Both the position numbers and the translations under genes were made by a program. This document shows positions 1 to 64,000 of a stretch of 64,000 nt of DNA, piece after piece. Source of the stretch: Symbiodinium sp. CCMP2592 (Eukaryota; Sar; Dinophyceae; Suessiales; Symbiodiniaceae). A model generated the notes under the pieces. That model searched no databases and was not told the origin of the DNA. It was given only the letters and a program-made list of their open reading frames with translations. How positions within the stretch are numbered: the first letter of the stretch is position 1; each line of letters begins with the position of its first letter. The stretch spans positions 448,083 to 512,082 of the forward strand of contig CAJNDT010005873.1 of NCBI GenBank assembly GCA_905221615.1, read 5' to 3'.

Positions 1-645
1 CATCAGGCAAGGGAGACACACTCACCTCGGCGGGCTCGAAAGCCTCTGCCATTCCATCATCACTGGGCTCATATTCATCAAGCTCCCCTGCATTGGGATC
101 TGCTGGCTGCGGCCCGCTCCAACTGATGTAGTCCTTGACTGACCTGCTCGGCACGATCATCATGTCCTCAAGCGGTGCTCGATCAGTCGTGAGCACACAC
201 ACAACATCGGATTCCCCGTGCGGTAGCACAGCAGACAACTCCTGAAGTTCACCCCAGCTCACACAGTGTTCAAGCAGGAGCCAGTGGTCGTAGCCGTCTC
301 GGCACGGCTTCACAAGCGTGGTTCTGCATGGCCACCCAACAGGGGCAACGATGGAAGGATCGATGAAGTGCGACCCTCGGCCGCGGAAGAACATGTCACC
401 CTGCTCTGACATCTGCCATCCAAACGGTGCATCAATCATGCTTGCATCAATCGTTGCTTGAACAAACCTGACATGGAGTGCAGGATTCACAGACTGCTCA
501 CCGACACGGTAAATGGCAGCTTTGGTGCATAGCGAATTGCCCTTGAAGCTCATCGGCACTCGGATGCCACTGTCATGCTCAAGACACATGGTGGGCTTGC
601 GCTGTGGCCACCACCCAGCACGCATGAGCTTGCCCTTGCACAGAT
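1..645 (-). pseudogene. copia-like pol continuation, partial, shifted frame
   Basis: Reading leftward from about position 645, a second frame is open to the window edge with no stop. It continues the protein that the gag-protease ORF leaves: near 630-645 the first frame drifts into a stop at 579, while this frame reads on through a short segment resembling the post-protease region of copia-type polyproteins (Gly-Lys-Leu-Met-Arg-Ala-Gly-Trp-Trp), then an acidic, Pro-rich stretch. The switch has the sense of a -1 shift. It is either a one-base mutation or a programmed shift; no clear slippery heptamer is visible. No integrase, RT or RNase H is reached, so they would lie left of the window. That it is the same gene is inferred from continuity. 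Confidence 0.55.
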
Positions 646-2531
646 GCAATCGCGCAAACTTCTCGCCACACAATCGGCTCACCTTCTTCACTCTGCAAAA
701 CGAAATCAACTTCTCTCAAATCGTTCACAGCAAGTGGCTCGCCCTGTGCATCTTTCAATGCCAAGCCTCCGGCGCCCTGACTGGTGCCATGCGTGGCATA
801 GCAAAGTGGCAGGCAACTCATGTCTGCTCCACTGTCAAGGATGATCTCATGAGCTTCTGAGTCGTGCACCAACATGTCAATGGAATGCACTGCGCACACA
901 AACTGAGGAATCCCGCTGCAGTCTGACTCGTCCTGAAGATCAAAGGTCGATGCAGCTATGCACCACGACCCTGCATTGGCATCACAAGCTGACATGTCGA
1001 AGCTGTGGTCACACTCAGACCCGGTACCCTCTGGCACGCTGCACTGGTCTTGCTCAAGCAAAATGGGACCCTCTGGCACGCTGCACTGATCGTAAAATTC
1101 AAAACGACCTGTGGGGACTGGATTGCCTCGGCTCTCAAACCCGGTGAAAATGTTATCAAGACAATCGCTCAAGCCATCCGAACACTCGAAGCGCTCAACT
1201 CCCGAAATTGTCAAGACATCTGAAACTGGATATCCCAAGCCAAGGTGGCTGGCACGCATTGCATCAAGAAAATCAAAATCTGAAAATTCTGAAATCCCTC
1301 TCGGCATGCAACCTGTGGGGCACTGGATTGCCTTGGCTCTCAAACCCGGCTCGGCTATAACGGCACGCACATGGCCGCCTGCAAACCAGCTTGACGTGTC
1401 ACCAAGATCAAAGACCTGCACCCGGCGAACGGCTGTGGTTGCCGTGCTCGATGCTGCAGCCTGGCTTGCACTATCTGACGGCTGCACCTCGGAAACCTGA
1501 TTGACACGGCCCTTCTCATGCTTCTGCTTAAGCCAGCAATCCTTCTCCAAGTGACCCTTGCGCTCACAGTAACGGCAGGTGCGAGTCTCAGCCGAAGGTT
1601 GCGAACCCTTGGGGTTGTTGTTGTTACCACCTTTGCCCTTTCCTTTCGGCTTGCCTTGATTCTTGCCCTTGCCGCCCTGTGGCTTACCGCCTTGACCTTT
1701 GCCCTTTTGCTTGCCTTTGCCTTTGTCACCTTTGCCCTTCGGCTTGCCCTTATTCCATGCGACACGATCAATCTCCATGGGCGCGGGACCGCCTGAGGAC
1801 GAAGATGCAATGCCAAACGTGCTGGCAATCGAAGTGCTCCACTTTGTCTGGGAAGTGTCCCAGCGCTCAATCAAATTCCGAAGATCCTGATACGTGGAGC
1901 TTTCTGTGATCAAGACGGTGGCCTGGGTCCTGAGTTGTCCAGACAGACATCGGAGGACAGCGGCCAAACGATTGTCGTCTGACATGCTAGTGCCAGTCAA
2001 GCCTTCATATTCATTCACCGCACTCTCGAAGCGGGTGAGTTGGGTCATAAGGCCGGTCCGGTTGTCAAATGCGGGCCACGAGTGTATTGCTTGCAACAAC
2101 GCCAAAATGCGATTGCGCGAACTCGGCATTAAATCTTGACTGAGGATTCTATATGCCTCAAACCCGTTTGCATCTGTCAAGGATTTCAAGACTCGCTTGC
2201 CTTTGTCATGCAAGAGCCCGGCTAAGACACCGTAAAGAAGTCGGGACCTGTCTGCTTCAGTTTCAGTCAAGGATGAAAGCGCAATCGGATTGGCAGGCCT
2301 ACGACGGATTGTCTGAAGCTCCACGCCAAATGCTCGATCAAGACAAGAGAGGTACTGTTCCAACTCCCAAGACCAATTAGCCGTAGCCCACAGTGAAAGC
2401 TCTGCATCCCGGTCCTTGGGACGGAAAGGCTCAGGAGCCTTGAGGACCTTTGCAAGGTCGCGCCCTCGGATCGCCTGCTCCCTAGGCGCTGCAGTGTTGC
2501 TGGAAACAAGGGTTGTCAGGTTTTCCAACAC
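579..2531 (-). CDS. copia-like gag-protease polyprotein
   Basis: A 650-residue ORF. Residues about 40-240 are a helical capsid-like gag region. Residues about 255-315 are a Lys/Gly-rich tract of GKGKG-type repeats likely to bind nucleic acid. Residues about 317-336 hold one zinc knuckle of the form C-x2-C-x4-H-x4-C. Residues about 562-575 hold an aspartic-protease motif, ILDSGAD followed by Ser-Cys-Leu-Pro. This order is that of Ty1/copia gag-protease. The first codon of the open frame is TTG, so the true start is uncertain: an upstream ORF ending at 2516 overlaps by 16 bases and could be its N-terminus in another frame. The chain continues in a shifted frame toward position 1. No LTR is seen inside the window. 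Confidence 0.8.
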   Translation of the reverse strand: MLENLTTLVSSNTAAPREQAIRGRDLAKVLKAPEPFRPKDRDAELSLWATANWSWELEQYLSCLDRAFGVELQTIRRRPANPIALSSLTETEADRSRLLYGVLAGLLHDKGKRVLKSLTDANGFEAYRILSQDLMPSSRNRILALLQAIHSWPAFDNRTGLMTQLTRFESAVNEYEGLTGTSMSDDNRLAAVLRCLSGQLRTQATVLITESSTYQDLRNLIERWDTSQTKWSTSIASTFGIASSSSGGPAPMEIDRVAWNKGKPKGKGDKGKGKQKGKGQGGKPQGGKGKNQGKPKGKGKGGNNNNPKGSQPSAETRTCRYCERKGHLEKDCWLKQKHEKGRVNQVSEVQPSDSASQAAASSTATTAVRRVQVFDLGDTSSWFAGGHVRAVIAEPGLRAKAIQCPTGCMPRGISEFSDFDFLDAMRASHLGLGYPVSDVLTISGVERFECSDGLSDCLDNIFTGFESRGNPVPTGRFEFYDQCSVPEGPILLEQDQCSVPEGTGSECDHSFDMSACDANAGSWCIAASTFDLQDESDCSGIPQFVCAVHSIDMLVHDSEAHEIILDSGADMSCLPLCYATHGTSQGAGGLALKDAQGEPLAVNDLREVDFVLQSEEGEPIVWREVCAIASVQGQAHACWVVATAQAHHVS

Positions 2532-2917
2532 TTAACCTGAGGAAAACCACCTAGACTAGCGATCAGGGACCTTTCAAAGTCCGGCACCTCAGTCTGGGCG
2601 TGCACAAAGGATTCTTGCACTGAAAACGGTATGCAATTGGCGGTGCAGATGGCAGCTCCCTCGCAAAAGAACTTCTCCTTCCACTCCTTCTCTCTCAAAC
2701 ACTTGCTTGCAAATTTGTAAAGCTCAGGCACAGTGTGCAATGATTGGGCTCTGGCTTCGCACACGGCAAAGCTGGTACGCAAAATGCGCACAAAGGACTC
2801 CCTGCTTCTACCCTCGGGCTGAGGTCTCGCCCAAAGCTGCTCCTCGTACACAGACAAGAGAAGCTCACGCAGCAATTCAACTCCTGCTAAGGTTGTCGTG
2901 ATTCGTTGTTCAAGCAA
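2516..2917 (-). CDS. hypothetical protein, 133 aa, before copia gag
   Basis: A 133-residue ORF with mixed polar composition, several Cys residues and no recognised family. It overlaps the start of the copia-like gag ORF by 16 bases in another frame. It may be the N-terminal part of that polyprotein separated by an indel, or a chance ORF. I do not recognise it. Confidence 0.3.
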   Translation of the reverse strand: MLEQRITTTLAGVELLRELLLSVYEEQLWARPQPEGRSRESFVRILRTSFAVCEARAQSLHTVPELYKFASKCLREKEWKEKFFCEGAAICTANCIPFSVQESFVHAQTEVPDFERSLIASLGGFPQVKCWKT

Positions 2918-3259
2918 AGCAAAGCTCGCGGCAGCTATGGCTCGTCCGGTTGGCGCCGGGATTGCGAAGCTACGGCACTACAGCCTAGGTTCACCGAAAT
3001 CACGCAACACTCTCAGAGGAACGCTGTCACAGCCTGGGCCCCTGAACTCAAGCCCACAAGAAGTCCACGTGTCCCGAAGCTGGGTCGGCCCAGCTCCGCT
3101 ACCATGAACAAACTTCGGACTTTTGCAAGTACTCTGAGCCTGAATGTTACGTCGATCGTACATGCTTCGCATGCTCTTCGAGAAAACTACACGAGTGGTC
3201 AAAAGCTACCAAAACTGTTCTAGCAAAATAAGAGTACAGGGCATAGGGGAAAATGTTGA
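2918..3259. other. no gene seen; 3' end of YR element A missing
   Basis: Between the truncated RNase H of element A and the copia-like unit I see no convincing coding frame. The last RNase H block and the B1-A2-B2 repeats expected at the 3' end of element A are not found here, so that end has probably been deleted or replaced. Confidence 0.4.
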
Positions 3260-4465
3260 TCACCTTAGCTGTAGGTCCAGCTCAAGATTTCGGATCTCCT
3301 CAGTGATAGAGGCACCCTCAACTGTCGATGAACAAGATCGCACTAGTGAGTACTTGGCTGCATCATTGTCCACGAAGCTGACTACTTGGGCTCCCCCAAG
3401 AAGATGTTGCCATTTCCTGTAGGAGAGCCACACTGGGTACAGCTCCAAAGCATAAATTGGATTGGACGATTCTTTCAGGAGTCGCCTCATGACTTCCTTT
3501 GGGGCCCTTTCGCTGAATGCCGATACAGCCCTTCCACTCTGGTCGTAAAGAATGGCACCAACTGCACCAAACTCTCGCTCAGGCTCGCAAGATCCGTCGG
3601 TGAACAGGTACCAGGTAGCCAAGGATCGGGCCGAAATTTGCAAAGGAATCGCCGACTCAAGCCTTCTCCTCAAGGTAACAATCGCTGCAGTCACAACTGG
3701 GGGCAACTTCGTGGCAGTCGCCCCCGATCGCGCAAAGTGGTCGATCGTCCGCAAGGCCTGAGCTGGGCCCCTGCCGTACGCGTGTCCTTCAAAGAAGTTC
3801 ATGCGACCCCTCAATCTCTCGGACTCCTTCTGAGAGAGTCGGTTGCACTCCAGCGTTTCGGACAGTGCAGATTTGAGCTCGGATACCCGCTTCTCGGTAT
3901 GCCCAATCTCAATTTTCCCTTGCTTAAATCCCCTAAGGTCAACCGAAAGCCCCAGCATGCCAAACTGCTCACAGAAGGCCGGCGCTTTCTTACCTTCTTT
4001 GGCGAAGTCAAGTCCTAGCAGAGAAAATAAAGACTCTATGGCATAAGCGGTATTCTTTTTCAACGACTCCTTACTGACGACAGAGTAGTCGTCGAAGAAA
4101 GCCGTCCACAGGGCCCTGAGGCCTATAACCCCGATCTGCCAAATGCAGGCGCTTATTCTAAGAAAGGCCGACACTGAGCCTATACCCCCAAAGGGGAGGG
4201 AACTAAACCCGAAGAGGACAGGGTTAGGGTTTCCAGGCTCTGCCACCATGAATCTCAGCAAGTCGAAATCCCGCTGGCAGATTGGGAATTGTTTGTACGC
4301 ACTCTTGAGGTCATACGTACGGCCGCATAAGGAAAAGTTAGGGTCCGTAACCAACGACGTGGCGTACGCAAGCATCGCAGCCATCTTATCGATCGAATGA
4401 AGTACGAACTTTTCCCTGAGCCCCACCGTCGCATTAAGACCGCAACAAGAGAGATCATCTATCAC
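3260..4465 (-). pseudogene. reverse transcriptase-RNase H of YR element A
   Basis: A 401-residue frame. RT motif A reads DLKSAYKQ, motif B SLPFGGIGSVSAFLR, and motif C FFDDY with both catalytic aspartates. RNase H follows: LFTDGS (first Asp), ALELYPVW (Glu) and FVDNDAAK (Asp). The final RNase H block, which in copies B and C reads RVP-S/T-x-SN-x-AD, is absent because the frame ends early. The start at 4465 is not a true start: it joins upstream coding in another frame across a one-base shift near 4465. The enzyme would copy element RNA to DNA. RT identity is very clear; truncation and frameshift suggest a dead copy. Confidence 0.85.
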
Positions 4466-4815
4466 CCGAATTTTGCCTCCTTGAAGAATGCCAAGATTCT
4501 AGCAACCACTTTCCCATCCATCTGTTGCTCCGAACACTTCCAGATCCATCCATGTGCTTCTTCCGAAAGCGTCTCCTCCCAAGTGGCTTTTTCCAGATCA
4601 TCATCCTGCCTGACCTGGGTCTTCTGCAAAGTGGCGGCATTGAAGCCGCTTGACAGAATCTTCAACGACTCCACTGATAGCTCCGGCCTCTTTGCCGACG
4701 GTGGGAACGAACCACTGCTCGGCATCCACCCGCTGAGACTAAAGCCCTCAAGCATATCGTTCACCAGATTGGTGTCGGGAAGGTTGTAGTGCTCTGCCAT
4801 TTCTTGCCACAGCAA
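4462..4815 (-). pseudogene. linker between methyltransferase-like and RT parts, element A
   Basis: This frame carries the region just before the RT; its Met-Leu-Glu-Gly-Phe-x-Leu-Ser-Gly-Trp segment matches the corresponding part of copy C. It is reached from the 724-residue frame by a one-base change in a T4 run near 4815, and leaves to the RT frame by another shift near 4465. With those two changes undone, 6922-3260 would be one polyprotein like the intact copy B. I infer mutation rather than biological frameshifting because copy B needs neither shift. Confidence 0.65.
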
Positions 4816-6922
4816 AAGCCTTTATCCCTCCAAAATTTTCTTTATGTGGGGGGGGGAGGCCCTCGTGCAGCGCTGCTTCCTGTTTTTCCAAAGCCTTGGC
4901 TCTGGAACGCCACTTCGCAATGAAAGCTAGGCGAGTCTTTGCAAGTTTTACCTCGTCCCCCACGATGTTTTCTTTCACCACCTCCTTCAAGATCGGCTCC
5001 AAGGAAGATTTGAAATCAGCAGGGTGTCCACAAGTCACAGCCCGTTTGACAAAGGCTTCAGGCGAGGCAGGTATGCCAAAAGTGAAGACCTCAATCAAGC
5101 TGTCTGGGCGAAGAGACTTTGGATCAAGCTGAAGTTTCACGCCCTCTATGGGAGTTCGTTTCTCGGCCTGGTGCTCCCCCCACATAAGAAGACGCCGAGA
5201 AAGCAACACTGCATGCTGTGGCGCGGCAGGTGGCGAAGTTGACGGCTCGACCACAATTTGCAAACGATGGCTGTACTCCGGGAGCAGCTGCGGCAAGCTA
5301 GCTCCTGCGGGCTGGAGTCCGAGAGCCAGCCGCTGCAACTTCCGCGCTGAGGATTCAGCGGCATCAGGCAAATAGAGCCTCTCTCGAACACCTGCGTTGC
5401 GACACACTTGCTTCAACATGCCTGCCACTCGCTCGCAGAAAATCTGCGGGTAAGCTGACGATGAACGGTCAGCAATGAATTGGCGACGCTCCGATGCCAC
5501 GGGGATCCAAGGTTCATGCTTGCACAACTTTGCTCCGGGACACTGCGCAGCAAGGGAGTCAAAGGCATGATCTGAAGTCCAAAGCTGAAGCAGCTTGGGC
5601 CTGGCACCTCCATGTTGGCACATATGGAATTGCACGGTTGATCCAGCATGCATTGCAGCCAAGGATTTGAAGTAATCCGTTTGCCAGAACAAGGAGGTGG
5701 CAGCATTTTCAAGAACACACCTAACACCACGCTCCAAGGCAGCTTGAAACAGGGTTGATACTGATTGGTAAAGCTGATTTGCCACTTCACACCGCTGCTT
5801 GTCTCTTCCGACGAGGCCATCCAAGCCGTGAGGCCGCTTGGTGCTCCGAAGGGGCTGAGGCACTGGCAAATTCAAGCGCTGGAGCCTGGGAATCGGTTTT
5901 TCCCGGGCTGCACTTACAGTATTCTCTGGAACGGCTGCCCAAATCATGGCGATGCGATGTGATTCTGTGATGACAAATTGTTGAAGGCTGCGCACAGAAT
6001 CTGCATTCGCAAGATCCAACTGATGGACCCGCAATCGTGGTTTGGCATCCGGCTGTTTATGCGAAATCGGCATGACCTGAAACCCCAGCCTGTGGCAGGC
6101 CCAGCTGAGGCCTGCAGATCCGCAAAAGAGCTGGATCACCAGCATGTCATCCACACACAGAGCGGATGGCACCCGGTTGAAGACATGTTCAGCCGTTTGG
6201 ACCGGCCGCTGCAATTGGAAGCCTAGTTCATTTAACTGACAAACCTTCGCAGCACGCAGCTTATGCAAAAACCTGGGAGTGAAAGCGACCAAAACACAAC
6301 GCCGTCCTACCCAAGGTAGGGTACAATGCCTGGTCGCGGCGGCCGGAAGCCACTGGGGCCCTCTGGATACATCTAAAATGAAACCCTTCCTTTGCGCGTC
6401 CTGAGGACAAACGTGAGGGCCTGAGTCGGCTTCATACCAAACCCCTCCCCCTTGGAAAACAGACAAAGGGATTATCAGGTTCCAAGAATCTGGCTCGTTA
6501 TTGGTGTCTTGGTGCAAGTCGGATTGAGTCTGATCAAGAAAAGCGAAGGCAGCAAATGGATAGCCCCCCGCGAATCGCCTGATGAAGCTGCACACAACTT
6601 GCACCGAGATCGGATAGTTCGTCGTGGTATTGTGAAGGCCCACAACACCTCCATGCACAAAACTACCTGCAGAAAAGGATTTTCCCCGAACCTCAGAGCC
6701 CCGGGGAGCATCATCTTTTTCCAGCAAGTCAAAAAGTGTCAAAATTTGCTCTGCAGTTGCTTGTTGATCCTTAAGCGAAGACGCAAACTCCTCAGCATGC
6801 ATGCCCGCACCAAGTTTCGGCTTCTTCGCCAAAGATCCAAAATTTGCAGAGGCTTGTGCAATGTGGCTGGCACCTGAAGACCCGACACTATCAGCAGCCT
6901 GAGGTCCTTCAGGCGCCTCCAC
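4748..6922 (-). CDS. pol N-terminal half, element A: dioxygenase-like + MTase-like
   Basis: A 724-residue frame. Residues about 82-225 form a 2OG-Fe(II)-dioxygenase-like double-stranded beta-helix: H137-x-D139, a GGGVW strand near 158-162, H199 and R207/R208, followed by a VLVAFT strand. Residues about 254-460 form a Rossmann methyltransferase-like fold: FCGSAG (SAM-loop-like motif I), an LENAATS segment at the ENV/ENP position, and a C-terminal GGxRPK segment. At the PC-motif position the sequence is VPENT, without the catalytic Cys. The frame starts with GTG and lies just after a UGA that would end gag, so translation by readthrough from gag is likely. Cofactor use and substrate are unknown; fold assignments rest on motif spacing shared by three copies. 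Confidence 0.7.
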   Translation of the reverse strand: MEAPEGPQAADSVGSSGASHIAQASANFGSLAKKPKLGAGMHAEEFASSLKDQQATAEQILTLFDLLEKDDAPRGSEVRGKSFSAGSFVHGGVVGLHNTTTNYPISVQVVCSFIRRFAGGYPFAAFAFLDQTQSDLHQDTNNEPDSWNLIIPLSVFQGGGVWYEADSGPHVCPQDAQRKGFILDVSRGPQWLPAAATRHCTLPWVGRRCVLVAFTPRFLHKLRAAKVCQLNELGFQLQRPVQTAEHVFNRVPSALCVDDMLVIQLFCGSAGLSWACHRLGFQVMPISHKQPDAKPRLRVHQLDLANADSVRSLQQFVITESHRIAMIWAAVPENTVSAAREKPIPRLQRLNLPVPQPLRSTKRPHGLDGLVGRDKQRCEVANQLYQSVSTLFQAALERGVRCVLENAATSLFWQTDYFKSLAAMHAGSTVQFHMCQHGGARPKLLQLWTSDHAFDSLAAQCPGAKLCKHEPWIPVASERRQFIADRSSSAYPQIFCERVAGMLKQVCRNAGVRERLYLPDAAESSARKLQRLALGLQPAGASLPQLLPEYSHRLQIVVEPSTSPPAAPQHAVLLSRRLLMWGEHQAEKRTPIEGVKLQLDPKSLRPDSLIEVFTFGIPASPEAFVKRAVTCGHPADFKSSLEPILKEVVKENIVGDEVKLAKTRLAFIAKWRSRAKALEKQEAALHEGLPPPHKENFGGIKAFAVARNGRALQPSRHQSGERYA

Positions 6923-7749
6923 TTGTCAGGCCTTTGCTGGCCCCCTTTCGCCCGGCAATTGCTAAAGCTATGCCTCGGCCTGTGACAGAACATACACACA
7001 TGGAATCCCTTCTGGCACTTGGGGAGACCTTCGACAACCTTCGTCTCACTTGCACATCCATCCAGATTGAAAGCCCAGCAACACGGACCTTTCCCGAACT
7101 TCTTGCAGCCCTTGAGGCTGTCCGGGATCACCTTCTTGGCCTTTTTACGGATGCGAGGCTTCTTCGGGGGAGCCGGCACTCCCGGCGGTGCTTCGAGGGC
7201 CGCCTCCACATCCGGCCCAGCAGTAACTTTGCTTGCAACCCCACCTGGCGACGGCAACAACCACATCTGAATCCTCGAATCCAACATGAGGGACTTCAAG
7301 GCTACATTCAGAGGCTTAGTCCCATCAGCCCTAATCTTAAAGGGAGGTGGACACTCTCTTGCCATGATCGTGAAGAGCTCCTTGTCGGCTCGCACCACCT
7401 GGGTTGCGGTGACAGGATGGAAACCTGGCGGTACTGGCGCACTCATTGCGCTCAACAGACGGTGGAGGTAGTCCTGGTGGGTCGCCCAATCAATCAGGCC
7501 ACACTGATCAAAGGCGATGCCCCTCCTCTGGAAAGCAAAATGCATCAACAAAGGAGTCGTAAGATCCGCCTTCGTCTCCGATTCCGGCGTAGCCACTTTC
7601 AATGCCTCCTTCTCGATTTGAACCACAGACGTTTTATGCTCAATGCCTTGGGCAACTTCCGTGTCGCGCTTTCCGCACATAGACGGTGGCACCCACACTA
7701 AGAGTCCGGATTCAAGAATGTGATTGACCTTATCGATTAAGGAGTTCAC
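6739..7749 (-). pseudogene. gag C-terminal part, YR element A
   Basis: This holds the middle and C-terminal gag of copy A. It aligns with the copy C gag over the WVPPS-x-C-x-KRD segment, a QRRGIAF segment, and a C-terminal Cys/His-rich finger (CWAFNLDGC...CQKGFHVCMFCHRPRHSFSNC, shown in part) likely to bind RNA. The N-terminal 133 residues lie 23.8 kb away at 31592-31990. The 7749 start is artificial: coding resumes at the AAC codon 7746-7744. Near the C-terminus, a one-base change in a G5 run would bring gag in frame with the downstream UGA and pol, as in copies B and C. Confidence 0.8.
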
Positions 7750-7916
7750 AACCAGAAGCTACAGCCGCTTTCTACAGCAGGGCACAAACTGGATTTGTTC
7801 AGGGTTCGGCTATGCACTCACACAGACAACGGACTCCTTCCTTTTAAGTGGTGGTCGAACGAAGCAGTTGCGAAGTCTGAAGCAAAGCAAGCTAGAGTTC
7901 GATGCATAAGTCGCCA
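7747..7916 (+). repeat. left end repeat of X, short copy
   Basis: 170 bp, near-identical to 8206-8375. It begins CACAACCAGAAGC directly after GTT at the broken gag codon. Confidence 0.85.
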
Positions 7917-8046
7917 GTACGTCCACAACAACGACAAAAGCCAGCAAAGAGCTATGATATCACAAACATGAGATAGCCTACAGGCGACAAATGCATCTTG
8001 AGGCGAAGCCCAGGACGCAAAGGCCCTCACAGGGAGGGACGGGTGG

Positions 8047-8205
8047 GTGAAAAAACGTAAAGCTCCCACATGTCTGCTGCAACAACATGTGTGAAGCTAC
8101 TGCTGAGCAAAGCGGCTTTAGCAGTGTAAAATCACCAAGCATTCAAATGTACATGAAGCGTTATAGCTCTGTTGTAAACACGTTTGAGTAAACACAAATA
8201 CCGTT
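8047..8205 (+). repeat. right end repeat of X, short copy
   Basis: 159 bp, near-identical to 31433-31591 at a constant offset of 23386. It ends AAATACCGTT and is followed at once by the left end of the long copy. Confidence 0.85.
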
Positions 8206-8375
8206 CACAACCAGAAGCTACAGCCGCTTTCTACAGCAGGGCACAAACTGGATTTGTTCAGGGTTCGGCTATGCACTCACACAGACAACGGACTCCTTCC
8301 TTTTAAGTGGTGGTCGAACGAAGCAGTTGCGAAGTCTGAAGCAAAGCAAGCTAGAGTTCGATGCATAAGTCGCCA
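8206..8375 (+). repeat. left end repeat of X, long copy
   Basis: 170-bp copy of 7747-7916; the two diverge right after the shared CGCCA. Confidence 0.85.
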
Positions 8376-10908
8376 AGTATGAAACTGCCGCGGAAAAGGA
8401 AGGAGACCGAATGCTTTCAATCAGGCCAAAGTAAAGACGTGTTCGGTTGACTGGAATGCCGCAAGCCAGCAAGGCCAACCTTCAGAGCCACAAGTCTCAA
8501 GTTGACAACGTTGCACGATGACAAAGCATGACTAGGGAGCTATCAGGCACGATCCCAGGAAACTGAGCCCTGACCGATCTACTCGGCGAAAAAAAAGCCG
8601 CATGTTCGAAGTGCGTCGATGCTGAATGCCCACAGCCCATGCCTTCTGCAGCGCGCCCCGCTGGAAAAAGGTGGCCCTCACCGACGGGGGAAGCAAGGCG
8701 ACCGCGCACCGCCGGCGGTACCACCAAGCAGGGCCAAAAGCGCTTTTTTTTTTTGTTTTACAGCCTGTGATGCTGGACAGCCCACACTCACGGGGGAAGC
8801 GAGGCGACCGCGCGCCGCAAGCGGTACTGTCCCACAGACTTCTTGCTGCTTTTTTGTTTTAGCATGGTAGAAGCGAAGCGAAGACTGAAGCATACCAGAA
8901 AAGTTCAGCAGCTGTTTCTATCTCACTAGTGCGGCCTGAGCAAGACGACCCCGGTTTTTGACCCGTGCCTACGGCCAGCCCTCACTGACGGGGGAAGCGA
9001 AGCAACCACGCACCGTCAGCGGTACTAACCCACAGGTTCATGGCAGACTTGAAAGCTCAAGCTGTTGGCGGTTGCCACAACAAGGATAAGGATGCATGTT
9101 GGGCCAGAGGCGCACAACCGGACGAAGATGCCGCAAACGTGCTGGCGGTAGGCGGGTATCGGTAGGCGCATGTGACCGCACGTGTGCCACCACACTGAGT
9201 TGGGACGTGCCGTCCCAGCTACAGAAGCAGGCTTGTGCATTCGCCCGTCAACACCAGCATTAGCGGAGCATGTTGAGGACCTGCATGAAACGACAACCGT
9301 CGAGCCAGATGCCACGCATAGCGTGTGCTGCCACACAGAAATTACCGCAAAGCTTGTGTGATGTTGGGGACCCCGGATCAGCAATGCGTGGCAATGCGCA
9401 ACTCAGGAATCTTCGCAGGCTTCGCCGATAGAAAGGTGACACCAATCAGGATGCCAGAGCCTGCACCGCCCAGGGGCTGCATCACCCCAAGTGACCACAA
9501 ATCTGTCGCCCAGGATTGCAGCGGTTGCATCAGTGTGGGCCACGAACATGCTGCTATGCTGCCGCCGATCCCGTACGGCATGCTGCCGCCGCCAAAGGAT
9601 AATCCCACGTGATCAGAAAAGGCACCCGGGACGACTTGTAGCTTGAACGTGATGCAAATCTGCAGCTCCTCCCGTACAAAATGTAGTACTGGCAGCTTGC
9701 AGCTGTTGCGCCTCCTTCAGCCGCAACTGCATGGGACTACCATCGCCACTGCATTTACGAGGTCCGGTGACTACACAACTACGAAAGTCCACCAGGTCGG
9801 ATGTTCTAAAGGGTGCCCCCCTGTCTTGCTCCGGACCTTAATACCCAACCTAACAGACAAATACGTTTTCCGTTCGGCAGGGTCTTCAGAGAGTTGTTAA
9901 AGGCCTAAAACCTGGTTAAGCAGACCTTGGACCCTCACACGTACAACCTTTCCGAGGTTAGCAGCAAATGCAGCAAAGCAATCCTGATCTGTTGCACATG
10001 CGTCGTCTGCTTCCTTGCGGCGCTGCTGCCGCCGCCAGGGGCAGAATCACCAGAAGTGGCTCTAGATCGGTCACACGGACTTGCCGAGCTGCATCAGTAA
10101 AAGCCACTATCTGCGATACCGATGTCAATTGTCACCAGAGCCAGTGTCAGACTGCAGCACATGCATCTACAAACACTTGGAGCTGTTGGGCATGCCGCAT
10201 TTGCTCCTGCATGGCAGTGCTGTCACCACCAACCACATCAGCGTCCCAAAACGAACATGGAAAAATCGCCCAGGAAGGCAGCAAGTGCACCTATGTGCAC
10301 CTTTTTGGGAAACTGGATCTGTTGCATATGCTTCAGCTGCTCCTGTACGAACCTGCTGTCGAGCCGAGAATCTGCAAGCCAATGGCACGTCGCAGGATCT
10401 TCAGCTGAAACTTGCAGCAACACTGTTGCTAATTATTCCAAAAACCAAGACATTCACTTGTAAAAGCATCTAATAAAACCCGTAGTGTTCATATGTAGCG
10501 CAGCTGGACGGAAGAGACAGGTCGCACATCTGCATCGTCATGCCACCAACCCAACATGGGTCTGTCAGCAAGAAAGGCCTCGAAAGCACCAGACCCTCTA
10601 GTGTTTGCATGTAGCGGCTGGAATCGAGTAGCAGCACATTTGCACAGAATTCGCCCAACTGTGACTGTCACTGCCCCAAACAATTGTCGCATCAAGGCCT
10701 AAATGATGCATCACGAAAAAATGGCTGTGAATGTGCCGCCAAAACTCCAGAGCATCTCCGTCACCATTAGAGCCAACAGGATGGCACTTCGGCAAGAGCG
10801 CGCATGCAGCAAAATTGCACATGTAGCTACGTAGCATCACGTGGCCGTCGATCATCAAAGCAAGCCCTAAACACAAGCAGAGGCTTCACAAAGGGGCAGC
10901 CAAGAGCC
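8376..10908. other. interior of X, left arm; no gene seen
   Basis: I see no convincing coding frame. A GC-rich motif (CTCAC-GACGGGGGAAGC...CGGTAC) occurs three times, near 8675, 8790 and 8970. From about 9965 to 10400 there are degenerate copies of the GATCTG-TGCACAT...CAGCTG satellite-like motif that fills 26800-31200, which supports these being two arms of one insertion split by copy B. Confidence 0.5.
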
Positions 10909-11225
10909 TTCTTTCAGAAACCTGATGCTTTACAAAAAGGTTGAGTGATATCAAATATCACGGACATCAATCATATAAGACAGAATCCTTCAAATAATAA
11001 TGGAATATATTTCAATACCAAAAGTATAAAGTATCAGATCCTCACAATATATAAAAGGAGGATCCAAGGAGTTGTCGCGCCACACTCTTTTTATTCGCAC
11101 GGTGATCTGGGGTGAATTCTAACTCGGGAGCCCCCACAGCTCCGGCCAAACCGATGTTCGAGCATCACGGGTTTGGCAAGCTGAGATTTTTCAAGATCAA
11201 GGAGGGCAGCGTCCCGAATGCCCCC
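10909..11225 (-). repeat. B2 repeat of copy B
   Basis: About 315 bp, near-identical to 11441-11755. It forms the outer 3' end of copy B. It is AT-rich, with a TATATAAAAGGAGGATCC stretch near 11048-11065. Confidence 0.85.
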
Positions 11226-11252
11226 CCCGTCCGCATTGGGTGGGAGGGTGGG

Positions 11253-11440
11253 AAAAGAAAAATTTCTTGCCTCTCACTTTGAGCAGACTCGCGGGAAAGA
11301 TAGAGATCTCCGATCTGCCATGTCAAAGAAATGAGGCTCATGCAAGAAATGTTTTCCAAAAACCTCCGATGTAAAACACGGCAGCTTCACTGCCTGTCAA
11401 GTTTCCAAAAGAAAGAAAAGTCTGCAAGCAGAAAATGTTC
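11253..11440 (-). repeat. A2 repeat of copy B
   Basis: 188 bp, matching A1 at 24786-24999 except that A1 carries a 26-bp insert with a spliced-leader relic. It lies between B2 and B1, as expected of split direct repeats. Confidence 0.85.
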
Positions 11441-11755
11441 TTCTTTCAGAAACCTGATGTTTTACAAAAAGGTTGAGTGATATCAAATATCACGGACATC
11501 AATCATATAAGACAGAATCCTTCAAATAATAATGGAATATATTTCAATACCAAAAGTATAAAGTATCAGATCCTCACAATATATAAAAGGAGGATCCAAG
11601 GAGTTGTCGCGCCACACTCTTTTTATTCGCACGGTGATCTGGGGTGAATTCTAATTCGGGAGCCCCCACAGCTCCGGCCAAACCGATGTTCGAGCATCAC
11701 GGGTTTGGCAAGCTGAGATTTTTCAAGATCAAGGGGGCAGCGTCCCGAATGCCCC
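11441..11755 (-). repeat. B1 repeat of copy B
   Basis: 315-bp copy of B2. Its inner edge is five bases from the pol stop at 11761. Confidence 0.85.
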
Positions 11756-11760
11756 TGACA

Positions 11761-14700
11761 TCACGCGAACCCCTGATGAAGAAATCTCTGGTTAGAACTC
11801 TCATCATGGATGAAAGCTTCTACAACCTTGGCGCCTACCAAGCTGAGTATGCTTTGCCCATCACCTCGTGAGGGAGGGTCGGCCACGTTTGAAAAGGATG
11901 GCACTCTCTCGTACCATGCAACGCAAGGAGCCTCAGCCTCAATCACTGCAAGATAGTGGGCTAAGCGATACATGGATTCGCTCTTGCTCAAACCTTTGAT
12001 TGCTGATGTGCGTGCAGCTTCGTTGTCCAGCCAGAAGATGACTCTTCGGTTGCACAGGCTGTTTTGGAGCATACGACGCAAAGTGACTAAGGCGTAGAGT
12101 TCGATTTCGCATATAAGCTGTGATCCCACATCCAGCTTCCATCGCTCCAAAAGCTTAGTGGGCACACAACCAGCAAAAACCCTAGCGCTATCGTCTAGCG
12201 TGTCTAGAACAACCGCACCTATTCCAGCCCAAGGGTCTTCCCAAGCACCGTCCGTCCAAACATGGATGGGCGGTCGCGGGTCAAAGATGCGAAGGATTCT
12301 CGGTGGCGTGGTGCTCAAGACAGCCTGGGTGGTTTTGCAGAAGCGCTGTATTTCGGCAGCAGCCGGGCGTTTCCCACGAACCAAGGATAGCAGGAAGTGG
12401 CATGCCGGCTTTAGGGATCGGCCCGCGAAGAATCCAGAGGCGTAGTTTAAAAGTCCCAGGAGCACCTGTGCCTCATGCCTGCCAAGGGTACCTCGGTCAA
12501 AGATGTTACCAAGCATTTCGGCAATGCGCTTGACACGGCCTTCTTTGTTGGCTAGTACCGCAACACCCTCGTGGAGGCGGCTGACGTCCAGCTGCATTCC
12601 GAGTACCGTGAAGGTTTCTTCATACGGTTGACCCTTTATCCCGGTCTGGGCAAAGCGCCACCCCAAGAGTTCCAAGAATTCCGAAGTCAAACCGTCAAGT
12701 TCCTGGGCACCCTCTCTCAAAGCGAAGAGAGGATAATCGTCGAAGTAGTTTGCTGAGGGGATCTTCAGCACTTTGCACAGCAAGAAATGCAGGCTTCGGG
12801 CCACCCTCACGAATCCATACACCGACGAAGTCAAGCCAAACATCAATGCGTTTGCAACAAAGAATTGTGGTTCCCCCTTCTCATTGGGATGGCAGATTAC
12901 GGCAATGTCACGGTGCAGCGGTAGTACCGCTAATTGCTTGTACGCTTTCGAAAGGTCGAGGGTCCGCCCTAGCCATTGCCTAGCAGGGACACCCAGGCGA
13001 TCTGAGCGTTCCTTTTCAGCCCGGGCAATCAGCAGAGCTAGGCCTGAAACAAAGTCGGCTCCTTGAAGCTCCAGCTTGATCAGGGAAGTGAAAGCTTCGT
13101 TGACCTGGGAAGCGTGCCCATCATCTATGGGTCGAACCTTCTTTTCAAGGCCGTGCTCAAGAACAAATCTAGGAATTACGCCCCAATCCGAATGGCCGAA
13201 GATCTGAGTGACCTGTGCTTCAGTGTAGGGCCCCTCGATGAAATTTTCAGCAACCTCGGAGTTAGAGGCCTCCTGAAGAAGAGAAATTTCCTCAGGGGTC
13301 GCACGGTTCGGTCTCGACAAGGCTGCACGGCGTCGCAAGGAGGCAGTAGCACGGAGTTCTGATTCAGACATGGAAGCCATAGCCACCTTTGTCTTGAAGC
13401 ACTCTGGCTTTTCCGAAGTCCCTACGAGAGGCACCCCCTTTTTCATTAGATCCACTACCCCCATGTCGTCAAAACCATGATTCCTCAAAAGAGACTCCCA
13501 CAGACAAATCCTTTTGCCTTTGATCACCTTCTCGAACCACGGCGGGAAGGATGCATGAAGTTTCCGCTCGTCTTCTTCCAGGGTCTTGGCGAGGAGCTTA
13601 ACTTTAAGGAGTTCTAGCTTCCTAAGCTGGTTGGCCTTGGCAGAATCATGGGTCATGCAAAAGTCGACCGCTTCCAACACTTCCGGGCCAGCAGCAATCG
13701 CTTTGTCCACCGGGTGTTGCAAAGTGTGGGCTTTGGAGACATGTTGACTCATGTCAAGCCAGTGACCTACCTTAACAGGTCTAGAGCCCGCTGGATCCGA
13801 AGTTAGACCCCCACCACTGTCCCCTGCAGCGTGGGTCAGGAGGATCTTGCAAGACTTGTCAGGTTTAAATTCAGGAGTTTCCCAAGTGACCTTGTGAAAC
13901 TCCGGAATAAGTGGCGCATGGCGATGGCTTTGCTTGGCGGCCGCGGCCAGAGCTGCAGCGTGGAAGTCAGTTGCTGGTGAAAGAGTCCGGCTGGACTCAG
14001 AGGCGCAGCGAGCAACACAATCGGCCATGCGGGTGCACAGCAAAGGCGGATAGCACGCACTGAGGCGGGACGACGACCACCAGGATGCATGCTCATGATC
14101 CTGGCTACACTTCGCTGCCAAAGGAGAAAACAAGCCTTTGGAGGCCAAAAGTTTGCATTGCTTAGGGCGATCGCCCCCATGTGCGCACATGGCAAAGGTG
14201 ACTTGCTCAAGCTTGCTGGGTGGCCACCTGATGCCAGCCTGAGATGCGAAGCGCTGCAAAATGTGCCACAGCAAAGAATTTGCCGGGTTTTCGACACTTA
14301 CCGAAATGTTTGCTTCAAGGCAGAAGCAAACGACATCGAAGCAGAAGCGAAAAAGGGCATTTTCCTTCCTAAGCTTTATGCCTTCGGCAGAGGACCACCG
14401 GATGGTGGGCACACCTAAGCAGTGTTCCGACGTTCGGAGCTTGGTAACTTGGGGGCCCTGGAGTCTACGACCGGGCTTTGAAGCTTGGCGCTGAGAGGCT
14501 GATGCAGAACCTGCAGGCACACCCAGGTGAACGTGAAAAGGCTTGCACTGCTTCAGCATTGACATGAAGATTTCACGGCCTGCTTCCGTGGAGAAGTCCA
14601 GATTGGCCGTGGGGACCATTGCCCCAGCAAGCTTAGCGTCAAAGGCGAGGACTTTGAATCCCTTCCGGAGGCAAGCTCGAGCGAAACCCCCGGTGCCTGA

Positions 14701-15408
14701 AAAGATTTCGAAGATCCACGGCTCATCAGGTTGTGGGGCCTGCGTTTGCTCGGCGATCTGTAGCGGGAAACCCAAGGAGGTCGGGGGCCTAAACCCTAAG
14801 GACAAGAGGGAATGTGCCGCTTCAAGGGTGAGCTTTGACAGATCCGAGACGCAAAAGGCCACAGCAATCAGCCTGTGGCCTTGCCATGGTTCAGTGCAGT
14901 GGCTTCGGGAGTAAGCCTCAAAGGTGATGGGTCCAGCGGACACATCAAGCAGCTCGCCAGGAGTCGGTTTGCCGTTGATAGGACGGAGTTCCGAACCCTG
15001 TTCGCACTGGGCCCAGATGTGGCCTCCAGTGAACGATCCGATCGGAATGACACCTGTGGGGGACTTATGATTCTTGGAATCAACATGCATTGACGTACCG
15101 GAATTGCAAAACAGGAAAACTGTAGTAAAGAAAAGGTCTGGGAGCTGAGCTCGGACAAAAGCTGTGATGGCGGTGGTCGTTTGTGGACAGCTCTTACACT
15201 CTCCACGCAGACCCTGAAGCCCTCCCTGAAAAAAAGCCCCAACTCCAAAATTCGGTTGCTGAGTCCTGGCGTCGGGGCGTAGAAATCCATCCGCAACGAG
15301 ATGTTCATGCAACTTTTGCAGATCAAGGCGGGATGGTGGCGCATCGACTGAATTAAGTTTCTTTGCGAAACACTCCGAGCTCGGAGCTCGGCTTGCACGT
15401 TGGGCCAA
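11761..15408 (-). CDS. intact pol of copy B: dioxygenase-like, MTase-like, RT, RNase H
   Basis: One 1215-residue frame holds the whole enzyme set. Residues 53-205 are 2OG-Fe(II)-dioxygenase-like (H108-x-D110, TGGHIW 128-132, H170, R179). Residues 230-445 are methyltransferase-like (EIFSGTGG 234-241; VPAGSAS where PC is expected near 298; VENP 372-375; GGDRPK 411-416). RT follows: motif A DLSKAYKQ near 816, motif B MFGLTSS near 855, motif C YFDDY near 887. RNase H ends it (WTDGAW near 1050, CEIELYA, WLDNEAA, PSFSNVADPPSR). The first codon is TTG; the frame is open back to the gag UGA (15453-15451), and the first ATG is inside the dioxygenase part. I infer readthrough from gag. This is the best copy for functional reading. 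Confidence 0.85.
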   Translation of the reverse strand: MAQRASRAPSSECFAKKLNSVDAPPSRLDLQKLHEHLVADGFLRPDARTQQPNFGVGAFFQGGLQGLRGECKSCPQTTTAITAFVRAQLPDLFFTTVFLFCNSGTSMHVDSKNHKSPTGVIPIGSFTGGHIWAQCEQGSELRPINGKPTPGELLDVSAGPITFEAYSRSHCTEPWQGHRLIAVAFCVSDLSKLTLEAAHSLLSLGFRPPTSLGFPLQIAEQTQAPQPDEPWIFEIFSGTGGFARACLRKGFKVLAFDAKLAGAMVPTANLDFSTEAGREIFMSMLKQCKPFHVHLGVPAGSASASQRQASKPGRRLQGPQVTKLRTSEHCLGVPTIRWSSAEGIKLRKENALFRFCFDVVCFCLEANISVSVENPANSLLWHILQRFASQAGIRWPPSKLEQVTFAMCAHGGDRPKQCKLLASKGLFSPLAAKCSQDHEHASWWSSSRLSACYPPLLCTRMADCVARCASESSRTLSPATDFHAAALAAAAKQSHRHAPLIPEFHKVTWETPEFKPDKSCKILLTHAAGDSGGGLTSDPAGSRPVKVGHWLDMSQHVSKAHTLQHPVDKAIAAGPEVLEAVDFCMTHDSAKANQLRKLELLKVKLLAKTLEEDERKLHASFPPWFEKVIKGKRICLWESLLRNHGFDDMGVVDLMKKGVPLVGTSEKPECFKTKVAMASMSESELRATASLRRRAALSRPNRATPEEISLLQEASNSEVAENFIEGPYTEAQVTQIFGHSDWGVIPRFVLEHGLEKKVRPIDDGHASQVNEAFTSLIKLELQGADFVSGLALLIARAEKERSDRLGVPARQWLGRTLDLSKAYKQLAVLPLHRDIAVICHPNEKGEPQFFVANALMFGLTSSVYGFVRVARSLHFLLCKVLKIPSANYFDDYPLFALREGAQELDGLTSEFLELLGWRFAQTGIKGQPYEETFTVLGMQLDVSRLHEGVAVLANKEGRVKRIAEMLGNIFDRGTLGRHEAQVLLGLLNYASGFFAGRSLKPACHFLLSLVRGKRPAAAEIQRFCKTTQAVLSTTPPRILRIFDPRPPIHVWTDGAWEDPWAGIGAVVLDTLDDSARVFAGCVPTKLLERWKLDVGSQLICEIELYALVTLRRMLQNSLCNRRVIFWLDNEAARTSAIKGLSKSESMYRLAHYLAVIEAEAPCVAWYERVPSFSNVADPPSRGDGQSILSLVGAKVVEAFIHDESSNQRFLHQGFA

Positions 15409-15450
15409 GGGGACTGCCTCAGGAGCTGGCCCATCCCCTGATTGGCCATC

Positions 15451-15453
15451 TCA
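15451..15453 (-). other. in-frame UGA between gag and pol, copy B
   Basis: The gag finger frame ends CAG-UGA-GAU, and the next codons run without another stop straight into pol (15 codons to 15408). No ATG lies in the gap. The same plan occurs in copy C, and in copy A after one indel, so the UGA probably acts as a readthrough or recoding point. Confidence 0.6.
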
Positions 15454-16669
15454 CTGCATGCCATGCGTGCACTCACTGTACGGGTGATTCTTATTGCATC
15501 CTACTTTCCAGCACTGGTGATATCCTTTCGGGCACCTGCCTTTAACCACCTTGGCCTTACAAGTGCCCAAATTGAACCCAAAACAATTTGGCCGGTTCTG
15601 CGAGTCTCTGGCGGAACAACCTTCAGGTATTTCAATCCTAGGTGCACGACCCTTGCCCCCGCCTTTATTGCCTTTATCGGTTATCGCCTTTGCCTTTGAC
15701 TTTCTTGGGCGGTGCATCATCATCGCCGTCCTGGGGCCTCTTGGTCGGATGGGCCGGTGGAGGCGGTGAGAGCAAGGGTGACAAGAACTGAGTGATGTCA
15801 TGCGACACCGACAGACGCTTCAGCTCAGAATCCAATGGCTTAGCAGCACCTACCGGTTTCTGAAGCTTGCCCTCAAGGTTATTGGCTGCACGGATGAAGA
15901 GCTCCTTATCGGCTGCTACGATCTGCGACAAGGAGACCTTGGTGTACCCCGTGGGAACCTGACGCTGGGTCAACTCAAAGATGGAGTTAACCCACTCCTC
16001 CATGACCTCAAAGGTGCACAGGTTGCCCAAGTCTAGGGCTAGCGATCGGCGAAAGAAAGCCTGCCGAAGCGCATAGGCACCATTCGTGTCGCACACCGGA
16101 TCAGGGGCCTTGGTCCCGAGCTTAAGGTTGCCCTCCGGGTCAATTTGGATCGATGAATCCTTCTTGGCTAAGCTCAGCTCCTGGGAACGAGAGGTCCACC
16201 TGTTCATGGGCAGGTAGCGCAAAGAATTGTTTTCCAACATGTCGGTGACCTGGTCGATGCTCGCATGAGATGGCTGATTTGATACGGTGAAGACAACACC
16301 TTTCAAGCGAGCTTGCTGGGCTTCTTGTCTGGCCAGCCGCTCGGCCGTAGGAAGTTTCTTGATGGTGTTTTCCGGCTGGCCTTCAACTCGGGTCCTCAAG
16401 TCCGCGATGTTGAGTGACTGGCTCTCAAAGAGGAGTCGCCGGATCACAGAAACTTGAAACGCAGAGGGCCTCGGGTCCACGACCGTGGCCAACCACTCAT
16501 CGATGGCCTCGTCTGTCAGGGCTGAGGAGAGCTCGCAGCAGCAAAGGCAATTTTTCCGAAGGTGTCGTAGCCTTTTTCTTTGAGCTTCCCATACAACTCC
16601 GGTGTCATGCCGATGCGAAGACACCTTTCCTGAAACGCTGCTTCGGAGTCCAAGGTGGCTGACGTCATG
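15451..16669 (-). pseudogene. gag of YR element B, frameshifted
   Basis: The likely start is the ATG at about 16669, giving an N-terminus (DSEAAFQERC) that matches copy C (DSEASFKARC) and copy A (SEAALRQRC). Coding shifts frame near 16525 into the frame that runs to 15674, then again near 15690 into the frame with the finger (CFGFNLGTC...CPKGYHQCWKVGCNKNHPYSEC, shown in part), ending at 15451. The basic linker before the finger is Lys/Gly-rich. Gag would package element RNA. The ATG-like extension to 16942 in the middle frame is not supported by the other copies. Confidence 0.75.
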
Positions 16670-17249
16670 GCTGCAAATGAATGCGTTAAACACCCGATCT
16701 GTGATCTTTGACCAAACACGTGACGGATGATGTTTTGTCTGGTTGCATTCATCACTGGCCGTCTGCTGTGAGCCACGGCCGCAATATGGGCAGCTCAATC
16801 TTCCACCCGTGCCACGAGCCAACCCTGGCCGGCACAAAGTGATACGGTCTTCATCCATCAAGGCCAGCCCCGGGTGTCGCGTGACACCGGCTGACATTTG
16901 CATGTGGTGACTCGGACTTACAGTCATCACCACGTTAATCAATCCCAGCGCTTCTCTCTCAAGCCAACATATGTCAAAACGGAAAGCTCCGTCGTCAAAT
17001 ATGTCACGCGGGCCTCGGGTGAGAAACTCACCGGCCCGGAACCCAAAAAGGGGTTTGTGTGCCCAACCTTGCGTATCAGCCCTAAGCCATCAGCCCGACA
17101 GGATTACATGTACGCGGCCACGGGCACGAATGCCGGCCGATCAGCAGGGACTGTTTATGGACTTAAGAGGCGCAGACAGATCTCGGCATCACCAGGTGGA
17201 TTGCAAACATACGTTCCCCACGGCTTTTATCCGCGGCGTCCGGACCTGG

Positions 17250-19512
17250 TCAAAACTCCGATGCTCGACGACACTGAATACAAGGCTCGGGTTCCTCCTC
17301 GTCTTCAGTGGTGAAGACTCTGTACCTTGAGGTGACCGGCCTCCCGCAAAAGAAGCTTGTAGCATCCCTAAGTTTGTGTACGATGTTTGACAGGGAATGG
17401 ATCATCAGCTGGTCGGCGGTGCACTCCGTAAAGGGAAGCCTAGACCCGGTAGCCCCCGCTGGGCGCCCAAAGAATTCCGCCTCGGACTCAGCGGACCTCG
17501 AAGCCAAGGACTCCAGCTCGTCGGGTTCCTCGTTCGGTAGTGCCGGAGCGTCTGGCTCCGGGCGGCTGAAATGTCTCGACGCTACAGCTGCAACCCTGTC
17601 AGAAGTCGACATGTCGGGATCGAAGTCCCCAGCTCGGATGCTCTCGAAAAGTGCAAGGAGTTTCCCAGCGAGGGAGATGTAGTACTGGCGGGAATAGATG
17701 AGATTAGATGAACCACCACGTTTGAAGTGGTGCCCGAGCAGCAACTTCTCCTTGGCACTGAAATGGACTGTGGAGCTCCATCCCACCCATGAAAGTAAGG
17801 TAGCCTTCAGACTATGTGTACCAATCGATTCGTCAGGAGAGGCCCCCATGCCAATGGTAAGAAGGAACTCCTCAAGGAGGTCCGAGCCCTCCTCCGAACT
17901 CATAGGCACCGTGGCCCAGCAACCGGCACGCTGAGACCAGGACACCCCGCTGGGAAATCAAGGCCTTCAGCAGCACGAGCCTGTAGCCACAACTCCGCCC
18001 AAGGTTGGCCGCTTGCCCCTCCAGCCACGCATACGTAGGGCAGAAACTTCGTTTGGGCGTCAGCCGTCAAAGAAGTCTTAGAGCCTAAGCCTGAAGCAAT
18101 AAGAAGTTGCCCACGGCCTTCACCTATCAGCTCGAGTTTCTTGACTTTTTGAGCATCCGCCCACCGGCAACATGAATGCACGCAGAAGAGCATGAGGCCG
18201 AGCACGCATTGCAGCCAAGTTGAAGTCTTGGTCATGAGCTCCTCCAAGGCTTTAACCCTCGCATACGACAAGGGGTCTCGCTGCTTGAGCGGCTCCTTGT
18301 TAAGTCGCATGTCTCTGGCAATGCCCCGCACCCGTGATGATAAAATGACATCCAAGGACATGAAGTTGAAAACAGCCACCCCGTGCAGAAACCCCAGCGC
18401 TTCCACAAAGTGTGAGGCAGTCGAGGCCTTGGCATCCGAGCTGCGAAGCTTGTTGAAAATCTCGTAGGCTTGGGGCTCGGTCAAGCGCCAGGGCGACTCG
18501 AAGCCTAGGTCATATGTCATGATAGCCAAAGATTGCAACGAAAGAGCTCGTTTTTGAATTGTTGTGGAGGCCTTGGCCCTAAAGGCATCCGCCAGACTAG
18601 CTGCAATCACCTCGTCAGGCTCCAGACCCAAGCCTTGTTTTAGCAGGCTTGCCCCAAGGCGAGTCGCTTCCGGGTCTAGCAGTATCAAGACCTTGAAGCG
18701 TTTCAAGGCCCCGTCTCGAATGTCATCATCACTCTTGGTCAGCCGAACACGCGTCAGGCGACGCACCACAGTCCATGGGATTTCACTTGCTGCTTCCGGT
18801 GTAGGCTCCGACGAAGACGCTGCTCCCATAAAAACTTCCCTCACTCCCACTGCAGGCACAAAATTGAAAATGTCATCATAGGACTTCTGAAGAAATGTCT
18901 TGGGCGGGCTCCAAGGCAGCGAGGGCAGGTCAATTCGTCTCTTCTTGCAGAAGGCCACCGTGGCGGCCTGTCTCGCATCATCATCAGCAGCAGCACCACA
19001 CAACCAAGAAGCCGTCTCCCCCCCTGAACAATGTCAGGAGGAAGGGCTCCACGAGGTTCTATCGGAGGATCTGTCTCTCCTACCTGCGAGTACCATTCCC
19101 TTTCCTCAGCAAAGGAGGGTTCGTAAGCTAAATCAGAAGGTTCCCTATCCAACGAAGGATGGGTGGCGAGACTCCCAAGATCACACTCCGAAAGAACCCT
19201 CTCCTCAGAGAATCTGAACTCCCGAGGGCTGTTGCCCTCCTGTTCCCTCGCAAGTAGCAGGTTCCAAGGGGAGCCCGAGCAGTCTTGAGCGAGGTCCTGG
19301 TCTTCGTCACTAATCTCAACGGACTGGCCATCCCCAACCGAAACCCTGTAGTCCCGAAGTCCCCTAACACCCCCTGGCAGCGACTCGGGACTGGCTGAAG
19401 GCAGGTCCCCCAGCGACAAGGGCAAGGGAGGTTCAGGCGGGAAAGGTGCCGGCTCAAGTGGAGTGGAGACCTGCTCCAAAATTTGCCCTGTGACAGGGCA
19501 AGTCACTGGCAC
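17250..19512 (-). pseudogene. tyrosine recombinase of YR element B, frameshifted
   Basis: Three frames make one protein. 19512-about 19000 is an acidic, Pro-rich N-terminus. After a shift in a CAG/CAT-rich run near 18980-19005, 19003-17900 carries the core-binding region and catalytic Arg (CCRWADAQK). After a shift near 17940, 17945-17250 carries THSLKATLLSW (HxxK in place of the usual HxxR), LGHHFKRG and the nucleophile in LIYSRQY. The C-terminus has an FCGR...CIQCRR motif like that of copy C, perhaps a zinc ribbon. The enzyme would integrate the circular DNA intermediate. Two shifts suggest inactivation. Confidence 0.8.
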
Positions 19513-19969
19513 CTGCTGTCATTGACCCTTTGCACCGAACCAGAACCACAGGGTTTAGATCCACAGGGCTTGTTCGACAGAGTTGGCTTTTAAAAACTTT
19601 TACAGACTTTTAAAAACTTTAAAATGCAAGAAAAAAACTTCTAAAAACTTTTCAAAACTTTAAAAGACTTTTAGAAACTTTAGAAGACTTTTGCAAACTT
19701 TAAAAGACTTTTCAAAATTTTAAAAGGCTTTTAAAATATGTAAAAGACTTTTAAAAACTTTAAAAGACATTTAAAAGACTTTAAAAGACTTTAAAAGACT
19801 TTTAAAAGACTTTTAAAAGCTTTTACAAACTTTAAAAGACTTTGAAAGACTTTTAAAGACTTTAAACAACTTTTAAAAGTGTTTAAAAACTTTAAAACAC
19901 AAAATAAAGTATTTTTCTACATTTTTAAGGTTTTTTCCGAGAAGACGAGGATGAAGAAGACCTGGCACA
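19513..19969. repeat. AT-rich ACTTTTAAAAG low-complexity array
   Basis: From about 19585 to 19915 the sequence is a degenerate array of ACTTTTAAAAG-type words with 10-20 bp periodicity, part of the long leader of copy B. A smaller block of the same type lies at 24440-24570 near the other end of the leader. Confidence 0.7.
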
Positions 19970-20160
19970 GGGTTTACAGTTTCAGGGTCTTTAGGGTTTG
20001 GGGTTAGAAGGCAGAGTGCCATAGTATTAGGGGTTTGAGGGTAATGAGAGGGTTAGGGTTAGAGTTTCAGGGTTTTAGGGTTTAGGGTTACAAGGCAGAG
20101 TGCCATGGTATAGGGTTTAAGGGTAATGGCTGAAAGGCAAAGTGCTAAGGTCTTCAATAT
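19970..20160 (+). repeat. telomere-like degenerate TTTAGGG tract
   Basis: Scattered TTTAGGG and TTAGGG words with interruptions, plus a repeated AAGGCAGAGTGCCAT-type segment. It resembles a decayed interstitial telomere-type repeat inside the leader of copy B. Confidence 0.45.
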
Positions 20161-21460
20161 GAGTGGGATTCAGTTTTGGTAGTTATCTTGGAATGATCGT
20201 GGCTTGGCTTCGGGCTTTTGGTCGTGCCCACCCCGCTAAACAGCTCCAGGTACTCCCACACCCTCCTACTGTACCACTACTGTACTACTACTGTACAACT
20301 ACTTTAATACTAGTGTACTACCACTTTACTACTACCCTCTTACAAGTATACTTCTGTACTACTATGGCACCGCTACAGTACTACGACGGTACTACTATTG
20401 TACTACTGTACTACTACTGCATTACTACCGTGCTAGTACTTGTACTACTACTGCGCGACACACCACTGCACCGCACCAGGCCTCAGACGTGGTCGAGTGG
20501 AGGGGAGTGTAGGTTGGAGGCAAAAGTCTTCAGAGTGAAAGGTTTGCAGTTTTGGTAGTTCTCGTGGAGTGACCGTGGGTTGGCTTCGACTGTTGGTCGT
20601 CCCCAAACCTCTCTAGACAGATCCAAGTACCCCTAAACCCTCGTACTGCACTGTAACTACTACTGTACGACTGTCGTACTACAGTACTACTATTGTACTA
20701 CTCTACCCTGTTGTACTACTACTGTACTACTACTGTACCGTACCGGGCCTCAGACGTGGTCGATTGTGGAGGGGAGTGTAGGTTGGAGGCAAAAGTCTAC
20801 AAAATGAAAGGTTTTTAGTGTTGGTAGTATCTTGGAGTGATCGGGGCTTTTGGTTTCCGGCCTTTGGTGATCCCCCAAAACCGTTAAACAGCTCCAAGTA
20901 CACTTAAAAACCTCGTACCGTACTACTACTGTACTACTACTGCATTACTACTGTACTATTACATGCATTACTACTGGACTATTACGTTTATTCACCTGCG
21001 CATCATCGAGCTTCTTCTTGTATCTCTGCTACCTGTAATGTGGCGGCCGTGTAATAGCCACCCCCCCTCGACCAAAGGTTTTTGGCTTGAATAGTCTGGT
21101 GTCCGTGACCCCCTGGACCGGGGTTCGGCTGGCTGAGGGTCTGAATGGCTTTGGTTAAGTTAGAAGGGAAATGGGGGGTCGCAGGGTCGGTTTGAAACCT
21201 GCGCGAACGCCGCGGTCGGGGGGTTTGGGGATCACCAAAAACTTGAAACCAAGCCGCGATCACTCCAAGATAACTACCAACACTAAAAACCTTTCATGTT
21301 AAAGACTTTTGCCTCCAACCTAAACACCCCCACGATCGACCAAGTTTGAGGCCTGGTACGGTACAGTGGCGTGTAGTACAAAGTACAGTAGTACAGTAGC
21401 ACAGTAGTACATTGGTGCAATAGTAGTACAGTAGTAGCACAGTACAAGCACAGTAGTGTG
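20160..21460. repeat. TACTAC arrays with repeated and inverted flanking module
   Basis: Blocks of TACTACTGTAC-type repeats alternate with a conserved module (GGAGGCAAAAGTCTTC...GGTAGTTATCTTGGAGTGATCG, shown in part). The module is direct at about 20160-20220, 20490-20600 and 20750-20880 and inverted at about 21235-21340. Another inverted copy lies near 23170-23290. Transcripts could form long stems. No coding is seen. Confidence 0.6.
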
Positions 21461-21904
21461 TTCATCGACTCAAGCAGGGAGCGCCGCTGTAAACTTTGCT
21501 TTGTGTGGGTGCTTTGTCTTTGCTCTTTATATGTTTTGCTGTTTGCTGTCGTATCTGGTATCTATATGTGCTTATAGGGTCATGGCTTTGAGTTTGGCGC
21601 GGGGGCGAGGCTGGCCTGGGAGGTGGGCTGATAAGGCGCAAGGGCGAGGGCTGGGGACCGGGCTCGGGACTTCATAATTTTTCAAAAGACTAATTAATAT
21701 TTAATGAGATTTAGCTAGATGTAGTAAGATTTTATTTGTTTTGTGTTCCTTTCTAACACTGATTAGATTTAATATAATCTCCCTGCAAAGAGACTCTCTA
21801 TCTATCTATCCAAGAAAAGACGCTTCCACGGGGGGGGTCACTCGGGGGGTCTCCCCCCCGCCCCCCCTGGGGGCCAAAACTACAAAGTTTGGATCAACAG
21901 GGCT

Positions 21905-22350
21905 TAGCAATAAGATTCAATAAGATTTTTCCGGGGCGTGCCACAATTGTACAAATGTCTTCTAAGATTCAATAGGATTCAATAAGACTTTTTGGGGCGG
22001 TCTGGAGTCGGTGTCCCTTTTAAACATGATGGACCAATAAGATTCAATAAGATTTAATAAGATTCAATAAGATTCAATAAGATTCAATAAGATTTAATAA
22101 GATTCAATAAGATAAGATTCAATAAGATTTTTCCGGGGCGTGCCACAATTGTACAAATGTCTTCTAAGATTCAATAAGATTCAATAAGATTTTTTGGGGC
22201 GGTCTGGAGTCGGTGTCCCTTTTAAACATGATGGACCAATAAGATTCAATAAGATTTAATAAGATTCAATAAGATTCAATAAGATTTAATAAGATTCAAT
22301 AAGATTTTTCCGGGGCGTGCCACAAGTGCCACAAATGTCTTCTAAGATTT
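21905..22350 (+). repeat. AATAAGATTC tandem array with ~200-bp higher-order unit
   Basis: Many AATAAGATTC/T units. A longer block starting TTTTTCCGGGGCGTGCCACAA and including GGGGCGGTCTGGAGTCGG occurs at about 21926-22037 and 22127-22240, so the array has a higher-order repeat of about 200 bp. Confidence 0.75.
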
Positions 22351-22385
22351 TGCCGGGCCGATCTTCCGGAAAAGGCTTCATGATA

Positions 22386-22505
22386 AAATGATGCTGGGGC
22401 TGGGGCTGGGGCTGCTCGGCTGGGGCTGCTGGGGCTGGGGCTGCGGGGGCTGCTGGGGCTGGGGCTGCGGGGGCTGCTGGGGCTGGGGCTGTTGGGGCTG
22501 GGGCG
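22386..22505 (+). repeat. GGGGCTG tandem tract, G4-prone
   Basis: Near-continuous GGGGCT and GGGGCTGCT units, giving many G4 runs spaced by 2-3 bases. G-quadruplex formation is possible on the plus strand (inference). Confidence 0.7.
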
Positions 22506-22658
22506 GTTGGGTGGGGTGGGAGAAAAGGGTGTAGTCAAGGAGAGAGGCTGGGTGGGGTGGGTGAAGGGAGAAAAGGGTGTAGTCAAGGAGAGAGGGCCCG
22601 CCCCACCCGCCAGTCCCCCAGCCCATGCCTGCCTGCTTCCGCACGCCCAGCCTTCCCT

Positions 22659-23006
22659 GCGAGCCGCGACCGAGCAGAAAGCCTGTAAATACCGCGTTAA
22701 AACAACCGCCAGGGATCCCACACATCTGCGGGCAAAATCTGGCGGAAGTGATCCGCCACCGAGCAAAAAGCCTGTAAATACCGCATTAAACAGAGGGCCA
22801 GGGATTTCACACATCTGTTGGCAAAATCTGGCTCCAGATTTTGCCAACAGATGTGTGAAATCCCTGGCCCTCTGTTTAATGCGGTATTTACAGGCTTTTT
22901 GCTCGGTGGCGGATCAGTTCCGCCAGATTTTGCCCGCAGATGTGTGGGATCCCTGGCCGTTGTTTTAACGCGGTATTTACAGGCTTTCCGCTCGGTTGCG
23001 GCTCAC
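22659..23006. repeat. 173-bp-arm near-perfect palindrome
   Basis: Left arm 22659-22831 and right arm 22834-23006 are reverse complements around a 2-bp centre at 22832-22833, with only scattered mismatches and no indel across the arms. Each arm holds two roughly 110-bp repeats starting near CAAAATCTGG. It could extrude as a cruciform or give a long hairpin RNA. It sits in the leader of copy B. Confidence 0.85.
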
Positions 23007-24785
23007 TTCCGCCAGATTTTGCTAACAGATGCGGTGGTGGGCTGGGGTTGGGGCCTGGGGCCCGCAAGGGGTGTCCCATTAGGTTTTACAGTAGCAGTGC
23101 AATAGTAGTACAGAAGTACAGTAGTAAGAGGGTAGTAGTAAAGTGGTAGTACAGTAGGGGTACATTACGAGGGTGTGGGAGTACCTGGAGTTGTTTAGCG
23201 GGGTGTGGGCACGACCAAAATCCAAACCACGATCACTCCAAGATAGCACCACTCAAAGCCTTTCATGTTGAAAACTTTTTTCGTCCGGCCTACACTCCTG
23301 TACAGCAGTGCATTAGTATTGTAATAGTACAGTAGTAGGACAGTCGTAGAAGAGAAGTACAAAAAAATCAGTCGGCCCAACAAAGAACGCACTAATCATT
23401 AAGGCCACATTTTTTGATACAGGCCCGAATAAGCACAGGAAACACGCATCAACTAGTCAGAAGGACCCTCACATTAACCTGTATTAATGGGGTGATGCTA
23501 TTAGTCAATTTAAGTATTCGCATGCGCTTGGCATGTTGCTACTTGTTTGTGTTTGCTTGGTGACTGTTTTGTGCAAGTCTGTTGTTGTGTGTCTTGGCCC
23601 AAAACTTCTTTACACAAAACGAATGACAACGTCGCCTCCTGCTTGGAAGCAAAACAAGATATAGAAAACCTGGCTCAGTCTGGTCACGGATTTAGGAAAA
23701 GCAATCCACACTGGGGTGATTGAGCCGGGGACTGGCCATCCCCCCAGCCCCAACACCAGCACAGCCCAATTCCAAGACGCCAAATCGTGGCTCCAGCCAG
23801 CCCCCCAGCCGACCCCACCCCCCCGCACCCGACCCACCCCCTACTTTCGAGGGACACGCCTTGCGATTTGATGATTTTGCTATGGGGACAGGCACCGGAC
23901 ACCCCTTGCGAGCTGCGAGTTTTTAGACAGCCGTAGGGGGAGCCCTTGCGGTTCATGATTTGGGAACTTATTTTTAATACAAATCTGCGTGATTTGGGGA
24001 TCTGCGTTTCGTCACTACTAATTACGGTACTACTATTGTACTACTGCATTACTACTGTGCTATTACTTGTACTACTACTGTACGACACACCACTGCACCG
24101 CTCGAATCCATGTGGGGAAGGCATTTCAAAGGACACCTTAAACCCTTAGAATCAATCACAACCCCCAACTTAAATTGATAAACAATTTTAAAAACAAACA
24201 AAACAAATTTGTAGACGTAGAACAGCAGGAAGCCAGGTTGAACAGCAGGATGCCGTTTATCATTTGACGCAATCACAACCAAAAATGGTTAAATTGATGA
24301 AATAATAATTTCAAAAACAAATAAACAACAAATTTGTAGACGTACAACAGCAGGAAACCAGGTAGAACAACAGGAAGCCACTTGACTCAATCACAACCAA
24401 ATACTTATAATTCACAAAAATATAAACCTTAAAACCAAATAAAGACATTAAAAGACAAATAAAAACGTTAAAAGACTTTTAAAAACTTTTGAATACGAAA
24501 AAAAACTTTAAAATACAAATAAAATCGTTAAACGACTTTTAAAAACTTTTAAACACAGATAAAGCCAACCACATACAAAAATAAGATTTTGGGTTCCTTT
24601 CATATAAGCCTTGTTGATCTAAACCCTGTGGTTCTGGTTCGGCGCAAAGGGTTAAGGATGCTGAGGCGCCGGAAGCGTCCCGTCCATCTAGCACCCCCAA
24701 CGGGGGGGCACTGTGCACGCAGCTAAAGCCCTGAGATTAGCACCTGGAGGCTTCTAGCTTGCACAATACGGGGACTCTAGAGGCC
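23007..24785. other. rest of copy B leader; no gene seen
   Basis: Contains an inverted copy of the TACTAC module (about 23100-23350), unique-looking DNA (23350-24000), a short TACTAC array (24020-24090), and two similar AT-rich blocks with GTAGACGTA-ACAGCAGGAA-CCAGGT near 24210 and 24335. No convincing coding frame. Confidence 0.5.
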
Positions 24786-24999
24786 AAAAGAAAAATTTCT
24801 TGCCTCTCACTTTGAGCAGACTTGAGCCAAAATGGCTTTGAGCAGACTCGCGGGAAAGATAGAGATCTCCGATCTGCCATGTCAAAGAAATGAGGTTCAT
24901 GCAAGAAATGTTTTCCAAAAACCTCCGATGTAAAACACGGCAGCTTCACTGCCTGTCAAGTTTCCAAAAGAAAGAAAAGTCTGCAAGCAGAAAATGTTC
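24786..24999 (-). repeat. A1 repeat of copy B
   Basis: 214 bp at the 5' end of copy B, matching A2 (11253-11440) plus a 26-bp insert. The outer edge at 24999 is set by the A2/B1 junction at 11440/11441, where the same GAAAATGTTC ends. Confidence 0.85.
24824..24840 (-). other. dinoflagellate spliced-leader relic
   Basis: The minus strand reads AGCCATTTTGGCTCAAG, identical to the last 17 nt of the 22-nt dinoflagellate spliced leader; the leader's first bases are replaced. It is part of a 26-bp segment present in A1 but absent from A2, flanked by a repeated TCTGCTCAAAG. Leader relics in dinoflagellate DNA are known to arise when trans-spliced mRNA is reverse transcribed and reinserted. Here the relic is in sense orientation near the 5' end of the retroelement. 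Confidence 0.8.
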
Positions 25000-27900
25000 A
25001 TCTTCGGAGTTAACCTTAGCACATGCGTGCTTGCACGTAACTGCTGTCGGCACCGAAGTCGGCAACGACACACGTAACCCCAGATCCTTCATAGAAAGAT
25101 TGCAACACATGCGCCACAATGCTATGGGTCGGCTGCACAGGTCGCAGCTGATTCTATACCGCACTGCTGACAGGACCACACACAGATTAGCAAGGTTTTT
25201 TTTACCGAATCAGAAGCTGCGATTGCTGCACATCGCGCTTTTGAGGCCGCACGTGACTGTTGTCACCAGCTGTCTGCGCAAATACGCCAGAACATGGCAG
25301 CAAGCGCACCATCTGCTGCACTTCGCAGCTGGGCCTGAAACTTGCTGATGTCGCCAGCGACGTCGGCATCACTTGATGCTGCAACCTGCGCCCGCACAGA
25401 AAACACAGTGACGAGGTGACGAGATCACAACTCTACGAGCGGCACAACGCACGCACCAGAAGTGATGTGTCCACTGAAATGTAAGACCGCATGGTCAAGC
25501 TTTAAGCTTAAACAAAACACCCTGAAAGCAGGTGCAAAGCGCCTGCACCTATTCAGCGGGTACAATGCCCACAGCTGCGCAACACTTATGCAAATGGGTC
25601 ACGCACGGCCCGGCTGAGAGCAGCGTACCAACAGGCTAGAAGAGGAACAGAGTCACAGCCTTCCCCGAAGTTGCGACAGGTGGATAATATCGTTTGTTGT
25701 GCTTTGTGTTATGTTTGTTGTTTTTTTAGCCTGCTAATCAGCCCCAGGTCAGCCTGCAGAACCTGATGACCAGACTGCTAAGCAAAGGGTCAGCTCGCAA
25801 CAGCAAGCTGCAGAGCCTGTTGGTCAGACTCATAGGCGCAGCCTGCTAAACGCAGGACAGCCCTCGCAAGTGCTGCCAAGCAAATGTTCATCGCGCAGCA
25901 ACAAGCTGCAGAGCTTGCTGATCAGAATCCTAGGGGCAGCCTGCTAAACGCAGGACAGCCCTCGCAAGGCTTGCACCGCTCGGCACTGCTAAGCAAAGGG
26001 TCAGCGCGCAACAGCATGCTGCAGAGCCTGTTGATCAGAATCCTAGGGGCAGCCTGCTAAACGCGGGACAGCCCTCGCAAGACTTGCACCGCTCGGTGCT
26101 GCCAAGCAAATTGCCAGCTCGCAGCAGCAAGCTGCAGAGCTTGCTGATCAGAATCCTAGGGGCAGCCTGCTAAACGCGGGACAGCCCTCGCAAGTCTTGC
26201 ACCGCTCGGTGCTGCCAAGCAAATTGCCAGCTCACAGCAGCAAGCTGCAGAGCTTGCTGATCAGAATCCTAGGGGCAGCCTGCTAAACGCGGGACACCCC
26301 TCGCAAGTCTTGCACCGCTCGGTGCTGCCAGGCAAATTGCCAGCTCGCAGCAGCAAGCTGCAGAGCTTGCTGATCAGAATCCTAGGGGCAGCCTGCTAAA
26401 CGCAGGACAGTCCTGTCTGTACCGCTCGGTACTGTTATGAAGCAACCTGCCAACAAGCAGCCAGCAAGCTGCGGAGGCTGCTGACCAGACGCACAAGTGT
26501 GCGATGTTGCCTGTTTGCGAAACAATACATGAACAGATAAAGCGCGCAGGCCGGCAGTAGACGCAGTGACGCGGAGCCCGGTCGGCTGATGCTGTGCGGC
26601 ACTGCTGTTATCACCCCCAGCGGCCTTCGATCCATCAGCTGGGATTGCGGCAAGTACGCACTCGGAAACTGGATCTGCGACACATCTCGCAGCTGACTGG
26701 CGCTGCCCACGAGAGCCTGATCCCAGCTGAACACATACGTCTATGCCCCAGGATGGCAACAAAGGCATGACTCCGCGCCGCAAGAGGCCACGGATCCAAC
26801 ACACAGAATTGCGGTAGGTGTGCAAATAGGAACCAGGATTTCCTGCGCATCTCCCAGCTGGCGCTGCACTCCACACTGCTGTCACCCCCGCTGCGAGCAA
26901 GGTTCCGTGCAACCCTGCGTGTTTTGGACTGGATGCACAATCAGAGGATGCACGTCCTGCAGCTGGCACAGCACGCCACTGTTGTCGCCACAAGGCTCGG
27001 GTTTACACCCCATTGCGGTCGCAACCGCGGCCAGCGTGGCTCCACGGGATGAGCCTTCCAAGGCAATAATCGCAAATGCATGAGAAGAAGCTTGAATCTG
27101 CTGCGTATCTCGCGACTGACGCACGAGCCACTGACTGCTGTCGGCACCGCTGCGCACCCAGGATTCCAGTCCATGTGCAACCAGCCGCTGGGACCTGCTG
27201 CACAACTCGCAGATGACACCACCACTGAAGCGTGGCTCCAGCTCGCGCTACTGCCACGTCAGACTGATGACCAACATCCGACCCATCGGCACTGGCGGGT
27301 GCCTCAGCATACAAAGCTCGGCCAAAAAGGGGTCCTGTTTGACGGAGGGACCTTTGGCTTTTTTTTTATTCTGCAAAAAACCGACAAATTGGGGTTGGGG
27401 GAGGCATTGGCTACCTGCTCACACGGGCTCAGGAGTGGGACATCTATGACCATTGATCCTTCACCCAGGGTTGCAGCTGACGCGCAAGAAGAAGCTTGGA
27501 TACGCTGCACGTCTTGCAGCTGCACCGGTTTTACCCCAGCTAGCAAAAATCCATCACATGTAACCACAGATGCATAACCCAGGAATGCAACAATTACGAC
27601 TCAGAAGCTTGCACCTGCTGCTCATCTCACGCCTTACGCTGCACTCCATTGCTGCCGCCCCGCTGCAGGCATGGCTCCAGGTGAACGCGAACTCTGCACC
27701 AAGGCCGCAGCAAAATTTGCACAGTTGCAGCTGATGGTTGCACTCAACGGTTGGTACCGCCGCTGCACGTTTGACCCCGAATGATCGCGATTCTTCACCC
27801 AGAGAAACAGCAAATGCGCCATCAGAAAGTTGGACCTGCACCATCTCGCTTCTGATGCTGCGCCACCGTGTTGTCACCACTACTTGCGACATATTGCGAC

Positions 27901-30900
27901 TACCGCACGCTCAGAAGCATCTCGCAGCTGGCGCTACGACTGTGCTAAGCCGCTCAGCAAGATGCCAGCTCGCATCAGCGAGCTGCAGAGCCCGCTAATC
28001 AGCCCCAAGCGTGCAGCCTGCTTAGCGCAGGACCGCCCTGGCCTTGCTTGTACCGCTTGGCCCTGGTATGAAGCAACCTGCCAACCAGCAGCTATAGCAA
28101 GCTGCAGAGCTGATCAGACCCACAAGTATAGCCTGTATGCGAAGCAATGCACGGAAGAGACAAAGCGCACAGGCCGGCGCTAAGTGGAGTGACACAGAGC
28201 ACGGTCAGCTTATCCTGTACGGCACTGCTGTAGTCACACCAAGTGGCCTTGTTCCCACCATCCGGGATTGCAGCAAGAGTACAGGAGAAATTTGGATCTG
28301 CCACAATCTAGCAGCTAGCAGATGGCTGGCGATGCACACGAACGCATGACCCAAGCTGAACATATCCCTAGGCCCTAGCAGCCAGTATGACAGCAAAGGC
28401 ATGTCCGAAGTGGCCACGGAGCCACGGATCCATAATCCAGGATTCCGGCAGATGTGCAACTGCCATCTGGGATCTGATGGGTACCTCGCAGCAGGCGCCG
28501 CGTTCCGCACTGCTGTCGCCACCGCTCCGAGCATGGTGCCATGTAACCCTGGATTCTTTAGCAGGGCTGCAGCAGACGCGCACAATCAGAGGTTGCACGT
28601 CTTGCAGCTGGTACGGCCTACCGCTGTTTTAGCCACCATGTTCGGGTTTATCTCTGATGAACCCCATGCCATGGCCCTATGTAAGCCCAGATTCAAACCC
28701 GGCAACAAACCCGCAGTGAAAGGCTTGGAGATACTCCACTGCAGTAGCAAACGCGCACTCGGAAGCTTGGATGCTTCAAATCTGGAAACAGATGGTCCCG
28801 TGGCCCCGGGCCATCACCCAGGACTGCCGCAGATGTGCCGCCCACAGCTGGCACCTGCTGCGCATCTCACCAGCTGACGCTGCATCCCCGTGCTGGCACC
28901 AGCACTGCAGCGTACTCCATGGGAACGGGCTACGAATCAGCCTGATGACCAACATCCTTCCTAGCGGAACTGGTAGTTTTTCGCAATATACAAATCTTGG
29001 CCACACAACTTTGTTGCGTACTGTGTAAAAACAGGCAAATTGGGGGTAGGGAAGGTCTTGGGCTTCAAAGAGCTTCACTTGACCTGTTGACACGGGCTTG
29101 GGAGTGGAAATGCTGCATTATACCAAGTGCCGCCAGCAAGGCGCACATCGGCTCCCCGCAATATGACCATTGATCCTTCACCCAAGGTTGCAGGAAATGC
29201 GCGATCACAAGCTTGGATCGCAGCTGGTACGGCACACCACTGTTGTCGCCGCACAGAACCAGCAGGAGCAACAACCGATTCATCACCCTGATGCTGCACG
29301 CCATTGCTGCCGCTGCCGCTGAAAGCAAAGCTCCACGTGACTGCAAATCCTGCACCAGGGCAGCAGCAAATGTGCACAACTTCAGAAGCTTGGATCTGCT
29401 GCACATTTCGCAGCTGATGCTACTCTCAACGGGCCATCGCTGCGAACATAGCGCCAAGGGATCGCGAGTCCTTCGCCCTGGGTTGCAGCAAATGCGCAAA
29501 CAGAATTTTGGATCTGCTCCAGATCTCGCTGCTAATGCTGCGCCACTATTGTCACTACTAGGACTACTATCACTAGGAGCATGGTCCCAGGTGTGGCCTA
29601 GCATCCATCACCCAGGATTACACAACAAATGCGTGCTCAGAAGCTTGGATCTGCTGTACATCCCGTGGCTGACGCTGCAGTGGTCCCCACAAGTGAGGCC
29701 GGGTCCATCACCCAGGATTGCGACATGTTGCGCCTAACGCGGACTTAGAAACATTCCGAGTGTCTCGAAGAACTGAGACTAGGGCTGGGTCAAGGGTTGA
29801 GGTGTTTTCGGGTTTAGGGCTTGGGGGTTTCAGGGTGTAGGGGTTCAAGTCTCACATCTCGCAGCTGGTGCTGCATGCCACTGCTGTCGTCGGCCAGAAC
29901 CGGCATGGCCCCAGCTGAACGCAGATCCCTCACCCAGGTCGGTAGCAAAGGCAAAACCACGTATCACGATGAATGTCACTACCCTACAGCATGTGTGTTT
30001 GTATTGAAGGCGGCAGCGCCCCAGAACACGCCCATTATACTGAACGCGGAACGACGCTCAACAACGCACGGCGCATGGCCCATCAGCGGAGCCGGACCGA
30101 CATACTTGTCGGTTTCGGCAAAGGCCTCGCCAAGGAAGCAACTCAGGCATGTCAATATGACATAGCCATAGCGCCGAGGTCCTTCTTGCGCGAGCCCCGC
30201 AACCTACGATGATGCGAAATGCCAGCTAGCGGAAAAGCACAGTAGAGCAGAAGCGCTCCGACCGTCGCAATGCCCAGGCGGCCTGAGCCCTGCAGACTGT
30301 GAAGCGCCCACACCCGCACAAGACATGAGCCAATCTGATTTCAGGAAATGCACCACAAGAGCTTGGATTTGCTGCCCTTCTTGCAGCTGCTTCTGTACTG
30401 CACTGCTGTTGCCGCAAAGTCGGCATCACCACATGCGACCACGAACCCGTGACCAGGATTGCAGTAGAAGCCAGATCAGATACTTGGATTTGCAGAACAC
30501 GGCGGATCCATCACAAAAAACAGGCAGCAAGTCCACCGGAATCACCGGAAGCCTGGGTTAGCTGGACATCTCACGGCTGATCCTGTAAAGCACTGCTGTC
30601 GCCTGCATCACATGGCACGGCATCACGCCGCCATGTTGTCGTGATCGTCACTGACCCGTCAACCCAGCAAAAGGCTGAGCAGAAGAAAGGTCTGTTGCAC
30701 CGCACAGAACTGGGCCTGCACCACGATGTTGTCGCCACCGCGGTAACAGTCGGCATTACTCGTGTGACCACTGCTCAATAACCGAGGTTTGTAGCCATTG
30801 CAAAGCACAAGCTGGGGTCTGCTGGACCTTACGGTACACGCCACAGCTATCGCCACATCAAGCCCCCAGCGCCTCAAGTGGCTACAGCTCCGTCAAGCAA

Positions 30901-31432
30901 GACTGCGGCAAATGCCCACAGGAAGCTTAGATCTGCCGCACATCTAGCATCAGATCCACTACCGCACTGCTGTCGCCGTCCGAATCGGCCGCACCCATGC
31001 AACCACTGAGCAAGCACCCAGAATCGCAGCAAAAAAACGCACAAGAAGTTTTGTGTCTCACACAACTCGAAGCTCATACTGCATGTAGCTGCACGTAGCT
31101 GATATTGCCATCAAGAATCGGCACAACCTCCAAGTGTCCACCGATCTAGCACCCATGACTGCAGCAAATGCACGACATGAAGCTTGGGGCCACTGTCCTT
31201 TCGCAGCAGATCCTGTACCTCACTGCTGCCGTCACAGTATGAACATCAGTCCATGCGACCACACCAAGCCATCCGCCGGCAACAGCCAGCGCGCACAGCC
31301 TAACCGCAAAGCCTAGCGCTAGATGATGAGATGCTACCGTCATGGAAAGATGCCCAAACGTGAAATGCGAAAGCAAGCAAAACGCTGAAAATTTTCCAAC
31401 GCATGCCTATTGCAATACCTCTAGGCCAGCAT
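25000..31432. other. interior of X, right arm: degenerate satellite-like DNA
   Basis: Filled largely by a degenerate module of roughly 110-230 bp with recurring words AGAAGCTTGGATCTGCTGCACATCTC, CAGCTGATGCTGCAC and CATCACCCAGGATTGCAGCAAATGCGC in that order (for example near 27090, 27490, 29385, 29505, 29646, 30345, 30925). Long frames here change reading with the repeat and look like by-products. A 113-bp tandem array lies at 25790-26440. No protein gene is recognised. Confidence 0.55.
25790..26440 (+). repeat. 113-bp tandem repeat array
   Basis: The word GCCTGCTAAACGC starts at 25841, 25939, 26052, 26165, 26278 and 26391: one 98-bp step, then four exact 113-bp steps. Units share CAGCAGCAAGCTGCAGAGC and CAGAATCCTAGGGGCAG. 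A diverged unit lies near 28010-28110. Confidence 0.9.
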
Positions 31433-31591
31433 GTGAAAAAACGTAAAGCTCCCACATGTCTGCGGCAACAACATGTGTGAAGCTACTGCTGAGCAAAGCG
31501 GCTTTAGCAGTGTAAAATCACCAAGCATTCAAACGTACATGAAGCGTTATAGCTCTGTTGTAAACACGTTTGAGTAAACACAAATACCGTT
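31433..31591 (+). repeat. right end repeat of X, long copy
   Basis: 159-bp copy of 8047-8205. Directly after its final GTT the copy A gag coding resumes at 31592. Confidence 0.85.
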
Positions 31592-31990
31592 TGATGGCTG
31601 AAGCTCCCCTGAAATGGAGACCCCGACCAAACGCCCCTGCTGCTCAAGCATCCTGGCCGCTCGCTCAGCCATCGGCATTTTACGGACCTGCCCTTCAGGA
31701 GCATCCGCACTTACCTGATCCTTCAAAGCCTGTATGACATATGTGGTTGCTTCAAAGTGCAAATCACGCAGTTGCGCAACACGGCCTATGGGAGCTGCAG
31801 CCCCGAACAGCTGCGTTGCTAGCTGTTGGTACTGCTCCTGAGTGGGTTCCGACCTCGGCGTTCCGATAGCGAATGCCAACTGCCTGAAGGTGCGTATGCT
31901 CTGCGCTGACAAAGACGTGTAAAGACTCCCATCCGGAGTAACCTCCAGGCACCTCTGCCTCAGTGCAGCCTCCGAAGCAATCAAGGCCAT
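31592..31990 (-). pseudogene. gag N-terminal part, YR element A
   Basis: 133 codons from an ATG at 31990. The protein starts MALIASEAALRQRCLEV, matching copy C and copy B gag starts, and ends at GELQPS, where copy C reads DELEPS. Past 31592 the frame enters the X repeat and soon stops. Its continuation is 7746-6739, with the junction codon AAC restored exactly once X is removed. Confidence 0.85.
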
Positions 31991-32377
31991 CTTTCTACGA
32001 TAGGTCTCTAGTTGCTAGCTTGCGAGCTGTCACTGCACACTTCCATGTTATGCGCTAACATCAGCAGCGCTATCCATTCTAAAGTTGCAATGTATTTCAG
32101 CTGATCTCTGATCGACCCCTCCCGTCACTCGGTTCATGAGCCATCATTGCGCTCGGGTCGCGATGCTCACTTGCTGCAATGCACCACCGGGGACATCTCA
32201 CCCAGAGCATGCGCAAGGAAAACGACCACCTGGGAAACTTCACCAGCGCACGCTGCTCAGAATTTTCCTTTCCGGGAGCGGGTCACCGTCTGAAACGAAA
32301 CTGACAAGGCTTTATATCATTCCCCAGCGCCCTCGCTCGGAGCTTTGCATGCTTGGGTCCGACTACCCTGCCACAGG

Positions 32378-34490
32378 CTAGAAGATTTTTAAAATTCTCA
32401 GCAACACCCAGATGAGCGATCTTCGAGCCCGCATGCAACCAAAGGTCGAAACCGTCAGGTACGGTGTCACCTCCAGTCCAGCCACCATCGCAACAGGCTG
32501 ATGTTCGTACTCATCGGCTGAGTCCGTAGAGCTGCCGAGGGGCTCAAGATCATCCTCAGCTTCGCTCTCCGTGGCATTCACGACGACGAACGACCCTGCG
32601 CTGAGATCGCTTCTGATCTCCTCCTTGACCAGCTGGGGCCCAGGAGTCCCAACCTCAGGACACGAGTCCCCTGGGATGCCAGGGCCAACCAACGGCGCTA
32701 CCAACGGCTCCAGAAGAGGCGTCGGCGCCCCTATGATGCGACCCTCTCGGGTTTCGTCCGGCTTGAACTTTCCATCACGAACTTCGGCCAGGAGCTTTTC
32801 CACCATAAGGATGTATGGCGCCTGCGCATCACGGCTGTAGACAATGTCCAAACCTCCCGACGCATGGTAGCCTAACCTCTGAATCGAGAGGCCATCCACT
32901 CCTCTCTTGGCCGCCCACGAGAGAACGGTGGCTTTGAAGGACTTCGACGAAGGCTCCATGTCCTTCCCCGGCTCGCTCTTGAGGAGGAGACGAAGCCAAG
33001 TTGTGGCTTCATCCGACTCAATGCCTCGGACCGTCGGGCGGCCACTTGCATCCGGCGCAGGGCAAAAAGGCATATCCTTTTCGTCCGAAAGCCCGATGTC
33101 CCTTCGGCTCTGCAACCACAGTTCTCCAAATTGCTTCAAGCCCAGACTCGGGGAGACCACGTGCAAAAAGCGATGCCTCTTGCTCTGCAGCCGACAAGTC
33201 TTATGCACTCCAATCCTGAGCTCAAGGTAAACGAGTTCCCCATCCTGTCCTCTGTCAACGATGAGCTGTACTGAATGCTGTATGTCAGACCACCTGCAGC
33301 GACTAAAAGTAGCCACCAATGCACATCCCGCAAAGTGACGGGTCCAAGGGTCCCGATGGGACTCGAGAGCCTCGTGCAGCAGTAGAAGTTGCGCCACAGT
33401 CAAGGCCTGGGCTTGCTTGGACTCCTTGAAAGATTCCACCACTCCAAGGCCCCTGTAGCGTCTACTCTTTAATAGGCACTCGACTTCTTCCACTCCCACC
33501 ACATGCCGAACGAAGGCGAGAGCCTCCAACAGTCCAGAACACCTACTCTTTGGGGCCCCGTGCTTTTCCAGATGCTTCAAGTACTGGTACAGCTCACGCT
33601 CGGGAAGGTTGCAAGGTTCTCCTCGAGGTAACTCTGAAAGCTTCCAATGGCCCTCCCCCTTTTCAGCAGAGTCGAAGGAGCTTTTCCCCTGAAGATATCG
33701 GAAATAACTCCTCGCTGGGCATCACCAGGCATCTCAGCATCCAAAAGGTCAACGAAGCTGCAGCCACTCCAGCCCTTCATGAGGGTCATCCACAAGTCGA
33801 TCCCGATCTCGAACTGAGCCTCGCGCTGCTCGCTCCACGCCACCGCAACTCTGATCTTCACCGCAGCGGCAAAGGAGACACCTTTGTCCACGATCCTTGA
33901 TCTCTTCACTGCAGCGGTCTCCGCTCCTCCAGGGGGCGCCCCGTCCTCTTTCAGAATCGTAGGAACAGACCTTTTCAAAGTGGGCAATAGCTCTGGGACA
34001 CCGCCTCCGAACAGCTCACCAAAGATCCCCTGCTCCCAAGGTTGCTTTAGTGGCTCTTTTTCCGGCATCCGCCACTGTGCTTGCACGGCCATCCTGAATG
34101 TAGCAGCAAAGTCGAAGGAAACCGAAGACGAAGAGACCCCAGCAGACCCAGACGCAGGCTCGAAGTCGCGGACCTGATTCCACCATCTGGTCTCTGAGCC
34201 AGCATCTTCTTCCCCGTCAGACTGAGCGCCCCAAGAGAACGTGGGAGAGAGGGCTACACTAGGCGGACTCCCAACCGGAGAAACCCCACCCACGGACCCG
34301 GCAGGAGAAGCTGGGGCAGAGCCTACCCGCTATCAGCATCAAGCTCTCTCAAAGACTTGGCCAGCTCCTCAAGGCTGATCAATTCTGGATCGTGTACTAT
34401 CTCTCCAGCATCCAACACTGCATCAGGAGCTGCTGAACCCAAATCCCCCAGAGACCCAGAAACCAGCTCCTGATTTGATCTGCACTCATT
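32378..34490 (-). pseudogene. tyrosine recombinase of YR element A, frameshifted
   Basis: About 34490-34323 appears to be the acidic N-terminus in one frame. 34293-33577 continues it, and 33580-32378 (400 residues) carries the catalytic part. The shift near 33615 splits a segment (PERELYQYL) that matches the copy C core-binding region. Catalytic positions: Arg in FSRCRWSD, Lys in GVHKTCRL, SSKSFKATVLSWAAKRG where copies B and C have H-S-L-K (His replaced by Ser), LGYHASGG, and Tyr in DIVYSRDA. The C-terminal CGR...CxxC motif of B and C is missing. Loss of the His and two shifts suggest a dead enzyme. Confidence 0.8.
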
Positions 34491-35833
34491 TAAGGGTTGG
34501 ACGCAAAAACAGCTGCAGCGAATGTACCTGGACGTACGAAGGCATTGTAGTCTGTCGTCAGACGACAGGTAGTTCCAGATTAAGCACGCAGCGTCTCTAT
34601 GCCCAACAGTCGCAGTCAGGAGCAACGCAGAGCCTTCCATGAAGAAGCTCCCGCAGGAGCACTAGGAACCGAAGTACAGGGCCTGGAACCTGCTAGACGG
34701 ATGCCAGCCTAGAGCCCCATAAGAAATTTCAAGCTGCCATAGCTGCGCTGAGTTTTCTTCAACTACCCCAACGAGCTCAAGTGATTCAAAATCAAGCAAG
34801 CTAATTTGCTACAGCAAATTTTTACAAGTCAACAAATAATGTCGCATCCCCTTCTGTGTGATCGTTTGGGGAGTGTCGACAAACATGAAGAGCAGAAGGC
34901 CTTGTTCTGAGCTGTGGACTTTGACCCGCTTGCGGGCTACCTTAAAATCTATACTGGCCGCAAGGAAGGCGCTACGAGGGTCTGAAGGCAGGAATGTGGC
35001 ACGGACGTCGTTGACCGTGAGCCGTGGACCCGTAGGCATGGCGACCGCTTCCGGGATGGGATGCGGCACAGCGGGTTAACTTGGCAGACCGTGCTGTCAA
35101 GGATGAGGTGACCTGAACTACGTGCCGTGGAACTTTACACCGCTAACGGAGGCAGACTGAAAGCTCCACTGCCACGCCACATCTTTTCGTGGAGGCAAAG
35201 TAGGTCGTGACGCGTGCTGCTGGGTCCCAGATGCAACCAGACCAAAGGCCGAAGCAAAGCGCATGCTAAAAGCTGCGCATGAGTGGATCCCGACGCAATT
35301 AACGGGCCCATAGCAGCCAGAAAGCACCGTAGGGACGCGTCTGGCTGCAAAGTAGGCGAGCTACTGCCCATAGGCATTGCAAAAGGTGTTCCGGCCCTGT
35401 CTCCTGCGGTATTCACCGTCGAAAAGCCTGCACCGATGTACGTGAGGATGCCAAGGGTCCAAAACTGTAGCACCACACGTGCCTGCACCGCTGCAACTGG
35501 TGCAGCCTTCACGGCACCCGAACACCGTCGCCCTCCCCCCCCGCTGTGGTAAAGCGTCGCTGATTCGGTGGTAAAGGACGATCTGCAGGTTCTTCTCCCC
35601 CCGTTGGCTCGGAGCCTGGTTCACGGCCGGGACCGGCATGTGGTAAAGAATCAGCATCGGTGCTGTAGTCGACGCGGAAGGTGCCGGCGATTGCAAAGGA
35701 GGAGTCGTGGGATCCGAGGTCGTGGAGTGCAAGTGCTGTAAAGTGTCCGTGCTCCCCTGAGAACTCAAGCCAAAACTCCAACCACTGCTGCCTGAAGTAC
35801 CCATCCAATCTTCAAAGAACGCTGTAGCGCTCC
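34491..35833. other. no gene recognised
   Basis: Short frames occur on both strands (for example 34809-35069 and 35509-35808 minus, 35283-35552 plus), but none has a recognised motif or consistent support. The A1 repeat expected upstream of copy A recombinase was not found here. Confidence 0.4.
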
Positions 35834-35991
35834 ACCACTTAACGTGTGGTTCTCAAGCCACATCAACGTGTGGTTTTGAGGCCACATCATCTGAGCGGTC
35901 ACAAGGTCCCGCTTTTTGCAAGAGTCCCAACCGGTCCCACCGGGCCCATCCAAGTCCCACCTTCTGCGTCACCCAATCCCGTTTTTTGCTT
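35834..35991 (-). repeat. inverted fragment of the 1.37-kb TIR element
   Basis: Reverse complement of about 36990-37148, including the CACACGTT-GTGGC repeats and GGGACCCGGTTGGGACTC part. It is a third, partial copy of the family present in full at 36282-37645 and 38131-39501. Confidence 0.75.
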
Positions 35992-36281
35992 GTGCTTTGC
36001 TGAGTGTTATTTTCTCGCCTTTGTCTGGTCAGGTCATGGAATCGTTATCTCCGAGATCTACGATGCAGCAGCTGGCCACAGTGTTGCAGCTTTTCCATTC
36101 CGGATTCGCCTCTATGGGAGATTTGCAGTTGCTTTCTTTTGGCCTTGGCACTGTGAACCTGGAAGGTTTCGATGCTTTCATCGCTGCCAAGGCTGGAGTC
36201 CAGATGCAGATGAACTTTCTGCTTACTACAATTCGTCTCGACCAGGAAATTGGCAAGATTTGAGAACTTTACCGACGTACT
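35992..36281 (+). pseudogene. possible gag-like remnant left of TIR element
   Basis: A plus-strand frame about 75 residues long (from an ATG near 36035 to a stop at 36261-36263) has a helical composition with Met-Gly-Asp-Leu-Gln-Leu-Leu-Ser and Gln-Met-Gln-Met segments, somewhat like N-termini of other retroelement gag proteins. It may be the 5' part of the gag-like gene that resumes at 39502, split by the TIR composite. This is weak. Confidence 0.25.
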
Positions 36282-37645
36282 GGGGAGGCCCGCTCAAGCG
36301 AAGCCAGATTGCTGGACTTTTCCAGCCCTACATTTGGAGTCGCGAAGCTTGCGATTTTCACCAACAGTGCAAAGCCTCTCGAACCGTCATTTGTGGGGCT
36401 TCGAGACAGAAACTGAAGCTTCCAAAGCCTCCCTCGTGGGTTCGGAGCTTAGAATCTTACCTGAGTCTCTGCACTCTTCTGGTCTTGTGGTTCCTGCAGC
36501 TTGCAGCTGTCCCTGCTATCTTGTGCTTCACGTAGATTTCTCGGCTTGCTCGTGTCATCCTTGCGCAGGGGCCATGCTAATCTTCTCTCTCGTTCCTCCA
36601 CCTTCGGAAAGCACACAGCAAACGAGAGTGCCTCAAATGCTGAAGCAGTGCGAGCTTCGCGAGAACATGCTTTGATTCATGCATGCTTTTACTGAAGAAG
36701 TGTTGACACCGTTTGGGACATGACCTGGACTACAATGCTAAAGGCAGCTCCATGCACAAAAACCGTGCATGGGTCCCGCTCGCCGTTCATTTAAACTTTT
36801 AAAAACCTAAACAGAGTGTGGGACCCGGCCCTAGAAAAATGGGACCCGGGTGGACCCAGGTGGGACCCGGATGGGACCCGGTGGGACCCGGATTCGATCT
36901 GGCTGGCAAAGTATGGGACACATGACAACCAGATGAAACTTCTTGTGTGGGAAACATGGGACCCGGTGACACCCGGATAAGACCCGGCGAGCAAAAAAAC
37001 GGGATTCGGTGACGCAGAAGGTGGGACTTGGATGGGCCCGGTGGGACCCGGTTGGGACTCCTCGCAAAAAGCGGGACCTTGTGACCGCTCAGATGATGTG
37101 GCCTCAAAACCACACGTTGATGTGGCTTGAGAACCACACGTTAAGTGGCCTTGATGTGGCTTCAAAACCACACGTTTGTGGCTTATGTGGCTTCAAAGCC
37201 ACACGTTTGTGGCCCGGATGTATTAAAGGGGTCACCAGAAGCCTCGGACCTGAACGAACACGTGGGCTGCCTTTCTTCTTTCTTTACTACAGAGAATTCT
37301 AAGCCGGAGCTGGCTCCAAGTCCACTTGCTGGAGCTAGAAAAAGGCTTCAACAAGCTTCGATGATCTTGCAAGCTATTGGCTATTGCTGACTCCATAGAG
37401 CCATAGATCTTGGCAATCCTAGACAGGAGCTTCGATGATCGTGTCGCAGCGATGCATCCTAATAAACGTCAAAGATCTCGATTGGCTTAAAAAGATCCTC
37501 GAGATACCTCGATGACATTGCAAACTGACACTGATCTCCAGTGGATATAGAAGCAGGATGAGCCCAAGAAATGATGCTGCGGACGACCCCGTTTCTGGGC
37601 CCACGAAACGAAAGCAATTCTGGCTTCGCCACAATGGGCCTCCCC
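36282..37645. mobile_element. TIR element, copy 1 (1.36 kb)
   Basis: Ends are inverted repeats: left GGGGAGGCCC then GCGAAGCCAGA-TTGCT after a 6-bp difference; the right end is the reverse complement. It is nearly identical to 38131-39501 throughout. The interior has a U6-like sequence on the minus strand, a run of GGGACCCGG repeats (36833-36895) and CACACGTT/GTGGC repeats (37080-37210). No transposase gene is seen, so it is non-autonomous as found. Confidence 0.8.
36520..36613 (-). ncRNA. U6 snRNA-like sequence, copy 1
   Basis: The minus strand has the conserved U6 core from the AGAGA box through GATTAGCATGGCCCC, CTGCGCAAGGATGACACG, and then, after an extra stretch of about 16-20 nt, CGTGAAGC. 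A TTTCCGAAGG hairpin replaces the usual 5' stem loop. The ACAGAGA box is altered to GAGAGAGA here. Because it lies inside a repeated TIR element and is altered at a normally invariant box, a captured pseudogene is more likely than a working U6. Confidence 0.7.
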
Positions 37646-37808
37646 AGTTGCAAATCCGCTGGTTGTGGCATTTAAGGTGAGCGTGCAGCTGCTTTGGACA
37701 AGACTTCTGGCTTTTCAATCTTGCGTCTGCATGATGCCCAAAACTGCGGGAACAAAGGCAGGCAGGCGCACGCCCGAGATCCAGCTGGTTGGCCCCGAAC
37801 ATTTGCGA

Positions 37809-37967
37809 TTTGCGACCCCAAAAATGGGGCCGTTTCGCGGCCCCGAAAACAGGGCTGCGACATGCGCCCGGCCTCATTAAATATATAGTTTGAGCATGAG
37901 TTGGAGGCTTGGAACCCCGACCCCAAAAATGGGGCCGCCAAACGGCCCCATTTTGGGGGGTCGCGAA
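37809..37967. mobile_element. MITE-like 160-bp element with inner hairpin
   Basis: Terminal inverted repeats of about 30 bp: TTGCGACCCCAAAAATGGGG at the left, and the reverse complement of a TCGCGACCCCCCAAAATGGG end at the right. The right 50 bp (37919-37967) also fold on themselves (GACCCCAAAAATGGGGCCG, a short loop, then its complement). It lies between the two TIR elements. Confidence 0.55.
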
Positions 37968-38130
37968 TTCTTCTACTTTGAGGCACGTCCGCCTGACTGC
38001 TACACAACAAGGCGACTGTGGCACACAGGCGCGCGTCCAGCTTGGAAAAAAACAAGCTTTCAGGATTAAGGCTTCCAAGCCTTGCTTTCTTATGGAAGTA
38101 CATTAAATCAACATGAAAGAAACGGGCACA

Positions 38131-39501
38131 GGGGAGGCCCGCTCAAGCGAAGCCAGAATTGCTGGACTTTTCCAGCCCTACATTTGGAGTCGCGAAGCTT
38201 GCGATTTTCACCAACAGTGCAAAGCCTCTCGAACCGTCATTTGTGGGGTTTCGAGACAGAAACTGAAGCCTTCCAAAGCCTCCCTCGTGGGTTCGGAGCT
38301 TACAATCTTACCGTAGTCTCTGCACTCTTCTGGTCTTGTAGTTCCTGCAGCTTGCAGCTGTCCCTGCTATCTTGTGCTTCACGTTGGTAGATTTCTCGGC
38401 TTGCGCGTGTCATCCTTGCGCAGGGGCCATGCTAATCTTCTCTATCTCGTTCCTCCACCTTCGGAAAGCACACGGCAAACGAGAGTGCCTCAACTGCTGA
38501 AGCAGTGCGAGCTTCGCGAGAACATGCTTTGATTCATGCATGCTTTCACTGAAGAAGTGTTGACACCGTTTGGGACATGACCTGGACTACAATGCTAAAG
38601 GCAGCTCCATGCACAAAAACCGTGCATGGGTCCCGCCTCGCCGTTCATTTAAACTTTTAAAACCTAAACGGGGTGTGGGACCCGGCCCTAGAAAAATGGG
38701 ACCCGGGTGGACCCAGGTGGGACCCGGATGGGACCCGGTGGGACCCGGATTCGATCTGGCTAGCAAAGTATGGGACACGTGACAACCAGATGAAACTTCT
38801 TGTGTGGGAAACATGGGACCCGGTGACACCCGGATAAGACCCGGCGAGCAAAAAAACGGGATTCGGTGACGCAGAAGGTGGGACTTGGATGGGCCCGGTG
38901 GGACCCGGTTGGGACTCCTCGCAAAAAGCGGGACCTTGTGACCGCTCAGATGATGTGGCCTCAAAACCACACGTTGATGTGGCTTGAGAACCACACGTTA
39001 AGTGGCCTTGATGTGGCTTCAAAACCACACGTTTGTGGCTTATGTGGCTTCAAAGCCACACGTTTGTGGCCCGGATGTATTAAAGGGGTCACCAGAAGCC
39101 TCGGACCTGAACGAACACGGGGGCTGCCTTTCTTCTTTCTTTGCTACAGAGAATTCTTTGCCGGAGCTGGCTCCAAGTCCACTTGCTGGAGCTAGAAAAA
39201 GGCTTCAACAAGCTTCGATGATCTTGCAAGCTATTGGCTATTGCTGACTCCATAGAGCCATAGATCTTGGCAATCCTAGACAGGAGCTTCGATGATCGTG
39301 TCGCAGCGATGCATCCTAATAAACGTCAAAGATCTCGATTGGCTTAAAAAGATCCTCGAGATACCTCGATGACATTGCAACTGACACTGATCTCCAGTGG
39401 ATATAGAAGCAGGATGAGCCCAAGAAATGATGCTGCGGACGACCCCGTTTCTGGGCCCACGAAACGAAAGCAATTCTGGCTTCGCCACAATGGGCCTCCC
39501 C
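38131..39501. mobile_element. TIR element, copy 2 (1.37 kb)
   Basis: A full copy of the same family as 36282-37645, in the same orientation, with both terminal inverted repeats. Flanks differ from copy 1, and no clean target duplication flanks either copy alone. Confidence 0.8.
38384..38473 (-). ncRNA. U6 snRNA-like sequence, copy 2
   Basis: As in copy 1, but closer to the consensus: ATAGAGA at the ACAGAGA box, with a continuous 39-nt match to canonical U6 from AGAGAAG to GACACGC. The 3' part again has an insertion before CGTGAAGC. Confidence 0.7.
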
Positions 39502-39517
39502 TGTACTTTACGACGAC

Positions 39518-40216
39518 GTGCCCTCACGTAACGTTGCGGAGAACATGGGACTGTATGGGATAAGCAATTTACTTTCCATACATTCCAACGCCCTCGCGCT
39601 CGCAGACATTGCCCACCTTGCTACTTTACGTTCCTATGAGCGCAAATTCCTTAAACATCTCCAGGCGAGAGATCCAACTTTGCGCCCACCAGATCGCCGA
39701 TGTTGGGAGGTCGTCGGTCAGCTCAGGCAGGAGGGTTGGTCGGTGGACGATGCTTTGCATGAGTTCACGGATGTTCGTGCTGAGTTGGTTGCTTTACTTG
39801 CTTCCCGTCTTGCTCCTTTTAAGGGCAAAAAAGTCGACGGCAAAGGCAAGGAACTTTGGAAGGGCCAACCCCATAAAGGTAATAGGAAGGCCAATGGAGG
39901 CAAAGAAGGTGCCGGTGCAGGAAAGGGGAAATCCACCTTTACCAAAGGCACACATGCCTTCGAGTGGGCAAGTAAAGCGAAGTTTAATGGCGAGCAGAAG
40001 GTACTTTGCATGGCATACAGTGCCCACAAAGGCTGCAATTCTACCAATTGCAAATTTGAGCACCTTTGCCCCGTGATCTTGGAGAATGGTAAGATCTGCC
40101 TGCAGAAGCATCCTGCTTTTCAGCATGCACAAAAGGCAGCTCTTGAGGGGGATCGGGCCTTGATGATGCAGGCAGGGAAGGCCTGGTTCCAGTTGCTTTG
40201 CCTGCAGATGCTCTAG
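39518..40216 (+). CDS. gag-like protein with CCCH finger (5' truncated)
   Basis: A 232-residue frame; the first ATG is at 39545, but the frame begins right beside the TIR element edge, so the true 5' end is probably lost. Residues about 105-150 are Lys/Gly-rich. Near residues 163-180 there is a C-x8-C-x4-C-x3-H finger (CMAYSAHKGC, NSTNC, KFEH), typical of RNA-binding CCCH zinc fingers, followed by a second Cys/His group. This is a different retroelement family from the YR elements. It overlaps the next frame by 19 bases. Confidence 0.6.
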   Translation: MPSRNVAENMGLYGISNLLSIHSNALALADIAHLATLRSYERKFLKHLQARDPTLRPPDRRCWEVVGQLRQEGWSVDDALHEFTDVRAELVALLASRLAPFKGKKVDGKGKELWKGQPHKGNRKANGGKEGAGAGKGKSTFTKGTHAFEWASKAKFNGEQKVLCMAYSAHKGCNSTNCKFEHLCPVILENGKICLQKHPAFQHAQKAALEGDRALMMQAGKAWFQLLCLQML

Positions 40217-40713
40217 GAGATGCTCCTTTTCCACAGCCGCGTGATACTCCCCCAGAGCCCGTGGCACAGAGTGCTTCTCAGAACTTTGCATGCTCGGTCT
40301 CGGAGCCCGGCTCAGGCTTTTTCCTGGACATCAACCGGGGGGCTCGTCGCCTGTTTCTGGGGGCTGGCTGTGATACTTTCTCAGTCTCTCCCAAGGTTTT
40401 TCCTGAACGTGACCTTTTGCAGGATGAATTCTTCTTCGCTTTGCTCAGGGTTTGTCACTCTGGGCAGGTTGCTCTTTTACACGTCCTGCTTCTGGCCGGT
40501 GACTTTTCATCGATTCTATTCGATCGCATGATCCAGATAGCTCATGCATGCTTTGCTGCGAGTTCTCATGTATTGCTTTCTCAGCACTCCTCGTCGGCAG
40601 TCTGGGGCAACTCCTCGGTGATCTTTCTTTTGCAGCAGATGAGTTCAGATGCTATCTTTTGGGACCCGCATCAATTTGGGTGCAACTTTGAAGCATCCAT
40701 CATGCGTGCGTGA
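40198..40713 (+). pseudogene. degraded methyltransferase-like domain
   Basis: A 171-residue frame following the CCCH gag. It has the outline of the SAM-binding start of a cytosine-methyltransferase-like fold (FFLDINRGARR where FLDxxSGxxR would be expected; then DLLQDEFFFALLRVCHSGQVALLH). The PC and ENV motifs are not found. Gly residues of the SAM loop are lost, so it is probably a pseudogene, and recognition rests on overall pattern. Confidence 0.35.
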
Positions 40714-40729
40714 ATGGGTTTTATTTTAC

Positions 40730-40824
40730 GCCGAAAGTGTAGACAAAGTTTGTCGAAAAAGGAAAACAGTGTTTTCACTTGCGTGTGGTTCACACTAGAC
40801 AAACTTTGCCGTGCAGCTTTCGGC
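40730..40824. repeat. imperfect inverted repeat / hairpin
   Basis: GCCGAAAGTGTAGACAAAGTTTG at 40730 pairs imperfectly with AGACAAACTTTGCC-GTGCAGCTTTCGGC ending at 40824. It lies downstream of the methyltransferase-like remnant and could be a 3' RNA hairpin or a small MITE. Confidence 0.5.
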
Positions 40825-40939
40825 TTGAAGTGGATCTATGATCCAAAACTTTTTGTAGAGTAGCTTGTAGTGCTCCGCAGCAGTGGGGGTCGTCAGCGAC
40901 GACCTCTCACTCCCTTTGATACAACCGTCAGTGGCGGTT

Positions 40940-41692
40940 ATGGTGGATAAAGCAGCACGCATTTACGCGGCTGAGTCCCCAGAGGCGCCGTACCCTAGGC
41001 GGGACGGCGAGCCAAACAGACTGGTATCGCCAGGCCTTCTGCTACGAGTCCGGCAGTGCCGCTCGTGCCTTCGGTTTTTGCAGTGCAATCCGATTTATAT
41101 TTTGGAGCAAGCCATGCGCGAAGAGATGGCGCAACAGGAGACAAGTTATCTCCTTTGGGCAATCAGCTGCGCTATGCGGGTGGACCCCGCAGTCGTCAGT
41201 GACGACCAGGAGGCATTAAATGTGCCTGACGAAGGGAGATCCAAAGTCTGGCCTCCCTTTTGGCCTTTTGAACAGCTCCCGGGTGAGCAGCCCGACACGG
41301 ATGGCAGCGCCTTCCCTATGCACCGTTACACGATGTCGCAGCGCGACGTTCCACGGCGGCCAGGGGCCACGCCCGGATGGCCGTATACGGGCATGTTCGA
41401 TTGGCCTCCGAGCGGGGAGGAAAATGATGTTCCTAAACTCCAGTGGAGACTTAATTTTGTGGATGGCTTAGAAAGCCACATACGCGAGAAGGTAGAAGCC
41501 AGCGGCTTCCAGTGGCACCCTGATGGCAAGGGTAAAGGGAAGGGTGGCTGGGTGAGAAGAAAAAGAAGAAGGCCCACAAGGCTGCCAGCGGCAGCACTGA
41601 CCCCGCCGCCTCGTCCAGCCACATCCCTCCGACAGCGTCGGCAGAAGCATCGGAACCTCCCTTGCCGCCGCCAGCGGCGGCACCTCCATTGA
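40940..41692 (+). pseudogene. hypothetical protein, Trp/Pro-rich, 5' part
   Basis: The frame from the ATG at 40940 has a Cys pair (RQCRSCLRF) near residue 35, a helical region, then Trp/Pro-rich segments and a GKGKGKG linker. Near 41540-41550 it meets an Arg/Lys-rich run; beyond it a second frame (Lys-rich, then Ala-His-Lys-Ala-Ala) reads more naturally into the next ORF, implying a one-base shift. Family unknown; composition is like other dinoflagellate retroelement leader proteins. Confidence 0.35.
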
Positions 41693-42276
41693 GCACGCCG
41701 GACGTGCCACCAGCTTCTCCGGACGCTGCCCCGTCAGTGCCGGGACCCTTCGTGGAGGTGGTCGACACTGACAGTGAGCAGAATTCTGGAGACTCCCAAG
41801 TCTCTCTGGCTAGCAGCCAAGCTGCGACGGCAGTGCCGTTCGCTCAAAATGCCAACACAGTCGTCGTTTCCAGACCGCAGCGCCGGAATCGCCAGAGAGG
41901 GTGGAGCTTCCAACCAGGGGAGGACCCCCAAAACAATGACTGGCGAAATCTGGCGTCAGCGACGGACAGACGGTACCCAGGATTGCGGGCGCTAGTAGCG
42001 CAGGCTCTCCGGGTTTTGCCGCATCTTCGTGTGCCACAAGTGCACGAATGGCCGTATTGGGCAACCCCAGGCTCAGAGAGATGGGAGAAATACCCTGAGA
42101 GGCGAGCCGACCTCATGTGCTGCATGCCCTGCGAGAGGCAGGGCTGCGTACACCAAGGTATGGCGGTCTGTGGCCGTCACTGCTCAGTGGGTAGATCCCC
42201 GCACAATCACCATGAGTGTGATGCGTGCTACAGCGGAGGTCAGCGACCCCGCCATCGCGGAGCTCGCGGCGGCTGA
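41560..42276 (+). CDS. hypothetical Cys/His-rich protein, 3' part
   Basis: Continues the preceding protein in a second frame. A Pro/Ala-rich stretch is followed by an acidic Asp-Thr-Asp-Ser-Glu segment and, at 42115-42250, a Cys/His-rich cluster (CCMPCERQGC, CGRHC, HHECDAC) likely to bind zinc. It stops at 42276. An overlapping frame (42029-42415) lacks the ordered Cys pattern in full. Function unknown. Confidence 0.4.
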   Translation, partial: KKKKAHKAASGSTDPAASSSHIPPTASAEASEPPLPPPAAAPPLSTPDVPPASPDAAPSVPGPFVEVVDTDSEQNSGDSQVSLASSQAATAVPFAQNANTVVVSRPQRRNRQRGWSFQPGEDPQNNDWRNLASATDRRYPGLRALVAQALRVLPHLRVPQVHEWPYWATPGSERWEKYPERRADLMCCMPCERQGCVHQGMAVCGRHCSVGRSPHNHHECDACYSGGQRPRHRGARGG

Positions 42277-42678
42277 CGTTGCCTTAACAGCCACGCGGCA
42301 GCGCGTCGTTCTCGCCTCAGCGAGGTTTCTTGGCCTCGGCACAGCGTACCCCCCTCCCGACGGCCCTACTTGGCCTCGGGCGTACTATTCCGTCTCACAG
42401 GGTGGGCGTCTCTGAGGTAGTTAGAACGCCGCCTTCTGAGGCGAGGTACTCGATTTGAAGCGAATGTTCGCAAAAGTTTCTCTCTCGCTAGTAGCACTCG
42501 GCCGTGTGTCACGCAAACCTGGTAGGTTCTTTCGCTGAGTCAGCCCCTCTCACCGAGTCGGTTTTTCATCTGTGCCTTGTGTCTTTCGCAGCCGTTTTCA
42601 GCTTAGTAAGTGCCGTGCACCCCTTCTGCTTGCTTTCAGCGAAAGCCTCCCTTTGCTTTCAGCGAAAGCTCCGTGATG

Positions 42679-43608
42679 GCCAGCCCATCCAACGAACAGT
42701 TCCTGCAGGCACTCGCCGCCGTGCCGGAGGCTCAGCGAGCCGCGCTCTTCGAAGCCGTCCAGACCCTGACAGAGCCAGGGGACGTGGTGGTGAACGCAGC
42801 AGAAGCTGCAGAACGCGCAGGTTGGACGAAGACCGTCAGCGGCGGTGCAGATGCCAACGCAGTGGCGTTCCAGCGCATGCTGCTCGGCGACGAGCCGCCC
42901 GTCGTCCCTGCCAATGCTGAACCGCCAGCGGCGACCCGTTCTGACGCTCCAGACGCTCACTGCAGTGCGGGAGCCGCCTTAGACCAAAAGGCGCCTGCAG
43001 AGCAGGCAGCAAGGAGCCGCTCTCCCACCAGCCCGGCAAGCCGGCCCTCCGCGTTGTCAAGGAGGAAGCCCCTCCTGCAGACGCCGCCTCAGCAGTGTCC
43101 GGGGCCATGGAAGTCGAGGAGCCCAGCGGGCGCCCGACAGAAAAGGACGAAGAGGAAGAAGACTCTCGGTCGGAGGAGTCCGAGTCGGACGATGATTCCC
43201 CGCCGCCACCGGCCCAGCTGCTCCCACCTCCTCAGGGACGAGTGGCCCGCAAGTCTTCCAGCCCGGCAGGGCCGCCATGCACTGCGCCAACAGACGCCAG
43301 GCGAAGCGCCCGCCCCCACCACCTGCGTCACGCCGTGGGGAGTGCTCCCGCCCTCGTCCGGGCGAGCAGCGCTCGCCCAACAATCCTGCGGCGGCTGCGG
43401 GCGTCCGCGCCAGTGGCTTGGACACTGGCGCAGAAGGTCGGGGCAGCGCCCCGGACCGTCCCTCCAGGGAGGAAGCCGACGCGTTCCCAGAGAGCCCTCT
43501 GGCGCGCGTCTTTGCGTGTTCTGTTTGCGACAACGAGCAAATGAACATCTGGGCAGATCCTTCATCGGACCCAGTAAACCCAAAAGTCCATTTTGGCTTT
43601 CCCCCTTA
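42679..43608 (+). pseudogene. hypothetical acidic/proline-rich protein, frameshifted
   Basis: From an ATG at about 42676-42679 the protein starts with MASPSNEQFLQALAAV and a helical, Ala/Glu-rich region. The coherent reading then moves to a second frame near 43050 (Glu/Asp-rich run EEEEDSRSEESESDDDS) and a third near 43270, ending at 43608 with CSVCDNEQ and a Trp-Ala-Asp segment. Two shifts imply a pseudogene or unrecognised introns. Family unknown. Confidence 0.35.
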
Positions 43609-43727
43609 AATCAATACGCTTTGTTTAGCGTTTACATACCCTATTTTAACAATCCTTAAATTCAGTGTTTTCACATGCCTTATTTAAAGTGCTTTTTCTT
43701 GTATGGTTTGCATGCATGTCGTGGCAT

Positions 43728-43791
43728 GCATTATATATATATATATATATATAATATGTATATACAAATTATGTATATGTATATGTACATG

Positions 43792-43832
<41 letters not shown>

Positions 43833-43869
43833 CCGCCCACCCACCCACCCACCCACCCACCCACACACA
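43728..43869 (+). repeat. (TA)n/(CA)n/(CCCA)n microsatellite at PLE left edge
   Basis: TA runs, then (CA)n from about 43810, then CCCA units, ending in CACACACAC directly against the Penelope-like element repeat. Confidence 0.9.
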
Positions 43870-44244
43870 CTGATGGATTCGGCCAAGAGTACGAGTGCAA
43901 AGGACAAAAAGAGGAATGTTGTTCATGTTGCAACTGTTTGTCAGATTGCGGCAACCGTACAAATTGTTTGTCTAATCTGGACACCACAGGGGGCCTGTCC
44001 TCAGACTAATCTTGGCACCACAGGGGGCTGCCGAAAGTTGTGCAGGTACATGACTGAGCGTCCTCAATCACTTCCCTTCCAGTGACCTAGCTTCGTTGGA
44101 TCAGGTCAGTCACTGGAAGCCTGATCCCCCTGCAACAGTTGATTTGGTAAATGTCCAATGTCGGATTATGTTGAAAAGCGAAATTGCAAACAGTGTAGGA
44201 GTGACCCTCTGCTCCCATGTGCTAGGGAGGTTCACACACACACA
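43866..44244 (-). repeat. pseudo-LTR, downstream (left) copy of PLE
   Basis: 379 bp, almost identical to 63142-63520. It starts at CACACTGATGG and ends in TTCACACACACACA. Confidence 0.9.
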
Positions 44245-44327
44245 GCCCCAATGAGGCGTACATGCTTCAAGTAGAGTGAAAGGTCTGATGCACGGCAATA
44301 GGAGTGAATGTTGCACTTTTCTCGCTG

Positions 44328-44762
44328 TCAATAGCGATCGGGTGATTGTCGTATTTCCTGATCCGAACAGGTTCTAACAAAAAGCACCGGCATCAACGTG
44401 GCTAATGTGGTGACTGAATCCCAATCATGTAGTCGTCGTCGGTTTTGTTCGAAGAAGAAAGCTGGGATTTTAGGAGTTCTGCCGGTGATCTCCTTGATGC
44501 GGTAGGAGAAGATCTTGCGTGCTTGGAGAACGTTGTCGCTCAGACAAAGCACCACGTGTAAGAACATGTGCTTGTCTCTGGTGATGCGGTCGGGTGGAAT
44601 TTCAACAGTCATCCGAAAACATTGTCCTGCCATGGAGTACCATGGAAGGCCGGCCTCGGCAGCCTTTCGCTTTGTCATATTGTTGCTGCTACCAACCGAC
44701 AAAAGCTTGAACAAGGAATGCAAATCAACATGGACATGATGTGTGCTCTGGCAAAACAACAA
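44328..44762 (-). CDS. hypothetical PLE-associated ORF, 144 aa
   Basis: A 144-residue frame in element sense, with a helical C-terminal half (VLCLSDNVLQARKIFSYRI) and no known motif. It is the last ORF before the downstream repeat. It is plausibly coding because it ends just inside the element, but I do not recognise it. Confidence 0.4.
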   Translation of the reverse strand: MLFCQSTHHVHVDLHSLFKLLSVGSSNNMTKRKAAEAGLPWYSMAGQCFRMTVEIPPDRITRDKHMFLHVVLCLSDNVLQARKIFSYRIKEITGRTPKIPAFFFEQNRRRLHDWDSVTTLATLMPVLFVRTCSDQEIRQSPDRY

Positions 44763-44842
44763 AGTGGTGTCGTCCTGACACTCGCATGCGCAGGCTTTTT
44801 GTCACGCTTAGCGGATCTTGCAGCCCTAATCCGTCCTGAGAA

Positions 44843-45367
44843 TTAGGGTCCAACAGCGAGTCTGTTGGGACAGTCACTCATGATCTTGAAATGGCAGCGA
44901 CACCTGAATCCTGCACGTACCAGCATTTTTGCACAAGCGGTTTTGGACCGCTTGTGCTGAATAGTAGGATGCACAATATCGTAAGGTGCAATCGAGTCAG
45001 AAGACCAAGGATCTCGAGATGGAGACCGGTGTGGGTCCTCAGCCATGTGTGACATTGCCGTAGGTGACGCTGATGATGTTGAATGCGAAGAGCGTGTCCT
45101 CTTTCGTCTTGTAGTATGTGGATGTTGGCGTCGTTGCTGTGTTGTGGATTGGGATGGTGGTGAGATGTTGCGTGTTTTCTTTGTTTTCTTGACTGTTTTG
45201 TCCTTTTTGTCTTTGTTGTCTTTCTTCTTTTTTGTCCTCGTTGTGCGCTTTGTCTTTTGCTTGTGTGTGTGGCTGACTGCATGGGAGGATCTGGTGGCGT
45301 CGTCCTTCCTCAAGAAGGCATCAATCTCTTCGGATCCCCATAGGCTGCTGTCGTCATCCTCGTCCAT
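44843..45367 (-). CDS. hypothetical basic protein, PLE-associated, 174 aa
   Basis: It starts with an acidic MDEDDDSSLWGSEEIDAFL, followed by a Lys/Thr-rich run (residues 40-70), an Arg/Ser/His-rich stretch and a Cys-containing C-terminus. The ATG start and acid-then-basic pattern resemble a nucleic-acid-binding protein. Family unknown. Confidence 0.45.
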   Translation of the reverse strand: MDEDDDSSLWGSEEIDAFLRKDDATRSSHAVSHTHKQKTKRTTRTKKKKDNKDKKDKTVKKTKKTRNISPPSQSTTQQRRQHPHTTRRKRTRSSHSTSSASPTAMSHMAEDPHRSPSRDPWSSDSIAPYDIVHPTIQHKRSKTACAKMLVRAGFRCRCHFKIMSDCPNRLAVGP

Positions 45368-45654
45368 TTGTGTGCAAAACTGTCCTAATGTGTTTCAGCA
45401 ACTGTAGGTTAGAGAAATGGCTGCGGAGTCACAACTGCATTGAGTCATGTGCAAACGTAAACCTTCAGAAGAGAGAGAGAGGCACACAGAGACATCAATT
45501 GATAAACCGCGCAGACCTGCATGAACTTTCGACATGATGCTCTTAATGTTGAACCTCATCAGATGTGATGGAGTTCGCAGCACAGCTTTGCTGTGTGATT
45601 GTTGGCTGCCGGGGGCAGCAAATATGCATCTAATTGTCAACTCAGCTATGCTGC

Positions 45655-45888
45655 TCACGGAGTTCTTGATCGCTTTCGCTTGTTGGATGTAGGAGTTGAT
45701 GTAGTAGATACTGTCTCCTTTTGGGTAGGAGTCGTTGATGTCGGACGCTGAACAGGCTGCTCCGAATGCTTTCGTATCCACTCTTGAGATGCGATAAAGT
45801 ACTCTCGCCACCATGAAGAGCCGTTAGTGGCCCAATGCCATCTCCATTGTGATGCCGTCGGAGATCGCGATCTGGTGCGTTGTTCCAT
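45655..45888 (-). CDS. small basic protein, PLE-associated, 77 aa
   Basis: A 77-residue frame with an RTRSRSP start, a Trp-rich middle (WRWHW, SSWWREYF) and a KRKRSR C-terminus that could be a nuclear localisation signal. Overlapping frames (45642-46004, 45395-45814) are less protein-like, though I cannot exclude them. Confidence 0.35.
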   Translation of the reverse strand: MEQRTRSRSPTASQWRWHWATNGSSWWREYFIASQEWIRKHSEQPVQRPTSTTPTQKETVSTTSTPTSNKRKRSRTP

Positions 45889-46063
45889 GATGCTAACACA
45901 ACTGGTTGTTTTTCAAAATGCTGCGGGAAAGAGTGCATCAATCGCTGCATAACAAACATATGTGAAGTGAGTGCGCTGACTGTAACACTTGGCGAAAACG
46001 ACAATCATTGTTTTCACCGTCCGCTGCAATGTGCCCGATGACGGTATGAGCATGGTTGATCAC

Positions 46064-46324
46064 CTATTGTTGCGAAGCTTCGAGTCGTTCCACTCGTTGC
46101 TTTAGCTCTGTGATCTGCCGAGTTGTTTGAAGAATAAACTCGGCTAATTGGTCGCGTAGAGCCCCGTCACTGAATGTGGAAGGTTCGCTTCCAGTTTCTG
46201 AATCATAGTCCCGATGCTGTGTCAAAATCTCCATGATGGCCTCGGAGAGAGCTTCACGTCGTGCCTCATCGATGGGTGGCGAAGCTGTAGTCGCTGTGTT
46301 TGTCGGAAAAGATGCTTCGCTCAT
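46064..46324 (-). CDS. small coiled-coil protein, PLE-associated, 86 aa
   Basis: An ATG start, an acidic/Ser-rich centre and a C-terminal heptad-like helix (ITELKQRVERLEASQ) predicted to form a coiled coil. No known family. Clear of overlapping better frames, so probably real. Confidence 0.5.
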   Translation of the reverse strand: MSEASFPTNTATTASPPIDEARREALSEAIMEILTQHRDYDSETGSEPSTFSDGALRDQLAEFILQTTRQITELKQRVERLEASQQ

Positions 46325-46473
46325 GGCTCTATGTCGGGATTCGAATAGGTGTCACTCTGAGGCATAAAACTTCAGAAGGCGAAGTTATGGTGCGTATCTG
46401 CAGCAACAAAAGGTCAAATGCAAGAGGTGTGCACTACCTGGCTCTTTTTATACCAGCGGATTCAGCAGCACAT

Positions 46474-46965
46474 TCAGGACCAGTCTGGTGTGTTTTGCCT
46501 CATAAGGCTCTCGAGAATATCAAGTTGCTGTTTGCATGATGCCATAATGGCAGTGGTGGCTTCGTGTTGAGTAGTCAACACCGTTGTGGCCTGCTGTATC
46601 AAGCGTTCCAGCTTGGCATTGGATTCAAGCAACGAATTGTGAAACTGTGTTAGTAACTCAATAATCTCAGCCGATGAATCCGGACCAGAATGCGGCGGAG
46701 GTGGAAATGGTGGAGTCGCCGGTGCAGCCACTGCTGCGTCCTGCTGTTCTTGCGGATCTTGGTATTGCTCTTGGTAATCTTGGAAATCTTCGTCTTCTGC
46801 GACACGTAGGAACTGAGAGCGTAAAGGCGCCGGCTGTTGAGTGTGGCTGCCAACCGCAGGCTGCTCGTTGCGGCGTCTGCTATGCTTGGAGATGGATGGC
46901 CGAGGACGGCCGCTCAGCGCTTTGTGACTCGGCTGCAATCTGCCAGTCATGGCACTTTTATACAT
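46474..46965 (-). CDS. coiled-coil protein, PLE-associated, 163 aa
   Basis: A basic N-terminus, a Gln/Asp-rich middle (QDYQEQYQDPQEQQD), a Pro-rich linker, then helical heptads (ELLTQFHNSLLESNAKLERLI; CKQQLDILESL) at residues about 95-155. It may oligomerise, like gag or ORF1-type proteins. It lies just downstream of the RT gene. Function unknown. Confidence 0.5.
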   Translation of the reverse strand: MYKSAMTGRLQPSHKALSGRPRPSISKHSRRRNEQPAVGSHTQQPAPLRSQFLRVAEDEDFQDYQEQYQDPQEQQDAAVAAPATPPFPPPPHSGPDSSAEIIELLTQFHNSLLESNAKLERLIQQATTVLTTQHEATTAIMASCKQQLDILESLMRQNTPDWS

Positions 46966-47090
46966 GATGATGCCTCAGTTAGTCCCTGTAAATGGCTGCG
47001 GGAAACACTGTATTGGTACAAGGCGTCTCACATGTTGCAAAGTTGCATGGCTCTGAACGCACGCACTGCAATTTGGCACAGTGTTTTTGC

Positions 47091-49379
47091 TTACAGCTGT
47101 CGATCAGTATAGCCGGCAGCGATGTACAGATCGCGCATGGCTCGAATGGCTGATGTGGCCTCGCTGCATGGTGTTGTCACTCTGCGTACCATGCGTGTGC
47201 GGGCCTGAAAGCTGCTACGAAGTGTTGCAACAGAGGTCGCCGACTGTGGGTGTAAAATATCCGCCTTGTGTAAAGTGCAGTGATGCGTAAGGCTGCTGTG
47301 CTGAGGGTTTATGGCGAAACCCAGGACAATGTTGGCCGGTTCAGTTTCAAGCTGAACCGGTGGTTTGTAGAAAGATGCGTCAGTAAGCTGTGCAAAAGGA
47401 GGCAGTCGGGTCAGCTGTGCAGGCAATAGAAGGACGCGGTTGTCGACGTATCTGGTAGCAAAAAAGTAAGCTTGATCCTGCTTGTTGTGGTCTGGAAAAT
47501 GCTTGTGGTTCGTGAAAAGTTGCTTGTATGTGTGGTGCCAACACTGCTCTTCTACAGCAACAACGATGTTGCATAAAGCTGGGCTGCAGGGCGAGCCCAT
47601 AGGTGCTCCACGAAATTGCTCAATGAGTGATGTACCGACAGTGAAATAGTTGAGCCTGAGCACTGCAATGATGAGTTGTGGTATGTGTTGTAATTGTATG
47701 CAAAGTTTGTTGCCGGAGGAGGCTTCCTGCTGCTTTTGTTTGCTTTTACCTCTGTGAACTCGATGTGTGGGGTCTTTCTGTGAGTGGTCAATGAAGAATT
47801 TGGAAGAGTGCAGTGGGTTCTTCTCTCTGTACCATCGAACCATGATGCTGTATGCTGAAAGAAACCGGCTTTGATCGACCGATGTAAAGAATCCAGCTAA
47901 ATCCTGATTGTACAGGATGTAATCTGTTGAATCGTGTAGTTTTCTGCGCTGATGCAAAAAGAGCGCTGTTTGTTTGAGCTGGGTTATCCCATCTCCTTGG
48001 TGAAAGGAGTTTGGGCATGCTTGAAGGGTCATCAGCTGCAGTACGTCTGCTAAGGCTTCCCATAATTTCCTGCCCATGGTGTCGATGAACGCCACTATAG
48101 GACGTCCTTTTGTGAATTGCTTCTTTCTTTTCGGTAAAATGTAGGCACGTGGGATGCGTCCCCACTGTGGAAACGCCCATGTGTATGCTGGTAGAAGACT
48201 GCGGATGTCTGTGTAGACATCGAAGTGGTGTTGTAGAGGTTGGCGCTGCGACATCCGAAAAATCTCTTTGTCTAAAAAAGTGTTGTGTATGGCAGTGTGG
48301 TATAGTGCTGGGCAGTACCACGTGAGTCGGTTCGGGAAGTGATCTTCGCAATGGATGATGCCCGTTGGTATTTTGTGTTGGACTTGCTTGATCATCTTGA
48401 CCTGTAGTATGTTGTTTTGAATGCAGTGTGTATTGTGTTGTGGTATTTGTTCTGATACAAACTGCTTTGCAGTTTGATGGTTGTAAGGTAGTCCATAGTG
48501 TCGGTGCCATGTGCGTATGGCTCGGCATAATTGTGACGCCAACTGTGTGGGCTTCTGAAGGCAATTGCTTTTGCCGGAGTATGCCAAAAACTGGTGTTGT
48601 GGTTGTAGTTCTGCAAGTTGGATAGCAATGTGATTGTGGAAAATGTGTTCCTGGGGTACTTGTGACTGTAATGGTGAGCATGTACAGGGTGGTGGTGTAT
48701 CAGGTTGCCATGTGGTGTGGGCATCGCGCCAATTGTGTAGGAGTTGTTGCATAGGTGGGTGCTTCTTGTAGACCGGTTTCGTGCTGGGTAGGTGGAATGG
48801 TGGAATGTGTTGTTTGTTGCTTGTTAAACGAGAGCGCAAATATTGTCGTAGGTGTTGGGTGAAGGTGGGGTGTAAGAGTGGCTGTAGGTAAATGGGTTTT
48901 GTGATAGGAGGTGGTTTTAGTCGCCGCTTCTTAAAACGGTGTTGAGAGCTTTGTGAGCGTGTCTGCGGTCGCGTCGTGGTAAGTTGTTTGAGAGTTTGTG
49001 TAAAGCATAAACGGTGGCTGCTGGTGTGTCGGAGCAAAGCAGTTGTTTTGTTGTGTCGAATCTGGTGCGAGTGTTGGAAGTAAGATGTGAGACAGTGGTC
49101 CATGCCTGTTTCCTGGTTTTGAATAAGGGGGAATTGCTGAAGCTTCGAATGGAGTGGTGTAGTTTGCCTCGGCGCTGCTTCGCCCATAAGGTGGCTGTGC
49201 CGTTGTGCTTGTTGTTGGCTGCTTTGGTGAAGCCGGAGAAAGCTCCTTTCATGTGTGATGTAATGTAGGGAAAGTTGAGCTTGGATTGGTGGTGCTGTAT
49301 AAGAGTGTTCTCCGTGGCTTCCAGTTGCTCTGTGGGTATGTTGGCTTGTAGTAAAATTGGTGTATATTGGTGGTAGCAT
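47091..49379 (-). CDS. Penelope-like reverse transcriptase
   Basis: A 762-residue frame; the part before about 48917 overlaps the GIY-YIG frame and is probably not translated as such. RT landmarks: LPKRKKQFTKGRPIV near residue 410, motif A NQDLAGFFTSVD near 491-502, motif B FRGAPMGSPCSPAL near 585-598, and motif C RYVDNR near 641-647, with Asn in place of the second Asp. It is reached from the GIY-YIG frame by a -1 shift just before 48917, at TTTTAAG; no standard slippery heptamer is present. It would prime cDNA synthesis at nicked target DNA. Confidence 0.8.
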   Translation of the reverse strand: MLPPIYTNFTTSQHTHRATGSHGEHSYTAPPIQAQLSLHYITHERSFLRLHQSSQQQAQRHSHLMGEAAPRQTTPLHSKLQQFPLIQNQETGMDHCLTSYFQHSHQIRHNKTTALLRHTSSHRLCFTQTLKQLTTTRPQTRSQSSQHRFKKRRLKPPPITKPIYLQPLLHPTFTQHLRQYLRSRLTSNKQHIPPFHLPSTKPVYKKHPPMQQLLHNWRDAHTTWQPDTPPPCTCSPLQSQVPQEHIFHNHIAIQLAELQPQHQFLAYSGKSNCLQKPTQLASQLCRAIRTWHRHYGLPYNHQTAKQFVSEQIPQHNTHCIQNNILQVKMIKQVQHKIPTGIIHCEDHFPNRLTWYCPALYHTAIHNTFLDKEIFRMSQRQPLQHHFDVYTDIRSLLPAYTWAFPQWGRIPRAYILPKRKKQFTKGRPIVAFIDTMGRKLWEALADVLQLMTLQACPNSFHQGDGITQLKQTALFLHQRRKLHDSTDYILYNQDLAGFFTSVDQSRFLSAYSIMVRWYREKNPLHSSKFFIDHSQKDPTHRVHRGKSKQKQQEASSGNKLCIQLQHIPQLIIAVLRLNYFTVGTSLIEQFRGAPMGSPCSPALCNIVVAVEEQCWHHTYKQLFTNHKHFPDHNKQDQAYFFATRYVDNRVLLLPAQLTRLPPFAQLTDASFYKPPVQLETEPANIVLGFAINPQHSSLTHHCTLHKADILHPQSATSVATLRSSFQARTRMVRRVTTPCSEATSAIRAMRDLYIAAGYTDRQL

Positions 49380-49867
49380 TTGTGTTTAAGCCACCATCGT
49401 AAGGCAAGTTCGGCTTGTACAATCTTGTGTTGTTGAAGTTGCTTGAATTTTCGATTGCGTGTGCCCTCTCGTTGTGTGAGAGAGTGACTGGTGCTGCCGA
49501 TGTAGACGTAGCCACGAAAAGGTTGTTGTGTGGTGACTCTGCAATATACCACCTGTGGCTGACGAAAGAAAGAGAGTGTGTACGATGGAAAAGAAATGTT
49601 TGAATGTGCTAATAGTCTCTGTAGGTTGGAGAAATGTCCTTCCTCATGTTTGAGGTAGAAATGCTGTGTACGAAGTAACAAGGTCAGGCCTTGAAGCCAA
49701 AGTATGATTTGGTGGAATTGTGTAGAGACTGGTTCTGCCAATGGTGCGACAAATTGTAAGATGGATCTGCCTTGATCCAGAATGCGTATGATGTTCTTGA
49801 ATTGCTTTTGTCGGAAAATTGTTGTGTGATCCAGTGTCTGCCGGTGTTGAATCAGGTACTGCCTGAG
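48917..49867 (-). CDS. GIY-YIG endonuclease-like module of PLE
   Basis: Open from the codon after the UGA at 49870-49868 down to a TAA at 48917. Near 49521-49498 it reads GYVYIGST, the second strand of a GIY-YIG fold, followed by T-x6-R-x3-RKFKQL with the conserved Arg. The first GIY strand would be VVYCRV. A basic helical tail follows. No ATG lies near the start, so it is probably made together with ORF2 by reading through the UGA. GIY-YIG modules cut target DNA for PLE insertion. Confidence 0.65.
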   Translation of the reverse strand, partial: LRQYLIQHRQTLDHTTIFRQKQFKNIIRILDQGRSILQFVAPLAEPVSTQFHQIILWLQGLTLLLRTQHFYLKHEEGHFSNLQRLLAHSNISFPSYTLSFFRQPQVVYCRVTTQQPFRGYVYIGSTSHSLTQREGTRNRKFKQLQQHKIVQAELALRWWLKHKCYHQYTPILLQANIPTEQLEATENTLIQHHQSKLNFPYITSHMKGAFSGFTKAANNKHNGTATLWAKQRRGKLHHSIRSFSNSPLFKTRKQAWTTVSHLTSNTRTRFDTTKQLLCSDTPAATVYALHKLSNNLPRRDRRHAHKALNTVLRSGD

Positions 49868-50677
49868 TCACTCTGTCATCTGACTGATGATAGCGACAAG
49901 TTTGATCAGTGCTGGGGAGCCAAATTTGTCGATGGCTTTGGGCGGGACACCCCAGGCGACTGCAGCGGTCTGCAGTGTCTGTTCTTGTGAGTTGCTGAGT
50001 GAAGGAAATTCCGAAGCAACAATGTCAAGGTACTTTTTTACCTGTGTTTTTTGTTTGTCGCTGATGCCTTTGATGGCACCAAACCATCTGGTGATGCCGG
50101 ATTCAGAGTGAACACCAGTGAAATGATCCTGAAACCAAACACTGGCTTTTGTAGGCTGCTGAAAGATGCGCTGGGGATCCATCTTGGGATCGAGGGGTGC
50201 CGCCTTCGTTGGTGTGAGAGTTGACTGCTTCTGTCGCTTGGCGCCCAGAAGGGAGCGTCCCGGAAAATGCATACCTGTGGTGGATGACGATGCTGGGGAA
50301 GCATGTAACGCGTTGGTATCTTGTTCTGCAACTGTTGTTGTGGAAGGGGAGAGGCTACCAGTGGTAAGTCTGGTGTCGTTGTGTGTAGCGTCATCTATGG
50401 TAGCTCGTTTCTGTCCACGAGTGGTTGTGGTGGGGGAAATCTCAATTGTGGAAATTGAGTCAGGTGGTGGAGAGGGCGTGTTGGTAGGAGTGCTAGGTGC
50501 TGTGGCTCGTTTTGGTTTCTTTGGTGCTGGTGTGCTGGGTGCCTCAGTGTTTGCATCCGGAGCACGGAGAGCTTCGATTGTCTCCAGTGCTGTTGAAAGT
50601 CGTGCTTCCAGGTCACTGATACGGTGTGCAGCCAGAGTGTCTGCTTCTGTCGGCTGCGAAGATTGAAGTGGTAGATG
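49868..50677 (-). pseudogene. PLE ORF2, 3' part (split by copy C)
   Basis: 270 codons including the stop, contiguous in frame with 60027-59446 once copy C is removed: the last codon on the right is CCT (59448-59446) and the next is CAT (50677-50675). It is Thr/Ser/Pro-rich with an early helix (HRISDLEARLSTALETIEAL) and a structured C-terminus (KASVWFQDHF...GITRWFGAI...KKYLDIVASEF). It ends GAG-UGA-CUC, and the GIY-YIG module follows in the same frame. Family unknown. Confidence 0.65.
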
Positions 50678-50896
50678 ATTTTGGTCCCGTAGGGAACCGG
50701 AGGGATGAAATCTTTATTTATCCTCCCAACTTGTCGACGGTTTTATATTCTTTATAAAACCGAGTGCGCGTTCATTTCTTTGGAACATGTCAGAGCTGTC
50801 TTGCAGTCACTGACTTGGTTCATCTCCGTTGCCCTTGCTCTCAAGGGACGGGGGGGTGGGAAACCTACTTTCCTCGGCATAAGCGAAACTGCTTGT
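50678..50896 (+). repeat. A1 repeat of copy C
   Basis: 219 bp, identical or nearly so to 59001-59219. It starts ATTTTGGTCCCGTAGGG and contains CTTTATTTATCC and TTCTTTATAAAACC, possible promoter-like AT segments. Confidence 0.95.
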
Positions 50897-50965
50897 GCTG
50901 GGGGGTGGGTGCCGTAGTTGTTAGCCGTCGGGCGGGCGGGTTAGATCCACCCTCTGGTGGATGCC

Positions 50966-53380
50966 ATGGAAATGTCCGAGCCCAGCTTGCCTGCGGCTAG
51001 TGCTACCGTAGATGACGAGTCCGGTGACATGTCTAATCCTTTCAGTCTGCTTGACGACCATGCCGAGGGTCGTGCATTGTCCGAGGGATCACCTGACGTG
51101 TCCGATTGGGATTCGTGGCTTCTTGAGCAATACAGTAAAGATCATGTGTCGTGCGACCACACACACGAGCCTAGCGAGGCATGTGCTGAACCTGAGACTC
51201 AGAGCAACCCAGACAGGGAGCCAGCTGCCGGTGACCGGGTCGTCCAGGTTCCTAGTCTTTCGTCACAGGCTGCGCCGTCAGGTGAGCCGTACAATCGTGC
51301 AGGGTATGAGTGCATTTTGCAATCATCATTCCAGTCCCTAGAACAACAGGTGCCGAAATTCTTTTGGCAGGAAGGTTTCTGGGCAGATGTCTTCGGCCCT
51401 AAAGCTCCGCTTGTGAAAGTGCCTTCGTTTCATCGCTTCGAACAGCCAGCAGGAACGATTGCTCCGCAGGACTCAGTGCCGGGGTCAAGTGGATCCAAGA
51501 GAGCCCGTAGGCTTGCACCTTGCATCTTCGAAAAGGTAGTTGTCAACATGCGTGTAATCTCTTGGAGGGACCAGCGCGAAGCAGACCTCATTCGTGCGTT
51601 GTCAAAGTGGTGCCTGGTGTTTGAAGCCTGGGACGTATCACGAACCAATGTTGCAGATCAACTCTTGAAGTGCGAATCAACAGATGCCTGTCATGAGCTT
51701 TTGTCGGATTACTTAGCAAAGAAGGCCCCGAGCACCTGCTTAAAGAGGGCGAACAGCATGCTACGCCTTAACAAGTACGTTGCCAGCGAAGGGTTCCAGA
51801 TGCCCACTTCAGAGCCAGACCTTTACCAGCTGCTGCGGAGAGGCAAGTCGGGTGGCGCATCGCTCTCGGAACTTCAAAGCATAATGGAAGCTGTTACCTT
51901 CGTACGGTTTGTGTTTGACGTAGAATGTCTTCAGAGCTGTGCACGCAGCAAGCGTTGTTGGGGCCTCTCAACTGCAAAGAAAGCATCTCTTGTGTCTAGG
52001 GCCGACCCGATGAGAGTAGCAGACCTTGTCGAATTACATCGTGTCTTGTCGGACGAGGAAGGTTCGCTTTGGGACCGACTGATGGCCGGCTCAGCACTTT
52101 ATTGCGTCTACGCGAGATGCAGATGGTCCGACGCGCAGCACATTGACATGTTGGTGTTAGAAGCGGGTGAGACACTGTTCACTGAATTCGGCTCCGCTGT
52201 AATTGACATACATAAAACGATGCACTTTGCCTCGAGGGCCCCTCGGTCGATGGAGCTCGTCGCAGTTGGGAGAGGGCTCGACGGGTCCGATTGGCTAGCA
52301 ACATTCGTATCTGTCAGGAAGCTCCTCGGGTGCTCGTACGAGGACGGCTTCCCGACTATGCCGGCTCCGAACAAGCAGGGACTCCCTACCGTTCGAGCCC
52401 TTAGTTCTTCGGAGGCGGGAGCATGGTTGCGCGAGCTTCTTCCTTCTCGTGAAGGAATGAGAACAACATCACACAGCTTGAAATCTTCGTTGCTGTCATT
52501 CGCTGCAAAGCGCGGCATACCTCACCTAGATCGGCTTGCACTAGGAGGTCACAGTCATAGTGCTCGGATGTCGGATGTCTACGCCAGGGATGCACTGGCT
52601 AGGCCTTTGAGGCTTCTGGCAGGGATGATTTCCGAGATACGGGGCGGATCGTTCGTCCCCGATGCTGGTCGTGCCGCTCGCTTCCCAGGACGGACCAACG
52701 AGGCAGACCTGTGTGCTGAGGTTCCCGAGGAGTCTCAGGTGCCCCCTTTTGGGGCGGTGCAAGGTCAGCGATCCGAGTGCTCACCCTCGGTTACAAGCGG
52801 TGGACATTCGCCCCTCCTTAGTGTGCAAAGCAAGTTCTTGACCTCCCCAACAGCGGGTGAGGGCCTGCCGGAGTCGCCGCACATGTTTGAGGGTGCCGTT
52901 GAAACCGAGCCACAGTTCTCAGTCGGAGAGCCTGCGACTCCAGTGAAATCTGAAGGTGTAGGCGAGGCGTTCGTAACTGACAGTCCAATCAGCGTTCAGT
53001 CCAGTTTGCCACCATCGGAGGAGAGTGCTGGGCATTCAGCTTGCGCTAGCATTGATGAGGTCGACCCCGATGATGGCACATCCGCAGCTGGTGACACTTC
53101 GTCAGAAGAATCTTCCGAAGAGTCGTCTGATGATTCCAGCTCGGTGGCGAGGCCGGTTCCTCGCCTCCTGCATCCTCCTGCACCACCTGCGGGGACATAC
53201 TTTGTGCAACATTCGAAGCTTAAGACCCTGCACTTGCTGTTAGATGGACACAGGGCTTTCACGTTGTGCGGAAGGTCCCTCCAACAGGAGCAGAATCCGT
53301 TTGGGCCACCTGGCTCCCTTCGTTATGACACACCAGTTTGCAAACAATGCCGACGTGCCACTGCAAACCTGCTAGATTAG
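50966..53380 (+). CDS. tyrosine recombinase of copy C
   Basis: 804 residues from the ATG at 50966. The N-terminal 200 residues are acidic/Ser-rich. A core-binding domain follows (about 200-340), then the catalytic domain: Arg in ARCRWSDAQH near 382, Lys in DIHKTMHF, HSLKSSLLSFAAKRG near 503 (HxxK rather than HxxR), GGHSHSARMSDVYARD with His near 528 and the Tyr nucleophile near 537. A long acidic Ser-rich linker leads to a C-terminal CGR-x(20-25)-C-x2-C motif. It is intact in one frame. It would insert the circular cDNA into target DNA. It lies first in the element, ahead of gag. Confidence 0.9.
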   Translation: MEMSEPSLPAASATVDDESGDMSNPFSLLDDHAEGRALSEGSPDVSDWDSWLLEQYSKDHVSCDHTHEPSEACAEPETQSNPDREPAAGDRVVQVPSLSSQAAPSGEPYNRAGYECILQSSFQSLEQQVPKFFWQEGFWADVFGPKAPLVKVPSFHRFEQPAGTIAPQDSVPGSSGSKRARRLAPCIFEKVVVNMRVISWRDQREADLIRALSKWCLVFEAWDVSRTNVADQLLKCESTDACHELLSDYLAKKAPSTCLKRANSMLRLNKYVASEGFQMPTSEPDLYQLLRRGKSGGASLSELQSIMEAVTFVRFVFDVECLQSCARSKRCWGLSTAKKASLVSRADPMRVADLVELHRVLSDEEGSLWDRLMAGSALYCVYARCRWSDAQHIDMLVLEAGETLFTEFGSAVIDIHKTMHFASRAPRSMELVAVGRGLDGSDWLATFVSVRKLLGCSYEDGFPTMPAPNKQGLPTVRALSSSEAGAWLRELLPSREGMRTTSHSLKSSLLSFAAKRGIPHLDRLALGGHSHSARMSDVYARDALARPLRLLAGMISEIRGGSFVPDAGRAARFPGRTNEADLCAEVPEESQVPPFGAVQGQRSECSPSVTSGGHSPLLSVQSKFLTSPTAGEGLPESPHMFEGAVETEPQFSVGEPATPVKSEGVGEAFVTDSPISVQSSLPPSEESAGHSACASIDEVDPDDGTSAAGDTSSEESSEESSDDSSSVARPVPRLLHPPAPPAGTYFVQHSKLKTLHLLLDGHRAFTLCGRSLQQEQNPFGPPGSLRYDTPVCKQCRRATANLLD

Positions 53381-53679
53381 AGTGACGTTGGCAGCCTCGA
53401 AGAAACAAGTGAGCCGCTTTGTTCATGCTGATTTGAAGTCTTTGAGAGCGTATGGTGTTTGCATATGAGTTAGCATACACCTTGGAGTGCTCCGCGTTTT
53501 GAGGTGCTGTTCGCAGGATCAGGTAGGACACTCATGTTTCATGAGGGCTTGCGAGGTCCAAAGGGCCTATCTGAAGATTTTCCACATGTCACATGTCCAT
53601 GTTCATGAGTGTGCTCCATGCCCTCGTTGAAGCGGTCTTTGTAGGTCTGAACCTTGTAGGTCCAAGCTTCCTGAGTGCC
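53381..53679 (+). other. spacer between YR and gag, copy C
   Basis: About 300 bases before the gag ATG. A frame from 53593 is open into gag, but homology with copies A and B starts at the ATG at 53680. A pyrimidine-rich stretch upstream could serve as a trans-splice acceptor (inference). Confidence 0.4.
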
Positions 53680-54963
53680 ATGTCCTTAGTTGATAGCGAG
53701 GCCTCATTCAAGGCGCGTTGCCTTGAGGTCTGCGGAAGCTCAGAACTTTACGATCTGCTGGTCGATGCAGGGGTCAAGACACATTCGATCCTCGCTTTCA
53801 GCTGCGGAACTCCGAGGGCCCAGCCGACAGACGTAGAGTTCGCCTCCTTCGCAAACACTGTCGTGAAGGGGCATGCAAGCATCGGCCAAGTCAGCGCCCT
53901 TAAGAGGCTTCATTTCGAATCCTCAACGCTAGTGGTTGCTGCACTTCGAACCATGGTTGAAGGTGATGCTGGTGACGCTTCCAAACGTTTACCAGTGGCC
54001 GAGAAAGCGGCTCGACTTGCAGAGGCGAAGCGGCGCCTTCCAGGACTTGTAATAGAGGACGAACTCGAGCCCAGTCATGCCCTCTTGGATGTGATCGCAC
54101 ACATGGGTGAAGCAAACTCAGTCGTCTGGGTTCCGCCGTCGAAGTGTACCAAGAGGGATGCCGAGCTGAAACTGGGGTTGAGGGATAACCAAAAATTCCT
54201 CACAGTCCAGGAACACGGTGTGACACTTGCTCCGGCCCCAGACAAGCTTGTCGCTGATCATGCAACCCCTCTAGAAGTACAATGGTGCCTTCAACGCAGA
54301 GGGATTGCATTCTTCATGTGCGGTTTCATGAGCTATGAAACTCATGATCGGTGGGTTTCGACTCTCCTGCGAGCACTGTCATCGGATGTCCCACCAGGGT
54401 ACGCTCCTATCTCGATCCAGCAGATGTTGCGTGCTGACTCTGAGATGTTTCTGTTGCTCGCAAAAGAAGTGAACCGAGTGAAGCCTACTAGCACTGGAGT
54501 CATGGAGATGGATGAAAAGATGAAGCTGTTCAGGCACGATCCCAGGATCACATCGTATCTGCAACCGTTGCAGAAAGCAACCGCCAGTGTCGCACCGCCT
54601 CCTCAGCCGCCCCTTGAATCAGCTGCAGGTGCATCGGCAGGCGCTTCTAAGCGGCAGAAGAGGCGTGACGAGAGGCTGAAAGCCCCTGTAAGGGTTGACA
54701 ACCTCCCTGAGGAGTTGAAGTCGTGTCCCCACCATACGGATGCAGCCGGCCGTCGTTATTGCTGGTCTTTCAACTTGGCCAAGGGCTGTAATGCAGAGTG
54801 CAAAGGGAACCCTCCGACCTGTAATCGAGGGGTTCATGGTTGCATGACCTGCAGGCGCCTGGGTCACGGTACTTCCAGTTGCTGGTTCGCACAGGGGGGC
54901 ACAAAAGGCAAAGGCCGCGGGAAGAAGGGGAAGGCGAAGTCTGATGCCCCCCCGAAAGAGTGA
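53680..54963 (+). CDS. gag-like protein of copy C
   Basis: 427 residues from the ATG at 53680, chosen because copies A and B gag start at the equivalent ATG. It has an all-helical N-terminal half, the WVPPSKCTKRDAELKLG and QRRGIAFFMCGF blocks shared with copy A, a basic linker (KRQKRRDERLK) and a C-terminal Cys/His-rich finger (CWSFNLAKGC, CKGNPPTC, VHGCMTCRRLGH, SC) followed by a GKGRGKKGKGK tail. It probably coats element RNA. It ends GAG-UGA-CUA-G, and the frame stays open into pol. Confidence 0.85.
   Translation: MSLVDSEASFKARCLEVCGSSELYDLLVDAGVKTHSILAFSCGTPRAQPTDVEFASFANTVVKGHASIGQVSALKRLHFESSTLVVAALRTMVEGDAGDASKRLPVAEKAARLAEAKRRLPGLVIEDELEPSHALLDVIAHMGEANSVVWVPPSKCTKRDAELKLGLRDNQKFLTVQEHGVTLAPAPDKLVADHATPLEVQWCLQRRGIAFFMCGFMSYETHDRWVSTLLRALSSDVPPGYAPISIQQMLRADSEMFLLLAKEVNRVKPTSTGVMEMDEKMKLFRHDPRITSYLQPLQKATASVAPPPQPPLESAAGASAGASKRQKRRDERLKAPVRVDNLPEELKSCPHHTDAAGRRYCWSFNLAKGCNAECKGNPPTCNRGVHGCMTCRRLGHGTSSCWFAQGGTKGKGRGKKGKAKSDAPPKE
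54961..54963 (+). other. in-frame UGA (UGA-CUA-G) between gag and pol, copy C
   Basis: The gag and pol frames are identical (53593 and 55135 differ by a multiple of 3). After UGA there are 57 sense codons and no ATG before 55135. UGA followed by CUAG is a known stop-readthrough context in eukaryotic and viral mRNAs. Readthrough here is inferred. Confidence 0.65.
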
Positions 54964-55134
54964 CTAGGACACTCATCCTCGCGCAGCTTCCTTGATGGGA
55001 GTCGTGAACGTTCGCGAGGTCGAGAAAATGCAAGTGCCGAATTCGAAGCTGATTTCAGAAATCGTCAGTCCTGCCCTCCTGGCGGACCCAGTATCACCGA
55101 TTCTCTCCTTTCCAAATCCGATGCCAGTCACGAC

Positions 55135-57852
55135 GTGAATACTCCTTCTCGTGGCACAGTTGATTCAAAGATGAACTTTACATTCTTGCATAATGTCTTG
55201 AACGAGGCTTGTGCCTGCGGCGATTCCGCGGGAGAACAGCTCGCTTACGAATGCTTGACAAAGGGTTCCTGTAACGAAGACCATCTGCTGAAGCTATCCC
55301 GCCTACTTCCAACTGAAGTGCAGGCGCGGTCCGACCATAGCACCGTGGAGGAACGATCCTTCACAACTGGGGCATATTGCTATGGGCCCATGTCTGGCCT
55401 GCGGACCACTGTCCGGTCTTTTCCAGCGGCCTCTTGCCTGCTGGCAAACTTGGCACAGCGTCTGTTTCCGCAGCACACTTTCAGCTCCGTGGGACTGTTT
55501 CTCAATGTCAAAACCCGCCGTCATAAAGACTCCAGAAACATGCCAGGATCTTTGAACGGCGTTGCCCCCCTTTGCATGTTCAAAGGAGGTGGCATCAGGG
55601 TACACTCGAACGGCAAGTCCTCTGACCTGCCAGTGTCGGATGGGCCAGTTCTCTTCGATGCCTTCGAAGAGCATGAAACCCTTGACTGGATGGACGGTCC
55701 TAGACTTGTGCTGGTTGCTTTCACGGTGTCTCGCTTGCCCAACTTGAGTGAGCCCGATATTGAACTTTTGAGACAGTTAGGTTTCAAGTTGCCCAAGCTT
55801 CAGCCCGCTAACTATGCCAAAGCTCTGCCTCACATGTCCCACACTACATCGGCCGACCACGCTACACCATCCGGCATTGTGCTTGATGTGTTCGCGGGCG
55901 ATGCAGGCTTCAGCAAAGCTGCTCAGAAAGCGGGCTATCAAGCCTTGGCATTTGACATAAACCCTAAACGTGCTCAGTACCCGATTCAACCCTTGAACCC
56001 AACCAAGGACGACGAACGACAGATTCTGCTGGACTTGATCTCCGAGCATGCAAGCAGCTTGATCGTAGTCCAGTTCACGATACCTCTGCTGGGAGCCTTC
56101 TTTTCTGCCGAACGCGGTTCTCCCGAGTTCGCCGACTTGTTGCTTCGCAGCGTTCTCGTCGTTCTACATCATTGCATTTCTCTTCAGGTGCCGGTCGCAG
56201 TGCTACACCCCGCGACCTCGCAATTCTGGGATCACCCTCGCATGCTTGATTTCTGGGAGTCTGCTCAAGGCCATTGGACTACGTTCGACCAATGCATGCA
56301 TGGTGGTTCGCAGGACCGACGAGCGCACTGGTGGGCAACCACCCCGCTTTTTGTGGCTCTTTCGGCATTGTGCTCTAAGGACCATCGTCATTTCTCACAG
56401 CCGCCCACAGCTTCGACGTGGCCCTCGCTGCTGTGGCTTCGAGCTGTTGAGCTCTTTAGTAATGACTCTAGTAAGCCCTCGCGTAATCCTTCGCTTTTTG
56501 GGCCTCCTGGTATAGCCCTTAGACCTGCACTTGGCAAGCAGTCGAGAAAGGCCCGACCTCTAGTGAGCGAGTTTCGCTCCTATGATGCTTGGGCGGTGCC
56601 TTTGCATGCCGAAGTCGGCAATCTCCTCAGCTGCTACCCCAAAGGTGCACGCATCGTTAGGCGCAAACTTTCCGTTTGGGGTTGCATTAGGGTTTGCGCG
56701 ATTCCGTCAACCGACCAATGCAAACTCGCCTCAGGATTGCACTGCTCCTGGACGTGGGCCACGAATCATGTTCCTACCACGTCGCAGTCAGGGAATGAGA
56801 TCATGATGGACGTGTGCGGTACTTGCGTGCCTTACAACTTGAGAAGGGATGACTGCATCGAGGTCATTTGGCTAGGGATACCTCGCGAGCCTGACGACTT
56901 CCTGGCCAAGGCCGTTCTAGCAGGCCACCCTAAAGCTTTGCTGGACTCCGAGCCTGATCCGCACATGCTTTTGATCATCGATAACCTTCTGGATGGGCAA
57001 GTTGCGAATCCACTCAAAGGCAAAGGCGAACTTCGTCGGTGGTCCGACCTCAAAAGTCAACTTCATCAGCAGCAGGAGACAGAGAGAGAGAAATGGGACC
57101 CTCACGTCAGGGAAGTCCTGGGAGATAAGGCGACCGTTCTTCTTGACACACTGCTGCAGGAGTTGGATTTCCCAGACCGCCGTCTGGTCAAGCACATGAC
57201 CCAGGGTTTTAGATTGTCGGGTTGGGTTTGTAGGACCGGGCTTTTCCCCCTCGACCCTAAGCCTCCATCCTCGACCATCGCCGCACAGCTGAAGACTGCA
57301 AAGGGCCGCAATGAAGCCACCATTGCGAAGCTTGACAAACAGCCTAGCGACGAGGTCTCCGAGAAGGCTTGGTTGGAAACGCTGGAAGAAGCTCAGAAAG
57401 GTTGGATTTTCGAAGATACCGATCCGCAGCTTGACAAAGTTCTTGTAGCGCATCGCTTCGGCCTAAAGCAGGGTCCGAAGACCAGAGTCATCGACAACTG
57501 CAAGTCCTGCTCTTTCAATCTCACCACTGGTGTCCCGGAGAAATACCGGCTGCACGGGGTCGAGTTCATAGCTGCTTTCCTGCTGCTTGCAATGCGTGAT
57601 CCAAGATCGCACGGGTGCAAGATCCGTGGACGCACGCTCGACTTGACGGCAGCCTACAAGCAATACGCTGTCCATCGATCCGACCGCGACGTCCTCAGGA
57701 TAGGAGTGAAGGACCTGCAGCAGAACCGCACTAGATTTTACGGAGTCAACGCTCTTCCATTTGGAGCCACTGGGTCAGTACCTTCCTTCCTTCGATGCGC
57801 TGCAGCCTTTTGGCTTTTTCGGTGGCAAGGGGTTAGGTTTAGCCTGGACTAA
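55135..57852 (+). CDS. pol of copy C: dioxygenase-like, MTase-like, RT N-part
   Basis: Open from 54964; the nominal start at 55135 is GTG and the first ATG is at 55171. In numbering from 55135: dioxygenase-like fold 75-215 (H130-x-D132, FKGGGIRV 149-156, H180, R190); methyltransferase-like fold about 245-430 (LDVFAGDAGFSKA motif I; FTIPLLGAFFSAERGS where PC would be; LHPATSQFWDH in place of ENP; MHGG-x-DRRAHWW). Then the RT: RVIDN, TLDLTAAYKQY motif A, and NALPFGATGSV motif B near 57750-57780. The frame is lost after FRWQG in a G4 run (57829-57832), with the rest of RT in the next ORF. Confidence 0.82.
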   Translation: MNTPSRGTVDSKMNFTFLHNVLNEACACGDSAGEQLAYECLTKGSCNEDHLLKLSRLLPTEVQARSDHSTVEERSFTTGAYCYGPMSGLRTTVRSFPAASCLLANLAQRLFPQHTFSSVGLFLNVKTRRHKDSRNMPGSLNGVAPLCMFKGGGIRVHSNGKSSDLPVSDGPVLFDAFEEHETLDWMDGPRLVLVAFTVSRLPNLSEPDIELLRQLGFKLPKLQPANYAKALPHMSHTTSADHATPSGIVLDVFAGDAGFSKAAQKAGYQALAFDINPKRAQYPIQPLNPTKDDERQILLDLISEHASSLIVVQFTIPLLGAFFSAERGSPEFADLLLRSVLVVLHHCISLQVPVAVLHPATSQFWDHPRMLDFWESAQGHWTTFDQCMHGGSQDRRAHWWATTPLFVALSALCSKDHRHFSQPPTASTWPSLLWLRAVELFSNDSSKPSRNPSLFGPPGIALRPALGKQSRKARPLVSEFRSYDAWAVPLHAEVGNLLSCYPKGARIVRRKLSVWGCIRVCAIPSTDQCKLASGLHCSWTWATNHVPTTSQSGNEIMMDVCGTCVPYNLRRDDCIEVIWLGIPREPDDFLAKAVLAGHPKALLDSEPDPHMLLIIDNLLDGQVANPLKGKGELRRWSDLKSQLHQQQETEREKWDPHVREVLGDKATVLLDTLLQELDFPDRRLVKHMTQGFRLSGWVCRTGLFPLDPKPPSSTIAAQLKTAKGRNEATIAKLDKQPSDEVSEKAWLETLEEAQKGWIFEDTDPQLDKVLVAHRFGLKQGPKTRVIDNCKSCSFNLTTGVPEKYRLHGVEFIAAFLLLAMRDPRSHGCKIRGRTLDLTAAYKQYAVHRSDRDVLRIGVKDLQQNRTRFYGVNALPFGATGSVPSFLRCAAAFWLFRWQGVRFSLD

Positions 57853-58807
57853 TTATTTCGATGATTACCCGATGTTTGCGAAGGACGACTGTGCTGAATC
57901 GGCAGACGAAGTTGCTGCCGATTTCTTCGATCTCATGTCTGTCCTGTACGCCCGCGAAGGAAAGAAAGCTACTGCTTTCACCGAAATCTTTAAGGCTCTC
58001 GGACTCTTGTTCGATCTCAGCCGGTTCGGCGAGGGGGAGGTCACTATCGGCCACACTCCTGAACGACGTGAGGAGTTGAAAGCCACGATAGAAGCCATCC
58101 TAGCCGCCGACTGCCTTTCGCATAGCGAGGCCGAAAGTCTGAGGGGCAGATTGCATTGGTTCACATCCTTTTTGTTTGGGCGCCGCTCGTCTCAGGCCCT
58201 TAACGTGGTTTCCGATTGGGTGAATCGAGGAGCCACTCACGGCAGACTCTCTGACGACATGAAGGAAGCGCTCACTTACTTGAAAGATGTGGCCCTTACA
58301 GCCCCGCCTTTAAAGATTTCTCGTAGTCTCCACAAGACGTTTTACATTTTCACTGACGGCAGCCTTGAGAACCACACCGCTTGCATCGGAGGCATTTTGC
58401 ACGATGATCAAGGCGTACCGCTTGGCTTCTTTTCGATCGTGCTTGACCGTGCTGCGATTGAAAGGTTGCACGAACAGTCAGAACATCCAATCTATGAAAT
58501 CGAGCTGCTTGGAGTGTGGGCGGCCCTGTCAATCTGGCAGGAGTGCATCCATGATAGTTTCTGTGTTTGCTACTTGGATAACGAAGCCGCCCGTGGAGCC
58601 TTAGTAGCTGCCAGATCCTCCACCCTGAAGGGAGGTTTGATCTTGGAAGACTGCTTGAAGCTGGAAGACTCAGCGCTCTGCAGGCCATGGTTTGGCCGTG
58701 TGCCAACTCATAGTAACCCTGCAGACGACCCTAGCAGAGAGTCCTTCGAACACTTGACGGCAAGAGGGGTTCGCCGCGACTCCCTAGCTTCATGCTGGCC
58801 CTTCTAG
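57761..58807 (+). CDS. RT C-part and RNase H of copy C
   Basis: Continues pol after a one-base shift in GGGG at 57829-57832; coding proper begins there, not at 57761. It carries RT motif C NYFDDYPMF with both aspartates, the connection domain (ERREELKATIEAIL), then RNase H: IFTDGS near 58350, IYEIELLGVW, CYLDNEAARGAL and GRVPTHSNPADDPSR. It stops at 58807, just before B1. All catalytic acidic residues are present. The shift may be a mutation or a sequencing error in a homopolymer; copy B has no shift there. Confidence 0.85.
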   Translation: MEPLGQYLPSFDALQPFGFFGGKGLGLAWTNYFDDYPMFAKDDCAESADEVAADFFDLMSVLYAREGKKATAFTEIFKALGLLFDLSRFGEGEVTIGHTPERREELKATIEAILAADCLSHSEAESLRGRLHWFTSFLFGRRSSQALNVVSDWVNRGATHGRLSDDMKEALTYLKDVALTAPPLKISRSLHKTFYIFTDGSLENHTACIGGILHDDQGVPLGFFSIVLDRAAIERLHEQSEHPIYEIELLGVWAALSIWQECIHDSFCVCYLDNEAARGALVAARSSTLKGGLILEDCLKLEDSALCRPWFGRVPTHSNPADDPSRESFEHLTARGVRRDSLASCWPF

Positions 58808-58823
58808 CTGCTTGCTATTGGGG

Positions 58824-59000
58824 CTCCTTGAGGGCAGCTGGTGTGGGCCGTACATCGGTTCACATGCTGACAGTTTCAACCGAACCCCTTAGCCCTTTCG
58901 AGTAAAACGAAGGACTGTCTTTCTCTGTTGTGCTTTATGGGCTTCGCCCTTTCCGCTCGGGTGTTCCCCGCCTCGCGAACGTTCGACATGGATAAATAAG
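58824..59000 (+). repeat. B1 repeat of copy C
   Basis: 177 bp, matching B2 at 59269-59445. It ends GGATAAATAAG, immediately followed by A2. Confidence 0.95.
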
Positions 59001-59219
59001 ATTTTGGTCCCGTAGGGAACCGGAGGGATGAAATCTTTATTTATCCTCCCAACTTGTCGACGGTTTTATATTCTTTATAAAACCGAGTGCGCGTTCATTT
59101 CTTTGGAACATGTCAGAGCTGTCTTGCAGTCACTGACTTGGTTCATCTCCGTTGCCCTTGCTCTCAAGGGACGGGGGGGTGGGAAACCTACTTTCCTCGG
59201 CATAAGCGAAACTGCTTGT
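59001..59219 (+). repeat. A2 repeat of copy C
   Basis: 219-bp copy of A1 between B1 and B2. The 49-bp spacer 59220-59268 to B2 is unique. Confidence 0.95.
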
Positions 59220-59268
59220 CCCGCCCACCCTCGCCTGATTGGCTGTGATTTCTGCCACACCCCTTGCC

Positions 59269-59445
59269 CTCCTTGAGGGCAGCTGGTGTGGGCCGTACAT
59301 CGGTTCACATGCTGACAGTTTCAACCGAACCCCTTAGCCCTTTCGAGTAAAACGAAGGACTGTCTTTCTCTGTTGTGCTTTATGGGCTTCGCCCTTTCCG
59401 CTCGGGTGTTCCCCGCCTCGCGAACGTTCGACATGGATAAATAAG
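59269..59445 (+). repeat. B2 repeat of copy C
   Basis: 177-bp copy of B1. Its last base, 59445, is the outer 3' boundary of the element; PLE coding resumes at 59446. Confidence 0.95.
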
Positions 59446-60439
59446 AGGTTGTGATTTGCTGGATTGTGGTGGTGTTGGAGATTCGGTGGGTTGCGATTGT
59501 GTGTTGTATGTGTCTGACTTGGCATCTTGCTTGTCCTTTTTGTTGCCGTCATTGTACTGGTCCTGCAGCTCTTGCAGGTATAACACCAATTCCTTGATGA
59601 GGTGTGACATTGCTGGCCGTTTTGCGAGTGTGAGCTTCTCTTGCCAGCAGAATGCGGTGGCTGCTTGGTCCAGATCAATTCTCCGTGCTCGGAGTTGACC
59701 CATAAGTTCAGTGGTAAAGACGGCTTCGCTGATATGTTTGCTGCATGTGAGATGGATGTCGAAGCCGTGTGCGGCGTAACGTAGCCAGTATGATGACCAA
59801 TTGTGTCTTAGAAATGCGACCAATGGTGCTGTTGCGATCGGCATGCCTGCCGTGCGGTTGTGCACTGAATGTGGTGTAGATTGAATGTGTTTGGGTAGGT
59901 TGAGGCCATAAAGCTGTCTGTTGTCCCAATGCTCTGGTGTTTGAACGAAGTCGTTTGGTATCTGGGGATTTGCAGGCGTGAGATTGGTGTGTTGTTGTTG
60001 TTGGGGTGTGACGGTGGCCTGAGGCAATGTATGTGAAGAAATTTTGAGTCGTCATCGGAGATGGACTCACAAATGTGTGTTGGGGAGTGGCAGGTGTGGG
60101 TGTTGGCAGTGTGGTGGGTGAAGCTGGGACGGTAAACTGCTGGGGTGGGGGAGGGGGTGGAGGGAAAGGGGGGAAAGTGGTGTTGTGGCTGTAAGGGTGA
60201 GCTGAACCCCAAGTAGTTGGGGTCTTGGGTGGAGTGTGGGGTGGGATGTTGTGGATCCCTGGTGGTGGGGAAATCGGGTGCATTGGGGTGCTGCTGGTTG
60301 AGGCTGTTTGTCGCTGCACCGCACTGATTGCTGTACCGATGATGCCTGTTGGCATTGTTGTATGCCACTGAGGCTGTGTCGGCTTGTACATGGTTGCAAA
60401 ATGGGGCACTACAATTGCCTGTGACTGCAAAAGCTGCAA
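59446..60439 (-). pseudogene. PLE ORF2, 5' part (split by copy C)
   Basis: 60439-about 60030 is a Pro/Thr-rich region in one frame. A shift near 60030 leads to the frame 60027-59446 (194 codons), with a Gln run, a WDNRQLYGLNLPKHI segment and a helical region (ELMGQLRARRIDLDQAATAFCWQ; LIKELVLYLQELQDQYND). It is joined in frame to 50677-49868 when copy C is removed, giving about 464 codons. The protein is unknown; it may be the nucleic-acid-binding partner of the RT. Confidence 0.6.
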
Positions 60440-60659
60440 ATAGCACGTGCATGGACAACATAGTTGGCTTGAGTGTCAGCATCTACTTGTGCAATGCATC
60501 CAGCATGCAGCTGCATCGTCTCTTCTTTGGCTCAAAAGCGGGGTCGGAGCAAATGCTTGATTGCATACAGCTATGTGCAACGGGATTCAGGCCTGGAAGA
60601 GAAAGGATACTCGAGAGTGAAAGGTAGAAACGGAAGAAGAAAGAAAGTAATACAGAACA

Positions 60660-62696
60660 TCACTGAATAAGGCCGAATCCAACGATGCTGAAATGCCCCG
60701 AGTGGAATCCCCACTTCTCTGGGGTCCGCGCAACACCCTTTCGCCCCACGATGAAGGCCTCTCTATACATGTCCCGATACGTCATCTTGTAATGCTGATA
60801 CTTAGTCCGTATTGTCCCGATGACGATCACTCCCTGTTGGCCCTTCGGCCGCCGTGTACATTGATCGGTTACTATATGTACCGTGCTTTCCGATACATCT
60901 CCTGGGGTCGCATTCCCGTATATGACGCAAGAGGGAATGGGTGGGTAGGACTTGTCGTCGAAGCAGTGTCTGACTGAACTTGGGCGGACCAAGTCCTCGC
61001 GCATAATGCGCGCGGCACTTGCAATGCTCGTGCCGTGTCCGGCGGTGTAGATGTATGTCTCTCCTGGTGGGTCAGTGGCACGGGTGCCGAACGCTCTGCG
61101 CTGCTCTCCAGCCCAAGGAATGAATAACATAGTATGCACGCCGTCCGATATTGGCGTCAGCACTGCCCCAAGTTCGTTGCACGCTGATCGCGTGCCTGAT
61201 TGTAGCACTGCATGTGCAAATTCGGCTAAAGTCTCCTGCCTGAAATCGCTGTCAGCAGCTATCTCGCCCAAAGTTTTGGCGAGTTTGTGTGCTTCTTCCA
61301 TGTCGACGGCGTGAGGGGTCGGCTTCTCATGTTCGTAAAGCTCAGAAAATGGCGCCACATCAATCTGTGGTGGTCTGCTCTGTTTGCCCAGTTGTTCGAG
61401 GGTTGGCTGACCCGATGGGGCAACGGCTGTTGATGCATCGTAGGTCGGGGCAGGTGTCCGAACGGAGCTGGAGGGATTGTGCTGAGCCTGTTGGCGGGAG
61501 GAGGTGCCCTGTCCGGCTGGGGGCTGCTGTTGTGCTGCTTGGCTGCCCTTGATGCGGAGGGCGATTCGTTGAACCTGCGAGGCCAATGTCCTTTGTGGGA
61601 CCTTGGGTGGGGTGGGTGGCCTCTGACGTAGCTGTGTGGCTCTGTAATGCCACTTGTTGGTATCAACATCACGCACTGTAGAATAGCTGCGGAGCACAAC
61701 CGAGGTCCGCGGAGGTGTCGACGAAGATCGCCTGGTGTCCCTGCGAGAACGACTTCTGCGGGTGTCGCGGGATCGGTGGTGTCTGCGTCGGCGGTGCTGT
61801 CTCCCGCTGCTGGCAGGTCGTGCTCTGCTGCGTGTGCGTCGTCGGCGTCTAGTGCTCACGGTGCGGGTTCTGCTGCGTGTGGGTGAGCGCCGTCTCCTGC
61901 GTGGCAACGGAGGATGGTGGGAAGAAGCACGTGCTGCGAGCGGGTCAGTGTCTCCCGATCCCGTAGCGGGTGGTGGTTGTGTGGGTGGTAATGTGCTGAC
62001 AGAGGGTGTGTTGGCTGTGCTTATTGGCTGGGGTTGGGGGGTGATTGCCGGTGTCTGTGGGGCAATGTGTGCAGCATCGGTAGTGGTAACATTGGTGGGG
62101 TGAGATTGTGAAGCTTGTTGGAGGGTCGTTGGCTGCGGTATATGGGATTGTTGAGCGGGTTGTGTGGAAGGGATGCTGCAAGGTGCAGGTTGGGGTTGTG
62201 GAGCAGGTGGTGTGAAAGGAATGTTGTATGTGGCAGGCTGGGAGTGATGCGGTGTCAGAGGTGATGGGCTCGTGGGAAAAACTGTTGTATGGGTAGGCAA
62301 AGGACCAGGGTTCAAGAAAGTGGGGGGATGTTGCGACATGAATTGCTGGGGTGGAGGTTGTTGTGGCATCTGGGGCTGTGGTGTGCTGAGTTGTGTGTAT
62401 ACCATCGGATGCTGTGGTATAGGAGCAGTGTGTCCACATGGCATCATGGGGAAGCTGTGTGTCTGCTCAACGGGGATCGTAGTGGGTTGCGTCGGCAGTG
62501 TGTGCTGCTGAGTGGCAGCAATGCCAGTTGGCATCATTGCTGGGTATCCTTGTGACTGCGGTACCCAGGTGTTCGGGTGAAACTGATTGAGCACCGGTCG
62601 GGTTGTTGGTGCGTATGGTGTTGCTGGTGGCTGCGTGGTAAAATAATCCGGCCACATAGCTGCAACGAAGTTGGTGAAACAAACACAGTTGCACAA
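60660..62696 (-). CDS. PLE ORF1: Pro/Gln-rich, SR-rich, C-terminal HGTS domain
   Basis: 678 residues in one frame. Residues 20-250 are Pro/Gln/Thr-rich and disordered. Residues about 255-335 are Arg/Ser-rich (RRRRRSPTRSRTRT type), like splicing-factor SR tails. Residues about 460-550 are helical. The C-terminal 130 residues contain YIYTAGHGTSIASAARIM, PSCVIYGN and GVIVIGTIRTKYQHYK. The HGTS-plus-helix pattern resembles ADP-ribosyltransferase or RNA 2'-phosphotransferase-type folds, but I cannot confirm it. The first ATG is at 62696, with a better-placed one 13 codons in. A pyrimidine-rich tract lies upstream (62745-62780, minus sense), suggesting a trans-splice acceptor. Confidence 0.6.
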   Translation of the reverse strand: MCNCVCFTNFVAAMWPDYFTTQPPATPYAPTTRPVLNQFHPNTWVPQSQGYPAMMPTGIAATQQHTLPTQPTTIPVEQTHSFPMMPCGHTAPIPQHPMVYTQLSTPQPQMPQQPPPQQFMSQHPPTFLNPGPLPTHTTVFPTSPSPLTPHHSQPATYNIPFTPPAPQPQPAPCSIPSTQPAQQSHIPQPTTLQQASQSHPTNVTTTDAAHIAPQTPAITPQPQPISTANTPSVSTLPPTQPPPATGSGDTDPLAARASSHHPPLPRRRRRSPTRSRTRTVSTRRRRRTRSRARPASSGRQHRRRRHHRSRDTRRSRSRRDTRRSSSTPPRTSVVLRSYSTVRDVDTNKWHYRATQLRQRPPTPPKVPQRTLASQVQRIALRIKGSQAAQQQPPAGQGTSSRQQAQHNPSSSVRTPAPTYDASTAVAPSGQPTLEQLGKQSRPPQIDVAPFSELYEHEKPTPHAVDMEEAHKLAKTLGEIAADSDFRQETLAEFAHAVLQSGTRSACNELGAVLTPISDGVHTMLFIPWAGEQRRAFGTRATDPPGETYIYTAGHGTSIASAARIMREDLVRPSSVRHCFDDKSYPPIPSCVIYGNATPGDVSESTVHIVTDQCTRRPKGQQGVIVIGTIRTKYQHYKMTYRDMYREAFIVGRKGVARTPEKWGFHSGHFSIVGFGLIQ

Positions 62697-62820
62697 GCAA
62701 AGTGCAGGCTGTCCTGGTTGTCCCTGCTGGACGGACTTGAGATGTCGAAGACGGAGATAAAGAAAGAAGAAGGCCGATTACTTCCCGGAGGAAGCGCTGC
62801 TTCACTTGCGTTAGACACAT

Positions 62821-63141
62821 GTTACCACGCCTGCCCTCATGTCAGTTGCACATGCCCTTGCAGTCCCTGAGAAATAAAGAAGCGGTCGAATAGAGGACAG
62901 ACTAGCGAGGTAGCACCTGCTCATTAGACGCACTTTACTGCATTAGCCGTCCATTACTGCACCTGCACTCATGTCAGACGCACATGCGAGCATCAGAGAG
63001 AGAGAGATAAAATAGCATCGGGAGAATCTGAACGATCTGAACGAAGGCTGAACACCCGGTTCATCACCGGTCTCCCCGGAGGGTCACCACGGCGCCATGA
63101 CGGAAAGCCGTTGCTCTGGAGTCTCAACGACCCACGCTGAT
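62821..63141 (-). other. PLE 5' untranslated region; no gene seen
   Basis: Between the upstream direct repeat and ORF1. It includes a short repeated segment (CCTGC-CTCATGTCAG-TGCACATGC at about 62829-62858 and 62960-62990) and no convincing coding. Confidence 0.4.
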
Positions 63142-63506
63142 CACACTGATGGATTCGGCCAAGAGTACGAGTGCAAAGGACAAAAAGAGGAATGTTGTTC
63201 ATGTTGCAACTGTTTGTCAGATTGCGGCAACCGTACAAATTGTTTGTCTAATCTGGACACCACAGGGGGCCTGTCCTCAGACTAATCTTGGCACCACAGG
63301 GGGCTGCCGAAAATTGTGCAGGTACATGACTGAGCGTCCTCAATCACTTCCCTTCCAGTGACCTAGCTTCGTTGGATCAGGTCAGTCACTGGAAGCCTGA
63401 TCCCCCTGCAACAGTTGATTTGGTAAATGTCCAATGTCGGATTATGTTGAAAAGCGAAATTGCAAACAGTGTAGGAGTGACCCTCTGCTCCCATGTGCTA
63501 GGGAGG

Positions 63507-63520
<14 letters not shown>
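63142..63520 (-). repeat. pseudo-LTR, upstream (right) copy of PLE
   Basis: 379 bp matching 43866-44244 with about one mismatch (GAAAATTG versus GAAAGTTG). It runs into a long CA-rich array. Confidence 0.9.

Positions 63521-64000
<480 letters not shown>

Follow-up and report, generated by a model that had tools for sequence, protein, structure and literature searches.

The closest described systems are the SymbioDIRS-Dnmt3 retrotransposons of Symbiodinium, whose Pol includes a domain that Pfam identifies as Dnmt3 (de Mendoza et al. 2018, PMC5890265); in the main text of that report the terms TET, dioxygenase and hydroxymethyl never occur. Fungal DNA transposons and Helitrons can carry enzymes of the TET/JBP type, and a fungal survey from 2025 found no retrotransposon with TET/JBP and remarks on this absence (PMC12730594). 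The gain of a 2OG-Fe(II) oxygenase by a retrotransposon has been described for orchid Ty3/Gypsy elements, which possess an ALKBH5-like domain (PMC9289625).

Our analysis of a window of 64,000 nucleotides from Symbiodinium sp. CCMP2592 (the whole stretch of DNA, to which all positions refer) revealed that three copies, A, B and C, have in common a domain of ~180 residues at the N-terminal end of a retroelement Pol frame. We consider it fairly probable that this domain is a TET/JBP-type 2OG-Fe(II) oxygenase, which hydroxylates a nucleic-acid base on the element's own cDNA. With SymbioDIRS-Dnmt3 the present elements share the dinoflagellate DIRS-like organization with repeat sets A and B, a putative DNA-modification domain within Pol beside RT and RNase H, a tyrosine-recombinase-like gene in an ORF of its own and two alternative orders of domains, but what has been added here is a predicted 2OG oxygenase, beside a methyltransferase-like module for which Pfam gives no match (PMC5890265). 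Like the fungal elements they bring a predicted oxygenase of the TET/JBP type, in which HxD is followed further on by a His, but it is carried in the Pol of retrotransposons rather than by DNA transposons or Helitrons (PMC12730594). The orchid domain is an AlkB-type m6A RNA demethylase (PF13532) in Gypsy, whereas ours is Tet_JBP-like and resides in DIRS or copia Pol (PMC9289625). In the open-licence literature we found no earlier description of dinoflagellate retrotransposons with a TET/JBP-like domain.

All three copies of the original prediction were recovered, on the strands given in Table 1. Residue numbers refer to stop-to-stop frames; the earlier numbering started later, and once this is allowed for, the four residues singled out at that time coincide with those in the table. 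Over the oxygenase domain A and C are 29% and 34% identical to B. The proposed fusion to RT holds for B, where the oxygenase, the RT (YFDDY) and an RNase H-like tail lie in one open frame, and for L002 and L003, near-identical copies of C with a single frame of 1280 aa; it fails for A, whose open frame ends before the RT (encoded by a separate ORF), and in the window the Pol of C is divided between two overlapping frames. The original prediction had noticed neither the module resembling a methyltransferase nor the tyrosine-recombinase-like character of the elements, nor the occurrence of the domain in further kinds of retroelement. A spliced leader was not found within the 64-kb window.

The elements carrying the oxygenase are DIRS/PAT-like retrotransposons with split direct repeats and tyrosine-recombinase-like ORFs. 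The DIRS/PAT arrangement A1 ... B1-A2-B2 is present in the B and C elements, and their Pol contains a YxDD RT (YFDDY) and RNase H, with Pfam matches below the cut-off (RVT_1 in B, L044 and L046; RT_RNaseH_2 in C). An alignment of three recombinase-like ORFs from the window contains the K, H and Y columns in 3/3, the R in both ORFs that cover its position, and the H preceding K in 2/3; the ORFs of the B and C elements gave no match to an integrase family in Pfam.

Table 1. Features of the three oxygenase-bearing elements in the window
Feature	Position	Strand	Basis or remark
Copy A	4748-6925	minus	stop-to-stop frame
A TET/JBP-like oxygenase domain, H138/D140/H200/R209	6188..6751	minus	family HMM, residue census
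A methyltransferase-like module, motif-IV Cys to Glu	5396..6163	minus	alignment
A RT + RNase H, separate ORF	3260..4498	minus	weak RVT_1/RNase_H matches
A gag-like ORF, Cys/His tail	6739..7758	minus	sequence reading
Copy B	11761-15450	minus	stop-to-stop frame
B TET/JBP-like 2OG-Fe(II) oxygenase domain, Pol residues 43-224	14779..15324	minus	AF2 pLDDT 94.3, Foldseek/VIA matches, family HMM
B HxDxxN iron motif, H122/D124/N127	15070..15087	minus	columns invariant in 18 representatives
B distal His H184 to Arg R193, HCTEPWQGHR	14872..14901	minus	no variation at H or R among the 18 representatives
B methyltransferase-like module, Pol residues 243-470, motif-IV Cys to Ala	14041..14724	minus	alignment; no significant Pfam/PDB match
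B RT core, YFDDY	12673..12984	minus	Pfam (weak RVT_1, E 0.022) + sequence
B RNase H-like C-terminal segment, approximate limits	11764..12279	minus	motif reading
B gag-like ORF, zinc-knuckle-like Cys/His tail	15674..17089	minus	sequence reading; no Pfam match
B tyrosine-recombinase-like ORFs, overlapping frames 17250-17957 + 17900-19033	17250..19033	minus	motif HSLKATLLSW ... GHH ... Y
B terminal direct repeat B2	10908..11224	minus	partner B1, 99.05%
B direct repeat B1	11440..11755	minus	partner B2, 99.05%
B repeat A2	11253..11445	minus	two pieces matching A1 at 98.8% and 100%
B terminal repeat A1	24786..25004	minus	repeat comparison
Copy C	54964-57852	plus	stop-to-stop frame
C TET/JBP-like oxygenase domain, H187/D189/H237/R247	55276..55812	plus	family HMM, residue census
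C methyltransferase-like module, motif IV degenerate	55879..56463	plus	via near-identical copy L002
C RT remainder (YFDDY) + RNase H, overlapping frame	57710..58807	plus	RT_RNaseH_2 E 0.0011, below cut-off
C tyrosine-recombinase-like ORF, RCRWSD ... HSLKSS ... GGH ... Y	50945..53380	plus	alignment with two other window ORFs; no Pfam match
C gag-like ORF, Cys/His tail	53575..54963	plus	sequence reading
C terminal repeat A1	50677..50896	plus	identical partner A2
C repeat A2	59000..59219	plus	identical partner A1
C repeat B1	58824..59006	plus	partner B2, 99%
C terminal repeat B2	59269..59451	plus	partner B1, 99%

In these elements the oxygenase is adjoined, in either order, by a module whose sequence resembles SAM methyltransferases. 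Of the motif-IV Pro-Cys and the ENx motif of C5 cytosine methyltransferases, PPC and ENP or HP are found in some aligned members, and the module of L056 retains Pro-Cys; the motif-IV Cys is gone in several lineages, including all three window copies. PF00145, the Dnmt3-type C5 methyltransferase domain that defines SymbioDIRS-Dnmt3, was not matched by A, B, C, six module sequences or P0015-P0022, and the PDB matches to the module included a cytosine methyltransferase (E 0.95). Because the Pfam and PDB matches are all non-significant, we do not accept it as a proven C5 methyltransferase.

The AlphaFold2 model of the B domain, based on a deeper alignment, is of high confidence (pLDDT 94.3); a model from the three window copies only was poor (pLDDT 45.8) and was discarded. 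In each of two comparisons with PDB structures, 50/50 among the matches listed were 2OG-Fe(II) oxygenases. The original prediction had named TET/JBP, AlkB and P4H folds for comparison, and the nearest solved folds of the model are indeed 2OG-Fe(II) oxygenases, the predicted model and its matches alike having the double-stranded beta-helix. Naegleria TET1 (NgTET1) is top by Z score (11.5) among the matches listed, with FTO, AlkB and PHD2 close behind, and fold scores by themselves do not separate TET from FTO/AlkB/PHD2. NgTET1, Coprinopsis CcTet and Chlamydomonas CMD1, all of solved structure, have an oxygenase core fold like that of the present domain, at ~9-14% identity among the matches listed; they are cellular enzymes and are not known to be fused to RT.

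AlkB domains of plant RNA viruses remove methyl groups from RNA or alkylated bases, and it is conceivable, if unlikely, that the retroelement domain is AlkB/FTO-like and demethylates element RNA or alkylated bases (m6A, m1A, m3C). ALKBH3 and AlkB occupy rows 1 and 3 among the Foldseek matches listed, FTO and ALKBH6 are almost tied with NgTET1 by Z score among the matches listed, and the orchid ALKBH5-like domain is reported to be functional (PMC9289625). The sequence evidence favours TET/JBP among the types originally considered. A search of the 1.1-Gb genome with Pfam Tet_JBP (PF12851) yielded four matches, all within this oxygenase domain family, and per-protein scans found Tet_JBP in 2/19 members of sequence set A2 and in L056 and L057; it is the sole family matched at E<1e-3 in the scan covering L056, L057 and P0005-P0010, whereas the AlkB-type family PF13532 was not listed for the 19 A2 members, L056, L057 or P0005-P0010 (E<=10, with filters that drop weak matches). 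The best protein has E 3.6e-6 to Tet_JBP against all Pfam; as the best score genome-wide (29.6 bits) is under the Pfam curated cut-off (34.9 bits), we call the domain TET/JBP-like and claim no formal membership of PF12851. A single-protein database search with residues 40-240 of B gave 561 candidates, 0 at E<=1e-3, PDB sequence searches with sets A1 and A2 gave no match, and PHROGs and NCBIfam scans of set A2 gave nothing meaningful. The P4H and PHD2 structures among the matches could also suit a prolyl-4-hydroxylase-like enzyme that modifies the element Gag or a host chromosomal protein, but the fusion to RT and to a methyltransferase-like module suggests a nucleic acid and only Tet_JBP was matched at E<1e-3, which makes a protein hydroxylase improbable.

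The residues H, D, H and R are all there in 60/61 own-genome matches (the remaining one is a fragment), and 0/76 matches examined have a substitution at these positions, some having gaps, among loci picked by high score against B. In 18 representatives of <70% identity the tetrad is among just 11/218 invariant columns (hypergeometric 3.6e-6 with 218 counted columns, ~6e-6 on the basis of the 191 positions of the family profile), in rows that share descent and include two sequences, A and C, from which the motif was first read. Pairs of copies with useful divergence have dN/dS of 0.10-0.15; the oxygenase domain is under purifying selection. With these caveats on the choice and relatedness of the rows, the earlier claim of retention beyond chance is borne out, and together with the predicted fold the conserved columns support a metal and 2-oxoglutarate signature. 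In human TET2 an Asn stands five positions beyond the first iron His, and the His-Arg spacing in NgTET1 is 10. A folded, non-catalytic nucleic-acid-binding part that keeps its residues for fold stability would parallel the adjoining module, which persists despite loss of a catalytic-looking residue; against the conservation of the tetrad such a relic seems hardly likely. A mere likeness of motifs in a domain unrelated to 2OG oxygenases could be suspected from the full-length proteins A, B and C, for which Pfam shows no oxygenase family at E<=1, and from the poor three-sequence model; the deeper model, its structural matches and the Tet_JBP matches contradict this reading, which is extremely improbable.

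We found the same oxygenase domain also in Ty1/copia-type polyproteins, among which L051 and L053 match RVT_2 above the cut-off (E 4.1e-11 and 7.9e-11) and L053 only matches the rve integrase, below it (E 7.5e-6). Carriers in this genome are numerous, recently moved and of three architectures. In a tree of 19 domains the copia-type L050 groups with the methyltransferase-first L048 and L054 and with P0019, itself on a long branch (97/98). Taken at face value this grouping would imply that domains were exchanged; the tree, with long branches and 7/16 forks open, gives no more than a hint of it. The viral contigs scanned yielded no confirmed relative, and that collection thus lends no support to a viral source.

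As a TET/JBP-type enzyme, the domain would bind Fe(II) by H-x-D and the distal H, and 2-oxoglutarate by the Arg, and would hydroxylate a nucleic-acid base. From its fusion to RT and RNase H we infer that it may act on the cDNA that the element itself produces, while reverse transcription proceeds or once it is complete. The 5-methyl of thymine would be oxidised to 5hmU, or the 5-methyl of 5-methylcytosine would be oxidised, and the new copy would then resemble host DNA or evade methylation-based silencing. The motif-IV Cys is lost in several lineages while the tetrad is intact in all fetched copies covering it, which suggests that the oxygenase probably does not depend on its own polyprotein to place a mark in cis; this would favour thymine or host-made 5mC, within a range of candidate substrates that comprises thymine, 5mC and RNA. 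5hmU is an abundant base of dinoflagellate DNA, and we know of no identified enzyme that makes it.

It is tempting, though decidedly speculative, to regard retroelement TET/JBP-like enzymes as a source of 5hmU via thymines of new element DNA, with 5hmU over repeats (where it is reportedly enriched in dinoflagellate DNA) as their footprint, a host that may rely on them, and a cassette moved between DIRS and copia with or without its methyltransferase-like partner. The transposons described before with a TET/JBP of their own are DNA transposons and Helitrons; in the present retrotransposons an oxygenase of that predicted type forms part of Pol, and a single polyprotein combines a methyltransferase-like module with an enzyme that probably oxidises bases. 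These proteins are concrete, testable candidate enzymes in a lineage with 5hmU in its DNA, and oxygenase-bearing retrotransposons may help to account for the unusual DNA base of dinoflagellates.

The 1.098-Gb assembly (5383 contigs, including the window) contains 217 + 212 exact occurrences of the 21-base spliced-leader core and none of its reversed control, so the source of the window is a dinoflagellate. In single-protein Pfam scans of 19 members of the oxygenase family, Tet_JBP (PF12851) was the sole family matched by more than one member (2/19, best E 0.13). A genome-wide Tet_JBP search, six-frame and ignoring introns, so that it could overlook a short-exon TET/JBP gene of the host, gave four matches (E 2.2e-4 to 3.0e-4; 150 of 155 candidates scored); the same search of 14 control genomes gave none. 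All four sit in frames of 1231–1283 aa, at loci that match the HMM of the oxygenase family (best domains E 1e-54 to 1.2e-41). In the full Pfam scan, L056 and L057, two loci of the same genome, matched Tet_JBP (E 3.6e-6 and 4e-6) and no second family, and database proteins P0005–P0010 matched none. The sequence similarities favour a TET/JBP kind of oxygenase over the others; because none of the four genome-wide matches (0/4) exceeds Pfam's curated cut-off, we call the domain TET/JBP-like.

The original prediction described an oxygenase domain with four key residues (H, D, H, R) fused to a reverse transcriptase, and these residues are found in all three window copies (A, B and C) after correction of its start points. 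They are conserved across the copies examined: of 76 matches obtained in fetched sequences, the same genome supplied 61 (L001 and L006, the window itself, excluded), and 60 of these possess H, D, N, H, T, W, G and R, the remaining one being a fragment without those columns; as loci were taken from best-scoring matches, this tally may understate the copies that have lost residues. Fifteen of 18 database proteins gave matches, with the four residues complete in 10 and C-terminal columns missing in five (P0010–P0014). Among 18 representatives (<70% identity), 11 of 218 counted columns are invariant (G, H, D, N, G, H, T, W, G, R, F); the chance of all four named columns being invariant is 3.6e-6 if columns are exchangeable, which is untrue for related sequences. 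Nei-Gojobori dN/dS over the domain is 0.110 for B and L016, 0.129 for C and L004, 0.152 for L037 and L038, and 0.100–0.134 for other usefully diverged pairs. It reaches 0.203 for B and L038, with dS close to saturation, and ranges from 0 to 0.54 in near-identical pairs, which have few changes; saturated pairs yielded no ratio. The N-terminal linker is looser than the domain in B/L016 (0.43) and C/L004 (0.79), and gives 0.105 in L037/L038.

Open frames and repeats of the oxygenase-bearing elements
Feature	Position	Strand	Remark
A open frame	4748-6925	minus	
B element repeat B2	10908-11224	minus	
B element repeat A2	11253-11445	minus	
B element repeat B1	11440-11755	minus	
B open frame	11761-15450	minus	1229 aa
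B element repeat A1	24786-25004	minus	
C element repeat A1	50677-50896		identical to A2
C open frame	54964-57852	plus	
C element repeat B1	58824-59006		99% identity with B2
C element repeat A2	59000-59219		identical to A1
C element repeat B2	59269-59451		99% identity with B1

The C element is flanked by split direct repeats. Enclosed by them, in this order, are ORFs for a tyrosine-recombinase-like and a gag-like protein, the latter with a Cys/His tail, and then Pol; the B element is organised in the same way on the minus strand. The organisation is similar to that of DIRS/PAT-like elements generally and of SymbioDIRS-Dnmt3 in particular (PMC5890265). The recombinase is putatively assigned from its motif, and the Pfam scan gave no integrase match for these ORFs. 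Near-identical relatives of C occur at two other places in the genome (L002 and L003), where Pol is a single 1280-aa frame; in window copy C, Pol is split between two frames that overlap. Recent mobility of the elements is indicated by the close match between their repeats and by the near-identical copies. In B, >5 kb (19560–24786) separate the recombinase ORF from terminal repeat A1, with short tandem repeats in 10–11-base steps and inverted repeats at 19578–21457, within the part analysed (to 21500); this stretch may be an insertion or a native part of the element. Direct repeats of 99.4% identity (7744–7919 and 8203–8379) lie immediately upstream of A's gag-like ORF, placed differently from those of B and C, which may correspond to the alternative DIRS domain order.

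Elsewhere in the window, ORFs at 32378–34329 (minus) include another tyrosine-recombinase-like protein (SSKSFKATVLSW ... YSRDA), aligning with that of C at 37% identity. At 47091–50713 (minus), RT-like frames that overlap one another, together with an ORF containing a GIY-YIG-like stretch, resemble a Penelope-like element. Adjoining element A, 579–2531 (minus) carries a copia-like Gag with a zinc knuckle (zf-CCHC E 0.075) beside an aspartic-protease-like stretch (ILDSGAD).

A protein search with the B domain gave 4883 first-look candidates; 150 of these were scored, all matching at E<=3.2e-28, five containing a stop codon, in open frames of 125 to 3525 aa, many of 1200–1400. Three architectures were read from 20 fetched stretches. 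In the window and in L038, L044, L046 and others, the oxygenase is followed by a methyltransferase-like module, RT and RNase H. In L041–L043, L045, L048 and L054 the module precedes the oxygenase; L041 and L045 can be read as having RT (FVDD) and RNase H downstream, and the Pfam scan found no RT in L041 or L048. The third, L050–L053, is of Ty1/copia type: the oxygenase precedes RVT_2 in L051 and L053, in the latter also following an integrase-like stretch, and no methyltransferase motif was seen in L050 and L053. Protein P0021, for which Pfam lists nothing, looks like a copia-type polyprotein from its protease and integrase motifs.

The module, with a Gly-rich first motif, APPCGTASRARE and then ENP, reads like a SAM methyltransferase; we call it methyltransferase-like, since Pfam and PDB sequences gave no significant match (one cytosine methyltransferase at E 0.95). 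Its dN/dS is 0.077–0.091 in more distant pairs, a constraint equal to that on the oxygenase. In an alignment of 77 stretches, to which some copies contribute more than one piece, the residue at motif IV is Cys in 17, Ala in 34 (a number inflated by near relatives of B), Val in 4, Glu in 1 (A) and Leu in 1, with 20 uncovered. The A, B, C, L037/L038 and L040/L044/L047/L049 families have lost the Cys, which is retained in L046/L055, L056–L059, P0007, P0015–P0018 and the methyltransferase-first elements. Ahead of the oxygenase, the module of L041, L048 and L054 keeps Pro-Pro-Cys (PPCETFSR, PPCSTYSRAR and PPCKTFSRAR). Because the oxygenase residues persist in several lineages where the neighbour's Cys is lost, the pattern suggests that the oxygenase is independent of any mark placed in cis.

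An orchid retrotransposon with an oxygenase is already known (PMC9289625), but that enzyme is of AlkB type, unlike the TET/JBP type of the window elements. Neither TET nor dioxygenase is mentioned in the main text of the SymbioDIRS-Dnmt3 paper (PMC5890265), and we found no report in the open-licence literature of a TET/JBP-type oxygenase in retrotransposon Pol. Within that literature, these are the first transposable elements we could find whose own base oxygenase lies in retrotransposon Pol and is of TET/JBP type. Our analysis shows a predicted oxygenase fold, with conserved and selected metal and cosubstrate residues, in the Pol of recently moved retroelements. The enzyme would act on nucleic acid of its own element, most likely on the methyl groups that cDNA bases (thymine or 5mC) carry. 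In Breviolum minutum, 5hmU is reported to be enriched in multimapping reads (PMC11071213), which does not show such oxidation of element cDNA but fits it.
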